Below are positions 1 through 64,000 of a stretch of 64,000 bases of DNA, one piece after another. Every line of letters starts with the position of its first letter. Within the stretch, counting starts at the first letter, position 1. The DNA is from Ectocarpus siliculosus (taxonomy: Eukaryota > Sar > Phaeophyceae > Ectocarpales > Ectocarpaceae). Where the stretch lies: positions 964,823-1,028,822 of the forward strand of contig FN649731.1 of assembly GCA_000310025.1 (NCBI GenBank), given 5' to 3'. Made by a program: the position numbers and the translations under genes. The notes under the pieces were generated by a model that was given only the letters and a program-made list of their open reading frames with translations, had not been told where the DNA came from and did no database searches.

Positions 1-3
1 CTG

Positions 4-35
<32 letters not shown>

Positions 36-36
36 C
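1..36. repeat. CT/CTGT microsatellite at window edge
   Basis: Simple repeat of CTGTCT grading into CT. It lies in an intron of the RFC gene (minus strand) and is cut by the window edge. Confidence 0.85.
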
Positions 37-93
37 CTGTGTATCTATTGTACAGCGGCAGTATCTGGATCTCAACCTCTCCCCCCCAATCGC

Positions 94-153
94 TTTCTAG
101 GGATGCGAGGACAATGGTCTAACGACGAAGCCGTGTGTCTACATGAGGACACC
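94..153 (+). repeat. 3'-end fragment of the C-run-bounded repeat
   Basis: The stretch from TAGGGATGCGAGG through AATGGTCTAACGAC to ATGAGGACACC matches the last ~60 bp of the full repeat copies that end near 16630, 36889 and 37442. A C-run precedes it at 81-87 and C-rich sequence follows. It ends about 20 bp from the splice donor of RFC exon 4. It looks like a truncated or degraded insertion. Confidence 0.6.
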
Positions 154-172
154 GCCCCACCCGCTTTCTCAC

Positions 173-884
173 CGTGGAGTAGGTTTCCATCGTACGCCGT
201 AGCGCCGACTGCGCGTCCGGCGTCATCGTGTCCGCCTCGTCCAGGATGATCACCTTGAACGGTGGGCAAGGGTACCCCGCCTGGTGCGTCGCTCTCCCGA
301 CCGCAACCTTCAATCGAAACACAAACGCACAGAACGACGGGCGTAAATCACATCATCTGAATCCAACGCGGCTCAGCACGTTGCACCGTCAAGGTCACGA
401 CACAGACGACATCCGCACACCGGACAGACGCACCGGTAAGTTGAATATTTTTCTTTGGTAACACGTTAGGTTATTGCGCGGCGGCGAAGCGCAGCAAGGC
501 GTAGCACGGCCAAGAAAGTGCCACCACCGCCAATCGCCCGCCCCAAGGAGTCATAACGGGCCACCACCGCCCCCATCCGCCACACATTCATTTTGTGTCG
601 CTGCCCTTCACACAGTTCAGACCACAGATTGCAGAACGAAAGTGACAGGGGGTCGCGCCTTGTACCGGCGCGCACTACATGTACTGAGTTTAGGTGGCCT
701 GGACTGGATGGCTTCAAGGACTTTCGCCACGAGTTTGAACCCCTGTGCCCACACACCATCGTGCGCCAACTACTGTAGGGGTGCTACCCGAGGGTGTTAT
801 CTGTCTTTCTCTCACTGCACGCCTCTGCCTCTCTCTCTCCTGTGTGTTCGTCTGCCTGTCTGTCTGTCTGTCTGTCTTCCGTCG

Positions 885-929
<45 letters not shown>

Positions 930-3900
930 GTTGTATCTATACTTCTCAGCCACTCTCTTTAACTAGCTTTCTGTCCCCTTCTCTCCGTCTCTCTATCGCC
1001 CTGTCTCTCGCAAAAAAGCGCCTACCTGTGCGAAAGTCTTGATCTTTTCGCGGACGACCTTGATCCCTCGCTCGTCCGACGCATTGAGTTCCAGGATTCG
1101 GTCCCTGTCAAGTGTCGCAACGAGGCCAAAATAAACCCAAAGTACGATGGGGGCCGAAACGCACGCGTACGTAGGCCCGAAGATTAATCCCACTCCTGAG
1201 CTATCATGTCGCTGTCATATCTCCTCCCGACAACACCCGTGCAAGAAAAAACGAAAGCAGAGCCAGGGCAACGTTTTGACAACCACTACAACTAGAGCGA
1301 GCCAGCGCGCGAGGGACAGATAATCTGGGGTGCCCGGCGATCGGAATGCTTCAAAACACACACATGATAATGCAGCATCCCCCCGCGGTACAGTAGCTCC
1401 CCGGCGACTTCCAGTGCGACTGCCCCGCCCCACCGGGCGATAAACGAGCGTTCCCTCTCTCTCTCTCTGGTGACGAGTAAGCGAGAGAGAGAGAGAGAGA
1501 GAGGTTGCGCCTTTCCCCCGCCTTTCAAAAAGGCCCCGCTTCGCTCGACCCGCCTCACCTGTACGTGTCGGGCCCAAACAGCGTCCGCGCCAGCGCCAGT
1601 GCCGTCGACGTTTTCCCCGTGCCGGGCGGCCCGTAGAACAGCAGGTGGGGGAGCACCCCCGTGGCGATCGCGCCTTTCAAGGTGTTCGTCACCTGGTGGT
1701 TGTTGTTGTTGGTGGTGGCGATGTTGTTGATGATTGTTGATGATCTTTGTCAATGTTGTAGTGAATGCTGAATACTCTCACGGCAGCTTTGTCGCGACAC
1801 CTCAGAGCACTGCACGGTCACAAAAATACCGCAGTCCGCGGTACACCCGAAACATCAAGACCAAGAGAACAAAACAAAAAAACTGGGAAGAGGAGGTAGG
1901 CATGCCTACACAAGGCAGAAAAAAAAAAAAAAAAAAAAACACAATATGCCGGAGCAGAGGGCGAAGATCATTTCTTGCGCGGTCGAAGCCTGCGTTTGCC
2001 CCGCCGGAAAACCTACCCAAAAAGGTAGTGAAGAAAAACGACGAACAATTGCCTGGCGATGAAGCCCTTACCCCGTACGAGGAATAATTTTCCCGGTGTG
2101 TAAAACCAAACCTTGCCGTAGCAAGAGCCCCGGACGCACAAATGAGGTCCCCTATTTCGATCGGGCACCCGGACATCAGGATGCTGATTCCTGGTCGTTG
2201 GTTTTGCTCACATAAAACATCCGAGGTACACATGGATAGAGACTTTCTCCTTGGCTTTAGTTCTGGACGCCCAGATGGGGACACACAGCACTCAAAAGTC
2301 TATTTACCGCACCGCAGTCGTCACCAGGCTCCGCTGTGTGAAACGCATGCGGAAAACCTTGGGCTACCATGCTTGTTCTGGGTAATGCCCCTCCTCGGCC
2401 CCTGACTTGCTGTGCACATAACATATCTCTCCCAAGCCGCGTGTCCCCTTGTTAGCAAAAGCCTGTGTAGCCTAGAACTGATATCGCTGACCAGGTTCAG
2501 TACGGAATGTGTCACCACGCACTTGGGGACAATTTTCTGTCCAAAAGCAAGTCACCCTTCGTCCTTTGGGACTGCTGTACAGCCTCTCCCAACGAGCGGG
2601 TGCGATTTTTTTCTGGGCCTATAACCTGTAACAAACTGGAATGTTAGAGGGTTACCCCTCACAAGGATGCCTGCCTCATGGCGTGGAAGGGAGAGACGCT
2701 GCTGTCTCGCACAACGCCCCGTCAAAATCATCCCCTTTGCTACTGTGGGTATGTAGCACTTGAGGGGCCTCCATAACGTCGGTATGTGCCCGGCGAATCG
2801 ACAGACGCTTTTCAGAGGGGCCGGCGCTATTCAAAGTACAGATTGACTGAGTGATTCAGTCTGCGCCCAGCAATTTGATCGGCGCTATGCAGGGCCATCG
2901 GCGTTATTCAACCGCCGTTGTTGAGGGCCCACTGCTGCTTCACTCTAATCTGCGACTGTCTTCTGTGTTTGTATGTACATTATCTACTATAAAAAATGTC
3001 GAAACTATTCAGCCGCAGAGGACAAGACTGAAAATTCGACACGCAACAGCCGTCGGCATTCTTTCGCCAAGTTTTTGCATGACATGCGCAGCACTGGAAG
3101 GTACCTTCATCCATTGTCGCAGGTCACCGCCGTTGAGAAATTGGCCATGGGCCACTTCTTCGTCGCAAACTACTGCTCCCGATATTGACTTGCCAAAGGG
3201 TATGTTGTGCACCGAATTATGCACTGCTGTGTAAGCACGTCGATGGGAATGCCAGTATGTACGCGGAAAAAACAACCAAAGTCAGTCGCCCATCGCAGCC
3301 AAACACCTAATGCTAATGTTTGCGTCACAAGCGTTTTAACCCTCCCAGCTGTACTGGAAGCCCAAATGGAGACGCTTTGGGGACACAGCACTCAAATGCC
3401 TGTTTACCGCACCGTGGTCGTCACCATCTAGTATACTCCGCTGCGTGAAACGTGCGTGGGAAACCTTGGTCTGCTGTGGCATGTGTGAGGTGGTATGCAT
3501 ACATGCATACAGCGCTCTGTGATGTACTGCTGTGGTTGTGTGATGCCCGCGTGCCTCTCCTGGGCCTCTGACTAGCTGCACGAATCTCCCAAGCCGCGTG
3601 TCCCCTTGTTGGTAAAACTGCGTACATATAGCCTAGTTCCGGAAAAATATGCTGACTTGACTTCAGTACCGGAAGTGTCCCCAGTGCATTTTGGGGACAC
3701 TTTCCATATACTGAAGGCAATGTAGCCCTTCAGCCCTGGGGGACTGCTCAGCCTCTCCCAATGAGCGCACACGATTTTTTCTGAACCCACAGCCTATAAC
3801 TTACCTACAAGTATGGTAGGAGGGTTAAGATGGGTACCTTTGACAGCCGTCTCGCAGTGGGAGGCAGGAGTAGAAAGATAAAGATATCGGGTCCGTCGTA

Positions 3901-4487
3901 TGCCACCGTATCTACGGGAGTGTACAACAAAGCTCCCGTCTTTCCTTTTCAAAAACAGGAAGGAACGAAAGGGCCGCGCTTTCTTGATTTTTTTGAAAAT
4001 TTGAAACACACTGCAGCACTGCAGCAGTAGGGTATAGATGTGTTCTTGGTTGTGTGTATGTAGTTCGGGGAGGGGGGGGGCTGAGGCAAATCCCTTTATG
4101 CGGGCAAAACGATGATACCCAAGCTGTTGGCGCTTGCTGTTTCCCGCATCGATCCATGTAAAACCTGGAAATCTCCATTTGGTACACTGCAACCCCTGGA
4201 AGGTGTGTTCGCGCGCTCTCTGCTCTGCGCTGCTATTTATGGGAACAATTTCAAAAACAACTTGCTATGTCGTCGCAAACCTCGATATACCCTGCTTCCT
4301 TCCCTAACGCCCGTCCCCGCCTATGAGGTGGCGTGGACGACCTCACCTCGTCTTGGTGTGCCACGTCATCCACCGTCTTGGGTCTGTACTTTTCCACCCA
4401 CGGCTGCAGCCTGGCCGGCGGCGCTTGCTGCGCGGCAGGCTTGGTATCAGCAGCCCCCCCCATCACCACATCATCCACGTCCACCAT
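173..4487 (-). CDS. RFC4: Replication factor C small subunit (RFC4/Rfc2 type), 5' part
   Basis: Clamp-loader AAA+ ATPase subunit, nuclear; RFC opens PCNA and loads it at primer-template junctions. Four exons are visible, in minus-strand order: 4347-4487, 1559-1692, 1026-1104 and 173-280. They join in frame to give 154 residues; the rest lies beyond the left edge. Exon 1 carries [19 protein letters not shown]. Exon 2 carries Walker A GPPGTGKT (residues 68-75). Exon 3 carries [11 protein letters not shown]. Exon 4 carries the DEAD box (132-135) and the SALRRTME stretch. The [24 protein letters not shown] and [14 protein letters not shown] stretches fit human RFC4 / yeast Rfc2 better than the other small subunits. 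The start was chosen at 4487; an in-frame upstream ATG at 4544 would add 19 residues that the family lacks. Intron 1 (1693-4346) is long and holds a piggyBac-like MITE. The family assignment is strong; the subunit assignment is fairly strong. Confidence 0.93.
838..927. repeat. CTGT then CT microsatellite
   Basis: (TGTC)n followed by about 20 CT dinucleotides, inside RFC intron 3. It creates spurious Ser/Leu and Arg/Glu reading frames on both strands. Confidence 0.9.
1458..1503. repeat. Inverted CT/GA microsatellite
   Basis: A CT run, a short spacer (TGGTGACGAGTAAGC), then a GA run. Together they form a perfect-looking hairpin within RFC intron 2. Confidence 0.8.
2265..2654 (+). mobile_element. 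Degraded piggyBac-like MITE copy
   Basis: Collinear with the better copy at 3340-3824. Shared blocks include GGGGACACA..CAGCACTCAAA, TTTACCGCACCG, CCCAAGCCGCGTGTCCCCTTGTT and the near-identical GACTGCTGTACAGCCTCTCCCAA stretch. Its right end reads AGGGTTAC rather than AGGGTTAA, and its left terminus is not clear. It lies in RFC intron 1. Confidence 0.6.
3336..3828 (+). mobile_element. piggyBac-like MITE with TTAA target sites
   Basis: The left end reads TTAA-CCCTCCCAGCTGTACT and the right end GTATGGTAGGAGGG-TTAA. The ends are inverted repeats (CCCTCC[C/T]A) flanked on both sides by TTAA. The body is ~485 bp with no coding capacity. TTAA duplication and CCC-starting ends are the known hallmarks of piggyBac elements; the non-autonomous label is inferred from size. 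It lies in RFC intron 1, about 680 bp from a diverged relative in the same orientation. Confidence 0.65.
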
Positions 4488-6274
4488 AATCCCTCTCCTT
4501 TTCGAAGCTCTTAGCCTCCGACTGAACAGGTAGAAGGAACGCACGATACTCTTTCACTCCTCGATGGGCCGTGGCGGGCTTGTGCAGGAAGGCACTCGTC
4601 ACTGCACAGAGATTGGGCCAACCCTGGTTGAGCCTACCTCCTGCCTACCGCAGGCAAGCGGCAACGGGGGCTCCGCGGAGAGATCTACTCTTTAGCAAAT
4701 CCGGGTGCACTTGCCTTTCATTTTTTTTTTTTCGTGATTTAGGTCCGGCACGTTACGGTTTGGCTCTCCTCCTGCCCGATCATACTCCGACAAAGAGAGG
4801 GGCTCGGCGGCCTAGTCTATGCATGATGTCTCCGCCATGGTACTCCTTGTTACCTTTCCTATTGTCAACTGCTGTATGTCAAGGGAAGAAACAACGGAAA
4901 CTTCTCGGCCTCACACCGAGGAGACACGCTCTCCCACCACATGCAAGACGCACACGCACCTTGCACACTACATGCACAAAGATCTATTCCCGTCACCTTG
5001 CGTCACCATATATTTTCCTTCGGTACCGCGGTGAAGCAGCTGGATACCGAGAGGCCAACGTGCGAACATGGTTGGATTGGAGATGCACGCATTCACAGCC
5101 CCAACCGACGTTGCCACCCATGCACCGACCTTCCACCCGTGGATGGTAGCAACCAGCAACCGTGAAGGAGAAGCAGCAGGTAGGTGTGAAACGACGTGGC
5201 GAGACGAATACTGCTGTTGGTTGTGGTTCCAAGGCGGTGTCGTGTGGAATCAGTCACCGGGAGAGCGTACAGCTTCAACTCCATTCCATGAGTTATAGTT
5301 TACCCGAGAGGGACGAGAACTCATACTGAGAGAGAAACAGCCACACTACTGCTGCTGATTGGTACTGGATACCTATGAGGTAAAGGCTGCCGTGCCTGCA
5401 ACAGCAAACTAACGTAGTCTACGCCGAAAGAACGACCTCGCACCACAATCAATGCATACCACAGCCCTGCTTCCACCTCTCTGTCGTGTTCGTGTGGTGT
5501 GCCCGTTGCCTGGACTACTGCTGTGGGGTTCACGTATGTATGTATGTATGACGGTTACGTCGTTCATCCAATGCTTTTTGCCATGCACATGGACAAGTAC
5601 GGTCTAAGGTATCCCGCCGGAAAGAAATCAGCGACCAGTTTCCACGTTTCCACCACGGGATCTTGGCGCCGCCCATCCATTCATTGCACACATATCCAAG
5701 AGGGTGCTGCCACAAAGGCCCTCGACCATCTTATATCGGATCCCCGTCTTCTTGAACCAGAATAGGAGAGTGTTACAGGGTCGAATTAGTGCCAACCGAT
5801 TTCGACCCTCTTATATCGGAGCGCCTCTTATAAGGGACCCTCTTGTATCGGCCTAGACTTCACTTTCTATTGAATGTTGTCACGGAAAAAAGTCTCGTTG
5901 AAATTTCGAAAGACTCCTTCTTGTTCTATGGTGCGCCTCTACTGTGTATCTCTCACTTAGTTGATCCACCGCCCAAAACGGTTGGTCTCGGTCTCGACTC
6001 TCGATTGTAGCATCTCACTACTTGCTGTATGCAATAGCCTAGCTAGGTTGACGTTTGGTAAGTACTCGTTATCGTTTATTTCGCCAACAAAAGATTTCCA
6101 ACTTTGTTTTTGACCGTTCCCTCTACACGCGCCTCCTTTTTTTCTCACTATATTGCGCCTTTTTCTTCACCGCGTCCCGCTCTGAGAAACGTTTAGTCTA
6201 ACCCCATAATATGGCATGGTTGTGCGCGCGCAGAGTTCGTGTGCATGTTGCCGCTGGCTTACAACCATCGAGAC
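4488..6274. other. Spacer upstream of RFC, no gene seen
   Basis: Upstream region of the RFC gene. The open frames here lack domain signatures or convincing composition. A short degenerate tandem motif, CCTCTTATATCGG, recurs between 5726 and 5852 (with variants CTCTTATAAGG and CTCTTGTATCGG). The RFC promoter presumably lies in the first few hundred bases, but no box could be assigned. Confidence 0.5.
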
Positions 6275-6585
6275 CTTTTTTTGTTTTTTGTCTTCACTTC
6301 AAATCAGCGCTCACAGCTGTTTCCTCCATTCAACCCGTGGTCACACAGAAGAGCCCCTCTCTACCCTCCCCTGCTGCGGTACTTTGCCTTCGATTTTTAA
6401 TGCGAAAATAGTTCAGCACTCTCTCCCCTCTGTGTACACACGAACTAGCGCTATCCACTAGGCCAGAAGCGGAAGCGAGAGAAAAACTCACTTTGCAAGA
6501 AAAGCTCGCTGACGCCGGGATTCGAACCCATGACCTGACCTTCCTCTAGAAGGTTTCGAGGATACCAACTAGACCGCCGCGACCG
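6275..6585 (-). mobile_element. tRNA-derived SINE, copy 1
   Basis: On the minus strand it begins with a tRNA-like head: an A-box-like GGCGGTCTAGTTGGTA and a B box GGTTCGAATCCC near 6510-6530. About 220 bp of body follow, shared with the copy at 12498. It ends in an A-rich tail (seen as TTTTTTTGTTTTTTG at 6275-6291). No clear target-site duplication was found for this copy. It ends about 40 bp before the start of the acidic repeat protein. Confidence 0.75.
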
Positions 6586-6627
6586 AACAAGGTAGCAACT
6601 TATTCAACTGTTCCAATAACACTTGCT

Positions 6628-7257
6628 GTGCTGTTGAAAATCGTCATGGTTCTGCTCCGTGGCAATTTTGTTTTTGCATATTTTGCGAAGGGACGCAGAA
6701 TGAAGGCCATCAAGACGTTTCGCAAAATGTCCAGGTCGCAGAGGGAAGCGCAGTTCTTTAAGAGCAGCCTGGAAGTAACACAAGAAGAAGGACTAGTGGT
6801 CACCTGCGAACCAAACGATGGTGGCCAGGTACTGGAGGGACAGGTTACGCTAGAAGAAGAGCCTGAGGAACAACAAACAAATCGGCGATCACCCCTTCGA
6901 TCTATAGAGGAGCTGGACGTGTCTGACGGGGAAAAAGGAGAACAAGAAGAGATGGGCCCTATCACCGAGGAACATGACGTACCACCGAGAGAACCTTCGC
7001 GGGTACCGTCACCTCAACGAAAGGAGGAGGAAGGGCCCGACGGACAACAAACGAATCGGCAGTCACCTCGTCAAGCTCCAGGGGAGCTAGACGAAACAGA
7101 AGGAGACGGTCCAGAAAAAGGAGACGTGGCTGCCATCGAAAAGGAACATGATCTACCACCACCGAGCGATGCGTCGCGGGCACCGCCGCCGGAAGGAAAG
7201 GAGGAAACTACTGAGGCCGACGCAGGTTTGTCACGAGGTAGGTGTGGTCTTCTGTGA
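6628..7257 (+). CDS. Acidic two-repeat hypothetical protein exon
   Basis: Not recognised. The open frame encodes up to 209 residues. It starts with a short hydrophobic stretch and a basic region, then two imperfect ~58-residue repeats rich in Glu, Pro and Gln. Each repeat begins EEQQTNRRSP or DGQQTNRQSP and passes through a [TK]EEHD[VL]PP-like motif (TEEHDVPP, KEHDLPPP) to SR[VA]P[SP]P. A good splice donor (CACGAG|GTAGGT at 7237/7238) suggests the exon ends there and the gene continues, but no downstream exon could be chosen. The N-terminus may also be incomplete. Open length, clear internal repetition and low-complexity acidic composition support coding; there is no functional evidence. Confidence 0.45.
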   Translation: MLLKIVMVLLRGNFVFAYFAKGRRMKAIKTFRKMSRSQREAQFFKSSLEVTQEEGLVVTCEPNDGGQVLEGQVTLEEEPEEQQTNRRSPLRSIEELDVSDGEKGEQEEMGPITEEHDVPPREPSRVPSPQRKEEEGPDGQQTNRQSPRQAPGELDETEGDGPEKGDVAAIEKEHDLPPPSDASRAPPPEGKEETTEADAGLSRGRCGLL

Positions 7258-8072
7258 TCGGTTGGTAAAGTTGGCGTGGAGCATACGGTTAGTGTGTTGT
7301 TGACCAGGACCAACGCTGCTGTTGGTACTTGCACCACTTCAACGCTTTTTCGGCTCTTTTGCTGTTTCCGGATATGATGGGACCCCACCGTGACAGTCAA
7401 CAAGACGCGACAACATTTGTGATCGCTCAAAGATGAAACTTAATTTCTTGCAGTAGAGTAGTCACCCAGCGAGTACAGCTCGCCTACGTGTGTGTGTGTT
7501 TCGCGCTTCGATTCAACACATCAAGGACCTCACGTATGCATACCTATGCAGTTTTTTTACCCACCCTCCACCCACCGACCTCTCAAACCGCCAACTAACT
7601 CGGTCGCCCCGGTGTCATAGCCTTGAAACATCAAATACAAGCCTTTCGAATACGGATATTCTGGTTACACCCCCGGTCCCCGGGACAGTTCAAAAGATAC
7701 TTCGAAGTTGGGATAAAAGCGTTGAGAGAGACGAAACTTCATTCCTTGGCAATAATCGTATTGGTTCACGAGGAGCTCGTCTTGCGTACGTACGTGTATG
7801 ATACCAGGCATGTGTTTTTTGCCCCTCTGTTCAACACGTCGATTTTCACTCTGTAGAATACTACTTGTATCCAGGTTCTTGGCCCCGCCCACCCAACACT
7901 ATATTCCGCAACTAACTCGGTCGCCCTGGCGTGCACAAATAACAATAAAGAGTCGCATGGTCCCTATATTCCACCGACGAACCCAACCGTTGATCATGCC
8001 ATCATTTCTTCATCAATGCCGTGGGACTATGATTTCCATGTCGTCCCATCCGCGTCTCACACATGGCATTAC
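7258..8072. other. Spacer, no gene seen
   Basis: No domain-bearing reading frame, RNA gene or repeat family was recognised between the acidic-protein exon and the TIR element at 8073. Confidence 0.4.
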
Positions 8073-9200
8073 GGTGTTTGCGAAGTTGAGATTTCAGTTT
8101 CATCTTGGTCTTTTTGATCCCCCCGAGCGCCGAAGACCAATGGATCTTTAGGAATTCAATCTTTTGCTTTATGGAATTGCCCCCAAAGACCGCAGGAAAG
8201 CTTGAATTCAGTCTTGCTCATTTTGGTCTTTGAAGGAACAATTTTTGATTGGCCTACACACCCCGAGATACTCCCGACGTCCTCCCGACACCGCCGCACC
8301 ATCCCGTGGAGCTGCCCAAACACACACACCTTGGCCGCCGTAGACGACACCATGCATGGCGAACCAACTACAAACAGCAGCAGTGCCGCCAGACCACAGA
8401 CGGTCAAACAAACGTCGCTGCACCGCACACCCGGTGCGCATTGCATGCTGCCGACATGGTGCAACTTTTGCTTCATCTTAAATGTTTATGCGTGGACAGA
8501 AGCATGCCGCTCTACATGCATGCTCATAATAAGTGACACATCAAACCGCGGCGTGAGGAGGGTGAGGCGGTGAGGCGGGCGGCATAGATCTCAGGAGTGC
8601 GGCACAGGTGGTGGAGGCGGAGGTGATGGAGATGGGGATGCTTCAAGCGGCGTGGGGGCGTGAGGAGCTGCAGCGCGTGCGTCCTGTGGACCGTGCTGTG
8701 GTGATTTGTTTGACAGGAAACTATCGACTCCGTCGACGACTGACTGCGATATGTATCACAACTTGTTCGCGTGCTGAAGGGGTCCGTACACACATACATG
8801 CATGCCTCCGCTTTTTGCGGCGCTACGCTTCCCATGCACTCCCGGTAACTGAACTGGGCCAACCGCCTGTTCATGAATTAGTACGTTGCTCCATCAGTAT
8901 TCTCCATGACTGGGGGTGGGTGAGGGTGCAGTGATAGTGGAGTAGTAGTAGCCTTGTTGGGGTGAAAGCGGAAGCTCGGAAATATGTTTGGTGTTCCGAG
9001 TCGGCTCAACCATCTGTCTGCCGCCGCCGGCAAAGGGGCTCCGTCGTATTGAACGCAACGTTCTAGGAAATTTCCGCATGTTCAAGACTGAAATATTGCG
9101 CTCCGGTCTTCGCAAGCTATTTTTGAAACCAAAATTCAATCTTGGGCCGGAATTCCTTCAAACTTCCAAGACTGAAATGGGAGACCATTTCGCAAACACC
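8073..9200. mobile_element. TIR element (~1.13 kb), non-coding
   Basis: The left end reads GGTGTTTGCGAA at 8073-8084. The exact reverse complement, TTCGCAAACACC, closes the element at 9189-9200. Beyond these 12 bp the two ends keep inverted similarity (ATTTCAGT..TCTTGG left, ATTTCAGTCTTGG right). No transposase was recognised inside. It is probably a non-autonomous DNA transposon; the superfamily is unclear. Confidence 0.55.
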
Positions 9201-9297
9201 CTATTGACAGAAAAAATATTGCCAACGCAGACAGACATGACCTGCACACAGGTGACTATGATGCACAGATAGCACCCGGCAGTCGGATGTTCTTAGA

Positions 9298-10101
9298 GTC
9301 GGTCTTGACGAAGAAATCAGATCTTGAAATCACATTCAGATTTGGTTATAAGAGCGGGAGGGAGATCCACATAACTCTTTCGTTGATTGGCTGAAGTGTT
9401 ATGGAACCCGTCGAATCTTTAGGACTTAAAACAGGACGACCCAAAACCAAATCGGGATTTGAAAAAAGGTGAAATCATTTTTAGTCGGATCCCGATTTGG
9501 ATGAACAGCGTCCATAGTTGCGGGACCACGGTCTACTTGCATGCACGGCGCATGCCCACCTACCCCCACCCACACGAACTCCATCCACCGCCGAGCACAA
9601 ACGAAAGAGAGAGCACAAAAAGCCAACCCAAAGGGAGGGTGACTGCGCATCGTTGTTGCACGTGACTGGTGCCGAAAAAAACGTGTGTGGGCTGTGTTGG
9701 TCTGTGGGGCAATCTCCCGTGGGTTGTCGAACTTCAAATGCGCAGACGAATTGGCGGCTTTCCGTCGGACGAGGCTCGATTCAAACTCTCACATGCATAT
9801 AGACATCGTGTCAGTACGCACCGCACAGAGGCCATGTACGCGTTTGTGTGTGCTTGTCGGGAGCGATAGCTCCCCATGTGGTGTGGCCACGTCATAACAG
9901 TACGTCACAACAGCAATCTGGCAGTTGGCAAGCGGCGGACCTCTCGGGTTGTTCGCGGTGGACTGCAGAGATTCGTTTCCATTTGGCAGATCTCCCGTTA
10001 TGACACACAGGCCATTTCTGTCCGGATTTGGGTGGATCCGACTCTTTTTTTCTTATATCGAAATGTGATTTCGAGATCTGATTTCTTCGTTAAGACCGAC
10101 C
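9298..10101. mobile_element. TIR element (~0.8 kb), non-coding
   Basis: The left end GTCGGTCTTGACGAAGAAAT continues with CAGATCTTGAAATCACATT. The right end, read on the minus strand, is GTCGGTCTTAACGAAGAAAT followed by CAGATCTCGAAATCACATT. That is about 40 bp of inverted repeat with two or three mismatches. TTA lies just outside both ends. A second, shorter inverted pair (AAATCGGGATTTG / CCCGATTTGG) lies near 9450-9500. No coding sequence was seen. Confidence 0.65.
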
Positions 10102-10105
10102 CTTA

Positions 10106-11215
10106 AGTCACTACAACTTGAACACTGAGCAAGCACTAAGCTCCATTTGTGAGCCCAACACCATTTGCAAGCCCGGCACGATTTGTGAGTCAGGCTACTG
10201 TTCAGCGGCAGTTTGTACCATAACCTTCACGAACTGCAAGAATCCCAGCCTAGGCCAAAACTAGAGGTTTTTGGTGTCGGCGTTTTCTGGTGTACCACGT
10301 GCAAGTGGGCTGTATGGATAGATGGAGTTGTGTTTCCGGCCGCCACCGAGTCTTAGGCGTGAGGACACCCAAGCTCCCCATTGGGTCCAGTCTCCGAACA
10401 GGTGTCCCCGAGTCCTCTGTGTGAAGGCCTCCATCAACCCTTCCCAAGATCTGGTTCGGATACTCCGTTTATTAATCATCGTGGGTGCCCTTTGTTCTTT
10501 GTCAATTTTCTATGCGCATGGATGGTTGTGTGGGTGAGGAGTTATGTTGTTGTCGTTGTTGTTGTCGTGTTGTTGTTGTTGTCTTCACAATAAGAACCAT
10601 TCCGGTCCCCGCTCAGTACCTTCAAATGTCCGTACTGGTCCAACTGGCGCGGACGTCTTCCGGGGTCACTAGCCAACTACTCCCCCAAATGGGGTAGTCT
10701 ACACCTTTCTACAGTCAACCTAAAAATGGACCCCAGAAGTCTCCAAGGCGCGATTGGTATATGTACCCAAGCGAGAAAGAAAATTAATCGGGATACAGAC
10801 GATCGACCCCGGGTAAAAAAAGATGGAAACCCTAAAAGACAACGAACGAAAAGGAAAGAGAAAAAAGGGAAACGGAAGAAAGAACGATAGGCAGGTCCCT
10901 CCAACGCTCCAGTCCACCGGAGCAACGAAATGGGCAACTGCCGTCGGGATACCAACGGATGAATGACTTACGACGACGACAACAACAATACCAACATCAC
11001 TTTGGGGGCAATGCAAGGGGGGGGGGAGGGTAGCGACACGACGGAAAAAATATAGGGATACGTCCGGCTGGTGTTCCTGTTGTCGCCTCCATCATCAGTC
11101 CGGAACACATCTCTATCCGTTCAGCCATCTCCGTCTTGCTCTCTTCGGCTCCAGTCGTGTCTTTGTCTTTTGACATTTCCCCCCCTTTGTCCCTCTACCC
11201 CCCTGCTCTGCTCTT
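10106..11215. other. Spacer, no gene seen
   Basis: Contains a GTT/GTC-rich simple repeat near 10545-10585 and a G-run near 11018-11027. No gene or element boundary was recognised. Confidence 0.4.
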
Positions 11216-11833
11216 CTATGCGGTGTTTGTCTTGTTCCGTTCCTCCGCACATAGTCTGCTTAGCTTCTCTTGCTCCTTGTGCCATATGGCCACGAACTCT
11301 TCTGCTCCCTCCATCACCCCTTTGTACCACGGCAACCCTTTCTCCACCTTCGCAGCGATAGGCCAGCAGCCACGCGGTATCTCGAATGTCCTCGGGTCGT
11401 CATCCGTGGATTCGGCGTTGGTACCGAACGCTACGAAGTCGTCCTTCAAGCATAACACCCAATTATTTTCCGGGCGTGCGGTGTTTGGGCCCTTCACCCT
11501 CACGATATCTCCGAACATCAATCGCTCCGGGGGTCGCCCGTCCGGTTGTCTGGCCAATGCTCCAGCAAACAGTAGTCGCCGTTGTCGGACAATAGCCTCC
11601 ACGCGTTGGGATCCGACCTTGCGATCGTTTTTTTGAACCGTCATCTTGTTGGCTTCTTGTCGCACACACCGGTGCAGCAACACCGATACCGATGCGGAAA
11701 TCAAACTAACGCATTTCGTTCTAGATTTCCAACGCACCCCCTGTGCGATGACGCCGACGGGTGCGATACGGAAGAAATTACAGTGTGTGGCCATTCCTCG
11801 CGCACACCTCGACGGAGGGATGTACATCTGCAT
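11216..11833 (-). pseudogene. Non-LTR retrotransposon reverse-transcriptase tail
   Basis: The minus-strand frame contains QRVEAIVRQRRLLFAGALAR, then PERLMFGDI, ENNWVLCLKDD and GLPWYKGVMEGAEEF. This resembles the C-terminal tail of LINE reverse transcriptases, where a (R/K)RRLxFxGxLAR segment precedes RLxFGE. The upstream catalytic domain (FADD box) is absent, so this is a 5'-truncated or decayed copy. No nearby host exon shares its frame. Confidence 0.6.
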
Positions 11834-12497
11834 AACCCTAACCCCTATTGATACCTACCGGCACCTAGCAATAACACGAACATTTACGTCCTTGACTAAG
11901 CAGGTTTTATTTCGTTCATATCGCACCGGGTGCAGTGCGTTACTATCGATACCGGTGCAGAAATGCAATTTAATCATCATGCCGTTCTTGTTTTTTTGCG
12001 CACCTCGGTGCCACAACACCGATGGGTACTAAAAGAACGATGGGTGACATGACACGCACAAATACGATATAGTCTAGATTGGACGAGAAACACACGCCCG
12101 TAGACTGAAGCTATTCGGGTCCTCCACCCACATCTATCTTTCTACCCGTATGTCTCACACGCTCATGAACACTCACTCTGGTATGCTGCTGTCATTGAGA
12201 AAAGAGAGATACCTGGGTCACCCTGTCCGCCCTCACACAGCCTCCACGAAATGCAGTTACCTTGAATGTTCTCCCACACTGTGCCTAGCAGCTCTAACAC
12301 CGAAACCACACCCCGGAGACAACATTCTGGCCTCTCAAGGACGTCATCATTAGATATGTTTTCTGTGGGGGGATTGTGGTATCTAGACCTAATACTTGAT
12401 CGTCGAGTCCATTATGACCAGTAAATATATTCTACCACCGGGTAGGGTATCGGGTGCAGAGTGAGATTTCGCACCGCGCATCCCAATCTATGTCAAC
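11834..12497. other. Spacer with GGTGC-rich inverted motifs
   Basis: Motifs such as CACCGGTGCAGCAACACCGAT (11669-11690) and CGGTGCCACAACACCGATGGG (12005-12027) recur in this stretch, possibly from a decayed foldback element. No gene was recognised. The 5' target-site duplication of the SINE lies at 12480-12491. Confidence 0.35.
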
Positions 12498-12797
12498 CGG
12501 TCGCCCCGGTGGTCTAGTTGGTAGCCTCGAAACCTTCTAGAGGTCAGGTCAGGGGTTCGAATCCCGGCGTAAGCGAGCTTTTCTTGCAAAGTGAGTTTTT
12601 CTCTCGCTTCCGCTTCTGGCCCAGTGGATAGCGCTAGTTCGTGTGTACACAGTGCTGAACTCTTCTCGCATTAAAAATCGAAGGCAAAGTACCGCAGGAG
12701 GGGAGGGTAGAGAGGGGCTCTTCTGTGTGACCACGGGTTGGAGTAAACGGCACTAGTGCTGTGAGCGCTGATTTGAAGTGAAGACAAAAAAAAAAAA
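12498..12797 (+). mobile_element. tRNA-derived SINE, copy 2, with target-site duplication
   Basis: The head has a B box, GGTTCGAATCCC (12554-12565), and an A-box-like GGTGGTCTAGTTGGTAG. The body is shared with 6275-6585, and the tail ends in AAGAC plus about 12 A. The 12-bp sequence ATCCCAATCTAT occurs just upstream (12480-12491) and again directly after the A tail (12797-12808). This is the expected target-site duplication of LINE-mobilised retroposition. Confidence 0.85.
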
Positions 12798-12808
12798 TCC
12801 CAATCTAT

Positions 12809-13268
12809 ACGGACTAAGCTATCGTGTGGATGTGTTGGTGCCTTCATTTTGTTGCATCCGCTGGGCTGTACCGGGCTGGGCAATGACAGTACTGATCGTA
12901 AATTTCAGTGCGGTTGAAGCTGAAAGCGTTAGTAAAGGCTGTCATCGAACACAGTTGAGCAGGAGTCATGGAAGGCTAGACTGTTTTCCGGACAAAAGGC
13001 AGAAACTGTAACAGCCGAGAAGTGCCTGTCTTGATTGTTTGCATTGACCGGTCTGTGCGTGTGTTTATTTCCGTACCGTAACAACAAAACATGGTCAAAT
13101 CTCTATCCGTAAGTGTTTTGGAAAGAATATGCAATTGCTGGGAATCATGAATGGGCTGCAGAGCATCTCCGTGTGAAGTAACAAGATTCGACCACTACAC
13201 GACGATTAATTGCAAGAATTAGGCTCAACGTGGTTCTACCCCCCGTCCCACCATAGATCCAAACGCCT
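12809..13268. other. 5' flank of the TRP-like channel gene
   Basis: No repeat or exon was recognised. The promoter and 5' UTR of the channel gene presumably lie here, and an upstream non-coding exon cannot be excluded. Confidence 0.4.
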
Positions 13269-14196
13269 ATGCGTTCCGCCGGCTCACCTGAAAGTATCGG
13301 TTGTTGCCCCGCCTATCTTGTGACCCCGTGTAAACCTGTTGAAATAGATGGCTCGGTAGGTTACGACGGCGTGGTGATTTCTCCCAGCAACAGCATGTCG
13401 TCCATGGGGAGCGCCACCACGTTCGGTACCGGCGGACGGACTCCCGTTGGCGATAGGCCAGCCCTCAAGGCCCAGACCTCCTTTTTCACGCAGACCTTTG
13501 CGGAGCCACTGGAGGAGACCTCCACGGATGCCGGTGGTCGCGGAGGGCTGATGGCGAAGCATCTGGAGGAGATCGCGTCGGGGAAGGGGGCGGCCGCGGC
13601 GTCATCATCGACTGCCGAAGAGAAGAACACGCGCCGCTCGCTTATCGAAACCAAACCTCAAGGAGAAGGAACGGGCGGGGAAAAGTCACCGTTCCTGTCT
13701 CCGACGGCCCCGGCCGCCCCCGGTGCGGCCACGGGCGCGGCCTCGCCGTCCGCCGAGCCCGTCGCTTCCGCTCCTTCACCTCCCACGCCGGCCGCGGCGC
13801 CAGTGGCAGCGGCGGGGCGAGACGCGCAGGCAGAGCGGCCCATGTACGGCCGCTCTTCTTCTAAGCGTTGGCCGCCCAGGGCCCCAAAATCCGCCCCGTC
13901 AGTGCCCGCCGCCGAAGCGTCAGCTCCAGAGCCAACGCAGGTGAGAACGTTACCGGAGGCGCCGAGGGACGCAGTGTTGGACAGAACGGCTGCCATCACA
14001 ACGGTTTCAACAGCAGCGGCGTCCCCGTCTCAGCCTCGCGGTGAGAGAACGGCCAACCCGGCGGCGGCGGCTCCCCCGGTGGAGCAGGCCGAGCCATCGG
14101 CAAAGGTTCAGCCAACAGCAAGCACAGCGGACGAGGAGAAAGAGGAGACGGGAAGGGCGGCTCCACGAGACAGTTTCTTCGCCCCTGTTCCACAAG
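13269..14196 (+). other. Channel exon 1: disordered Ala/Pro N-terminus
   Basis: About 309 residues with no fold-like pattern, rich in Ala, Pro, Ser and Glu. In-frame ATGs lie at 13269 and 13395; the second sits in MSSMGSATTFG. The GC content is visibly higher than in the flanks. The exon ends at CACAAG|GTTTGT, phase 1. Confidence 0.7.
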
Positions 14197-17100
14197 GTTT
14201 GTGCGTGTTTTGTGCTTCTCTCTCTGTGTGTGTGTTCGTATGCAGGTTTCGGGCCGTGCTCTGATGAGGTAGGTGGGGGCACGCTCTTGCCCTCCTAAAT
14301 ATCAAAGCTTTGGTGATGTTGTGGATGCCTCAAGGAATGCATGGTGCTTGCGAAGTGCGGGCTGCCGGACTGTCTTGACGTCCTGAATGCCACGACTACC
14401 TGTATGGGCTGTCTGGCTCTCCACATTGCGTCTGTTTTCCTGCTACTGTACGAAAGGGTGCGAACGTTGTGCTGCTGTCCCATCGCTCCTGGACTCCTCC
14501 ATCCCTATACCCCCCTCGTAACAGTGCTTCTACTCGTCGCGCCCCTGGGCCTATGCCTCCAACGCCTTCTCTCTCTGTCTGTCTGTCTCTCTCTCTGTTT
14601 CTCTCTCGCTGTTTGTTTGTCTGGGTGTGTCTCTCTCTCTCTCTCGTTTCGCCCTCGGTTCGGTTTTGCTGAACAAACTTGGACTTATCACGAATACTTG
14701 CAGAGGAGAAGAAGGTGACCAGCAAAGAGAACAAGGGGGATTCAGTTCGACACTACACTCTGCCCCCAGGTCAGCTCGTTACGGCAGCAAACTCCCTGAA
14801 TACACAGCATTGCTCAGGCATTTCTCAAGAGGAGAATCGCATTTTACCGTGAAGGTGCTCCGGGTCGTTTTCTTTTCGTAGGGTTGTCTCCGAAACGCGA
14901 CCCAAAATTAACGTAAGTTGTTGGCCTCGCCGGGCATTCCCCGGCTTACTTTTCTTGGTGGCTCCAATCTACAGTACAAGTAGCTCTTCGCTCGCATTCG
15001 CGGTCTCGTCTTCATCGCCGTTCCGCTAGGATTCGGAGCCACGAAATCCCACTACTGCCCGTGCACGCCTCCATTAGCTAAAGGCGAGATGGGTTCAGCG
15101 GTACCTTCTGTCAAACGCACCGCTTCGTGCGCAAGTATTCTTACAGCGCAATGCGCCGACGAGCTTGGACATCCCGGCCTACCCATCTAGATGATGACTT
15201 TTGCCAGCTGGACCACCAAGGTGACCGGCCGGGCGTGTCCTCAACACAATATTCTTAATTCGCGTTGCATTCTCTTGTTCTGGCAACGTTGACCGTCGAC
15301 GTCTTTCGCCGTTGGTGCACGTCGCCGCCTACGCCCCCGCGCCTGTTTGGTCTCATGACCTCCAGAGATCAACTCGGTGCACGCAGCCGTCGAGAGCGGC
15401 GCCCCCGCGGCCGTGCCGGCGGTTCTCGTGCACATGGACCACGAGGCGGCCGTGTTTGAGCTGACGGCGAGAAACTGCAGCGGTCTGCGCGACGCCAGCA
15501 GCATCGGCACCGGCAACGTCTACGGCAACAGCAGTGGTGACGACGACGCGGAGCTAGAGACCGTCATCATGCTTGCCGCCCTCAGCGGAAACCTGGACAT
15601 GTTCCACACCGTTCTCGAGGCAATGAAAGAGAAGCTGCCGACAGCAAAACAGGTATAAGTATGTTGTTCAACGCCAACCAAGCGCGTTCTTGCACTGCAG
15701 GATTGTTGCAGCGGGCTGCAGCTGGAGTGCGTGTGCTTGTGCGTGTGTACGTGTGTTTGTTTACGCCAGGGTGCGGGAGTCATGCATGGTCTTGCCACGC
15801 GTTTGTACGGATGACAATGCGGAGTAGTGGGAGAAAGGCCTTGAAATACGGAATATTTCCACCCAATGTAGTATGGTGTGTCGATATACGTACTTGGTAA
15901 GGAAACTTGCTTGGAGATTGCCAAGACGAGTGGCTTCCGTTGGATGCGACTAGAATTTTCAAAACCCAAAATGCGTGCTTCACGTCGGTAGCCAGCCTGT
16001 TTGCTGCCGCAACGAATCAACAACAGCACCGAGTACTAACGGTGCTTGTTGCAAGCGAACTTGGCGCGTTCGGCTGCAATCTGCAACTCTCCCCTCCCCC
16101 AGCCGCGCCCCCCCTCGGTGTTTGCCATCGGGATTGGGTTTTCGTCGCTTGGCAACGACGTTGTAAAACCAGCCAATTCACTTCGTGAACTCGGCAACCA
16201 GGTTACCGTTTTTTTTTACCTTTTTTTTTTGGCGGTACCCATAATGGTGGTCGAGTAGATCATGTTGTGCGGGGTCGAGAACCCTCACTCCGCGCAACGG
16301 GGGATGGTCGCACCACGTTGTGTTAAATTGGCCAAGCATCCTCCTGGCAGTTACACAGTGCTTACAACTGTCTCAGGAAGTGAAAGCACCAGAACACAAA
16401 TATAGTCATCCGCAGCTGTCATCCGTACGCAAGGAAGTAAGCACAAGATGCCGAACACACTTAGCAGGATGCAGCGCACCCTTCATGCGACTCGCCGATA
16501 TACGTTACGGCGCTTCGCGCTTGGTGATGTGAGAGCCTGGTCCGGTGAGAACCCGGCGTGCTCCGTCCCGGCTTTGTAGAGATGCGAGGTCAATGGTCTA
16601 ACGACAACGGCATGCACGACTATGAGTACACCCTCCCCCGCCGCTGCTGCTGTGCCCAGTGGCCATTCAAACCGTAACTAACCCCACGCCCGCCGCGGTG
16701 CTGCGCACCGATTGCGTCATGGGCGCGCCTGCCCTCCTGACCGCGCGAAACAAAAGGTCGACGACATGATCGGGATGACAGATGAGGGGAGGTCCCTGGT
16801 GGTGGCGGCGGCGGAGGGGGGCAGCCTGGAGATCTTCGAGGAAGTCCTGGGCCTCCTGGGAGGGAAGGTGAGACGGATGATTTCACAGGTCTGGTGTCGA
16901 CGCCGCCGCTTGGCAGTGGTTTTTTCTATCCCCCGCAAGGGTCGGATTAATTCCGTGTATGTTATCCTCGCATTTTTTCCCCGTTTCGCTTGCTCTCCTC
17001 CCCTCCCTTAGTGTACCACCTGCCTCTGCTGAAAAAGACCCCTCCTGTGTTGAGCTGTTCTTCTGCCTCTACTGTTGTTTCGAACTCTCCTCCGGTTTAG

Positions 17101-20100
17101 CAACTCGTGAACCTTGTGCCCGGCTTCTTTTTTTTTTGGCTTTTTGTGGGGGTTTTTCGCTGGTAACCGGGGGGTCCATCCAAAAGGAGGCGGCGGCTGG
17201 GAACATGTCAACCCTGGAGGCAGGCTGTCTCATCAAGATGGCCGCGAGGAGCGGAAGCATCGAGGTTTTCAGCACCGTTCGGGACATGCTTGCCGAGGAC
17301 GGGAAGGTGAATAGATCATTTGCGACTACCGCGCCCGGTGCGCACGTTCATTCTCACGGCTTGGGTTGCAGACACCTTGAAACTGTGGGGCTACTCGTCA
17401 CGGCAGTGTGATGATTCAGTCCAGGAGTGGATCGGCTTCGATTGGACAAAAAACATTTTGTTGAAAGAACTCCTCTAATGGGTCAGGAATACACAAGTAA
17501 ATTTAGGCGTAGCAGGAAAGTTGGACAACAAGTATCGGTGCAATGAAACGTTGCGCAAGACGCATTCGGACACGGACGGGTTAAGCTCTCCGCAACTGAT
17601 TCTAGATGCCGGCCCGCGTCCTGCGTCCTCACACCCTTCCCTGTCTCTGCGCGGCACCGATCCCATCGCACGAGGAGTCAGCAAACCATAGCACCCGCCG
17701 TTCTCAGAAACTTTGCATTTCCTCTTGTTCCCCCTCTCTGTCCCTCCACGTTGTTACCCCGAAAGGGACCACTAACGAAAGCCCTATGTGTGCGGCGGTT
17801 ATACCTACTACCTCCCGGGGTTGGCCTCTTGCCGTCCACCTTTTCCCCCTACATTTATTTTTGTCGCCGTCAATGTGCTGATTCCTCGACGGGGCCCCTC
17901 TCACCCGCCCGGTTTATCCAGCTTTTCTGTCCCTCGTCTCTTCTGAAACACCCGTGCTATAGATTGTTCACTCGATGAAGGCGGCGGCGAACAGCGGAGC
18001 GCGTTGGGTGAACGTGTTCGTAGAGGCGGCGGGAAGTGGCAGCGGGGAGATGGTCGACGCCGTCGTGGCGGTCATGGTAGAGGTCCTCCCGAGGGATTCG
18101 GTGAGGAGCGAGCAACATCTCGCTTCTTCGGCATGCGTCTTGACTCCTTGATGTGTCCGACCCGTGAGAGTTTTATTCGTCGGGCGTCGCTTGTTCTTGT
18201 GGTCCTCCTCGACCCTACTGGTGTTGCCTTTGCTCTCTTGTTTGTGATGCAGAATCGCTTGGTCTTTTTGTTGTTTCGGGGTGTTACCGTAGGTTGCGTA
18301 AGATACCACACCCCCTGGACAGATTTTCAAAGCTCGACTACTCCACGACGAAGAGGATGCCGAAATCAAAGGATATGTTTTCGGAAAGCTCTTGATGGTT
18401 CCAACGCCGCCATTCTCGGCACCGTCACTGCTTTTCTTGCCGAGAAATTGAGCTTCGAAAATCGGTCGAAGGGATGTGATATATTACGCAACCTTCGGTA
18501 TTGTTGTCTTTGCTTTTGGCACTACACGAATGTTTGCTGTCTGTCGTCTGCTCGGATCAGGTGATGGACACAATCACAGCTTGCAAAGGGCCGTGGCGGA
18601 CGACGGCTCTCATGGCCGCCGCCGAGAGCAGGAGCACCGCATCCGTAAAAGCCGTCATGAACGCGATTTCCGCAATCGATGACAGCACCAGCGATGGCGA
18701 CGACGAGAACTTCGACAACATGGTGCGCCAAGAACGTTCTGTACCACGCGTCACCTTGTTTTTGACGGGACATTTTTGCGAAGAGTGCGGTTATGAGGTT
18801 GCGCGAAACCCTTTCCATGGCGGAAACTCGTCAGCGGCGTCCCGAGTTTTGTCTGCAAGAAGACGCAGTCTGAAAACCGTACGAGCGCTACTCTATACGC
18901 CACGCCTTTCGAAGGAGATCAGCAAGGGGAGTGTGTACTACGAACGTTCACTATTGTGATTGAGGTGCCGAACAGAAGGAACAATTTGTTCCGTACAGGG
19001 TACACGAGTTTTTTGCGGCAAGAGACTGTGTGAACCGAAACCGCACGCGACCCAACCATGCTATCTATACCCCTGAACGCGAGTCCCAGAGGACCGAACT
19101 GCAGCCATCGACAACCCGTCAGACCCCCTCCGGACAACGCATCCACCGTCACAGACAACCACAAGACAGCAACGATCGCAACCACGAACGATACAGATGA
19201 CACTACAACTGCAACATCGGTACCCTTTCGCCCCCCACCCACCCCATCGCGTTCAGCGCCTCACGGGAGAGCCTCCGAGCCCTTTCTCGGCGGACTCTCT
19301 CTCGCATTCTAAGGCTTCAGCCGGTCGTGGGGCGCCGACGATCAAGACAGACGGTCTTGGCCCGAACTGGGCCTCGTGGAAGGACAGGAGCCTCGCCGGG
19401 ACATTGAAACGCTGGGACTCCATAGCGAGCATGCGTTCGCCGCCCCCCCCGAACCCGCAGTATCTGGTGAGGCTGGAGTCGAATTTTGTTGGGTGGGTTT
19501 TTCCAGCTGTTTATTTTGACACAATGCCCGCTCTATCCCTGCCATGTGTGCAAGTTCTGATTCCCGGTGCGGTCATCCGGAAGCTTTTACACTGCATGCT
19601 GCAAATGTGTGCACTGTACTCATAGTCGTGCATGCCGTTGTCGTTAGACCATTGACCTCGCATCCCTACAAGGCCGGGACGGAGCACGCCGGGGTCTCAC
19701 CGGACCAGGCTCTCACATCACCTAGCGCGAAGCGCCGTAACGTATATGGGCGAGTCGCATGAAGGGTGCGCTCCATCCTGCTAAGGGTGTTCGGCATATT
19801 GTGCTTACTTCCTTGCGTACGGATGACAGCTGCGTATGACTTGCTTTATTTCTGGTGCTTTCACTTTCTGAGACAGTTGCAAGCACTGCTGTGTAACTGC
19901 CTCGAGGATGCTTGACCAATTTAACATAACGTGGTGCGATCATCCCCCTTTTGCGGAGGGAGGGTTCTCGACCCCGCACAACATGATCTACTCGACCACC
20001 AATTTGGTTACCGCAAAAAAAAACAGAGGTAAAAAAAACAAAAAACGGTAACCTGGTTGCCAAGTTCACGAAGTGAATTGGCTTCTTTTACAACGTCGTT

Positions 20101-23100
20101 GCCAAACGACGAAAACCCAATCCCGATGGCAAACACTGAGAGGAGGGCTTGTATTATAACGCCGTTGCCAAGCGACGAAAACCCAACCCCGATGGCAAAC
20201 ACCGGGGGGGGGCGGGGGAGGGGGGGGGGGAGGAGGTTTATTCGACAACATGCTCACACGCGGAACGGGTAGGGCTACAGGAACTGGGTGCAACCATGCA
20301 CAGGGAACAGGCAGCAACTCACGAGACTCGCCCTGATTTTCTCCCTCCTCGCCTGTTGCTGCCGTGTTGCTCGCTACCGCGAAACGAACCCCACCCCGGA
20401 ACACACGAACGAGTGGCAACAGAGGGAGAGAATGATCGTGGCGAAGAACGTGCGGGGCCACACTGCGCTAACTTGTGCCGCCAACAGCGGGGTCCTCGAC
20501 AACGTCGTGATCGTCTCGGAAGCGATGGGAAAGTTCCTGTCTGCTTACCAGGCACGTTGTTGTACACAGCGGTCTGCGAGGATACGCTGAGTCATGTTGT
20601 ACGGTAGCGCTTCGTTTGATAGGTTGCGGGGTGCATTCGTTGGCGGCGACGGTCGTCGCAAAGAACTTTTTTTTGCGCTCGATCAGTTGACGGAAGCCCG
20701 GGAAAGTAAGGGGCACGTCGGTGGCATCGTCACGGCTGCCGCTGGTGGTGTCCCAGTGGCGGTCCTCGTTGTTGGGCTTTCGGTTGTTGAGTAGGACAAG
20801 AAGAGGCATCGTGGGGCAAATTTGGTCGAAACGATGCCCTCTTCCCCACAGCAACCGGACACATACGATCTATTCTGTCATGGCGTGAAGATGTAGTGCA
20901 CACCGATTGCAAGACTTCGACCGGCTTGAAACGTAGGAGCTCGGGGGCGAGTTGGCGTGGTTGACTTGGAAATGGTCGAAAGCGGGACAAAAATGTTCCG
21001 TCACGAGACGAGCGATGCAGCTATCAAGAGCGGAGGCCGCACGATCACCCAAGAACATATCGTAGAGAAAAGGCAACAAACGAACGTTTTGGGGTGCTCA
21101 CTTGTGCTGGTCGTTACAGATGACGGACGCCTTGAGCTCATCGCTCTCCACGGGCTGCAACAACCTCTCGCTTCCGGTAAGTGAAGAACAACATGGAACC
21201 CAAAGCGTTTTATTGAGTCTGCATGAGGCACTTTCCTCGCAGGCGGGCGGGTGGCGTGTTCGCGTCCATCCCGGTCGGAAGAAGTATCAGTACGGAAAGA
21301 CCAAAAAAACTGTATTTGGCGTTGTGTTTGCGCTCTTTGCGGCGGTGGTGACCCCAGAGTTTAACGGCTTTTTTTCTCCTGCAGGGCTGCACACGCGACG
21401 ACTCGGATTCCATATTGATGCAGCTACCTTTTATGTATACTCTGTGTGCTTCTCGGTTGCATGTAAAGTTGCTGCTATTGGCCAGTCCGTCCGTCCATCC
21501 GCCGGTCGTGCTGGCGCGTTGTGCGACATGAGGTATTCTATAGCGGCTGCTTTCGATAATAGATGACACACATAGCATAGCCAGCTCCATTGTGCGTGGT
21601 GTTACCAAAGAACACCACGATACATTCACCAACCAATCAATGGTGTCGGCCTCGTTATGTTTGAGGATCTCCACCCTGTGGCATCAACTGAAACAGTACA
21701 CAACGAGCCCATTCTCGGAAGTGGAACAATTCTTTGTTTGGTCTACTGTTCGCTTCTTCGTTCCGCTCAGTGTTTCGCTGCCCGCTCGTTCGTTATTTTT
21801 TGGGATTGTTCTACTGTAGGTGGAAGACGCGAGGTTGAGCGTGCTGGCCTACCTTCTTCAGCACGGCGCCAAGCCCACCAACAAGGGGCTCCTCCGACTC
21901 TGCAACTTGGTCAAGTTTCCCCGACTGAAGGTGCTGTATCCTGATTCATTCATGCCATTTCCCGAAGCGTCTGTTTTGACTTTGAAAAGGCTGACCTCCA
22001 CGCTCTTCTCGCGCAATGTCGATTGCTAGAGATACCGAAGTGTTTGCACAACGCGTGGGACTAACCCGTGATATTCATTGAGCCCCTCGAAATCGAAAAC
22101 TTGTTTGTCCTTTCTCACGCCCTTTACGTCAAGAGCGAAAAACTGAAAGCTTGGGATGATACAGACCGAGTGTTGCTTTTCAAATTGTCACTGAGTTCAG
22201 CTTAATGCGCTGGACTGTTTTTGACCGTACTTCCTTGTTGACCATCAAGGGACGCGGTATACGAGACTAGGAAGTATTCAGGAGCAGGGTTCAAATCCTT
22301 CTCCTTGTAGTCGTACAACCGTTGTGCGTTGATCCCGAAACGAGAATACACTCGACCTTTCTGTCATCTTGGTCGACAGGAGCAGACCGGTCGTAGAAGC
22401 GAAGCCACCAGCGGCATGAGGAAGACATTGGGTTGTCTCGGACTGCCCCCCCCCGGTTGTATATTCTCATTCTTATTGGTGCTCTGCGTGTGGGAGGCTG
22501 GACAAGAAATAAATATCTCTTGCTAGTTGACCTCACTCCCTCAGTCAAGTCACCCGTGCATCGGGACCTTGGCACATGTTTGGCTTCATGTCGACCAAGA
22601 AGCACAATGTCCCAATCCCGAGCATCGTGGACGTGAGCCTTACGAATATTTTCCCGTCGAACCAACGGCACAAGCACCGTGCCGTCTTCTCTAACGACGT
22701 GCTGTTGACGAAACACATACAACAGATGTCCTCCTTCCTACTAACGATGAGTATTCTTACGTGAAATAATCGCAACAGGAAGGTGTATCACCCTTGTTCA
22801 GCCTCCCCTGGGTGTGCGTTTGTTCCGACCAGCGGGACTAAACCCTCCCTGCCCGAACGAACATTTTCTTGTGCCCCGTCTTGGGCGAGTAGCCCTCCCT
22901 TGGTGCTCGGTGTTGCTTCTCACTACCCAGCTACACCTTGCTGGTGCTAGTAGTGCTGCTGTTGTGGTTGCGGCCGACAATTGTTTTATCGAGCGGCAAT
23001 GCCGGGGCTTCCTGTCGCCGTTGAATCGCTGGCACTCCGCCACTCCTTGTTTTCGGTCGGGGCACTTTGTGTCCCTCCCGTTTTTTTCGTGGTTCCTCTA

Positions 23101-26100
23101 GTCTATCTGGGCTCCGAAAAACAACAGTTTCATGGTTTTATCGACCTGAATCCTTCGCGTGCCCTACCTTCACCGCCGATCCCCAGGAAAGCCTGTTGGG
23201 AGCCATCTCCTCGGCGGACAACCCGTTCATCCCTGGCATGAACCTGTCCGTCGCATGCACGATGGCGACCAGGCGTGCCATGGAAGGAGAAAAACGCCGT
23301 CTCGCTTCGATGCAGGTACCGCTACAGGATGGGCAACCACCCTGCTCGATCGCGCGTGTGTGGAGCAAAAGTCCTCGGTCAACGAGAGCAATTACGGTAG
23401 AGAGGGCCGCCACCATCGCGAAGACGACGGTTTGCTATGACGACCTACTTCATCATGCATCGATGCACGGAAATACCGCGCGTTCTCCAATATTCCGCCG
23501 CTAGAGGTCACGAAGCGCGTCGGCGTATATCTATGCATGTTTGCGCAGTTTCAAGTCTGGTGTGTGCTTGCTCTCCCGCCTGGGCCTTACTCATAGGAAC
23601 AGCATAGAGTGCCACGCCACGTGCATGTCTGCCGCCAAAGTTCCATCACCCCACCGGGCGACCGAAAAATTCACCCCAGGCTGCCATTGACGAGCTTCTG
23701 CTCGAGGTTCTAGAGCACATGCCTCAGACAGTCAAGGGGTTCAAAGGCGAGATGAGAGACTGCTCCGCCATCTTCGAGCCCGAGACCGTTATCTCCCGAT
23801 TCCATGGCTATCAGGTGCGTGCGTGCGCTTGTGCGTTGAGGTCGTGGTTTGTTCTTCTTTGACTTAAGAAACACGCACACTCAACTCCGGGTCATGACTG
23901 TTGGACTTTGTAGCTGCATTATTTGTTTTCAGTATCGAAGACAGAAGCGACCGCCATGCATTCACCTAGGCCGGCCGAGCATTGAGTAGTCAGTGTGCGC
24001 GTGTGCTTCGTTTTGATCGGTCTCTGCCGCGAGCGTTTGTGGGTGTTTGCGCAGTCCCGCGAATGTAACTGTAGGGCGTATCGTTTCTGTTTTGGCGCCC
24101 TCTTGCTTGTTCCTGTGCAAGTAATACCGTAGAAAATACCTTCCCAAGAGGTGAAACGAACATGAAGACGGCCTAGGCACATGGATATTCATAAGTCTGG
24201 TAGTAGCTGGTAGTAGCTGGGGTTTGTTGTTGTTGTTGTTGTTGTTGTTGTTGCTCTCGTTGTTGTGTTTTCGCCCCGACGCATTCTTTAACTCTCTGGT
24301 GCCACGGGGGCTGTCAACCAGGTTCTGTTCACCTGGTGCACACAATATAATAAGTAGACCGATGAAAATGAGGATATCCATTCGATGTGGAGGCACCTTC
24401 ACCGAAACTTTGTTCCGGCAGATGCGACCACGTTCCTCTCTCAACCGCCTGCCCAAAAATAACGAAACGAAACCATTTACCACAGGGGCCCTTGCACGTC
24501 GTGCTGAGCAAGAGGCAGCAGATGGAGACGTATTGCACGATCCCGTTGGTCCTAGACTTCATGAGCAGGAAGTTCACGAAGGGACTGCCTAGCCTGAGGG
24601 ACACGGAGGGGGTGCTGCTCAACAACACGAGCTTCACGGAGCCCGGGCAGACCCTGTACGGTGAGAGAGGGAGACCAAGAGGACGCGGCAAGGGGAGAAA
24701 AAAGGGCAGGAAGACAACCAAGCGGTTTCGTGTCTCACGTTTCCAACCCGCGGCATTTGTTGTGAAACCTAGAATTTCTGATGAAGACCCGTTTGATCTA
24801 GCATCAGCAGTGGTTTCTCATCGAGAGATTCGCCGAACAACTTGTGCGGCAACCATCGCCACGGAACAACCGATCCCAGGACGCACAAGAACGGTGGTCG
24901 CCGTTATGGTCAGCCCTGTTTCGTTGTTTTCTTTGGTTCCTTTCGCTTCGAATGAGGGGATTTCTCGGCTCGGTCACGTCGGGGAGCGTGGTTGGTAGCT
25001 ATGGGGGACGCGAGGGGATGCAAGGCACCGAAGATCCAAGAGGTACTTGTTCAATCACCGGGGGGTGAAGGTGGTGGTTCCGTACAACTGGCTGATGTCC
25101 TTGGACACAAGCACAAACAAAGGTGGCCAAGCGGACCAGTTGTGCGTTCGACGCTCCTACAGCTAGTAGTGTGCACGGAATCAGGGCAGTCGACTCGGCC
25201 AGTCACTGGGCACGTGCGTTGCCGTTATTTAAGCGATATTTTCTGTAAGAGCGTTCTGCTGGGAAGGCGCACGCGCTGGGACGCGATGAATGCTGATCGG
25301 GATACGGCTACGTGATTTACCTCTACAGTAATCTAGTCTCGATTACACATTCGGCCGTCCGCACGGTTAATTGTGGGGTTGCGTTGTACTTTCTCGATAC
25401 GTATATTGTTTCTGGGAAGTAGGGTCCTACTCCGCTGCAACAGCATTTCCTCCACAATCTCAGTGATTGTCATATCGTTTGTGCACATATTTACCGTAAG
25501 ATTGCGGGCGCACGCGCAAGTGTGTGATCGATCGAATGTCAAAAATCCACGCTCCACAACCCGGAGGGTGTGCGCAACCCGACCGGCACGTGGTAGGAAA
25601 CCTCTCGACGAGATCTTTCCGAACCCTCCCTTTTTCGGCATTGTCAGCCCCTTGGGTTGTTGCTTTGGGACAATCGAGCTATGATCGTCGACCGCACACA
25701 CACACGCGTGTGTGCGTTCGCCCGCGTACTTTGAACAGTACCCGTGTGAACAAACGTACGTCTGCTATTGACAAGCGTCGATTCTGTCGCACGTCCAGGG
25801 GATGGTTTGCTCGCGGAGGGCAGGGTTTTCTTCTTCGGAATGGCTCTGCAGAGAAGCTACGCGGGGGGGACGCTGTCGAGTATCACCTACTTTCCGGGAG
25901 CAAGGTTTATCATTGCCGGGCTTCTGTCCAGGCCGGGCAGCTACTACAAGGTACATCGAGATGGCCGTGTGCAGAGACACCTGCCCAGAGGTCGCGTTGT
26001 ACGTCGCGACGCGAGAGTGCTTCTCGCGGTTGCGAATACCTGGATACAATCATTCGCAAGTCTGCAGAATACAGAATACATAAGCTATTCATACCTGGTA

Positions 26101-29100
26101 GGCAATATTTCGTTGTTGTTGTGTGGGTGGTGTATATTACAGACCGTCAGATTTTTTTCGTATGTTTTTTTTTTCGTGTGGTCGCCTCTGGATTGTTTCC
26201 ACTACAGATTCCTCGCGATTGTTGGGGGAAATCTTCGTGTCTTTCGTTTTCTTTGAATCTTACAGCAGCATTCCCTTGTCTGGGCTAGCTTGCGACCATT
26301 GGAAAATCGTTTCTTTGCCTTGAGTGGCAGGGGGGAAGATGTACGTGATATTAGCTCCTAATGTAAAGTTAACGACAACAACGCCCTTCGCGAGGAAAAG
26401 TAATAAAAATAGTAGTTCAACGACTACTTCAACCGTGTCTACATTCATGCATACATATGACACACACTGCTTCATATTGAGAAGAGAAAGCCGGGCACAC
26501 CCGGCACACCAGGGGCTTGCACACACACAAACCAGATCATGGTCTTTAGAAGCATCATTGTGCTTTCAACCCCGCCGAGACTGACTTGTTTTCATTGGTC
26601 AGACGGTTAGCGTGGTTGATACTAAAAGTAAGGCCACATACACACCTTCTTCCCCTGCGCGGTCCGGAATCGTGCCGAAACCTCGCTCGGCGAACACACT
26701 CTGCATTTGGTAGGAGTTGGAAAGGCACGCAATACCCTCGCCCCCGTTGTCCACGAGCCGTTTCCCTCCTGCTCGGGCGTTCATTGCTCGAACCCGCGCT
26801 TGGCATGGTAAAAACGTAATGTTTTTCTTCCGTGCGTCCACAGCGACGCCAAGGGTAACGGAGTGGCTGTGATGCGCATTCCTTGTTGCATGCCCCCCTC
26901 ACCCCTTCTGTCGTCCCCGCAAAGGCACCGGCCCACCACAAACGTTGTGTGTATCATGCGAACGCTTGCGTGTACAGGTTCCTGCCCTTCGAATGTGCTT
27001 GGACCTCGTGACGTACATCTTGATGATGATCATCTTTGGGGGGTTTGTCATTCTGCACGATGCGGGCGACACCTTCGACTGGATGGAGATCGTCTTCACC
27101 ATGTACATTTTCGTGAGGGCACTGGTCTTGTTGTTGTTGTTGTTGCTGTTGCTGTTGTTGTTGTGGTGGTGGTGGTGGTAGTCGGTATTGTTCTTGTTGA
27201 TGGTCTTGCTGGGCGTATTGCCTCAGCTATTGGCTGGGAACGCCCGACTCCTCTCGTGCATGAAGTACTTTGTTTGTCCTTCGAAAATTGGCGTCAATCA
27301 CCTCTCCCACGAAAGCAAGAAAACCCACACACCGCGCGTCAGGGAGGCATCCTGACCGAGTTCCGGGAGATTCTTGACGACCCCTGGGAATACATGCGGG
27401 ACCAGTGGAACCTGCTTGACGTGGCCTCCCTCACCTTGCTCCTTGGCGGGGTGATCCAGCGAATGTACGGACAAGTCGACGACCAGTCCTCCCGGGCCTT
27501 GTATGCCCTCAGCGCGCCCCTGGCGTTCGCCAGGATCCTGTTCTTCGTGCAGATCCTTCCCTCGCAAGGGCCGATAATACAGGTGCGTTGTAATAACTCT
27601 TGCTCTGACAACGGTCATGATGACGCGGTAGGCTCCGTGATGCTGTGAGTGTCAACTGCTCTTGATGGACGGCCGATTCCCGGGTCCCACAAGGCCCACG
27701 TCTGGTAGTACAGGTCAGCTCCAGGGTTTGAGTTGGACCAAGTCGTGGTCTCCATGTCAGCCGTGCAGGTTGACCGACACCCGTGAGGGCACAAAATGCA
27801 ATCTTTTTGCTATCGGGACACACACAGCATCCAAAAGCGTGTTTTCGGCTTCGATCCTCGGTCGGGAAAGTGGCCGTGTTGCGTGTCGCGGCCAAATTGA
27901 CCCGAGGGCGGCTGGTCGGAAAAATGTTTTTCATGAGCCTCAGCGACAGTGGAGAGACATCACGATTTGTCAAGTCTAGCGGGTGTCACCTGCAGCCTTC
28001 CACCCATCACCCGCTCCCCCTCTTCCTTGGCAGGTAATGTTTTCGATGACGGGCCTTCTGGCCAAGTTCGGGATGATCATGCTGCTTGTGATGCTGGGCT
28101 TCGTGACGTCCTTCTACAGTCTGTACAAAGAAACCACCACCTATGGCGTGGTGAGACAGCGACACAAACAAGAGGCGCAGACAGAATAGGCGCCAAGCGT
28201 AGGAAGAAAGGGGTCGGAAGACTGTAGTAGGTGTTGGCGAAGAGAGGGGTGTGGTGCAGCAACGAAAACATGGCCGACTTCCTGCAAGAAGTGCGACCAG
28301 CCGGTGCGATTTACACGAGAGCTACGAAAAGTACTCGTAGACACGGAAGCACTGCACCGTCTTCTCCTGGTTCCGGCGGCGTCTTCGAATAGAACCGCCG
28401 GCTCGGGAAAAGAAGAAACCATCAGGAAACTCGCGAAACGACATTCCGGTTTTGTGGCTGCCAAGTGTCTCGAACATGTGTCTACTATACTACATACAAT
28501 CAAGACGCGTGAACGTACTGCAGTGTGAGCCGCTTCTTGCGACAGAAGTGTCAATAAGGCATGCGTTTCGTTTCGATTTGCATGAGGGTTATGATGATGC
28601 TCGAAAACACGCTTCTGTTGTCCTCATCGGAACGTGGACGCTGTTCTTCTGCAGGTATGGAAGGCCATCTTCAGGGCGACGCTGGGCGAAACGGACTACT
28701 TCGACGACTTCTCGGGGACCACGTTCGACGGCGTGGCCACCGCCCTCCTGGTCGTCTACCTCGTTCTGCTTACCATCATGATGCTCAACCTCCTTGTGGC
28801 GGTGCTGTCGACGGCACACGCCAAGGTCGACGCGGACGCCGGCCTCGAGTACAAGGTTAGCAGCCGCCGTCATCGTTTTCCTGCAGCAACTTTTTCGGGC
28901 TTCGAGCACAAGCGTGCGCCCGCGCCCGCGCGTGCTTCTTTGGTTCGCGTCGACGGCGGTGCTTACAGCGACTTACCAGCGGTATCGGCGGGTGACATAA
29001 AAATTTTCCCCGGAGGAGAGAGACGACCAATTTTCGAAGAATGAACCACGCCCAGGATGTATGGTCCGACGCTCTCGACAATCCCGTAACAAAAAAGCAC

Positions 29101-31462
29101 GCCGGAGATTCACACCTGAGCATTCGCCCCTAACCAAGGGAGTCAGGTGGATCTTTCCTCCGCCGTGGAGCACTACGCAGACCTCAAAGGCTCTTCCCGC
29201 GATTTTGCGAGGTCTCTCGCGGGCTTTACCTAATCGCGAAACAACAGGCGTTGTCACGAATGTTGTCAATCACCAGCATAACCATTGGCGGCGAGCAAGC
29301 CGTTCTATCTCCTTAGACATGCCATCCTTTCACCGCCAATTTTCCTGCCTGCACTGTGCCAAGCACGAGGCCGAATGCCAGGCGTCATACTTTTTTCCCT
29401 GCCTACCAGCCAACGAACGTTGGAAGAGGTGGTTGCGTTTGAATGTATTCATACGTCGTTCCTCTCCCTCTGTTCGCCATGCATCTTCCGTACCCTCTTT
29501 TCCAACAATGCTATTGAAAATCCCGGTCTAAAAGTGTGGACGTTTCGTTTGGCCTTTTACATGACATGCATGCGTTGGTCAGCATCAATCACGCTCCCTC
29601 GCTCACGCACACCTCATCACTTTTCACCGTCTCACCTCTCACAACGGCGATTCAGGAACACGTCGTCGACAACCATGTTGCAGGTCTAGATGTTGCGATT
29701 TGTCGTCCCTGGGCCTGTCATCTTCGGTCGTGAGTCCCGAGTCCAAACATTCCCACGTGATCTCAATGCACACTCTAGCACCGTATGTCCGCTGACAGTG
29801 CTTTTTGAGGTTCGCAGGGTTTCTTTTGTTGTGTTTCCATTGGTTCGAAACCAAAGAAATATAAATGGTTTCCTAGACCTCTGGGAGAAGACTCATTTTG
29901 GCGGCAATCGATAACACTCTTGTTCGATCGCACGACCTCGCCGCATCTTGAATCTGTCAGGTGACCAAGGCTAGGCTGATCCAACACTACGTAAACGTGG
30001 TCGAGATCGACCGCCTGCCGCCGCCCCTCAACCTGTGTCAGTGGATCTTCGCCCTCCCCTTCATGGTGCTAGACTTGTGCTCCCGCTCCTCCCGGCGCCC
30101 CTCAACGGCACGCACCAACTCCGCCGCCGGCTCTGCTTCCAACAGCAGCAGCAGCAGCAGCAGCAGCAACGAAGAAACAAAGAGAGGCCGCAGCCATTTC
30201 GATGTCGCCCGTGGCTGCTTCGGCCGGCTGGCGTTCTGGGCTATGCTCGGCCCCATCGCCGTCCTTGCCGGCTGGGTGCTGTGGATGATCTCCGTCGTAA
30301 AGGCACCGGTCGTGGTCTGGCAAACCTCGGGGGACAAGAGTCGCGGCGGAAGGATCGCCAGGATGCTGCTCGTGATCTTCGCTTGTGCGGTGGGAGCACC
30401 CTTCTGGCACCTGGTCATGTGGGTGCGAGGCGGCGTGGCTGGCGTGAGGAGGACCATGCGTGCTCTGGGCTGTTGCTGCTGCTGCGGGAGGGGGCGCGGG
30501 GGCGGGGCGAAGCGGGTCGGCGGAAGGACGCCGACCGCATCGATGACGGTGCGTGGCTTTCCCGCGACGACCGTGGCCGAAGGAGCAGAACATGATATGG
30601 AGAAGGTGGTGCCGATCGTGCTGCAGGAGGCAGATGGGGGTGAGTGGTGCCAGATTTCCCGTGGGTCGCGATTATTGACGATCAAAACAACACAGCCCGC
30701 CGCCCCCAACCTAGGTACAGTAGGCATCCTTTTGAACAAACGACTTTAAACGAAAAGCAGCGCGGAGACAAAAAATGCCCAAGAACTACCACGCACCACC
30801 CGCGTTAGACCCGTATTTTCCCGTAGTAAGGTAGTTGTCCATCAAATCCTATCGGCCCCACCACAACAACTCCCCGCTCTTGCCTTCCTGGAATCGCTCA
30901 TGCGTGATCGTACCCCTCATGTACGACGCTTTCCTCAGCTCTGGCCACCAGCGAGCTCCAGATCTTTCTCGACGACCCCATGAGCGACCCGGCCGTGCGC
31001 CGAGACGAGGAGACGAGGGCAACTACGGTGGAGCACATCAAGCTGCTCAGAAACCGCCTGGAGGCCACGACCAAGGAGCACATGGACGGGCTGCAGGCCT
31101 ACCTCCTCAAGACCGCGGGAGATATCTCCCGCCAGCTGGAGGAGTCGGGTGCGGGGGGGCGTGGGTCCCATGGCGGTGGTGGTGGTGGTGCTGCCGCCGC
31201 CGCCCGGGGTCGGGTAGGTGCCGCACCCCAAGACGAAGATGACGACGAAAATCGCGACGTGGGCGGATGGGAGGCCGGGAGCCGGGGCGCGGAGGAGCTG
31301 AGGCAGATCGTTGGCGCGAGGTTTAGCGAGCTCGACGCAAGCCTCGAAGCAAGGGAGGGCGCGCTACAAGAGAGGATGGGGACCATGATTGACGAGCGAT
31401 TGGGCGCCCTGACGAAGAAGCTAGACCTTGTCCTCAGCGCGCGGGAAACCGGGGCGCCGTAG
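13269..31462 (+). CDS. Ankyrin-repeat TRP-like cation channel, 21 exons
   Basis: Predicted plasma- or endo-membrane cation channel. Exons: 13269-14196, 14704-14769, 15366-15652, 16757-16867, 17187-17306, 17963-18100, 18561-18722, 19314-19466, 20423-20551, 21120-21176, 21820-21930, 23187-23315, 23680-23814, 24486-24660, 25799-25950, 26978-27112, 27343-27582, 28034-28150, 28655-28855, 29961-30639, 30939-31462. They total 4749 nt (1582 residues) and every phase agrees. Residues 1-330 are Ala/Pro-rich and disordered. About 331-755 form divergent ankyrin-like repeats. S1-S6 span 960-1170, with the TRP-type DQWNLLD before S3 and a pore segment around LGETDYFDDF. A charged coiled-coil-like tail ends the protein. 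The start could instead be ATG 13395. Exon 8's acceptor is the weakest. TRP family membership is clear; the subfamily and gating stimulus are unknown. Confidence 0.85.
14570..14645. repeat. CTGT/CT microsatellite
   Basis: Simple repeat in intron 1 of the channel gene, just upstream of exon 2. Confidence 0.8.
16119..16630 (+). repeat. C-run-bounded repeat, copy 1
   Basis: Begins TGTTTGCCATCGGG and ends GACTATGAGTACA. C-rich tracts lie on both sides (16091-16115 and 16631-16640). It contains a T-rich centre (TTTTTTTTTACCTTTTTTTTTT) and AAGTAAGCACAAGATGCCG. It lies in the intron between channel exons 3 and 4. No coding sequence was found. Confidence 0.8.
19615..20201 (-). repeat. C-run-bounded repeat, copy 2
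   Basis: Reverse orientation to copy 1. It runs from TGTACTCATAGTCGTGCATG at 19615 to GATGGCAAACA at 20201, where a long G-rich run follows (20203-20235). The last ~50 bp (CGTTGCCAA[G/A]CGACGAAAACCCAA..GATGGCAAACA) are duplicated in tandem at about 20094-20135 and 20163-20201. It lies in the channel intron between exons 8 and 9. Confidence 0.8.
24222..24255. repeat. TTG/GTT microsatellite
   Basis: About 11 GTT units in the channel intron upstream of exon 14. Confidence 0.85.
26978..28855 (+). other. Channel exons 16-19: S1-S6 and pore
   Basis: Exon 16 holds S1 (LVTYILMMIIFGGFVIL) and the start of S2. Exon 17 holds EYMRDQWNLLDVASLTLLLG (S2-S3 link and S3) and the S4-like LAFARILFFVQILP. Exon 18 holds S5 (GMIMLLVMLGFVTSFYSLY). 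Exon 19 holds the pore (IFRATLGETDYFDDF) and S6 ending in MMLNLLVAVLSTAHAKV. The order, spacing and WN-x-x-D motif are those of TRP channels. S4 has a single Arg, so strong voltage sensing is unlikely. Confidence 0.9.
27125..27182. repeat. TTG/TGG simple repeat
   Basis: Low-complexity TTG grading into TGG, directly after channel exon 16. Confidence 0.8.
29961..31462 (+). other. Channel exons 20-21: long C-terminal region
   Basis: After S6 the chain passes a poly-Ser tract. It then has two more hydrophobic stretches (AFWAMLGPIAVLAGWVLWMI; ARMLLVIFACAVGAPFWHLV), a run of five Cys (LGCCCCCG) and a Gly/Arg-rich linker. The last exon is a charged, helical, coiled-coil-like region with a Gly/Ala-rich insert, ending in GAP and a stop at 31460-31462. 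Splice: GATGGGG|GTGAGT, phase 1. Confidence 0.75.
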
Positions 31463-32317
31463 AACCATGCAGACCTCGGTTCGGTTTTCTTTTGAAAACG
31501 GTCGTCACCGTAATCGTGAAGTCTCAGGAGCGGGAACAACGCCCTTAACACCTGCCCCACTGCTGTCGGATAGGTGTGCAAGGTCGCTCATGGGCTCATT
31601 TGTCGTAGCAAGAAAAACCCTCGAGTCTTATCGGTCGCGCTTCCCTCATTGACCGTCGCGGGGCGGGTTTGTGGCTATTTTGATGCTATCGTTTGTGGTG
31701 TCGCGGCAGGACCATCCTTGGTTCCAGCTGAGCTACAAGCTTTGTTGATCCAAGCCAAAGCTAAAGGTTTTGAACGGTGAGCGGGAGCCTGTTCTTTAGT
31801 AGTATGGGGGTTGGGTAGGGATGGCGTAGGGGGGTGTATCCATGAGTGTAGTTCAAGGGGGGATTGGTTATTTTTTCTGGCCCGGGACATTTTTCGACAA
31901 TCGACCGCCGACACCGACGTCGATGGTGGGTGGTGGTGTAGCACCGGCACTCTCGCGTTCATGAAATCCAACGCGAAAGACGAGCGGACGACCTCTGGAT
32001 CGACCGAATGATACCGCGGGCCTTGTAGGGCAACAAGTTCCGGAGGAACACCGGTCGGTCCTGAGCGTCTGTGCTTGGTACATGTAGTTTGCCTTTCGTG
32101 TTCTTGGATTTATGACTTATTCTACAGCTTTTCCAACGTATATTTCCTTGTCCTTTGATATTGCGCGTGTTGTTCACTTCTACGCAAAATAATGTTTAAA
32201 TAAAAGGTACTTGACGGACTATTTTTTCTTTTTTTCTTTTTTCTCCCATCATTGGACTCTGTCGTCTGCCCCTCTGGCCCCCATCCTCCATTTCTACTAG
32301 CTAGACGACCCTACCGG
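31463..32317. other. 3' flank of the channel gene
   Basis: Contains the probable 3' UTR. An AATAAA-like element, AAATAAAAGG, occurs at about 32196-32205. No other gene was recognised. Confidence 0.4.
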
Positions 32318-32582
32318 GGTCACCTAGGAGGGGGGGGTTGGACCCCCTCCTGCGGTTCCTGCCTGAGATACTTGTATCGCGAGAAGGGTACAGCAATCCC
32401 TTCCCTCGCGACTTAAATGAAGTCGATCTAGTTTACTAACAACGAGCTTTGCAGCGCGTCGCTTCCAACTTAGACCAGGATTTATTAAGTGAGAAAAAGA
32501 ACTCACGTTGCCGGGACTCGAACCCATCACCTGGCCCTTGGTAGGCTGCGGGGGTACCCACTATAGACCCCCGGGGCGACCG
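32318..32582 (-). mobile_element. Second tRNA-headed SINE family
   Basis: On the minus strand the head has GTCGCCCCGGGGGTCTATAG and a B box, GGGTTCGAGTCCCGGC, at about 32511-32526. A ~190 bp body follows. It differs from the 6.3/12.5 kb SINE. A headless relative may lie at 33195-33330: CCTTCTGCGGT, ATCG[CT]GAGAAGGGT[AC]CAGC and CGCGAC occur in the same order. Confidence 0.5.
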
Positions 32583-34336
32583 TATGTTGCTTACTGTAGA
32601 TCTTGCATGTTGAAACCAGCGGCACGTCCATTTTTGGGAGTGCGCGGGACTCGGTCTGGAAGGGCTGCATTATTGGTAACCCGATGTGAACTCCTGATAA
32701 AACGTCCACAGATATGCCTGCCTCTCGTGTTTGGCTGGCAACAGGAGAGGTAAATGCCCGATGCTGGTTGGTGCGCCACAGTACATGGCACAGGCCTGGT
32801 AGATAGGGCATTTGTCGGGGAAGCAGTCTTCGTACGCCTGTCGTAAGTTTGGTGTACTGGGACGTTTCCTTTGTTCCACAGATCACTTTAAACGTTGTTA
32901 GCATTGTTCGTTGGTACCTAAGCGCAGCGATGAGGGTGTGTGCGAGTTTCCCGCGATTGGAGACTTCGCAACACAGCGCGATCGGTCTCTACGTTCGTTC
33001 TTGGACGTGCTTGCACCCCACCCGACCCCCGATATTAATTTTCCGATGCCCGTTTGTTGTTTGTTGTTTTTCGTCGTATGTATTTTGGCAACAGTCCCCC
33101 CATTTTCCGTGGTGAGACGTGTGCTACACTCTTCAGTGTATGTAGAGTGCTGCACTTTTCAGTGTATTTTTTCGTACAACTACAACCCTCCAGCGTCACA
33201 CAGGAGGGGGTTATATTAACCACCAGAGGGCTTTTTTCTTCTTTTTATTTTATTTTCGTGCCCCACCCTTCTGCGGTGCGTGCTGAGTTTTATGTTTATC
33301 GTGAGAAGGGTCCAGCCGTCCGCGACGTTCCTTTTTGGCATTTGATTGTATTTTAGGGTCAAGTTTTCGCTGCTAAGTTCGTTAGTGGTGGCGAGTTCTG
33401 TAGCCTGCAGTAAGCTCGCAGTGCCTTCCAACAATGTCTGTCCAACCCAACCGTGGCGATTACAGGGTATGGGTGGCGGTACGTTCCTGTCGTTGTGCTC
33501 TCGGTATCGGCGAAGTGGATGCACTTTTCCGATTTCAATGAAACGCCTTTTCTTCACTCGGTACAGGGTGCTGCTGTACCGTAGCACCGTGTGGCGGTGC
33601 CACAGCGGTTTTTGCAGTTTGGTGTGGTTTGGAGAGTCGGGTTCAACGCTCGGATTGTAACTACAGTAAGAGAGGCACCCGCTTCCCACAGCTTTGACCT
33701 GGGTGGTCTACGGCGAAGACAACGCCTTTGTTCTACATTTGCCTTATTCACGTCAACCGATTTATTGAACATACCGTCTCCCTCCTCTTCCCTCGAATAT
33801 CATCGTGCATATCACCGTACTTCGTTCAGCGTCGCATAGATACGAGAGGTACAACGTGGGTGTATGCAAAAAGCCAAGAAGTAAAAAGGGTCAATTGCAT
33901 TCGGCAATGTAAACGGATTGCAAAGCCAGCACGAGAGACTTTCAAAAAAAATAAACACCGTGGTGCCAACTCTCGCACTGCAAATACACTCGAAGCTCCA
34001 CCTCACAGAACAACTCTCGCCAACGCTTTATTCAAACGAAGATCCCCGGAGACCCACTGCAAAGATATTTTTCTGCGAACGTGGTCGTGAAACATACGCT
34101 TCGAGGAAGCGCGCAGTCTAGCAACGCAAATCCTCACTCATGTTTCTTGCGATAGCAATACAGAAATACCGATGTACCTGTCCTGGACGTTTAACAGAGT
34201 CAAGGATGTAAAACATCAACCCAGCTATAAGCTTCAGAATGCCCAAGCACGGCACAACCCTCAATTTCGGACTCTTCCTCCCAAACTCGTCACCATAACC
34301 AACACCAGCAAGGGAATTTTCGGCAGCCTTACGGGT
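32583..34336. other. Spacer between two convergent genes
   Basis: The channel gene and the Rossmann-protein gene end towards each other here. Apart from the possible SINE relative at 33195-33330 and short repeats of TTCAGTGTA near 33130-33165, nothing was recognised. Confidence 0.35.
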
Positions 34337-37300
34337 CTAGAATGTGAAAATACCCTTGTCCTTGCCGTAGTTGAGGTACTCCGTGTGCATGGGGCAGGGG
34401 TCGCCGAACTTAGCCTTGAGCGCCGTGTTGGAAATGTCGTAGAAGAATTCATTGTACCACTTGAACGTTCTCGCGTCCATGCGCGTAGTCTGCCTGTCTC
34501 CCACTTGATCACCGTACGCGATCAGCCGCTCAGGGTACCTTTTTGTTTAAGGAAATTGTGGGGATGCGCGGGCTCTCAGTGTGCAGGAATCACAACTTCG
34601 TCTTGGAGAAATTGGGGCCCTTGTGGGGGGCGTTAGTTCAGGGGTAGGAGGAGAAATCGTGTGACAGAAATCCTGGAAACGGCGGCTGGAGAAGAGTCGC
34701 GGCAAGCCATTCATCCCTTCTGGGACACGCACCCTCTCCCCAACGTTCTCCCCGCAAAACCGTAACCCTCACCGCACGCGGCTAGCCGCTCGATGCACCC
34801 GGAACTAAACGTGTTGACGGGTTTGCATGCATCTACGTATATCGGCCATCAAGCGTAGTCCAACGAGGAGGGCAGAGCGCCACTTTGAGCGGGGTCGAGC
34901 ATCACGATGCCGGCTTCGGGTTCCGAAATGCACCCGCATTGTGAGATTTTCACACCTAAATGACCAAAGCCAACTGTACGCGGACCAACAGGGGGCGAAC
35001 AGCGACAACCGCAAGGGTTTTCCTCTTGCCCGTGCTCGCCCGTCTTCGACAATACCGTAAAAATACGCCCGGCACGACCTCGGAGTGCTTGAGTGAGGAA
35101 ACGATTGGTTCCACGACAGAGAACGCGCGTTGTATGCTCCTATCGGACAAACGCTGCATGCGACTTTCACACACAGGAAAGACAACCCAGGCGTTAGAAA
35201 ACTATGGAGCTTAGGTCCAGAGGAGACTATTTAGCTGCTGCAGATGAGAAATCGAGACCGAAACGTGAACGCCTTCGTTCTGCTATCTACACCCAGTGAT
35301 TGCTCCAGCACTCTGATCCAACCAGCAAGCAGCAGACGATCCTGGGTCGTGTTTGATCAAAAGCCGCGAAGCCCGAAAGCAAGCTTTGTGGCACTAATCT
35401 CGTTGCTTCTTGGATGCTCTCGGCTGCTCACCCGTTCATCAGCGACACTGCCAGGGTGCTGCGAAGCGTGTTCTTGAGCTCGAACAGCATGTCCACCAAC
35501 TCTTCCGCGTGGTACCTATCCGGACGGGAAATGACCGAGTCAGTTGCGTCGCACCACGCGAAGGCACGCTTGCGGCTGTGCTCTCATGCTGTCGATGTTG
35601 CATACTCCTATTGCATACATACTCCAATGCCATAGATACGATGAGGACAGAAGATCGTGCGCACACATGCAAGCTGATGACACTGCTAAAGCTGTTGGCG
35701 CTGCAAAGCACAAAATAGCGTTCGCACAGATGCTCAAGGGATAAGCACGACAGGTAACCAACGAGAACGGTCGTCGTTTCGAGGGACGGTAAATGTTGAC
35801 AACGCCCAGGCAGCACTACCTTCGTGCATACTGCTGTGTCCATGGCGCAGTGTAGCATTCGTCACGGGGGTCTCAAGAACCGGCAATGAGCCGCTCTTTT
35901 ACGTTGCTGACTAGAGGAAATATCCAAGGAATCGGACGATTGCGGTTCGCGGGTCGAAACTGTCTGACTACCGTACAGGATGACCAATCATCAGGAGGGC
36001 CGCGAAACGCGGAGGGAACTGGCAAGCGTGGACCCGCGTCCAACCGATTTGTTCGGACACTCAACGAAAGTGGTCTTGCTGGACTCCACAACTCAAGTCC
36101 TACCCGTGTCGTTACGGCCACGAACTGCAGCCATACTCACTCACAAAACCCCATGTAATCTGATGTCGTCACTCGATACGCACGTTGGGTGGTGGGCGGT
36201 GGTAGTTCACATTGTGTCCACCCTCTTGTCCCTCTCTGTGATTTTCTCATTATTGTCTGGCTCACGTTTTGAGCCATGGCAAAGGTGTTATGTGACAACT
36301 GACAACAACTCACTGGACCACGTAGCCCACGGTCGGAAACTTGTGGAGCGCCCCAACCAAGTTCACAGCGCAGTCGAAGATGAGCTTCTCGAACATGACC
36401 CGTCTCCACTCCAGGTAGTACTCCTTGTACGCAAAAAAAAGGTTTAGTGTTTCGATCGCACGTCAAATTGGGCGAGATGTCAAAATGACGGATCGCGGGT
36501 TGGATTTGCGTGAACGAACGGCGACAAAAGAGAAATCTACATTAAAAAAAAAACAACTAACATACCATTGATCGTAGCCTGCAACATAAAAAAAGCGTTT
36601 GCGCAGCACTTCTGTAGACGAGGTTAGCCAAAGTCCCCGGATACAACACCCACGTATTGACCCCCCCCGGTGGCCCCACCGTAGTTGTCATCCGTCGCAA
36701 GGAAGTAAGCACAAAATGAACCTTAGCAGGATGCAGCGCACCCTCCATGCGACTCGCCGAATACCTCACGGCGCGTCGCCTTGGCGTTTTGAGAGCCTGG
36801 GCCGGTGAGAACCCGCGTGCTCCGTCCCGGCTTTGTAGGGATGCGAGGTCAATGGTCTAACGAGTACGGCCTGCACGACTATGAGTACACCCCCCCCCCC
36901 GTAGCCCGCGCCCCCCCCGGTGTTTGCCATCGGGGTTTGGGTTTTCGTCGCTTGGCAACGACGTTGTAAAACAAGCCAATTCACTTCGTGAACTCGGCAA
37001 CCAGGTTACCGTTTTTTTTTTTTTACCTTGGTTTTTTTTTTTTTGCGGTAACCATAATGGTGGTCTGAGTAGATCATGTTGTGCGGGGTCGAGAAACCTC
37101 ACTCCGCGCAACGGGGGATGATCGCACCACGTTGTGTTAAAATGGTCAAGCTTCCTCGAGGCAGTTACACAGTGCTTACAACTGTCTCTGGAAGTGAAAG
37201 CACCAGAAAATAAATTAAGTCATACGTAGCTGTCATCCGTACGCAAGGAAGTAAGCACAAGATGCCGAACACCCTTAGCAGGATGCAGCTCACCCTTCAT

Positions 37301-38673
37301 GCGACTCGCCAAATACCTCACGGCGCTTCGCGCTTGGTGATGTGAGAGCCTGGTCCGGTGAGAACCCGGCATGTTCCGTCCCGGCTTTGTAGGGATGCGA
37401 GGTCAATGGTCAAACGATTACTGCATGCACGACTATGAGTACCCCCCCCCCCCCCCCGTAGCCCCCAAAGGGTAGTGGTCCCGAGGAGAGTCAAACGGCT
37501 TTCCTTGTCCATTTTCTCCAGGAGAGCGCTATGATCGCAACCATCTGTATTCGGAAAGTGCTCCAGCGTACATGGTACGATCTCAGGACAAACCAGGCTC
37601 GCTGTCGGCGCCCATCCCCGTTAATCGAAGTTTGGTCCGGAAATCAGTTGGCGTTCGCGCCTCCTTCAAATCATGGATACAGGTAGCAAAGGTGGCAACC
37701 CGTACCGCCAGAAAAAAATCGCTCAACAGCGCCCCCCCCCCCCCAAAAAAAAAAAACTCGACTCACAGTGGAGCAGTGCAGGCCGAACGGCGATTGCTGC
37801 AGCCGCATGGCGAAAGCCCCCTTCCACTTTCCGCACACCGCGGTCTCGCCGGCTAGCTTGGGCTCCCCACGTCCGTCGGTGCCGATGACTGTCATCGCGT
37901 CCACCGCCCTCCCCCCTACCTGGCAGAGGAACAATCAAACCCATTCGGGAGGGAGAACCAAAAAAAAAAGTCAGGAAGAACACACGGCACACATCAGAGA
38001 ACAGGAACGCGTGGCATTGTTGCACAGCAGAGGGCAACGATAAAAGGCTAAAGCGTGGTGAAGTGGGCCCGCAGCGGAAGTTTGTAGCTGTGCATACGTT
38101 GGGAACCCGCATCAAGGATGACAACGCTAACCCGAGGCACAGCATACACAAAAGAACATACTCTGACGATATCGAGGACACAGTGCTGGTGCAGGGTAGA
38201 GGAAGGTAACAAAAACAGCAAGAGCATTACACAGCGCAATGCTGCTGCTGCTGCTTTGGCCAAATAGTGCGGGAAAATGAAAACAAAAAAGGTATGACGT
38301 GAAGAAAGATAGAAAAATTACTTCAAGCGGGGGTGGCGGTAGAGGACGACACGCGGAAAAAGTAGTCCGCCGATGTGACACATGTGCGTGCTCGAAGGAT
38401 TCGGTGGGACATCTCCTGCCAAAAGTTGAAAACTGCTTATTGACTTGAAGTTGTGTGGACTTAGTAGTCAAATTTGGATCTGCGTTCTGTGCGTGCAGGC
38501 AGACGTTCTGCTTCGCTGAACAAGACAAAGAATAGGGTCTGCCACACGCGCCCACTGGGTTTACGCCTTGAACGGATAAAAAAAAAACTTATAAGGCAGC
38601 TGCACCCCGAGAATTGGCGGTCGTTTCGCGCTGCTGTTGCTGCTGTCTTTCTCTGTCTTTCTCTGTCTGTCTA

Positions 38674-38714
<41 letters not shown>

Positions 38715-38724
38715 GTCTCTGTCC

Positions 38725-38778
<54 letters not shown>

Positions 38779-41700
38779 CGCTCTCTGTCTCTATATCTGC
38801 CTCGCTGTGAGCGCATCCCCTGTGTAAGTCTCTCTTTGCTCTCCTTCTTTCATTCCTTTTTTCTCTCTCCCCGGAAAAAGTTGAAGAACCATGCGGCCAC
38901 CGCGCGGAACCACAACGATCAATTACGATTGCCTCGAGAGCACCTGCTGCCTGGTTGAGTGCGGGGCTATATGTTGATTTACCAATATTGTTCTTCTTCG
39001 TGCTCCTTTCCCCCCCGGTGTCTCGCAAGCGTGAGGAGTAAGTAGCAAATAATGTGACCATGATCATTGTCAGCATTACACTGCGCTTTCGGCTTTGCAC
39101 GTTGGTGTCCGGTAACCGATGAACGTAGGTAACAACATGAAAGAACGAAGAAAAGAAGGGAATAAACACAAGACGCCAGAGAAAAAGGAAAAAAATGTAA
39201 ACAAAGCAAGGCTCCTCTCGGGAGTTTTCCCCGCGGTAGTTTTCCCGCGGGGGATTCCATGGGAACGATAATTGGTAACGTTATCGTGATAATTCGCAGT
39301 TGCCGTGCCCGGTCCAAACGTAAAAAAAGAAAGGAAAATAAGAAAACAAGAAAAAAAAAAACGGAAGAAGAATAGCTCCCACGTGGATTTGAACCACGGA
39401 TGTTGTGCTTACCAAGCACACGCTTTCCCGCGGGGAATTCCATGGGACGGTAATTGGTAGCGTTACCGTGATAATTCGCAGTTACCGTGCCCGGTCCAAA
39501 CATTAAAAAAAAAGGAGAAAAGAAGGCAAAAAATAGAAAAACGGAAGAAATTTAGCTCCCACGCGGATTTGAACCACGGACCTTGTGCTTACTAAGCACA
39601 CGCTCTAACCAACTGAGCTATAGGAGCTGTTCCTTGCTCTAGGACCTGATGTGAGGCAAATTTTTGAGTTTCTGAAAACAGAAATAGCTCATCCCGTGAA
39701 TGTACGTGTACCAAGATTCCAAAACACCCTATTTTTCTGCGATTGGAGGCTGCTCCTCTTCGGTCACGATTGAATGAACTCATGAACAACTCGGGTCGAG
39801 AAATCTCAACCCCTACGTTCGCGGCATGCCCACCAGTTCGTAGCCCCCCGCCACCGTCGTCAACCGGTGGTAGCCAGAGGACCTTTGATTTGCCGAGGAA
39901 CGAAGTACATCGCTGAGGCTGTTTCTAAAGCTGTCTCTCTTAATGTATTGGGGGGTGGGGGGTGTCCTTTTCTTACCCCAAGAACACTGTTAAGCTTCAT
40001 AGAATACGTGCAGCAAAATGGCAAATCCATAACGCCCATTTTCTTACTTAAAGCCCGAATTTCCAAGATGACCGGGCGGCGAGTAAGAAATGGGCCCATT
40101 TTCTAAACGGATCGACTCATATTTTCGCGTTAGGAAAATTGGGGGAGGTCAGTCAAACCCCAGTCGTGCCAGAACGAGGAACTGCACCGTCTGCTGCCCA
40201 ACAGAGGCCCAAAATACACATTGTGGGGTCATACACAAACCCTCTGAGGAATCGAAAAGTCGGGGCGTTCTGCGTCTTGTTCACCTGACGCGAGCCGAAG
40301 ACGTGCACTACAGCATTCTGTGACCCATCAAAACTTGTGTCGAGGGACCGAAAGACGGTCGCTCGGATCTGCAGATTTTTCTCTTGCACATGCTTCTCGG
40401 AGAGAAAGAGCGAAACTAAATTAAAAAAAAAATGAAAAAAATAAAACACGCAACAGCCCGACTAAAAAAGCACTTTTGAAAAAATGAAAAATCAACTTCT
40501 CCAACACCCAGCACCGGAAAATTAGTCTTGTTTTTTTGGGGGTTATATGCAGCCGAGTCTCCATTTCGATGGTCAAAGTCAGACACGCCTGCCTGTCACT
40601 CGGTTCGATCATGCGTGGGGGGTTGGATGACCCCACCCAGCAACCAACCACAGCAGTGCCTGGCTCTTACCTACCTTGTCTACCGAGAAGTAGAGTGTCG
40701 CCTGGGTCTGCTCCCCTCGGCACATCCCTCTCGACTTGAGCAGGGGCTCCAGGCAGCCGGAAGACATGAAGACAAGGTCATCTTTCTTGTCATCGGGGCA
40801 CGAGTCGATCACCGCCGCAACCTCTTCCTCCGGCACGCACACGTAGATCGGGAAGTTCTGCAGCATCGCGGGTTCTGCCGCCGCGGCAAACGTTCGATAT
40901 CAATGCAGGCATGGGGGGACAAACGACGGGAAGCATGATTCGCCGGGTAAGGGAAGAGAGGACGAAAAACGTAAGGTGCAAAAAATTGAAATCGAGATTT
41001 CCTATTGAGTGAAGTGAATCTCAGTAATAGCACCGAACGCTTTAAAAACCACCTCACCCAACGATTATCTTCGCGAGGAGAATTTTCAGCAGGTGCGTGT
41101 GTCTGTCGATGTGTGTGGACGGGGGCGCTTCTTCTGAGAACATAAAACAACGCCACATAAAAACACAACAGTGCATGCCTTGGGGTGCTTGTTAACGAGA
41201 GGGCGGCGAAGGGGAATCACACGCGAAAAAAAAAAAAACGGACGCGACACCACCATGGCAAAACAGTCGGACGATAGCACCGCCAGTGTTAGGGCCCACA
41301 CAGACGGCGAATCATTTTCGAACGCAAGCAGCTGATGCAGTTTTTTCTGTCTCTTCCGTTCCTGGAAGCCCAAGGTGGCACAGCTGGTAAAATCTAGGAC
41401 CACGCAGCCACAGCTTTTCGTGTGCTTAATTCAGTTTGGCCGGAGGGTGTACTATTCTTGTTTCTTTTTTTTAAGTGTGTCACTGTAAAACCTATAAATT
41501 CTACGGTTTGGTCGAAGGGTCCATTTGTGTCGATTATGGTATGCCTTATAGCAAAACCGACGTACTCTGCATTGCATAGGTATCAGTACAGCATTTTCAA
41601 ACTCACAAAACACAACGGCGATAATGCGCTCAAGTCTGGCCATACAATTTCATACCCTGGTCAAGCATAGAATGGATATACTGGCCATACAAAATCCTTT

Positions 41701-44700
41701 CGAAGTACACAACACCCCCCCCTCCCCCCGAAATTTTGCAGTTGCTTGTGCCCAGAGAGTAGAACAGCAAGAAGAGGACAAGGACAAGGAGGGTCTACAT
41801 GTGGATGTGTACAGGATGTTGAAACCAGGGTTGGATATTGGGTATCGAATATCGATACAAAACTGATATATATCGACGATACGCAGTATCGGTATTGCCG
41901 GTTTCCACGCCGATATTTGTCGATACGAATCGGTATCGGTATCGATACCGGTATTCGATATTCGATATTTTGGCCCCCTTTTTACCGGGGGGGGGGGTCA
42001 GTTTCCCAGCTGTCTACCCCCTTTTTTCGCTCCGGCGCCTACGCGCCTACTCCTGTCGCCCCCCACTGCCATCACAACCACACACCACACACACACCACC
42101 AGCCCCTGCCAGCCACACACCACACCAACAGCGCCTGTGTCTCAGCTCCTGAGAACCACATCGGTGTGCAACATGAGCCTTCAAGAATTCGGCTTTGTCG
42201 CCGGCGATAGCGCTGCCTCTGCGGTCGACGTGTCTTCCGACGCACCAGCTCCACCTCCCTCTGCTGCTGTTGCTGCTGCCGTTGTTGCTGGTAGTAAGAT
42301 AATATAAAACCAAGGGTTCGATTTTTTTCCGCGTTTTTTTCTCATGAAATCCTGCTCGCAGCCGAGCTTGCACTGATTCGATCGCAACCGTACGGCGGTG
42401 TTATAGTGTGTACGTGTATACACACATGCACACTGACTGTAAAATGTAAAACATATCTGGTGGACATAGCTACACAACCAACCTCTTGCACGATGCAGTT
42501 TTGTATGCGCAACATCACATCACAACGTGTGCCCGCTGTTGTTGTGCTCGTGATGTTCAACTGCACACACCTGGCACCTGGCAAACACCACTACTTCCAT
42601 GCCGCCGAACTATGCGCGCACGTCTTGCGCACTGCTGTATACTTCAGATAAGGGTTTGGGTGTGCCAGGGTACGTGTAGATGCGTAACGCTCGCTCTTCT
42701 TGTAACCTGAGGCCTTCAAAACAGCCGTATCGATATCGAGTAAGTATCTCGATACTCGATACGTATCGAGCCATTTTCGGGATATCGAACAAAATATCGG
42801 TATTTGTGTTTTTTTCTCGATACGATGGGCGTATTGTATCGAACCCTTCTGCCCGACCAATATCCATCACTAAACAACCAATAGGTTCCAAGTAGAACAT
42901 ACATGGACCAATGGATGCAGGGACAAAGCTGAGGGTCAAGTGAAGGACTGGGGACATTGGCCTTCGAGTACGTATACAAAGATTGTTGAAGGTAAATGAC
43001 GACAAGTTCAAGTGTGATTGCGGCTCCGAGTGCGAAGACCGGGTTCATGTAGTTGCAGCATGTCCATCTTATGGAACGTGTACATGACCTGAGCTGGGAA
43101 AAGTGGAAGGAAGGTACAGGGAGGTGTTTGAGGCATGGAATAGCCAGGAGAATACGGTAGCTAATACTGGGGCATGGGAAGTGGACTGAAAAGGCGGGTA
43201 GAGATATCGATAGGATAGAGAGGCTTGGAAGAGAAAACATTTTTGAGCCACCTTTGGCAAGTAGGAAGGAACTATTCGACCATCGGTGATCAGTCCTGCA
43301 GGAACAACGCGCCGTCCTCTCCAGGGCGCCTGGCCACTGGTCTAACCGCAAAGCCATGCACAACATGAGGAACGGTCCTTGATCCAGTGGGGGGTTGTGC
43401 GTTCGTCTGTTTTCTCAGGTGTTTCTCCTTGGGAATCCTTCAGAATGGGTCCCGTGACGGTGGACCGCGAGACAGGAAAATAGGTCCACATCTACCAACA
43501 TAAGAAGGAACCTATCATATCACAGGAGGGGTGGGTAGGAGGAAAACCTTGTGTGTGACCACGGGTTGGAGTGATTGGCACAAGTGCTGTGAGCGTTCGT
43601 TTGACGTGAAGACCAAAACAACAGAACAACACAACACAAGAAGGAAAATATCGCAAAAGACGGGGGGATGGGGGGGGCGGCTATACACCTTACGAGCCCT
43701 GACCGAAAAACTCACCCCCGTCCTCGCCTTTCCCCGATGAGCACGGCAGCGAGTCGGGTATGGCCTCCCCCCTGCCGAGGACCACGTCTTCCCCCATGCC
43801 CATGCTCGCCAGCGCCGTGCCCAGCTTTCCCCGGCCAATGATCACGGAGGGCTGGTCGATGGTGTCCTCCGGAGCGTTGCCGTCCAGAAGGTCTTGGTGT
43901 TGGGGGGCATTTTCAGGGAGGGGGGGGGGGTATGGGAGGGCTGGGCGTGCTATTTGCAGAAGCGTCACGTGTAAGTGGTTGCCCAGAACAGGAACATGAA
44001 GCGCCTATTTTGAGAGTACCATCACCACCTGCAGCGGCGAGGCTTTCTCGAGTGTTACCAGGGTTAACACCAATTTCCGGACAGGTGGTGACAAGGACAT
44101 GCCTCTTACTGTCTGCCGTAAGATTGTGTTAAAACATCGAGTGCACCTTGTACACGCATGAAAAAACGCCCTCCACCTATTGCTGGTACCTTTGTAGTCC
44201 TGAACCGCTTGTGGATTGGACCACACCTGCATGTGGAGGCCGTTCGGAGCAGCACTACTCTCCGAGCGCCCTCTCGAGCCAGAGCGGCGCGCGGCCTGCC
44301 GGTGGGCACGTGGGTAGAGATCGAAAGCAACACACACGAGAAAGGTGGTGCAGAACAGATCGAGACGGAATCATCACGGGGATGGCGTCTTGGATGTTGG
44401 ATGCGGCGCGAGGGCGGGGTGGTTACGCAAGGGCAGCTCATTGTGTTCTATTCTACAAGACACACCCTTTTGGTGGCATGCCATTCTCCAACCGGTAGCA
44501 CTGCAAATGCTAAGTCCTACCATGTGTTATCCTGCTGCATCCATCCCCGTTGTGTGTGTGTGTGCAATCGCGATGCGACGTGAGAAACACCAATACTCTG
44601 TAGGACAGTATCAGCCCTGTTTTTAATGTGTCCTGCATAGGTTAACTAGGGTGGTAATTCGGCAATTCGGCCCCTCGTTCGACACCAAACACATATCACC

Positions 44701-46277
44701 TCCGGGCGTGGTACGTACGTAAGCGCGGGCTCTCAATGACCTCTAGTTTTGGCAGAGGGTGGGGTTCTTTCAGCAGTACCGCTGAACGTATGGCAGTAGT
44801 TCCTATGCGAAGGGTTAAGGGTTGCTATTAAAATGGCAGCCGTATTGTACGTTTTCGTGCACGGGCCGACAGATCGAGCTCAAGTTTTCAAGACTATATC
44901 AATGTCTTGACTGTCAAGTTCTTGAGGGCGCGGGGGGGATCGCAGTACTTCCTCTTCAAAAAAACAGGAAACGCCTGGAAACGCCTGCATATCTCGGTTT
45001 TCCAAAGTCTAACTCCAGTACGAAACTACCATCGTAAATTAACCGTCCGCAGCGGTCGCTTGTGTACAATGTTAGTAGCTGAGGTTNNNNNNNNNNNNNN
45101 NNNNNNNNNNNNNNNNNNNNNNNNNNNNNNNNNNNNNNNNNNNNNNNNNNNNNNNNNNNNNNNNNNNNNNNNNNNNNNNNNNNNNNNNNNNNNNNNNNNN
45201 NNNNNNNNNNNNNNNNNNNNNNNNNNNNNNNNNNNNNNNNNNNNNNNNNNNNNNNNNNNNNNNNNNNNNNNNNNNNNNNTCGATTTGAATGCCTAGGGTT
45301 ATGTATATGCATGTCCAGCCTTTAGGCAAAGGTGCTTGAAGCGTTTCAAAATTGGACCGCACAGCAGCTTCAAAAATCTAGCTTGTAGCTCACCGAACTC
45401 GATGATAGAAGGATCGTTTGGGAAATCGCGGACCGCTAGTCTGTAGTGTATCGAAAGGGCTACAATCTCAGCTGCTAACAATGTCCACAAGCGACCGCTG
45501 CGGACGGTTAATTTACGATGGTAGTTTTGTACTGCAGTTAGACTTTGGAAAACCGAGATATGCAGGCGTTTCCTGGATTTTTCAGAGGAGGTACTGCGAT
45601 CCCCCCCGCGCCCTTAATGTGTAAAGTGTGGGCGTTAAATGACTGTACTGCTGTGTTGCGGGGGGTCGTGGGGTCCTACAACAAGCGGTATGCATCTGTG
45701 TGGTGTACTAACTTTGTAACACCTATACGGTAAATTGGCGAGGGACAGATAGATACAGAGACAGATACAGAGAGGGGCAGGGAGAAAAAAGCTGCGGGAA
45801 AGCACGCCTTTTGAAAACGACGATGTACAGGCAGCACTCGTCGAAACGGCAGCTCAACTACACAGCAGCAGTACTGCTGTAGCCCCCTCCTTGACAACCG
45901 CCTGAGCGGCACGCGGTGAAAAGTTGAACATGCGACGATTTTTCGGGGTATCGATTATGATCTTGCCGTTCAGACATGTTTCCAGAGAAGACAAGGATGC
46001 TAGCCAAGCAGCGATGGAGGAGACTCTTGGGGGAAACCCCAATACTGAGCACTTGGAGCCACAACGAGCAAAGTCTATTCTCCCTTTCGAACGCCTGCCG
46101 CCTTACCCGAGACGTCCAAGCGCCGCTAGACGAACCCAAGCTGCTGCCAACCGTCCGAATCGAAGAAGAAGCTCCAAAAGAGTTCGCAGGCGTCGAAAGT
46201 ATCCACCCACAGGCCGTGTTCGAGCCCAAGACGACCGCTGCCACGGCAGTCGCTCTCCATGGTGCCGTCCGCTTCAT
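34337..46277 (-). CDS. Probable plastid NAD(P)-binding Rossmann protein
   Basis: Minus-strand exons: 46107-46277, 43716-43866, 40675-40874, 37767-37919, 36314-36423, 35432-35515, 34337-34538. They total 1071 nt (356 residues) with all phases consistent. Residues 1-57 look like a signal plus plastid presequence. The mature part opens with PSVIIGRGKLGTALASMG (dinucleotide-binding GxGxxG-like turn). It continues with DDLVFMSSGCLEPLL, AVCGKWKGAFAMRL, WRRVMFEKLIFDCAVNLVGA and a C-terminal TFKWYNEFFYDISNTAL..DPCPMHTEYL. I recognise this pattern from a conserved plant/algal protein with ketopantoate-reductase-like architecture and no assigned reaction. The exon 1 to exon 2 junction is the least certain (the acceptor could be at 43866, or further upstream with another exon). 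Repeats, a tRNA, a TIR element and an assembly gap lie in its introns. Confidence 0.72.
36680..36889 (+). repeat. C-run-bounded repeat, partial copy 3a
   Basis: Only the last ~210 bp of the repeat, from GTTGTCATCCGT to ATGAGTACA. It is followed by a C-run and CCCGTAGCCCGCGCCCCCCCCGG, then directly by full copy 3b. It lies in an intron of the Rossmann-protein gene. Confidence 0.75.
36921..37442 (+). repeat. C-run-bounded repeat, copy 3b
   Basis: Starts TGTTTGCCATCGGGG and ends GACTATGAGTAC. A run of about 16 C and GTAGCCCCC follow. Together with 3a it forms a head-to-tail tandem with the same C-rich linker. Confidence 0.8.
38655..38795. repeat. Long CTGT/CT microsatellite
   Basis: About 140 bp of CTGT, CTGTCTCTGT and CT units in an intron of the Rossmann-protein gene. 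Long reading frames across it are artefacts. Confidence 0.9.
39241..39553 (-). repeat. Tandem unit carrying a truncated tRNA-Thr relative
   Basis: A ~180-bp unit starting TTTCCCGCGG(G)GG.ATTCCATGGGA occurs at 39241 and again at 39424. Each unit runs through GATAATTCGCAGTT.CCGTGCCCGGTCCAAAC and an A-rich stretch into the 3' half of a tRNA-Thr. In the first unit the tRNA (39375-39426 on the minus strand) keeps the anticodon arm (loop TTGGTAA, anticodon GGU) and T arm, but its D arm is replaced by the repeat. In the second unit the tRNA is complete. Confidence 0.75.
39554..39627 (-). tRNA. tRNA-Thr (anticodon AGU)
   Basis: The 74-nt minus-strand sequence folds as a cloverleaf. The acceptor stem is GCTCCTA/TGGGAGC, with one T:G pair. 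The D arm is GCTCAGTTGGTTAGAGC. The anticodon stem TGTGC/GCACA carries loop TTAGTAA (anticodon AGU). The T arm is CGTGGTTCAAATCCGCG, with a good B box. No intron. It lies in an intron of the Rossmann-protein gene, on the same strand. Confidence 0.9.
41826..42872. mobile_element. TIR element with TATCGATA-rich ends, hAT-like
   Basis: The left end reads CAGGGTTGGATATTGGGTAT. The right end, on the minus strand, reads TAGTGATGGATATTGGTCGG. Both ends carry ~130 bp full of short palindromes (TATCGATA, CGATACGTATCG, GATATCG). CAG(T/G)G(A/T)TGGATA resembles the termini of hAT elements, but a matching 8-bp target duplication was not found. No transposase was recognised inside. Confidence 0.55.
42930..43280 (+). 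pseudogene. Decayed non-LTR retrotransposon C-terminus
   Basis: The frame near 43003-43077 reads DKFKCDCGSECEDRVHVVAA then CPSYGTCT and a stop. This is the C-x-C...H-x4-C zinc-knuckle-like tail typical after LINE reverse transcriptases. The flanking frames shift (RYREVFEAWNSQEN in another register), so it is a broken remnant. Confidence 0.5.
43515..43612 (+). mobile_element. SINE 3'-end fragment, copy 3
   Basis: Matches the end of the 12498 SINE: GTGTGACCACGGGTTGGAGT, GCAC[AT]AGTGCTGTGAGCG and GTGAAGAC, then A-rich sequence. The tRNA head is missing, as expected for a 5'-truncated copy. Confidence 0.65.
44927..45617. repeat. Large palindrome around assembly gap 1
   Basis: The left arm (44927-45086) and right arm (about 45464-45617) are reverse complements over ~155 bp. 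Shared blocks include GGGCGCGGGGGGGATCGCAG, GCCTGCATATCTCGGTTTTC and TTAACCGTCCGCAGCGGTCG. The centre holds 193 N (45087-45279) and about 185 bp of known sequence. It lies in intron 1 of the Rossmann-protein gene. Confidence 0.8.
45087..45279. other. Assembly gap, 193 N
   Basis: Unsequenced bases at the centre of the palindrome. Reading frames across it are meaningless. Confidence 0.99.
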
Positions 46278-46577
46278 GATCCCTGGTGCTGCGTGCGGAC
46301 TGCGGAGCAACAACGCAACGTACCCACATGCGGTGGGGGGTCACGGGGCTGAATATGCTAGGGGGGGCGCGTACCAACTCGCGTCCCCCCTTCAACGATC
46401 TTGGATCTTCGTAGATTCCCCCATCGTGTATCCGTGAGGACGAATTCCCGCACAAACCCAGACGCAGCAGCAAAGCCCACGCACGCGCACCACATTCATG
46501 GGGAAGAGGCGTTGTCCTTCACTTGTCTGGCAGAGATAGTGGCTACGTGATATCAAAAAAGGGATCCTACGAACCGT
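46278..46577. promoter_or_regulatory. Divergent promoter region
   Basis: Only 300 bp separate the start of the plastid Rossmann protein (minus, ATG at 46277) from the first ATG of the cysteine-rich protein (plus, 46578). If both starts are right, the 5' UTRs and promoters of the two genes share this stretch. No TATA box or other element could be named. Confidence 0.45.
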
Positions 46578-48084
46578 ATGTACGCGTTTGATTACGTGAG
46601 ATACATCCCGTTGACTCGGGTCGTTGCTGAAATCTTCAACGTGGCTACCAGAGAAATGATGGTAGCGCGCAGAGGACGGCAACGGGAAGAAAGCACATCA
46701 TCGGGGGCTTCAATCGTTGCCGGCCGCAGCCGTAGAACTTGTGTCTTCGTCGACCACCCGGAAAAGAACCGCCGAAAGCGACCGTCGAGAGAATGCGACA
46801 CCACCACTGATCGGAGACGACGACGGCGGCCGTTGCCGCTCGTAACTATCGAGGCCCTTGCTTCAGCTGCCGTGGTGTTGCTGTTGTCAAGGACAGTTGT
46901 CGAGGGCCAGCACACCGCTGACACCCTGCTGTTTGAAGAGAACATGGAGAAAGCCGAGGCAGACCTGACCGCGTCTCTGAAGGGGGGAGAGTACGTCGAG
47001 GATGTGTTCTTTCCAGAGCGACAGGTGAAGGTGTTATTATAGGACGACTTATGATCTAAGTACCTCAATACTCCATACATCACCGCCTCTTAGTCAAGCC
47101 CGGATTTGAGCCCGGTGACCACCGACTGCCATACACCCGACGGCAGTCGAATTTATCTGGGTTGCTGAATGTGTAGTAGGACTGGCCGCGAGCGTATTGA
47201 AAACAAAGGAGTTGCTGTTCCGTTCTTCAGTAAACTCGTAGATTTAACAATTCTGCTCATCTCGCCTTCGCCGTCAAACTTGATCTTGGACCGAACCGAC
47301 CACCCATGTCCACTGAAACAACGACGCCAGTATGCAGACACAGACATATTCGTCTACGAGTACCCAGACTCTTCCGACTACACCATTGGCATCATCGTCG
47401 ACCCGTGCAAGGTGAGCAGCTGTGTTTACCATTTGCTCGTTCCCAACGCGTTTAGCGTCTGGTTCGTATTCAACGGCGACACTTAGAAAGCTACACTTAT
47501 GACCACGGATTCGATGAATAGGTCAAAACGTGCAATACCAACGACTACGGTACTCATGGTAGTCTAGATCGGACACCTGATTTTTCAGCGATTGGGCGCT
47601 TTTTCCAGAGCGGTACGGACTTCGCCGCACGTCGCATCACTACTTGAGTATATGCAGGCGAGCATGATTTTTGGCTTCCGCTAACGGTCATAACAGTCCT
47701 CCTGCGTGAATGAGAATCAATTGGAAACCCTTGGCCATAATGACATTCACGCTGGACCACAAACCACGTGCGTGTACTCCTAACGCAGGGAAACTCGTAC
47801 GACTGCTGCGACCGCTTCTACGGCGCACCTGAGTATCCTATGCTCATCGACCTCGACCAGTCGTCCTACCGTGTCGTGGACAAGTATCTCTTCGCCGACA
47901 CTACGGAGATCCTAGCCAACACCGTCATCGTCGACAAGGAGGTGAACTCCTGTAGGTCGTGTAGTATGGGGCTAATCTCAACACGCTCTATTGTTAGCCC
48001 ATTGCATTATTCCGGAGGAGCGAGGAGGAGGGCATGAGAGAGAGGCGAATACAGATACAGACATAGCCAGAGGAAGGAAGATAC

Positions 48085-48131
<47 letters not shown>

Positions 48132-51100
48132 AAAGCAAATCAGAAAGAGAGAGAGCACGAACAGACAGCAGTCCAGAAGGCTGGTGGGATAACGGTCGAC
48201 AAACCCAAACACAACCTTTTCGTCGGGGACTGTGTAGCAGATTGGGCGTTGTCGCCCTCCTGCTGGAACCCACCACATCTCAAAGGTCTTATGCCGAGAA
48301 TGATCTTAACTAGCGTTCACCGTTCTCCACTTCCCCTTATTCCCCGGCTTGCGCCGTGCTTCTGTTCAGTATTGGGGGAAGGGTGCGTTTCACCACTACT
48401 AGTCTTCGGGTGGGCCCGTATGGGGAGTCCTCAAGCCGCAAAGTTGAGTTGAGTCTACATGTGGAGACCACCTTCATAAAGGTAGAAACTCCCCAACGTC
48501 TGTCGAGGACGATTCCCTCTTTTCACAATGGCGTCGACGAAGAGATGTCAGGGTGTCTGCTTTTGGTTGCAAAAGACACGGGTTCAAAACCCGCTTGTCA
48601 CTAAATTTTCTTCCGGATAACGGAAAATATAAAAACGGTGGGTGGGCCAAGGGAGGACGCACTGGCTATCGAACTCGGAACTTCTGAAAACGTGGCGGAC
48701 GTAGCGAACCCGTAAAACACGTACAGAGGATTGTGAGGAATGTGAATCGCCCCGCCGCCAGCCGGTCGGGTTCCGGTTACCCCAAGAAGACTTCTCTTGC
48801 CTGGGCAACAAGAAAAAGTCTCGAAAAAAGGGGGGGGTAATGTGGAGACCACCTTCATAAAGGTAGAAACTCCCCAACGTCTGTCGAGGACGATTCCCTC
48901 TTTTCACATACATTGGCGATGATGCCGGACGACGGTATCAAGAGTCTCTGAATGTCTCGCCATCAACGTCACTCGCCCCCTGTGCCACCCTGACAAAACA
49001 CAGGGAGTCACGGTGCCCACCGCCTACAGCCGCTTCGCTGACGACGAGATCGTAATCGAAGACAACTGCACGGCTGCCGGCGTGCCGGACGGGCTGTCGT
49101 GCGTGGGGTTCCGTCAGAAACAGCAGCGATCCACGAGCGTGGCTCGATGCACGGACAACAACCAGACGGTAAATCGAATGACCCCGACCCCGCGAGGTAT
49201 GGCACGCGCGTGGTGTCAGCGTGTCTTGCGTGTGTTACAGACGCAGGAAGCACACCTCATGTCTTTCTAGGCATCCCCGGCGCCACCTGTTCGGCCCACA
49301 GCCGCTGCTGGGAAATGACCACGCCTGATGGTTGAACAAGAGGACGAAACGACCCACCTGCCCTGCCTTCTTTGTGAACGATCGTCGTGAGGTGGTCTGC
49401 ATGCTGAGCGACATGCTAGTTCGCTTTGAATCGCCGTCCTGGCGAACGTACCACCACGGGGGGAACTGAAAGTGCATCGCAACGTATACTTCCCCCCCCC
49501 GCCCAGTCCTGAAATTCGCCGGCGCAACTTTGACGTCCAAAGCACACGTGCATGGCCCTATCTTCTCTACTCGTCCCAACGTAAAAGGTCGACGCCGGAA
49601 GCTCTTGCCAGAACCTGGCCGGGGAAGTCTCGGAGCACTGCCTGGCGGTGGGATACTCGCAGACGGCCATCAGCGTGATCTGCGGGGGCGATTTCGCCGA
49701 GGATGACCACTGCGGGACGTTCCTCGAGCTGCACGTGGGCTACGCCAACTACTACGCGGACCCGGAGGACGTTCTGTCGGAGGTTCGGCTTCTCACGGCG
49801 AACGTCACGGTAAGGCGTATGGCGGGGCGGTTGTTGGAAAAATATCGAGGTCTCTGTTCGTCGTTGCTATCCCTCCCCCTTCTCGTGCCTAATCTCCGTG
49901 TGGCAATAAAATATCCTGTGTGTACCCTCCATGTGATAAATAATTGTCCTTGTCCGTAAGAGGTTGGTCTTGAAACTCCACAAGAAGTATGCCAACACTT
50001 CCAGAATGACGAACGAATTCTGTTCGAGAAACCCCTAGAACGTAAGCCGAGCTAGCTCGATAGTCCCGGTCCCTGTCGAGTCACACCCACCTGTTTCCGA
50101 GATTGTGAGAACAACGTGGTGGACGCCCCTCAATTGGTGTACAGGGATACACGACAACCACGATACCTACTACTTGGATGAACGACACTTCTAAGATCCT
50201 CTGCGCGTTTGAGCACGTGAGCTTGCTAGAAGGCACCATGGTGCTAATCGCGGAGGAGGCGCCTGTGTGCTGTTGCCCCCGCGCCTTCTCTCAGAAGGAT
50301 CAGCTTGGTGAGGGAAAAGTACATTATGTCGCTTGCTCGTGTTGTTGTTGTTGTTGTTGGCCCTTGTGTCCGTCGCGTTGGTATCATAGATTGATTCTTC
50401 GAACTGATTAGTAGCGTCGTTTCGATCGTTTCCTGAATGCAGCAGGACATGAACAGCTTTAAACGTTACGCATGGCCTTGCTATGCAGCCACTCACGATT
50501 CGTATCAAGGTTGATTACGGCTGAACGATGCCAATCGGTCCCCCCCTATCTTCGGAGAAGATCCGCGAAGGACGCTTGGCGCCATAATCTTTGCGGTTGA
50601 TGCCCGCAGTTTCATCGAACCAATCCTCGCTCCGGACGCCATGTAGCGTTTCGGGAGAGGCCTTAGAAGGACGAGCTGAGAGTGCGTATCCGGCACATGC
50701 ACTTCTTCCCTGCATGCCAGGCTCAAACTAGCATCTTGTTAGTTTCACCCCCTTCTTTCAACTCGTGTCTGGTGCAATGAACGCTCGACTGGTCTCTTGG
50801 TGATGGTGCAGGTTCGTTGTTTTGCCCCGTGCACAACTCCGTGGAGGGACCATTTGCCGCGACCCTGACCAGCGTTGCCGACCTCCTTACCTTCGAGGAA
50901 GAAAGCCAGACCTACCCCTTCTGTCCCTCGCTGGATGAGAATGAGGACCTCATGGTTGTGTCCGAGTACTCCACGTCGTGGGAAAGGTGAGCCTGCGTGT
51001 TTGCCTGTATTGCGGATGACCGCAGTACCGCGTTGTCCCGAAAGGAACTTTTATGTCCCGTAGGAAATCCGTTCGAAATACATATCGTCTTCACCGCCTT

Positions 51101-53258
51101 CAAAAAGGTTATTTTTCTTACTGAACAGAAAGAAGTGGTAGGTTGTCGTGTTGAAAACGCACACGCTTACTTATTTGTGAACAAACACGGCACAGAACAG
51201 CTGCCCGTCTATCGGCGTAACCTGCCACGCATGCGGATTTTACAAGGACGTTACTGACAAGTGTGTGAGTGGAATATGTTGGTGGGGAGAGGAAGGCCGA
51301 TTCCTCGCCCTAATGGCTGCGATTCTTCCATTCTGGTACCACACGAACCATAACCTTACCCGCCCTTGGTAGAAACACAAGCATTATTTACAAGCATTCC
51401 CTGGTGTACTTGACCCAAGAACAGGGGCTTGGGCCGGCAGAGTGAGAGCGGCAGAACGACCGGCGACCGAGAAATCCCAAAAGTACACGTCTCAACACCA
51501 GTCTAAGCCCTGAAAGACAATAGATACGGACGCATGTACAAACGTACATGTCACAGCTAACCTGTAGCATACGGCAAGAAAGGCAGAGCACGTTTGGATG
51601 ACAGTATTGATAGTCGGAATCGGTTCGAAGCAGGAATCGCGCTCCCACTTGACTCTGTTAAGACAATTCCAAGGCGTTGGCAGCAAGAACTATCGCCCCA
51701 AACAACAGGTTTTTCACGCGAGAAGCGGCTTCGGTAGGGTGGGACAACGCGACGGCGACGTACACGAGCGACGACCTCGAAGGCAGCTATGACGGGGTTT
51801 GCGAGTACCTACCCCAGTGCGCGCTGTCGGTTGCCGGGACTTGCGACGGGGATGACAGGTTCGAAAGAACCGTCAGTCTCGCAAGGCGTTGGTATCTCAC
51901 GCATGCTGTGCTGTGAGAATATTTTGACTGCTACAAAGCGATGTGATGAGGTGTGCGTCTGTGGGAATGCCTTCTCCCAGATACTTGACATCCTGCCAAC
52001 ACCACATATCACGTTGGCCCAGCGTCCGAAGTTGGCCAACACTTGCACCATATGCCCAATGTCACCTCCCACGCCGCCTAGGAACGCCCCGCCCGAACAC
52101 TACCACGGTGGAATGTGAGCACGTTACGGGACTTTCTTTTCCGTCAACGGAGAGATCCCTGTTTTTATCACTGGGTTCGAATGAGATTCGTGTCGTTCAC
52201 CTAGCCACCACAATCGAAAACAACTACCCGCGTTCCCTGCAGTTGGGGGGTCTCGAGTTCCGTTAGGGGAAAAAAGGGAATATTGAGTTTTGCATTGGCT
52301 CAGTATGGGGACAGCACAAAGGCGCACGTCAAACCCAAGTGCGCGCCCCCGCCGGGAATACCCGCTCTCGATCCCTTGTACGCCCCAAGCCGCCCCTTAC
52401 ACCCAGCCAAGCCGTACCCCTATCGACCTATTTCGCTGCCCTGCGCACCGCCCGTTGGGTATTATTCAATGCTTGCAGGGAGTATACGTTCAAGGGTCAG
52501 GTGGGAAAGATAACGCTGGTGCCGGACGACCCCGAGGACGAGCAGTATGAAGTGACGTTCAACAACGGCAGGACGAGCTACGGCTTCAACCAGGAGCACC
52601 TGCAGGTGGAGCAGGACTACAACTACGAGGTGGGTCCCCTCGTCGAACAGTGTCTTTGGTGAGTCTCCGGCGTCTCGGTGCGCGGGACCACCCGGGTTGT
52701 CACCAAGCGCTTTGCACTATAGGCAAAGGGTAGCACAAGTGCACCGTGCCTGCTCAACTTGTCAAACTTCACCCCCGGTTGCCTTTTGCTCCATGGCCTA
52801 CTCCTTCGTCTCCATTCCTTTGTCTCCCCAGCCTCTTACCTTTTGACCGACAGCCACCCTCACCCACAACGTTGGAGTCTCCTCCGAACAAACTCGGTCT
52901 TTGCTGGTTCCACTCTATTTTCCAAAATGTTTAGCAAGTCGACGGAGATGTGCGCCCAACCAAACCGCCCCACAACCGCCTGGACGAACCATTTTTTCGC
53001 GAAGAGCCCAGGTGGGGTCGGTCTAGCGGGTCCGACGATACTAGCCTACTACTCTAGATGGTGTTTCAACACGTTTCGCCTTCGCAACAACCGTCTTCTT
53101 GGCTGCAGATTTGGTGGGTCCAACGCACGCTGCACAACTTCAGGGTGCAAGCCCGGAAGCCGATCACGGTGACCAGTCCCACGTGTACGTTCGACAGCAC
53201 CAACGGCCAGTACTACCCGTACGCGATATTGGACGACGACGGGGTGGCAATTGATTGA
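46578..53258 (+). CDS. Cysteine-rich type II membrane or secreted protein, 630 aa
   Basis: Not recognised. Exons: 46578-47024, 47331-47411, 47789-47941, 49004-49168, 49612-49809, 50145-50307, 50812-50986, 51201-51260, 51709-51858, 52479-52629, 53109-53258. They total 1893 nt, all phases consistent. The N-terminus is Arg-rich (six Arg at 79-84), followed by one hydrophobic segment (LASAAVVLLLSRTVV, ~93-108). The remaining ~520 residues are acidic, with more than 20 Cys (YDCCDR, APVCCCPRAF, VTCHACGFY), five N-glycosylation sequons (NCT, NQT, NVT, NDT, NAT) and many Tyr/Asp. This indicates an extracellular or lumenal domain. Near the end, YTFKGQVGKITLVPDDPEDE..YEVTFNNGRTSYGF looks like an SH3-like beta barrel. 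Starts at 46656 or 46659 are possible and would trim 26-27 residues. Exon 8's donor was set at 51260 because only that keeps exon 9 in frame. Confidence 0.72.
48088..48129. repeat. GA microsatellite
   Basis: GAGATAGAGAGAGA-type repeat in intron 3 of the cysteine-rich protein gene. Confidence 0.85.
48460..48908. repeat. Pair of identical 68-bp direct repeats
   Basis: 48460-48527 and 48841-48908 are the same 68 bp (TGTGGAGACCACCTTCATAA ... ATTCCCTCTTTTCACA). They flank 313 bp that includes a tRNA-like stretch (GACACGGGTTCAAAACCCGC, B-box-like, at about 48575) and end just before the second repeat with a G-run. All lie in intron 3 of the cysteine-rich protein gene. It could be a composite insertion or a local duplication. 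Confidence 0.75.
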
Positions 53259-54921
53259 TATCCCCACTCCTCCGCGTACGCGATACTCGTGTGCTTAGAC
53301 ATTAACCGCCTAGTTTGTGCTTGTTAACTCGATGGTCTGTAACGTATTCTCGATAGTCGGCCGGTTGGCGCGGTCGATGCAAACAACAGAGATAGTCACA
53401 CGCAAACACCGGTCAGGGGTTGGTATGCTACTAGGAACGCACCGTCACTCACGCAAGGGTTCAGCAGAGGTCATGCGACGCCGTCTTCTGGTCACATAAA
53501 CGCGCCGTACAAAGAGACTGTAGCCCGTGGCATCCAACACCTGCTGCTGTCTGCGTTGTATAGACAACCCAACAAAAAGAGTGGCCAAATCTCTCGTGAG
53601 GAAAAACGCGATTCGCTTCCGGCCGGCCACTATTGTGTGGCCGTCGAAACGCAATTCCTGCACTAGATTCGGCAGGGTAAAAGGCCAGCAAGAGCCCCTC
53701 GGTGACTTCAGAACCCCCTGCTCCCTTAGGAATCAAGACAATCAAATGCCGGGCTGGACGCGATCCGCGGCCACAAAAACCAGGCACAGAGAGAATCGGT
53801 CGTCATGGAAGACCAACAAGCCACTTACACATCGAACCCACCCGGAGGTGGATCTACCTAAGATGTTGTTGCGCCTTCCGCGGCAGCAATCATGACTTTT
53901 GAGGCAATGATGGAAACAGATCTGTTTTGACTTACGATGCTTGAAGCTGTTCCTCGTTGGAAATAAAGCAAATCCATGTCGAGCATTCCGATCACGGCCA
54001 ATGCGGAACACCCGTGATGAGTAGGAGACCAGAGCATCAAATAAAAAATCCCGGAGCTCGCACTGAGAAAACTTCGCATCACATCGTCGGATCGAACCAC
54101 CTGCCCGAGCGCCCTACCTGTTACGTTTTTTTACAAGACGAGCACTTCGAGATCGATCAGCGGGCCTGAACCCCAGACCAACGTGCCTCATCACAACCAG
54201 CAAATGGATGCACTCGCCAGAGTTGGGCATGAAAGCACCCGCCGGAGTCGGGTTGATTTGATCCACGTGCTCCATTTTGACGAGAGGTTGCAGAGGCAAC
54301 AGTACACCATACCCAAAACTGGAGCAAATATAGTGCTCCCTCTCTCCCCGACAGCAAAATCCTCATAGATCCCCTAAAGTCCAGTCACCCGGCCATAGCG
54401 TTGGCGATGAAATCACACAAAGTAGTCCGCCGATCCCAGCACCCGCAGCGTGGATGTAGGCTGATGGCCTACCGCGACAAAAAAAGCTTTCGAGACAAGT
54501 GTCGCAAACGCGCACCAAAGTGACGCTTGCTGCATTAATATTCCTCCGACTACGATAAAAAACTCACAGTCAGGCACCCAGAGACGCTCAACAAACAAAG
54601 GAAGCAACAAGTCGACAGCCCCCGCACCGAGGAAAAAAATCGGAGGCCTACGGCGACAAGATTGGTGTGTATCTCTAGCCGAGGAGGAAGGGGAAGAGAC
54701 GGCGGTCGATCGGTCTTCGACAGCAACAACGCACCCCCGAAGGCCAAAGGATGTTGGGCTCGGGGGAGGCAACTATCTGCCCCGCGTCAAGCGGAGCACA
54801 CTTTTGCGCCTTGTTTCTCTTACCTAGAAGAACCTTATTTCTTGCCGGGATCCTTGACATCGGGGGGAAGCCGCGAATGCTGCCGCCGACAGGATTATAT
54901 TCAAATACTGCTGGCTCGCCT
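53259..54921. other. Spacer between convergent genes
   Basis: Holds the 3' ends of the cysteine-rich protein gene (plus) and the carrier gene (minus). The open frames here (for example at 53461-53895 on both strands) have no recognisable domain. No repeat was assigned. Confidence 0.4.
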
Positions 54922-57900
54922 TCACAAGCCCCATTCATCCGCCAGCTTCTTGAACTGTTCCCAGAACAGAAATGTGTAGATGGTGTGTGGCTGTTCGGTC
55001 GGCCGCGTTCACCGCCAGTACACGGACAAAGTCATGGAAGCGCAGGACAACACGGTGGTTTCGCACGTCAAGCACAAGCACAGCACAAGTACGGCCGAAG
55101 GCGCGCCCGACAAGCATGATGAGCATATAGATAGAGACGAGGCGGACCGAGGGGGGGGCGGTGGGGGGTCCAGTGGGGGGGGGTGTACTCATAGTCGTGC
55201 ATGCCGTAGTCGTGAGACCATTGACCTCGCATCCCTACAAAGCCGGGACGGAGCACGCCGGGTTCTCACCGGACCAGGCTCTCACATCACCAAGCGCGAA
55301 GCGCCGTGAGGTATTTGGCGAGTCGCATGAAGGGTGAGCTGCATCCTGCTAAGGGTGTTCGGCATCTTGTGCTTACTTCCTTGCGTACGGATGGCAGCTA
55401 CGTATGACTTGCTTTATTTTCTGGTGCTTTCACTTCCAGAGACAGTTGTAAGCACTGTGTAACTGCCTCGAGGAAGCTTGACCATTTTAACACAACGTGG
55501 TGTGACCATCCCCCGTTGCGCGGAGTGAGGGTTCTCAACCCCGCACAACATGATCTACTTGACCACAATTCATGGTTACCGCCAAAACAAAAAACGAGGT
55601 AAAAAAAAAAAAAAACGGTAACCTGGTTGCCGAGTGCACGAAGTGACTTGGCTTGTTTTACAACGTCGTTGCCAAGCGACGAAAACCCAACCCCGATGGC
55701 AGAACACCGCGGGGGGGGCGGGGGGGGCGGGGGGGGCGGGGGCGCGTGGACGACATCAAGAGTTGAAGGTGCGTGTATGCGTCATCTGCCATCATGAGCG
55801 TTTTGTTCGAGAACGACAGCGCATATAGCGTTGTCGTTGTTTTTGGGAGTTTTTCTACGTCTGTAGGGGTTGGGGGCGGCTATCTTCCTTGCCCCCTATT
55901 TACTATGCCATTGGTGAGTGCTTCTGGACGAATTTATCGTACGCCGTCCGTGGATGACCAGTAAACAACTCCCCTACATGACGCTAATGTTTACGACCTC
56001 TTCGAAACATGTGGCTGTTGTCCGGCCCCTGTTGTTCGGGATTGATGTACTTGGGTCGTGCACTGCGATCGTCCGGCTCACNNNNNNNNNNNNNNNNNNN
56101 NNNNNNNNNNNNNNNNNNNNNNNNNNCCACCCCCGAGGCAAACCCCGGGGGGGGGGGGGGGGGGGGGGGCTAGCGGAGAACGGCAGTGTGAACTACTTCG
56201 TACACCCCTGTGGAATGTAAATCTGGAGGAATCTGGAGGTTGGAGCATCGTGCTCGAAGCTAAATATGCCAGTTTTCACGTAGAGTTAAGGCGCTCGGGG
56301 TGCAGGTCTCCGAAAAACGAAGCGACGGCAGCGGCGGTTACAACAAATTCGGCGGCGACGAGAACAACAACAGCACCTAAAAGCAGCTGAAACAACATAA
56401 ACGGCAGCGGCACTCACCCCTAACCTAAAGTATTGCGCTGTCCAGCCCTTGTACAGCTGTGGAGATTTCGACGGCGCCGGACGACGTGCAGTCGGGCCCA
56501 AGTCATCCGCGTGAGTTCCGCAGCAGCATCGAACCCGGTTCCAACCAAGATCATCCACACGGCCAAATCAGGACAAGTACAGCAGCAGAAAGCATGCACG
56601 TGCGCGATGGAACACCCAGGTGCGGCGAATTGAGTGGGGGCTCATGCAAGTCAATGGTGTGGTTGTTGCCGGAAGAGTGGAAATGAACACGAGCAGGCTC
56701 ATTGCCGCAACCGTTGTGTGTGTGTATCCTTGCACAAATCCCCCCCAGAACAAGAAACCGGACGAGAAAAAAGTAAAAAGAGCAGCAGCAGTGTCCTGCA
56801 ACTGCTGCTTCTCTTCCCTCACCCCTCCGTCACCGCTCCAGTTCTATCGCGGCACCCTTCTTCCACATGCGTGCCCGCAAGTCTCGTCTTTAAACGTGTC
56901 ACTTGCCCCCCTGAGCCCTTCCCAGGTGGCAAGATTCGACCCAACCACACACTCGAAGAGCACCTCCTGTATGAGTCAAAGGGTTTTCTCTTACCCGCAC
57001 ACCCTTGATCCGCGCCCTGCGCCCCGATCGGAATCGCTTCTACGTCATCTCGAAAATTCTATGTCATCTCGAAACCAGTAACCACTCCGTCGTTGTGGGA
57101 CAGCAACTCCCGCAGCGGAACGGATCCCGCCGTACGAAAGGGTATCACCGACGCAATCCAAGTCCCTCCCCGCATAGAAAAGTTGCCTCCCTCGCCCCAC
57201 CCTCGCGCCCACCAATCTGCACACCCTGCGCGTGGCGTTGGACTGCAATGGAGCTACAGCATACCATGCTCAGCTTACCCCCCTGAACCCTTCGGCGCTG
57301 ACGGTCTTGACGGCGCAATCCAGGGGCCCCGTGTATCGCTCTGCCACGCCGGTCCCCTGAGCGTACAGCCTTGTGCTAACCACGTCCAATGGGTTCATTG
57401 TCGTAGTGACAACTAGCCCGGCCGCTAAGCTCGAGGACAGATACCTATAGTTTGAACAGGACACGGGTCACACAAAACAAAGGGCAAACGATTCACTGCA
57501 TGTGCAGGCGGGGGGGGGTGTCTGCTTTTGGGACGGCCTTGACCTGGTGTTTCGAGTTTGGGGGTATTGTTGCCCCTCTTCTTGTCTCTTTGCAATTAGT
57601 GGTGTGTGGGTCATCGGGTTTGTCGCTATGGCAATGTTTCTGTTCACGGCAAACCGGCCGTGGCTGATAGACTTTGTTGATCCGGGCGTGCTCTTCACGC
57701 TTCGGGGCAGGAGCACGCCTGTTTGTCCCTCCGCAATTGGGCAGATGCGAAACATTTTCCCCAAGAACCACGCGATCAACACGAATGTGTGCCGCTCCTT
57801 GCTTAATCCCTTTCCCGATAAATGTCTCGCCTCTCCCGTCTACTCCCCTTCTGACCTGATATATGTCGAAGTATTTCGTTGTATTGGCTGCAGTGCTTCG

Positions 57901-59805
57901 CGAGCGTCGCCAGTGATTGGTATCAAGTTGTGCAAAGATCCCCCCGCGGCCATAATTTAGGTCCAGATTTATCACTAGGTCTGCGTCGCACTTTTGTAAC
58001 GACAGGTACAACAAACAAAATACCAAAACAACAACCAACCATGTATTGATCAGAAAATACAACAAAGGACGAAACCAACCGAAAACCACGATCCCAATAT
58101 TGTGTACTTGTAAAGTCAGAAAGCTTGTTATCCACAGACGTTCGAAAACGAGAAAATAAAAGTCGACACTGGTCTCACGCGTAGACGTTGTCCTCGAACA
58201 AGCCCGTTCCCAGCACGGCCGCCTTGCAGGAGGAGTACACCGACAGCTGGGTCGCGGACCCAACCATAACCCTCATCACGGACGCGCTCGTGCCCCGGGT
58301 CAGCCCGCGCAGCCCTCTTTTTTTTTTTTTTTTTTTTGCACGATATCCGTAAAGGCATGCCATGTCCCTCGGTACCTGTGTTGCATGCGTACACAAGTCC
58401 ATCGTACCAAAGCGGAGTGTGTCTGTACCCATTGGGCAACATGGCGGAAGGCGAGCTTCCACCTCCCCCTGGCCCGTGTAGGAATACATCCCGTCACGTC
58501 CAAGAATATGTGCATTCATTTGTCAGTTGTCACGGAGGCCGGTGGCGGCTTTGAGGTCTTCTCTTGTGTGCGCCGTAGTTTCACGTTCGATGAGAGAGCC
58601 TAACGGAGGAGCAAGTGCGACAACAACAACAGCAGCACACGGTACCGTCTCTCGCGGCACGTCCACACAGCGTCAACGTTCAACAGCCCCCACGCTCTTG
58701 CTTGCCCCCCTCCTCGTTGGGATGAAGCGAGCCTGGCTGCGTGCTGTTCACCTGAAGCACTCTGCAGAGGATTTGTGGGCACCGCGTGCAACCCGCGCCC
58801 GCGAGATCGCGTACCTATTTCAGATTGGGCTGCACCGACAACCTTGAATAGCAGCGCTCACGGCTGCTTACATCGGGGGGATGCCGATCTGCCGCTGCTA
58901 GCCGTTCTGTGCCTCCTGCTGGACTTAAGGCAAAGAAGAGCTGCACCTGGCTAGCGTTTGCCGACGAATCACTGAGTACATCGCCAACAACTCACAACAG
59001 TCACGGAACACCTCGCACCCACCGAAACTCCCCGCCCCCAGCCGTCCTGAGGCTGTGCGCCTTCGACTGGCTTTGCAGCCGGGCCTTGACCAAAAACACA
59101 GGAGACCCGATCAGCGCCCCCGCCGCCCCGCACGCCGCCCCCGCAGCGAGGTTCCGGAAGAAAAAGCCAATCTTGCCCTTGTTCTCGGCGTCGACCCCAA
59201 GGGCTTTTTGCACAGGTGCGAACAGGGACAAACGTGTCCCGTTCATCAAAATCTGTTATTTTTTATAGTTTGTGAAGGGGTGGTGGCGGTGGCAGCGGTG
59301 CTGGTTGTAGCGAAGTGTAGGGGGCGGAGGGTGGGAAAAGCGACGTTCGAGCGGATGGTATGGTCGTAAGGAATAAAGCCAGAGAAAAGTAAAATACATC
59401 TACCGAGAGAGCGGGAGGGAGAGAGAGACGGAGAGAAAAAGAGAGGGAAACAGAGAGAGGTACAGAGGGCGAGCGATGGAGAGAAACAGACAGAGAGAGA
59501 CAGAGGGAGAGAGACGGAGAGAGGGAGAGAGACAGAGAGGGAGAGGGAGAGGGCGAGAGAGACATACTCCGCTGAACAACGGCATTGGCTGCGAGGCAAA
59601 CACGGACAACAGATACCTGGTACATGAGACCCGGCAGCAGTCCGGCCTGAATCCCCCGAACCCCCTCGTCCCTGCAGATCTTGTAGAAGGCATGGAGGGC
59701 ATTCTTGTAGGGGGCTCGATAGACCTGGGTAGTCTGCTGGCTTTGGCCGGCCTTCCGCAGCACCAGTTCGCTCTGCAACTGCATTCGTGTCTTCACCACG
59801 TCCAT
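54922..59805 (-). CDS. Mitochondrial carrier, SLC25A34/35 (Oac1) type, 5' end missing
   Basis: Inner-membrane transporter; relatives move oxaloacetate and other anions. Minus-strand exons: 59617-59805, 59023-59252, 58752-58814, 58179-58316, 57279-57444, 56418-56456, 54922-54990. They join in frame to 297 residues plus stop. The three carrier signatures are visible: MDVVKTR (its Pro would be in the missing exon), SPVFLVKAR (hydrophobic in place of the acidic residue, as in SLC25A35) and NPLDVVSTR. Family landmarks include GLMYQ, ILMNGTRL, LIGSP, VMVGSATQLSVYSS, LYKGWTAQYFRLG and PHTIYTFLFWEQ. The first ~20 residues are absent because no upstream exon was found. The 58179-58316 exon begins right after an A-tract on the coding strand, and the junction seems ~6 residues short, so that acceptor is uncertain. 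Confidence 0.85.
55184..55706 (-). repeat. C-run-bounded repeat, copy 4
   Basis: Runs from TGTACTCATAGTCGTGCATG (55184), preceded by G-runs at 55151-55183, to GATGGCAGAACA (55706), followed by GGGGGGGGCGGGGGGGCGGGG-like sequence to about 55742. It lies in the last intron of the carrier gene. Confidence 0.8.
55745..55780 (+). pseudogene. Transposase exon-end fragment
   Basis: 36 bp identical to 63965-64000, the last coding bases of a MULE transposase exon (WTTSRVE) with its splice donor and the start of the intron. It lies directly after copy 4 of the C-run-bounded repeat. The similarity may extend further into the intron, beyond the window's right edge. Confidence 0.7.
56082..56126. other. 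Assembly gap, 45 N
   Basis: Unsequenced bases, followed at 56145-56169 by a long G-run, in the last intron of the carrier gene. The gap was probably caused by the homopolymer. Confidence 0.99.
59405..59572. repeat. GA/GACA-rich microsatellite
   Basis: About 170 bp of GAGAGA, GACAGAG and GGGAGA units in the carrier intron between its first two visible exons. Confidence 0.85.
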
Positions 59806-61234
59806 CTGTGTGCCCAAGAAGCCACAAAGACGGCACGGATGCCAAAAATGCGTTTAACAAGGGACCCTGCGGGGGGAGCTGAGTTTGAGCTCAGCTGCTA
59901 CGTTTGTCGTAGTAGAGAACAAGATAACGCTTGGTTCGTCAGGTTGTGACTTGTTAAAATTCAAGTCGGGCAGGACAAAATCTAAATCTAAACCGCCTTC
60001 AAATAGTTGTGTTTAAATCATGTTGCGGTAGTGTTGCCCACCACATACATCAGAGAGAGGCAACATGTAGAAAAACTTTACGAGGGGAGCTCACCGGATT
60101 TGAAAGGACAGAGGCGCAAGACGTAGCTGACCCTGCCAACAAAAAATCAACGACAGGGTGTCGAGGTTCCTTCGTCGGAAGGCTCTCCTGTCGTGGCGCT
60201 ACCTCTGTCCCGACCGCCGACATCCTGAACCCTGAGCACTCCCGACGTTGTTTCTGCCTCTACACAGCAGGCAGATCGGAAGACGAAATGCGTGCTTGGT
60301 TCAACTTTACTACCGAAACACGAACACGGACTGAAAAATGTCCTACTCCGGCCTTGCGCTGCTTTTGGCAGGGCGGCTCTCTTCTCTCTACTCTTGACCC
60401 CCTCGAAAAATCTCCGTGCGCCCTTCAGTTTGACATCGGCGGGGGAATCAGCAAGGAAAGTCTATAACTGAACCATAATGCCTCGGTTCCGACGGGGAAC
60501 ATGAGGGTTCGTCCCCGGGTGAAATAAACCAGCCGGCCCACTTATAGAAGAGAACCACAGTCCAAACATCCATATGGATCGAAACCCCGGGAAACCGCCC
60601 GGAGTGTCCCCGAAGAGGTTCTTCTCCCTCTCCTATAAAAGCAGCGATAATCACGGCGGCGGAGAGCCGTCTGAAGGCGGCGACACGCACCCGCACGCTG
60701 GGGGAAGACGAGGAGACAACACACAACGATAACTGGTGAGATCCCGTCCCGACAGGCGTCCGTGCATCCTCTGTGTCTGTGCCTCACCCTCACCCTCTCT
60801 GTGATGTTTTTTTTGGAAATAAAATAGCAACGGCCGCACCCGCACCAGCGCCATGTGTGTGTTGGTCTGTCTCCTGTGTTGCAGCCTCCCTCATGCTGTC
60901 CCACGTGTCGATGCTGCTCTGTACCTGTTGTTGCCGTCGTACGTACGTTGGTGATCATGTGCCTGCACTGGTGTGGTCAGGCCAGGCCAGGCCCTGCCTG
61001 TTGTCCTTGCCGTATAGTCCGGAGTCTTTTCTTCTGGCTGCTCGGCTGTATGGTGGTGCTACAGCAGTGCTGGGCTGGTAGAGGTGCAGGCATTGTGCAC
61101 GCACTTGCCCAACCCCTTAACTTCATGTGTCTACCCTCCATGTTCGCGTCGTGGGACCCGTGGCCTGCCGTGCGGTAGTGTCATTGCTAGGAATGCTTCC
61201 ATCCAGTGCTGCTCTGTCGGCCTCTTACGGTGCT
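59806..61234. other. Upstream of the carrier exons; no gene assigned
   Basis: The missing first exon of the carrier should lie in or beyond this stretch, but no segment encoding a ...(T/F)NP end before a GT donor was found. The plus-strand frame at 60009-60467 has no recognisable features. Confidence 0.35.
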
Positions 61235-61538
61235 CGTCATGCTGGGCGCTGCGGGAGCCTTTGCGGGCTACCCTGTACAAGCCCACCCCGTACAGCAACA
61301 ACAGCAGCAGATATTGACCACCAGCCCTCCGCCCGAAACGCAGGCGAGACGGGTTGATGTTTGACAAGTGCGGTTCGACGTGACACCGGCAATGTTTGTT
61401 CCGTGGGTGTAGCACGCCAGTGGATTGTCGCTGCTGTGCTGTACCTCGTGCCTTTCAACGCGTGCACGTACGGTTCGCTGTTTTCGTGTACTCAGCGGTG
61501 GACGGCGAAACGTTTCATTTGTCTTGTCTTGTGATCAA
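61235..61538 (+). repeat. Gln-rich 3'-end unit 1
   Basis: Encodes FAGYPVQAHPVQQQQQQ, then LTTSPPPETQARRV and a stop, followed by a shared 3' region (GTGGGTGTAGCACGCCA, CTCGTGCCTTTCAACGCGTG, CAGCGGTGGACGGCGAAACG, TTTCATTTGTCTTGTCTTGTG). Its upstream part is out of frame relative to unit 2, so it is probably a pseudo-exon. Confidence 0.6.
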
Positions 61539-61596
61539 ACGTTGACATGGTGTCCTTCCATTCCGCCGCGTGGTGGGTTTCGCGTGCGGTTGCAGG

Positions 61597-62073
61597 CCAT
61601 GCTTTCACCTCGCACTGGTCTGCCGTTGGGAACTCCGGCCCCTGTGGGTGCTCCCGATGCTGGGGCCGCCGGAGGTTTTGCGGGCTACCCTGTACAAGCC
61701 CACCCCGTACAGCAACAACAGCAGCAGACATTGACCACCAGCCCCCCGCCGGAAACGCAGGCGAGACGGGTTGGTGCTTGACACGTGCCGTTCGGCGTGA
61801 CACCCACAATGTTTTTTTGTGTGCTTTACTTGATGTTGCTGCTGCTGTTCCCCTTGGCCCCATGAAAAGAGCACCGGTATCTGGCATTCCCCCGGTCCAC
61901 ATCAAGGCTCCCTGTAGAGGCCCTGCCATTGTTTTCGTGGGTGTAGCACGCCAATTGATTGTCCCTGCTGTGCTGCACCTCGTGCCTTTCAACGCGTGCA
62001 CGTTCGGTTCGCTGTTTTCGTGTACTCAGCGGTGGACGGCGAAACGTTTCATTTGTCTTGTCTTGTGAATCAA
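61597..62073 (+). repeat. Gln-rich 3'-end unit 2
   Basis: A splice acceptor (GCGGTTGCAG at 61596) leads into MLSPRTGLPLGTPAPVGAPD, then AGAAGGFAGYPVQAHPVQ, six Gln in all, TLTTSPPPETQARR and a stop at 61781. The shared 3' region follows, but with ~130 bp that unit 1 lacks. It looks like the last exon and 3' UTR of a gene whose other exons are not here. It may be the tail of a transposase copy related to the one that follows, but that is conjecture. Confidence 0.5.
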
Positions 62074-62277
62074 ATATGGGGCAAGGAAGATTGAACTCGT
62101 TGGAGTAGGTCTACAGTGGCTCCCGTCGTATCCCACGGTTTGTCATGGTTGGTAGTCATGATGCCGCATGACGAACGGCCCTTGAAGCGTGGTACTGCTG
62201 TCGCCTCCACATTGTTACCCTGTTTGTCTGTGACACGCCACTTATTTTTGTGCTCCCGGCTCTCCCATACGGCGCAG

Positions 62278-63988
62278 GTCATGGGATGAAGCCAAAAGAG
62301 GTGACGAAAGCAATGAAGGCGTTGCACGAGGACAGCGACATCGACATCAACAAGCGCGCGGTGCAGAACGCAGCTGCCATTGTGCACGGGGCGGAGAAGC
62401 CGAGAGATGCTGCCGATGCGTACGAAGAGGTGTGTCCATGTGTCCGTTGAGACTGTTGCCTCTCTTGTTTGTGTGTGGGATGTTGGGTTTTGCTCAAGGC
62501 GGTATCCGCGGCGACAAGACACATACGATCGCAGGTGACAACCGGGAGAATATATGCCCCATGACACCAAACCAAGAAATGTTGGAGGTAAAAAATGTGT
62601 GCCGTGCCGTCGTCGTGGTTTTGCGCTGATGCCCTCGATGTTTCCGGGCGCTTAACATGTTGCAATTTCAGGTCATGGCCGCGACGGCCGACGGCGGAGT
62701 GTGCGAGATCAAGATGGATGACAGCGGCCGCCTGACGCACATCTGGTGGCAAACGAGAGAGCAGGTAGGTCGCCGGTCGTTGTGCCCCATACGAATATTC
62801 CCCAGCCGGAAGGTTTGCTTTCATTTTAGCATCTCGCACGTACCGCTTCGCCGTCCGCAAATGTAGGACGTCTGACCGAAAGCACGCCGTAGGCAAGGGT
62901 GGGGGTGCGTTGTGACGCGTCCAACACACGTCACACCCACAATTAAGTGCTCTCGATCCCCTTCGACGTCATGCTCCGAATACGCAGGTGGCGCTTTGGA
63001 ATCGGTACGGTCACGTTGCGCTCTACGACGACACCGCTGTCAAGAACAGATACCGTATGCCTCTCGGTGTGCTCGCTGTCGTCGATTCGGAGTATCGGAC
63101 GCGGATCGTCGGCCAAAGCATAACGGCCGACACCACAACGGACACTTTCCTGTGGATGTTGAAGAGTGCGTTGGAGTCTCGCGGGAAGCAGCCGGATACC
63201 TTCATCCAGGACACGGACGCGGCGATGACGGCGGCGGTGCGAGAGGTGTTCCCGGACGCGCTGGCGAGGCGCAATTTATGGCACCTCAACCAGAACGTTA
63301 TCAAGGCCCTCGCTAAAGTCCTTGGTGGGTACATGAAGGTGCGCTCTACTGTGTGTGTTGGCGTGGTTAGTCTGGCCTCTCGTATTGTCCTGGTCGCGCG
63401 ACGTACGCTGCCCACTCTAGCCCCCCTCCCCCACTCCCGCTTGTATCCCCTGTGCGAGTTGGTGCGTTGTCATGGATCAGTGTCGCCTACTTGGAAGAGT
63501 GATATCCAGCGTCTCTGCGTAGACCGTGATGCGGAGACGACCTCGGCTTCGACGGAAACATACCTCACGACGTCCAGTGCACACAGAAAAAGCAGCAGCA
63601 GCAGCAGCAGGTTGTAAGCACCAATGGTATGTCGCTGAGTTTTTTCAACCCTCTCCTCGTCTCGCCTTAGCGCTAACGAAGTGTACGGGGTTGTTGGTGG
63701 CAGTCAATCGTACAGACCGGTAGCCCATATCGCAAAGGCCCCAACTCACGCAACACCCACCCGGCCCACGTCGTTTGTGTTTTCCGCAGCCTTTCATGGA
63801 CGAGTTCAGGTGTGTGCGTCAGCAGCTGTCATTGGCGAAGTTCGAACGGAAGTTCAACGCCCTCATCGAAAAGTACCCGAAGGCGGAGAAGTACATGCAA
63901 GTAGTATATGACGACCGTGCACGGTGGGCGGAATATGTGTCGCCCCTGGTGTTCTCCGTGGGTTCGTGGACGACATCAAGAGTTGAAG
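62278..63988 (+). CDS. MULE-type transposase, partial
   Basis: DNA transposase of the Mutator-like class; it continues past the right edge. Probable exons: 62278-62429 (MKPKEVTKAMKAL..AAAIVHGAEKP), a short one near 62536-62588 (DNRENICPMTPNQEMLE, phase unresolved), 62672-62764 (EIKMDDSGRLTHIWWQTREQ), 62988-63338 (VALYDDTAVKNRYRMPLGVL ... TFIQDTDAAMTAAVREVFPD ... LWHLNQNVIKAL) and 63790-63988 (ending SVGSWTTSRVE). The DxT-x-x-x-N-x-Y-x-x-PL block, the second Asp in IQDTDAAM and the TTSRVE helix are hallmarks of MULE/FAR1-like transposases. Either the second exon is mis-modelled or the copy is frame-broken there. No terminal repeats are visible. Confidence 0.75.
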
Positions 63989-64000
63989 GTGCGTGTATGC

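What the first reader, a model, noticed from the sequence alone, without database searches (positions are those of the whole stretch)
13269..31462. Large ankyrin-TRP channel reconstructed from 21 phase-consistent exons
Seen: 21 exons sum to 4749 nt with no phase conflict, six membrane spans, a DQWNLLD motif and NLLVAVLS after S6. Known: ankyrin-bearing TRP channels occur in animals and some protists. Inference: an algal TRP channel with an unusual, diverged repeat domain and a ~330-residue disordered N-terminus, possibly mechanosensory or flagellar.
Basis: partly seen in the sequence, partly recalled or inferred. Interest (0 to 1): 0.75.

Follow-up and report, generated by a model that had tools for sequence, protein, structure and literature searches.

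The report
Brown-algal ankyrin TRP channel gene
This is a gene for a sensory-type ion channel of the TRP superfamily in what looks like a brown alga, one of about seventeen related loci there; its unusual points are a diverged ankyrin domain, carried in relatives on same-sized exons, and a conserved hydrophobic helix pair behind the pore.

Summary
The 21-exon model is reproduced exactly: 4749 nt, 1582 aa, no phase conflict. All 21 exons have a positive codon score, and paralogues read across 10 of its 20 junctions. It encodes a TRP-superfamily channel: Ion_trans 1e-13, Ank_2 5e-8, PDB hits to Inactive, TRPC6/3, TRPM2 and a TRP-like algal channel. No subfamily can be assigned. The genome, a brown alga's by inference, holds 17 loci matching the channel core, in line with a published brown-algal TRP expansion (PMC11085791).

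Unusual: one 43-aa ankyrin-like repeat per 129-nt phase-0 exon in paralogues (13 of 34 repeat hits under strict splice criteria, all in paralogues; next length 5). Repeat-exon number differs between close paralogues, with one decayed copy. A hydrophobic pair follows the TRP box in 9 of 9 members tested.

Weak points: exons 8 and 10 have no homology. The 309-aa N-terminal exon is coding-like but has no relative, so its link to the channel is unproven. Nothing supports a mechanosensory or flagellar role. Only one exon could be modelled, at modest confidence.

The parts
13269..14196 (+). exon 1: ATG, 309-aa low-complexity (Ala/Pro/Ser/Glu-rich) N-terminus
   Evidence: in-frame codon score +0.05, above all 84 intron stretches; no relative in the genome; membership in the channel transcript inferred
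14704..14769 (+). exon 2, short linker exon
   Evidence: splice sites and phase; codon score +0.07; no homologue
15366..15652 (+). exon 3: first (cap) ankyrin-like exon
   Evidence: repeat HMM E 1.5e-9, not a seed; Pfam Ank_2 best stretch spans exons 3-4; paralogue first-repeat exons resemble it by eye
16757..16867 (+). exon 4: ankyrin-like repeat, phase 0-0
   Evidence: Pfam Ank_2 best stretch; was a seed of the repeat HMM, so its E 5e-8 is not independent
17187..17306 (+). exon 5: ankyrin-like repeat, phase 0-0
   Evidence: seed of the repeat HMM (E 2.9e-8, not independent); codon score +0.36
17963..18100 (+). exon 6: degenerate repeat, phase 0-0
   Evidence: repeat HMM E 0.057 only; codon score +0.32
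18561..18722 (+). exon 7: ankyrin-like repeat, phase 0-0
   Evidence: seed of the repeat HMM (E 7.7e-10, not independent); codon score +0.25
19314..19466 (+). exon 8: unsupported exon, phase 0-0
   Evidence: no repeat HMM match at E<1; another frame scores better; skipping it keeps the frame
20423..20551 (+). exon 9: ankyrin-like repeat, exactly 129 nt, GC donor
   Evidence: seed of the repeat HMM (E 4.4e-9, not independent); same length and phase as paralogue repeat exons
21120..21176 (+). exon 10: unsupported 57-nt exon
   Evidence: no homology seen; another frame scores better
21820..21930 (+). exon 11: start of conserved linker domain
   Evidence: paralogue linker exons align through aa 720-978
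23187..23315 (+). exon 12: linker domain
23680..23814 (+). exon 13: linker domain
24486..24660 (+). exon 14: linker domain
25799..25950 (+). exon 15: end of linker and pre-S1 segment
   Evidence: FPGA(R/Q)F...YY.VPA.RM recurs in paralogues; the name pre-S1 elbow is inferred
26978..27112 (+). exon 16: S1 and start of S2
   Evidence: S1 by hydropathy; S2 by TRPC6 alignment
27343..27582 (+). exon 17: rest of S2, S3 (DQWNLLD) and S4
   Evidence: flanking introns at aa 996 and 1076 shared with paralogues
28034..28150 (+). exon 18: S5
28655..28855 (+). exon 19: pore helix, filter region and S6 (NLLVAVLS)
28679..28690 (+). TLGE, putative selectivity-filter motif (MLGE/MLGD in paralogues)
   Evidence: acidic residue after LG in 9 of 9
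29961..30639 (+). exon 20: TRP helix, TRP box 2, post-TRP segment and extra hydrophobic pair
30015..30032 (+). LPPPLN, TRP-box-2-like motif
   Evidence: LPxP(F/L)N in 9 of 9; motif name recalled
30228..30284 (+). first helix of extra C-terminal hydrophobic pair (aa 1272-1290)
   Evidence: family-mean hydropathy 1.96 over 19 residues; helix aa 1254-1305 in a single-sequence model
30363..30419 (+). second helix of extra pair (aa 1317-1335)
   Evidence: family-mean hydropathy 2.03 over 19 residues; helix aa 1308-1359 in a single-sequence model
30939..31462 (+). exon 21: conserved LQ.FL.DP..D..VR.DE..TTVEHIK.LRNRLE block, helical-looking tail and stop
   Evidence: 53% identity to paralogue C43 over 53 aa; alignment; the last ~105 aa have no aligned relative and rest on the open frame

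Best explanation
The locus encodes a brown-algal TRP-superfamily subunit. SHOWN by sequence: an ankyrin-type repeat domain, a conserved ~230-residue linker, S1-S6 with an L-G-acidic pore motif, a TRP helix with basic residues at positions 2 and 5, a TRP-box-2-like LPPPLN, a further hydrophobic pair, and a conserved C-terminal block. INFERRED: subunits form a tetrameric, Ca2+-permeable, weakly selective cation channel. The cytosolic ankyrin domain, linker and C-terminal helices hold the subunits together and receive the stimulus (ligand, partner protein or lipid). The TRP helix, probably sensing PIP2 through its basic residues, passes the movement to the S6 gate. The post-TRP segment and the hydrophobic pair sit in or under the membrane, as the elbows of crTRP1 do. 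The likely output is a Ca2+ signal; the stimulus is unknown.
For: Ion_trans 1e-13 and Ank_2 5e-8, both above curated cut-offs. PDB matches: Inactive 5e-14, TRPC6 3.5e-13, TRPC3 1.3e-9, TRPM2 chanzyme 1.1e-8, YVC1 5.5e-8, 6pw4 'TRP-like ion channel' 1.1e-7. The 9-member core profile hits 196 PDB sequences at E<=1e-6; the 60 shown are named as TRP-type channels except one called 'MKIAA1616 protein'. L-G-acidic in 9 of 9; basic at TRP-helix position 2 in 9 of 9 and position 5 in 8 of 9; LPxP(F/L)N in 9 of 9. In crTRP1 positions 2 and 5 are basic and proposed to bind PIP2, and position 1 is Phe instead of Trp (PMC6744473, passages); here position 1 is Tyr, and Trp in 0 of 9. Paralogues support the junctions from aa 754 to 1408. 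A single-sequence AlphaFold model of exon 20 shows two long helices (aa 1254-1305 and 1308-1359), pLDDT 72-80 over aa 1273-1342.
Against: No transcript, no model of the whole channel, no electrophysiology. The exon-20 model is weak overall (mean pLDDT 56.3, pTM 0.35) and does not show membrane position. PKD_channel and YVC1_C also match paralogue L043 above cut-off, so the subfamily is open. Only one window repeat exon keeps the 129-nt unit. Exons 8 and 10 are unsupported.
Confidence: 0.88

Rival explanations
1. Two transcription units: the 309-aa low-complexity exon 1 (with or without exon 2) belongs to a separate gene or an alternative first exon, and the channel starts at or near the first ankyrin exon.
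For: Exons 1-2 have no relative in the genome at E<=0.01. Paralogue C43 has a Met directly at its first ankyrin exon (MESAICSAV). The exon 1 donor looks weak (CAAG|GTTTGT). The exon 1 ORF could run on to a stop at 14264.
Against: Phase fits through exons 1-3. Paralogue L042 has a ~370-aa low-complexity ORF just upstream of its ankyrin/channel exon.
Confidence: 0.35
2. A polycystin or voltage-gated channel rather than a group-1 TRP.
For: PKD_channel matches paralogue L043 above cut-off (4.3e-7, 30 vs 22.4 bits). Ion_trans is shared by other six-helix cation channels (recalled).
Against: PKD_channel is below its cut-off for the window protein (12.8 vs 22.4 bits). None of the 60 PDB hits shown (of 196) for the core profile is named a polycystin. 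S4 carries a single Arg (8 of 9), not a voltage-sensor array. TRP helix and TRP-box-2-like motif are present. No large S1-S2 insertion is visible in the family alignment.
Confidence: 0.04
3. A decaying paralogue whose repeat domain is degenerating.
For: Only exon 9 of the window repeat exons keeps the 129-nt length, and it has a GC donor. Exons 6, 8 and 10 are weak. Paralogue L039 is visibly broken (two in-frame stops).
Against: No in-frame stop before the end in 4749 nt. Positive codon scores in 21 of 21 exons. Pore, TRP helix and C-terminal block are intact.
Confidence: 0.08

Closest known systems
crTRP1 of Chlamydomonas reinhardtii (PMC6744473, passages; PDB 6pw4/6pw5 by recall)
   Same: Ankyrin repeats, linker domain, six helices, TRP helix with basic residues at positions 2 and 5 and no Trp at position 1, post-TRP hydrophobic segment, C-terminal helices; 6pw4 matches at 1.1e-7 and 7.5e-14 by profile.
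   Different: 43-aa repeat unit in the family; an additional hydrophobic pair after the post-TRP segment, not mentioned in the passages on crTRP1; only distant sequence similarity.
TRPC3/TRPC6
   Same: Co-linear S2-S6, TRP helix and LPxPFN motif in the alignment; ankyrin-linker-channel order (stated for TRPC vs crTRP1 in PMC6744473).
   Different: EYKVTKAR instead of EWKFARAK; different pore sequence; extra hydrophobic pair.
Drosophila Inactive/Nanchung (TRPV-type by recall)
   Same: Inactive is the best PDB hit (5e-14), including the pore TLGE/TLGD.
   Different: The match covers the S4 region to the TRP helix; TRPV membership not resolved.
Brown-algal TRP expansion (PMC11085791) and copper-activated TRP activity in Ectocarpus (PMC5907779)
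   Same: Same lineage; many TRP genes per genome (51 in Sargassum fusiforme; passages).
   Different: The word ankyrin occurs in neither main text. The Ectocarpus passages read are pharmacology and name no channel gene.
Brown-algal ROCO LRR exons (PMC11378527, passages)
   Same: One protein repeat per exon of fixed length and constant phase, with exon turnover.
   Different: 72-bp phase-2 LRR exons in GTPases there; 129-nt phase-0 ankyrin-like exons in ion channels here. Alternative splicing is reported there, not tested here.

Membership tests
TRP superfamily | six-helix Ion_trans core with pore between S5 and S6 | tested here: met
   Ion_trans 1e-13, above cut-off; five of six spans by hydropathy, S2 by TRPC6 alignment
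TRP superfamily | TRP helix/box after S6 and LPPPF-type box 2 | tested here: met
   EYKVTKAR aligned to EWKFARAK and LPPPLN to LPVPFN of TRPC6; conserved in the family, but Trp of box 1 in 0 of 9
TRP superfamily | tetrameric cation conductance | not testable with these tools
   needs expression and recording
TRP superfamily | TRP fold in a structure model | not tested
ankyrin repeat proteins | significant ankyrin profile match | tested here: met
   Ank_2 5e-8 for the window protein; 1.2e-10 and 1.9e-10 for concatenations of 5 of 10 C43 repeats and 5 of 5 C3b repeats; single 43-aa units alone mostly fail (1 of 16 matches Ank_2, E 0.04)
ankyrin repeat proteins | canonical unit of about 33 residues | tested here: not met
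   the paralogue unit is 43 aa against a 33-position Pfam Ank model; a weak alignment (E 0.028) to 5ma4 shows about 10 extra residues between units
TRPA / TRPN | best match to TRPA1/NOMPC and a very long ankyrin array | tested here: inconclusive
   not among the 60 of 196 PDB hits shown; at most 10 repeat hits in any family locus, a lower bound; full ranking not displayed
TRPV / TRPC / TRPM / TRPY | clear nearest subfamily | tested here: inconclusive
   Inactive 84.3, YVC1 74.5, TRPC6 68, TRPM1 57.8, 6pw4 55.3 bits; the tree with TRPC6 and Inactive has very long branches
[quoted passage not shown]
   hydrophobic segment behind the TRP box, low-confidence helix there; position in the membrane unknown
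exon-shuffled brown-algal repeat genes (ROCO-like) | one repeat per exon of constant length and phase | tested here: met
   paralogues: exactly 129 nt in phase 0-0 in 13 of 34 repeat hits (29 paralogue, 5 window) under strict splice criteria, next length 5. Not universal: 21 of 34 have no such exon, and in the window only exon 9 (GC donor) has it
exon-shuffled brown-algal repeat genes (ROCO-like) | diversifying selection | tested here: not met
   dN/dS 0.27-0.84 in 8 exon pairs, none above 1
exon-shuffled brown-algal repeat genes (ROCO-like) | alternative splicing of repeat exons | not testable with these tools
   no transcript data

The most novel reading that the evidence does not exclude
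Brown-algal TRP channels carry a variable-length ankyrin sensor built from interchangeable 129-nt, phase-0, one-repeat exons. These exons are gained, lost and reordered between close paralogues and, because any may be skipped without a frame shift, may be spliced into a repertoire of channels with different sensors, as proposed for brown-algal ROCO and NB-ARC-TPR immune receptors. A conserved extra hydrophobic hairpin behind the TRP box marks the same clade. The window gene is an old member whose repeat exons have drifted from the standard length.
Probability: 0.3. Interest if true: 0.72.

Novelty: new variant of a known kind. Interest (0 to 1): 0.45.

Why it matters
Brown algae evolved complex multicellularity on their own and are known to have many TRP genes, but the passages I read link no brown-algal channel sequence to a function. 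The locus gives a concrete gene model and a family of 17 loci. It also gives a testable idea that exon-coded repeats, described there for candidate immune receptors, also build the sensor of an ion channel. The extra hydrophobic pair after the TRP box is a specific, testable structural departure.

Tried and rejected
Rejected: a 31-nt exon at 14882-14912 (usable splice sites, breaks the frame). A viral relative: a scan of viral contigs with the core alignment gave 63 pattern matches, none confirmed. Subfamily assignment by tree: branches to TRPC6 and Inactive of 3.33 and 2.84 changes per column, 8 of 14 inner branches open, so not used. The repeat exons being spread over other gene types: five concatenated repeats at E<=1 gave 14 matches; 11 lie in TRP loci of this family, and three, at C5, C25:3726k and C14 (E 1.5e-4, 0.0085, 0.63), were not followed. 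Flagellar proteomics: one paper search, no paper. Reports of this repeat-exon arrangement in TRP channels: searches; I saw none in the titles and abstract starts listed. This covers open-licence papers only. PMC11526382 and PMC4929541, which hold the search words, were not read. A fold search was not run, because the one model is of low confidence.

Papers: passages were seen of PMC5907779, PMC11085791, PMC4820453, PMC6744473 and PMC11378527; no paper was read whole; the others were seen only in search listings.

Dropped or limited: of the 16 other loci, 14 were fetched (the two on C4 were not). Upstream sequence was added for 4 of these 14, so repeat counts for the rest are lower bounds. Two of the 18 exons with a 129-nt option (C11_2764 and L051_344, with poor acceptors) were left out of alignment A1 (16 rows). 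Window exons 4, 5, 7 and 9 were seeds of the repeat HMM, as were paralogue repeats, so their E-values are not independent. The hydrophobic pair was tested in 9 members; L047-L052 were not tested. GC3 for exon 21 is invalid (out of frame in that run) and not used. Intron positions from the spliced alignments are reliable only where identity is high (aa 720 on). L039, used in several dN/dS pairs, is a likely pseudogene, which raises those ratios.
Full report
WHAT WAS CHECKED. The 21 exons from 13269 to 31462 give 4749 nt and 1582 aa plus stop. Sixteen introns are in phase 0 and four in phase 1; one has a GC donor (exon 9). GC at third codon positions is 0.67-0.93 in exons 1-20 against 0.527 GC in the introns (exon 21 was out of frame in that run). 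In exon 1 GC3 (0.67) does not exceed GC12 (0.66). A codon score trained on 5711 paralogue codons is positive in frame for 21 of 21 exons and best in frame for 19 of 21; exons 8 and 10 fail. For exon 1 the score is low (+0.05) but above all 84 overlapping intron stretches of its size (maximum -0.12).

CHANCE. Open frames alone prove little for small exons: random AG..GT segments of 57 and 66 nt are open in a given frame in 59% and 54% of cases. Homology is the stronger test.

PARALOGUES. The window lies in a 189-Mb genome. A search with the channel core of one paralogue gave 43 matches at E<=1, which group by position into 17 loci including this one, each with a best E of 1.3e-4 or better. Fourteen of the other 16 were fetched. 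On the paralogues it finds the intron after aa 1076 at the same position and phase in 11 of 14 and the one after aa 996 in 8 of 14; those after 951 and 1115 are shared with L046, and 797 and 1115 with L051. Several paralogues are intron-poor: single exons read straight across window junctions 754, 797, 842, 900 and 951 (L039, L041), 996 (L045), and 1076, 1115, 1182 and 1408 (L042). Exon 21 is backed by 53% identity over 53 aa to C43. So the chain from exon 11 to about aa 1476 is well supported; the last ~105 aa rest on the open frame.

WHAT IT IS. Pfam gives Ion_trans 1e-13 and Ank_2 5e-8. PDB sequence search gives Inactive, TRPC6, TRPC3, TRPM2 chanzyme, YVC1 and 6pw4 (crTRP1 by recall); the 9-member core profile repeats this with better scores (60 of 196 hits shown). 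Hydropathy shows S1, S3, S4, S5 and S6; S2 rests on the TRPC6 alignment. The core alignment shows an LG-acidic pore motif in 9 of 9, a TRP helix with basic residues at position 2 (9 of 9) and position 5 (8 of 9; Ile in L044), no Trp at position 1 (0 of 9), and LPxP(F/L)N in 9 of 9. In crTRP1 position 1 is also not Trp, and the basic residues at 2 and 5 have been proposed to bind PIP2 (PMC6744473, passages). No subfamily wins clearly: paralogue L043 also passes the cut-offs of PKD_channel and YVC1_C, and the tree with two outside sequences is not resolved.

THE REPEAT DOMAIN. A repeat HMM seeded with window and paralogue exons gave 34 hits at E<1e-4, 29 in paralogues and 5 in the window. Requiring C/T before AG, at least half pyrimidines upstream, a GT donor and at least five donor matches, an exon of exactly 129 nt in phase 0-0 is available in 13 of 34 hits; the next length, 138, in 5. 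With looser criteria, and GC allowed in the window only, 18 of 44 hits at E<1 have a 129-nt option. Sixteen of these aligned as 43-aa units, consensus xxxxLxAKDxxGxTxLxAAxxSxxxxxFEAVLxxAxxxLxxxQ. Single units are hardly recognised by Pfam (Ank_2 in 1 of 16, E 0.04); concatenated units score as ankyrin (1.2e-10 for 5 of 10 C43 repeats, 1.9e-10 for the five of C3b). A weak PDB alignment (E 0.028) shows about 10 extra residues between units. In the window gene only exon 9 has 129 nt, and only if its GC donor is accepted; the family length makes that donor more believable.

TURNOVER OF REPEAT EXONS. Two close paralogues on C3 (89% identical over 243 nt of one channel exon) differ in repeats: one has five 129-nt exons, the other three plus a decayed copy with a stop. 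The best match of a repeat is not always at the corresponding place; C3a_4459 is closest to C3a_5518 (65%), then to C3b_2573 (60%). Similarity between copies reaches only some 30 nt into the introns. dN/dS of 8 overlapping repeat pairs is 0.27-0.84, against 0.13-0.36 in S1-S6, 0.16-0.32 in the linker and 0.20-0.44 in the C-terminus. That is mostly faster, without a sign of positive selection; 43 codons are few, and C3a (L039) is a likely pseudogene. This resembles the one-repeat-per-exon build of brown-algal ROCO genes (PMC11378527, passages). Alternative splicing, reported there, is not tested here.

C-TERMINUS. After S6 the family keeps a hydrophobic segment directly behind LPxP(F/L)N (aa 1207-1225) and then a hydrophobic pair (aa 1272-1290 and 1317-1335; family means 1.54, 1.96, 2.03). 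In 9 of 9 members both helices of the pair reach at least 1.8 over 17 residues. A single-sequence AlphaFold model of exon 20 (226 aa, mean pLDDT 56.3, pTM 0.35) has two long helices, aa 1254-1305 and 1308-1359, forming the best part of the model (pLDDT 72-80 over aa 1273-1342), and a low-confidence helix at aa 1204-1226. This fits a helical hairpin but does not place it in the membrane. crTRP1 is described with a post-TRP elbow, then a rib helix and coiled coil (PMC6744473); the extra pair would lie between these. A search with the C-terminal module of C43 at E<=0.1 hit eight loci, C43 itself included, each one also found with the channel core. Pfam has no family above cut-off for it.

N-TERMINUS. 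Exons 1-2 have no relative in the genome. L042 has a low-complexity ORF of ~370 aa in the same place; C43 has a start codon right at its first ankyrin exon. A 330-residue disordered tail on this channel therefore stays plausible, not shown.

ORGANISM. The EsV-1-7 cysteine motif (PF19114) has at least 150 matches (150 of 880 candidates scored) and rings in 0 of 14 control genomes. Its link with brown algae is recalled. This and the TRP expansion point to a brown alga; the species is not known to me.

FUNCTION. A Ca2+-permeable sensory channel is the natural reading. In Ectocarpus siliculosus a mixture of animal-TRP inhibitors blocks later copper-induced Ca2+ rises (PMC5907779, passages), but that is pharmacology without gene identity. 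Nothing here supports a flagellar or mechanosensory role over others.

VERDICT. The gene belongs to an expanded brown-algal TRP family, with two features that I found in none of the passages read: 129-nt one-repeat ankyrin exons (in its paralogues, and once in the gene) and a hydrophobic helix pair behind the TRP box.

Noticed in passing
16091-16630 and 19615-20229: Two copies, in opposite orientation, of a high-copy interspersed repeat inside introns 3 and 8 of the TRP gene (arms up to 227 nt, 96% complementary). A 372-nt piece has 40 near-full matches (itself included) and one partial one, with 40 of 2529 candidates scored; a copy lies in an intron of paralogue L040.
   Followed up: partly
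18285-18501: MITE-like repeat of about 217 bp in intron 6 of 20 (18101-18560) with terminal inverted repeats TACCG(T/A)AGGTTGCGTA; relatives in L045, L046 and C43.
   Followed up: partly
L039 (G000:C3:1008500-1017500): Paralogous TRP locus with two in-frame stops and one decayed repeat exon: a likely pseudogene.
   Followed up: partly
62916-63617 (+): MULE transposase domain, E 2.9e-13.
   Followed up: no
59263-59853 (-): Mitochondrial carrier domain, E 7.8e-10.
   Followed up: no
39554-39627 (-): tRNA gene by Rfam.
   Followed up: no
L047, L048, L049 (contig C25): Divergent TRP loci clustered within about 60 kb, 75-84% identical to each other over the main shared pieces and grouped in the tree; C-terminal anatomy not examined.
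   Followed up: no
L042 2538-3199: Internal direct repeat (76% over 334 nt) inside the low-complexity N-terminal ORF of paralogue L042.
   Followed up: no
G000:C5:2235527-2235973 (-): Weak match to the concatenated repeats outside the TRP loci found (E 1.5e-4); possibly an ankyrin array without a channel.
   Followed up: no
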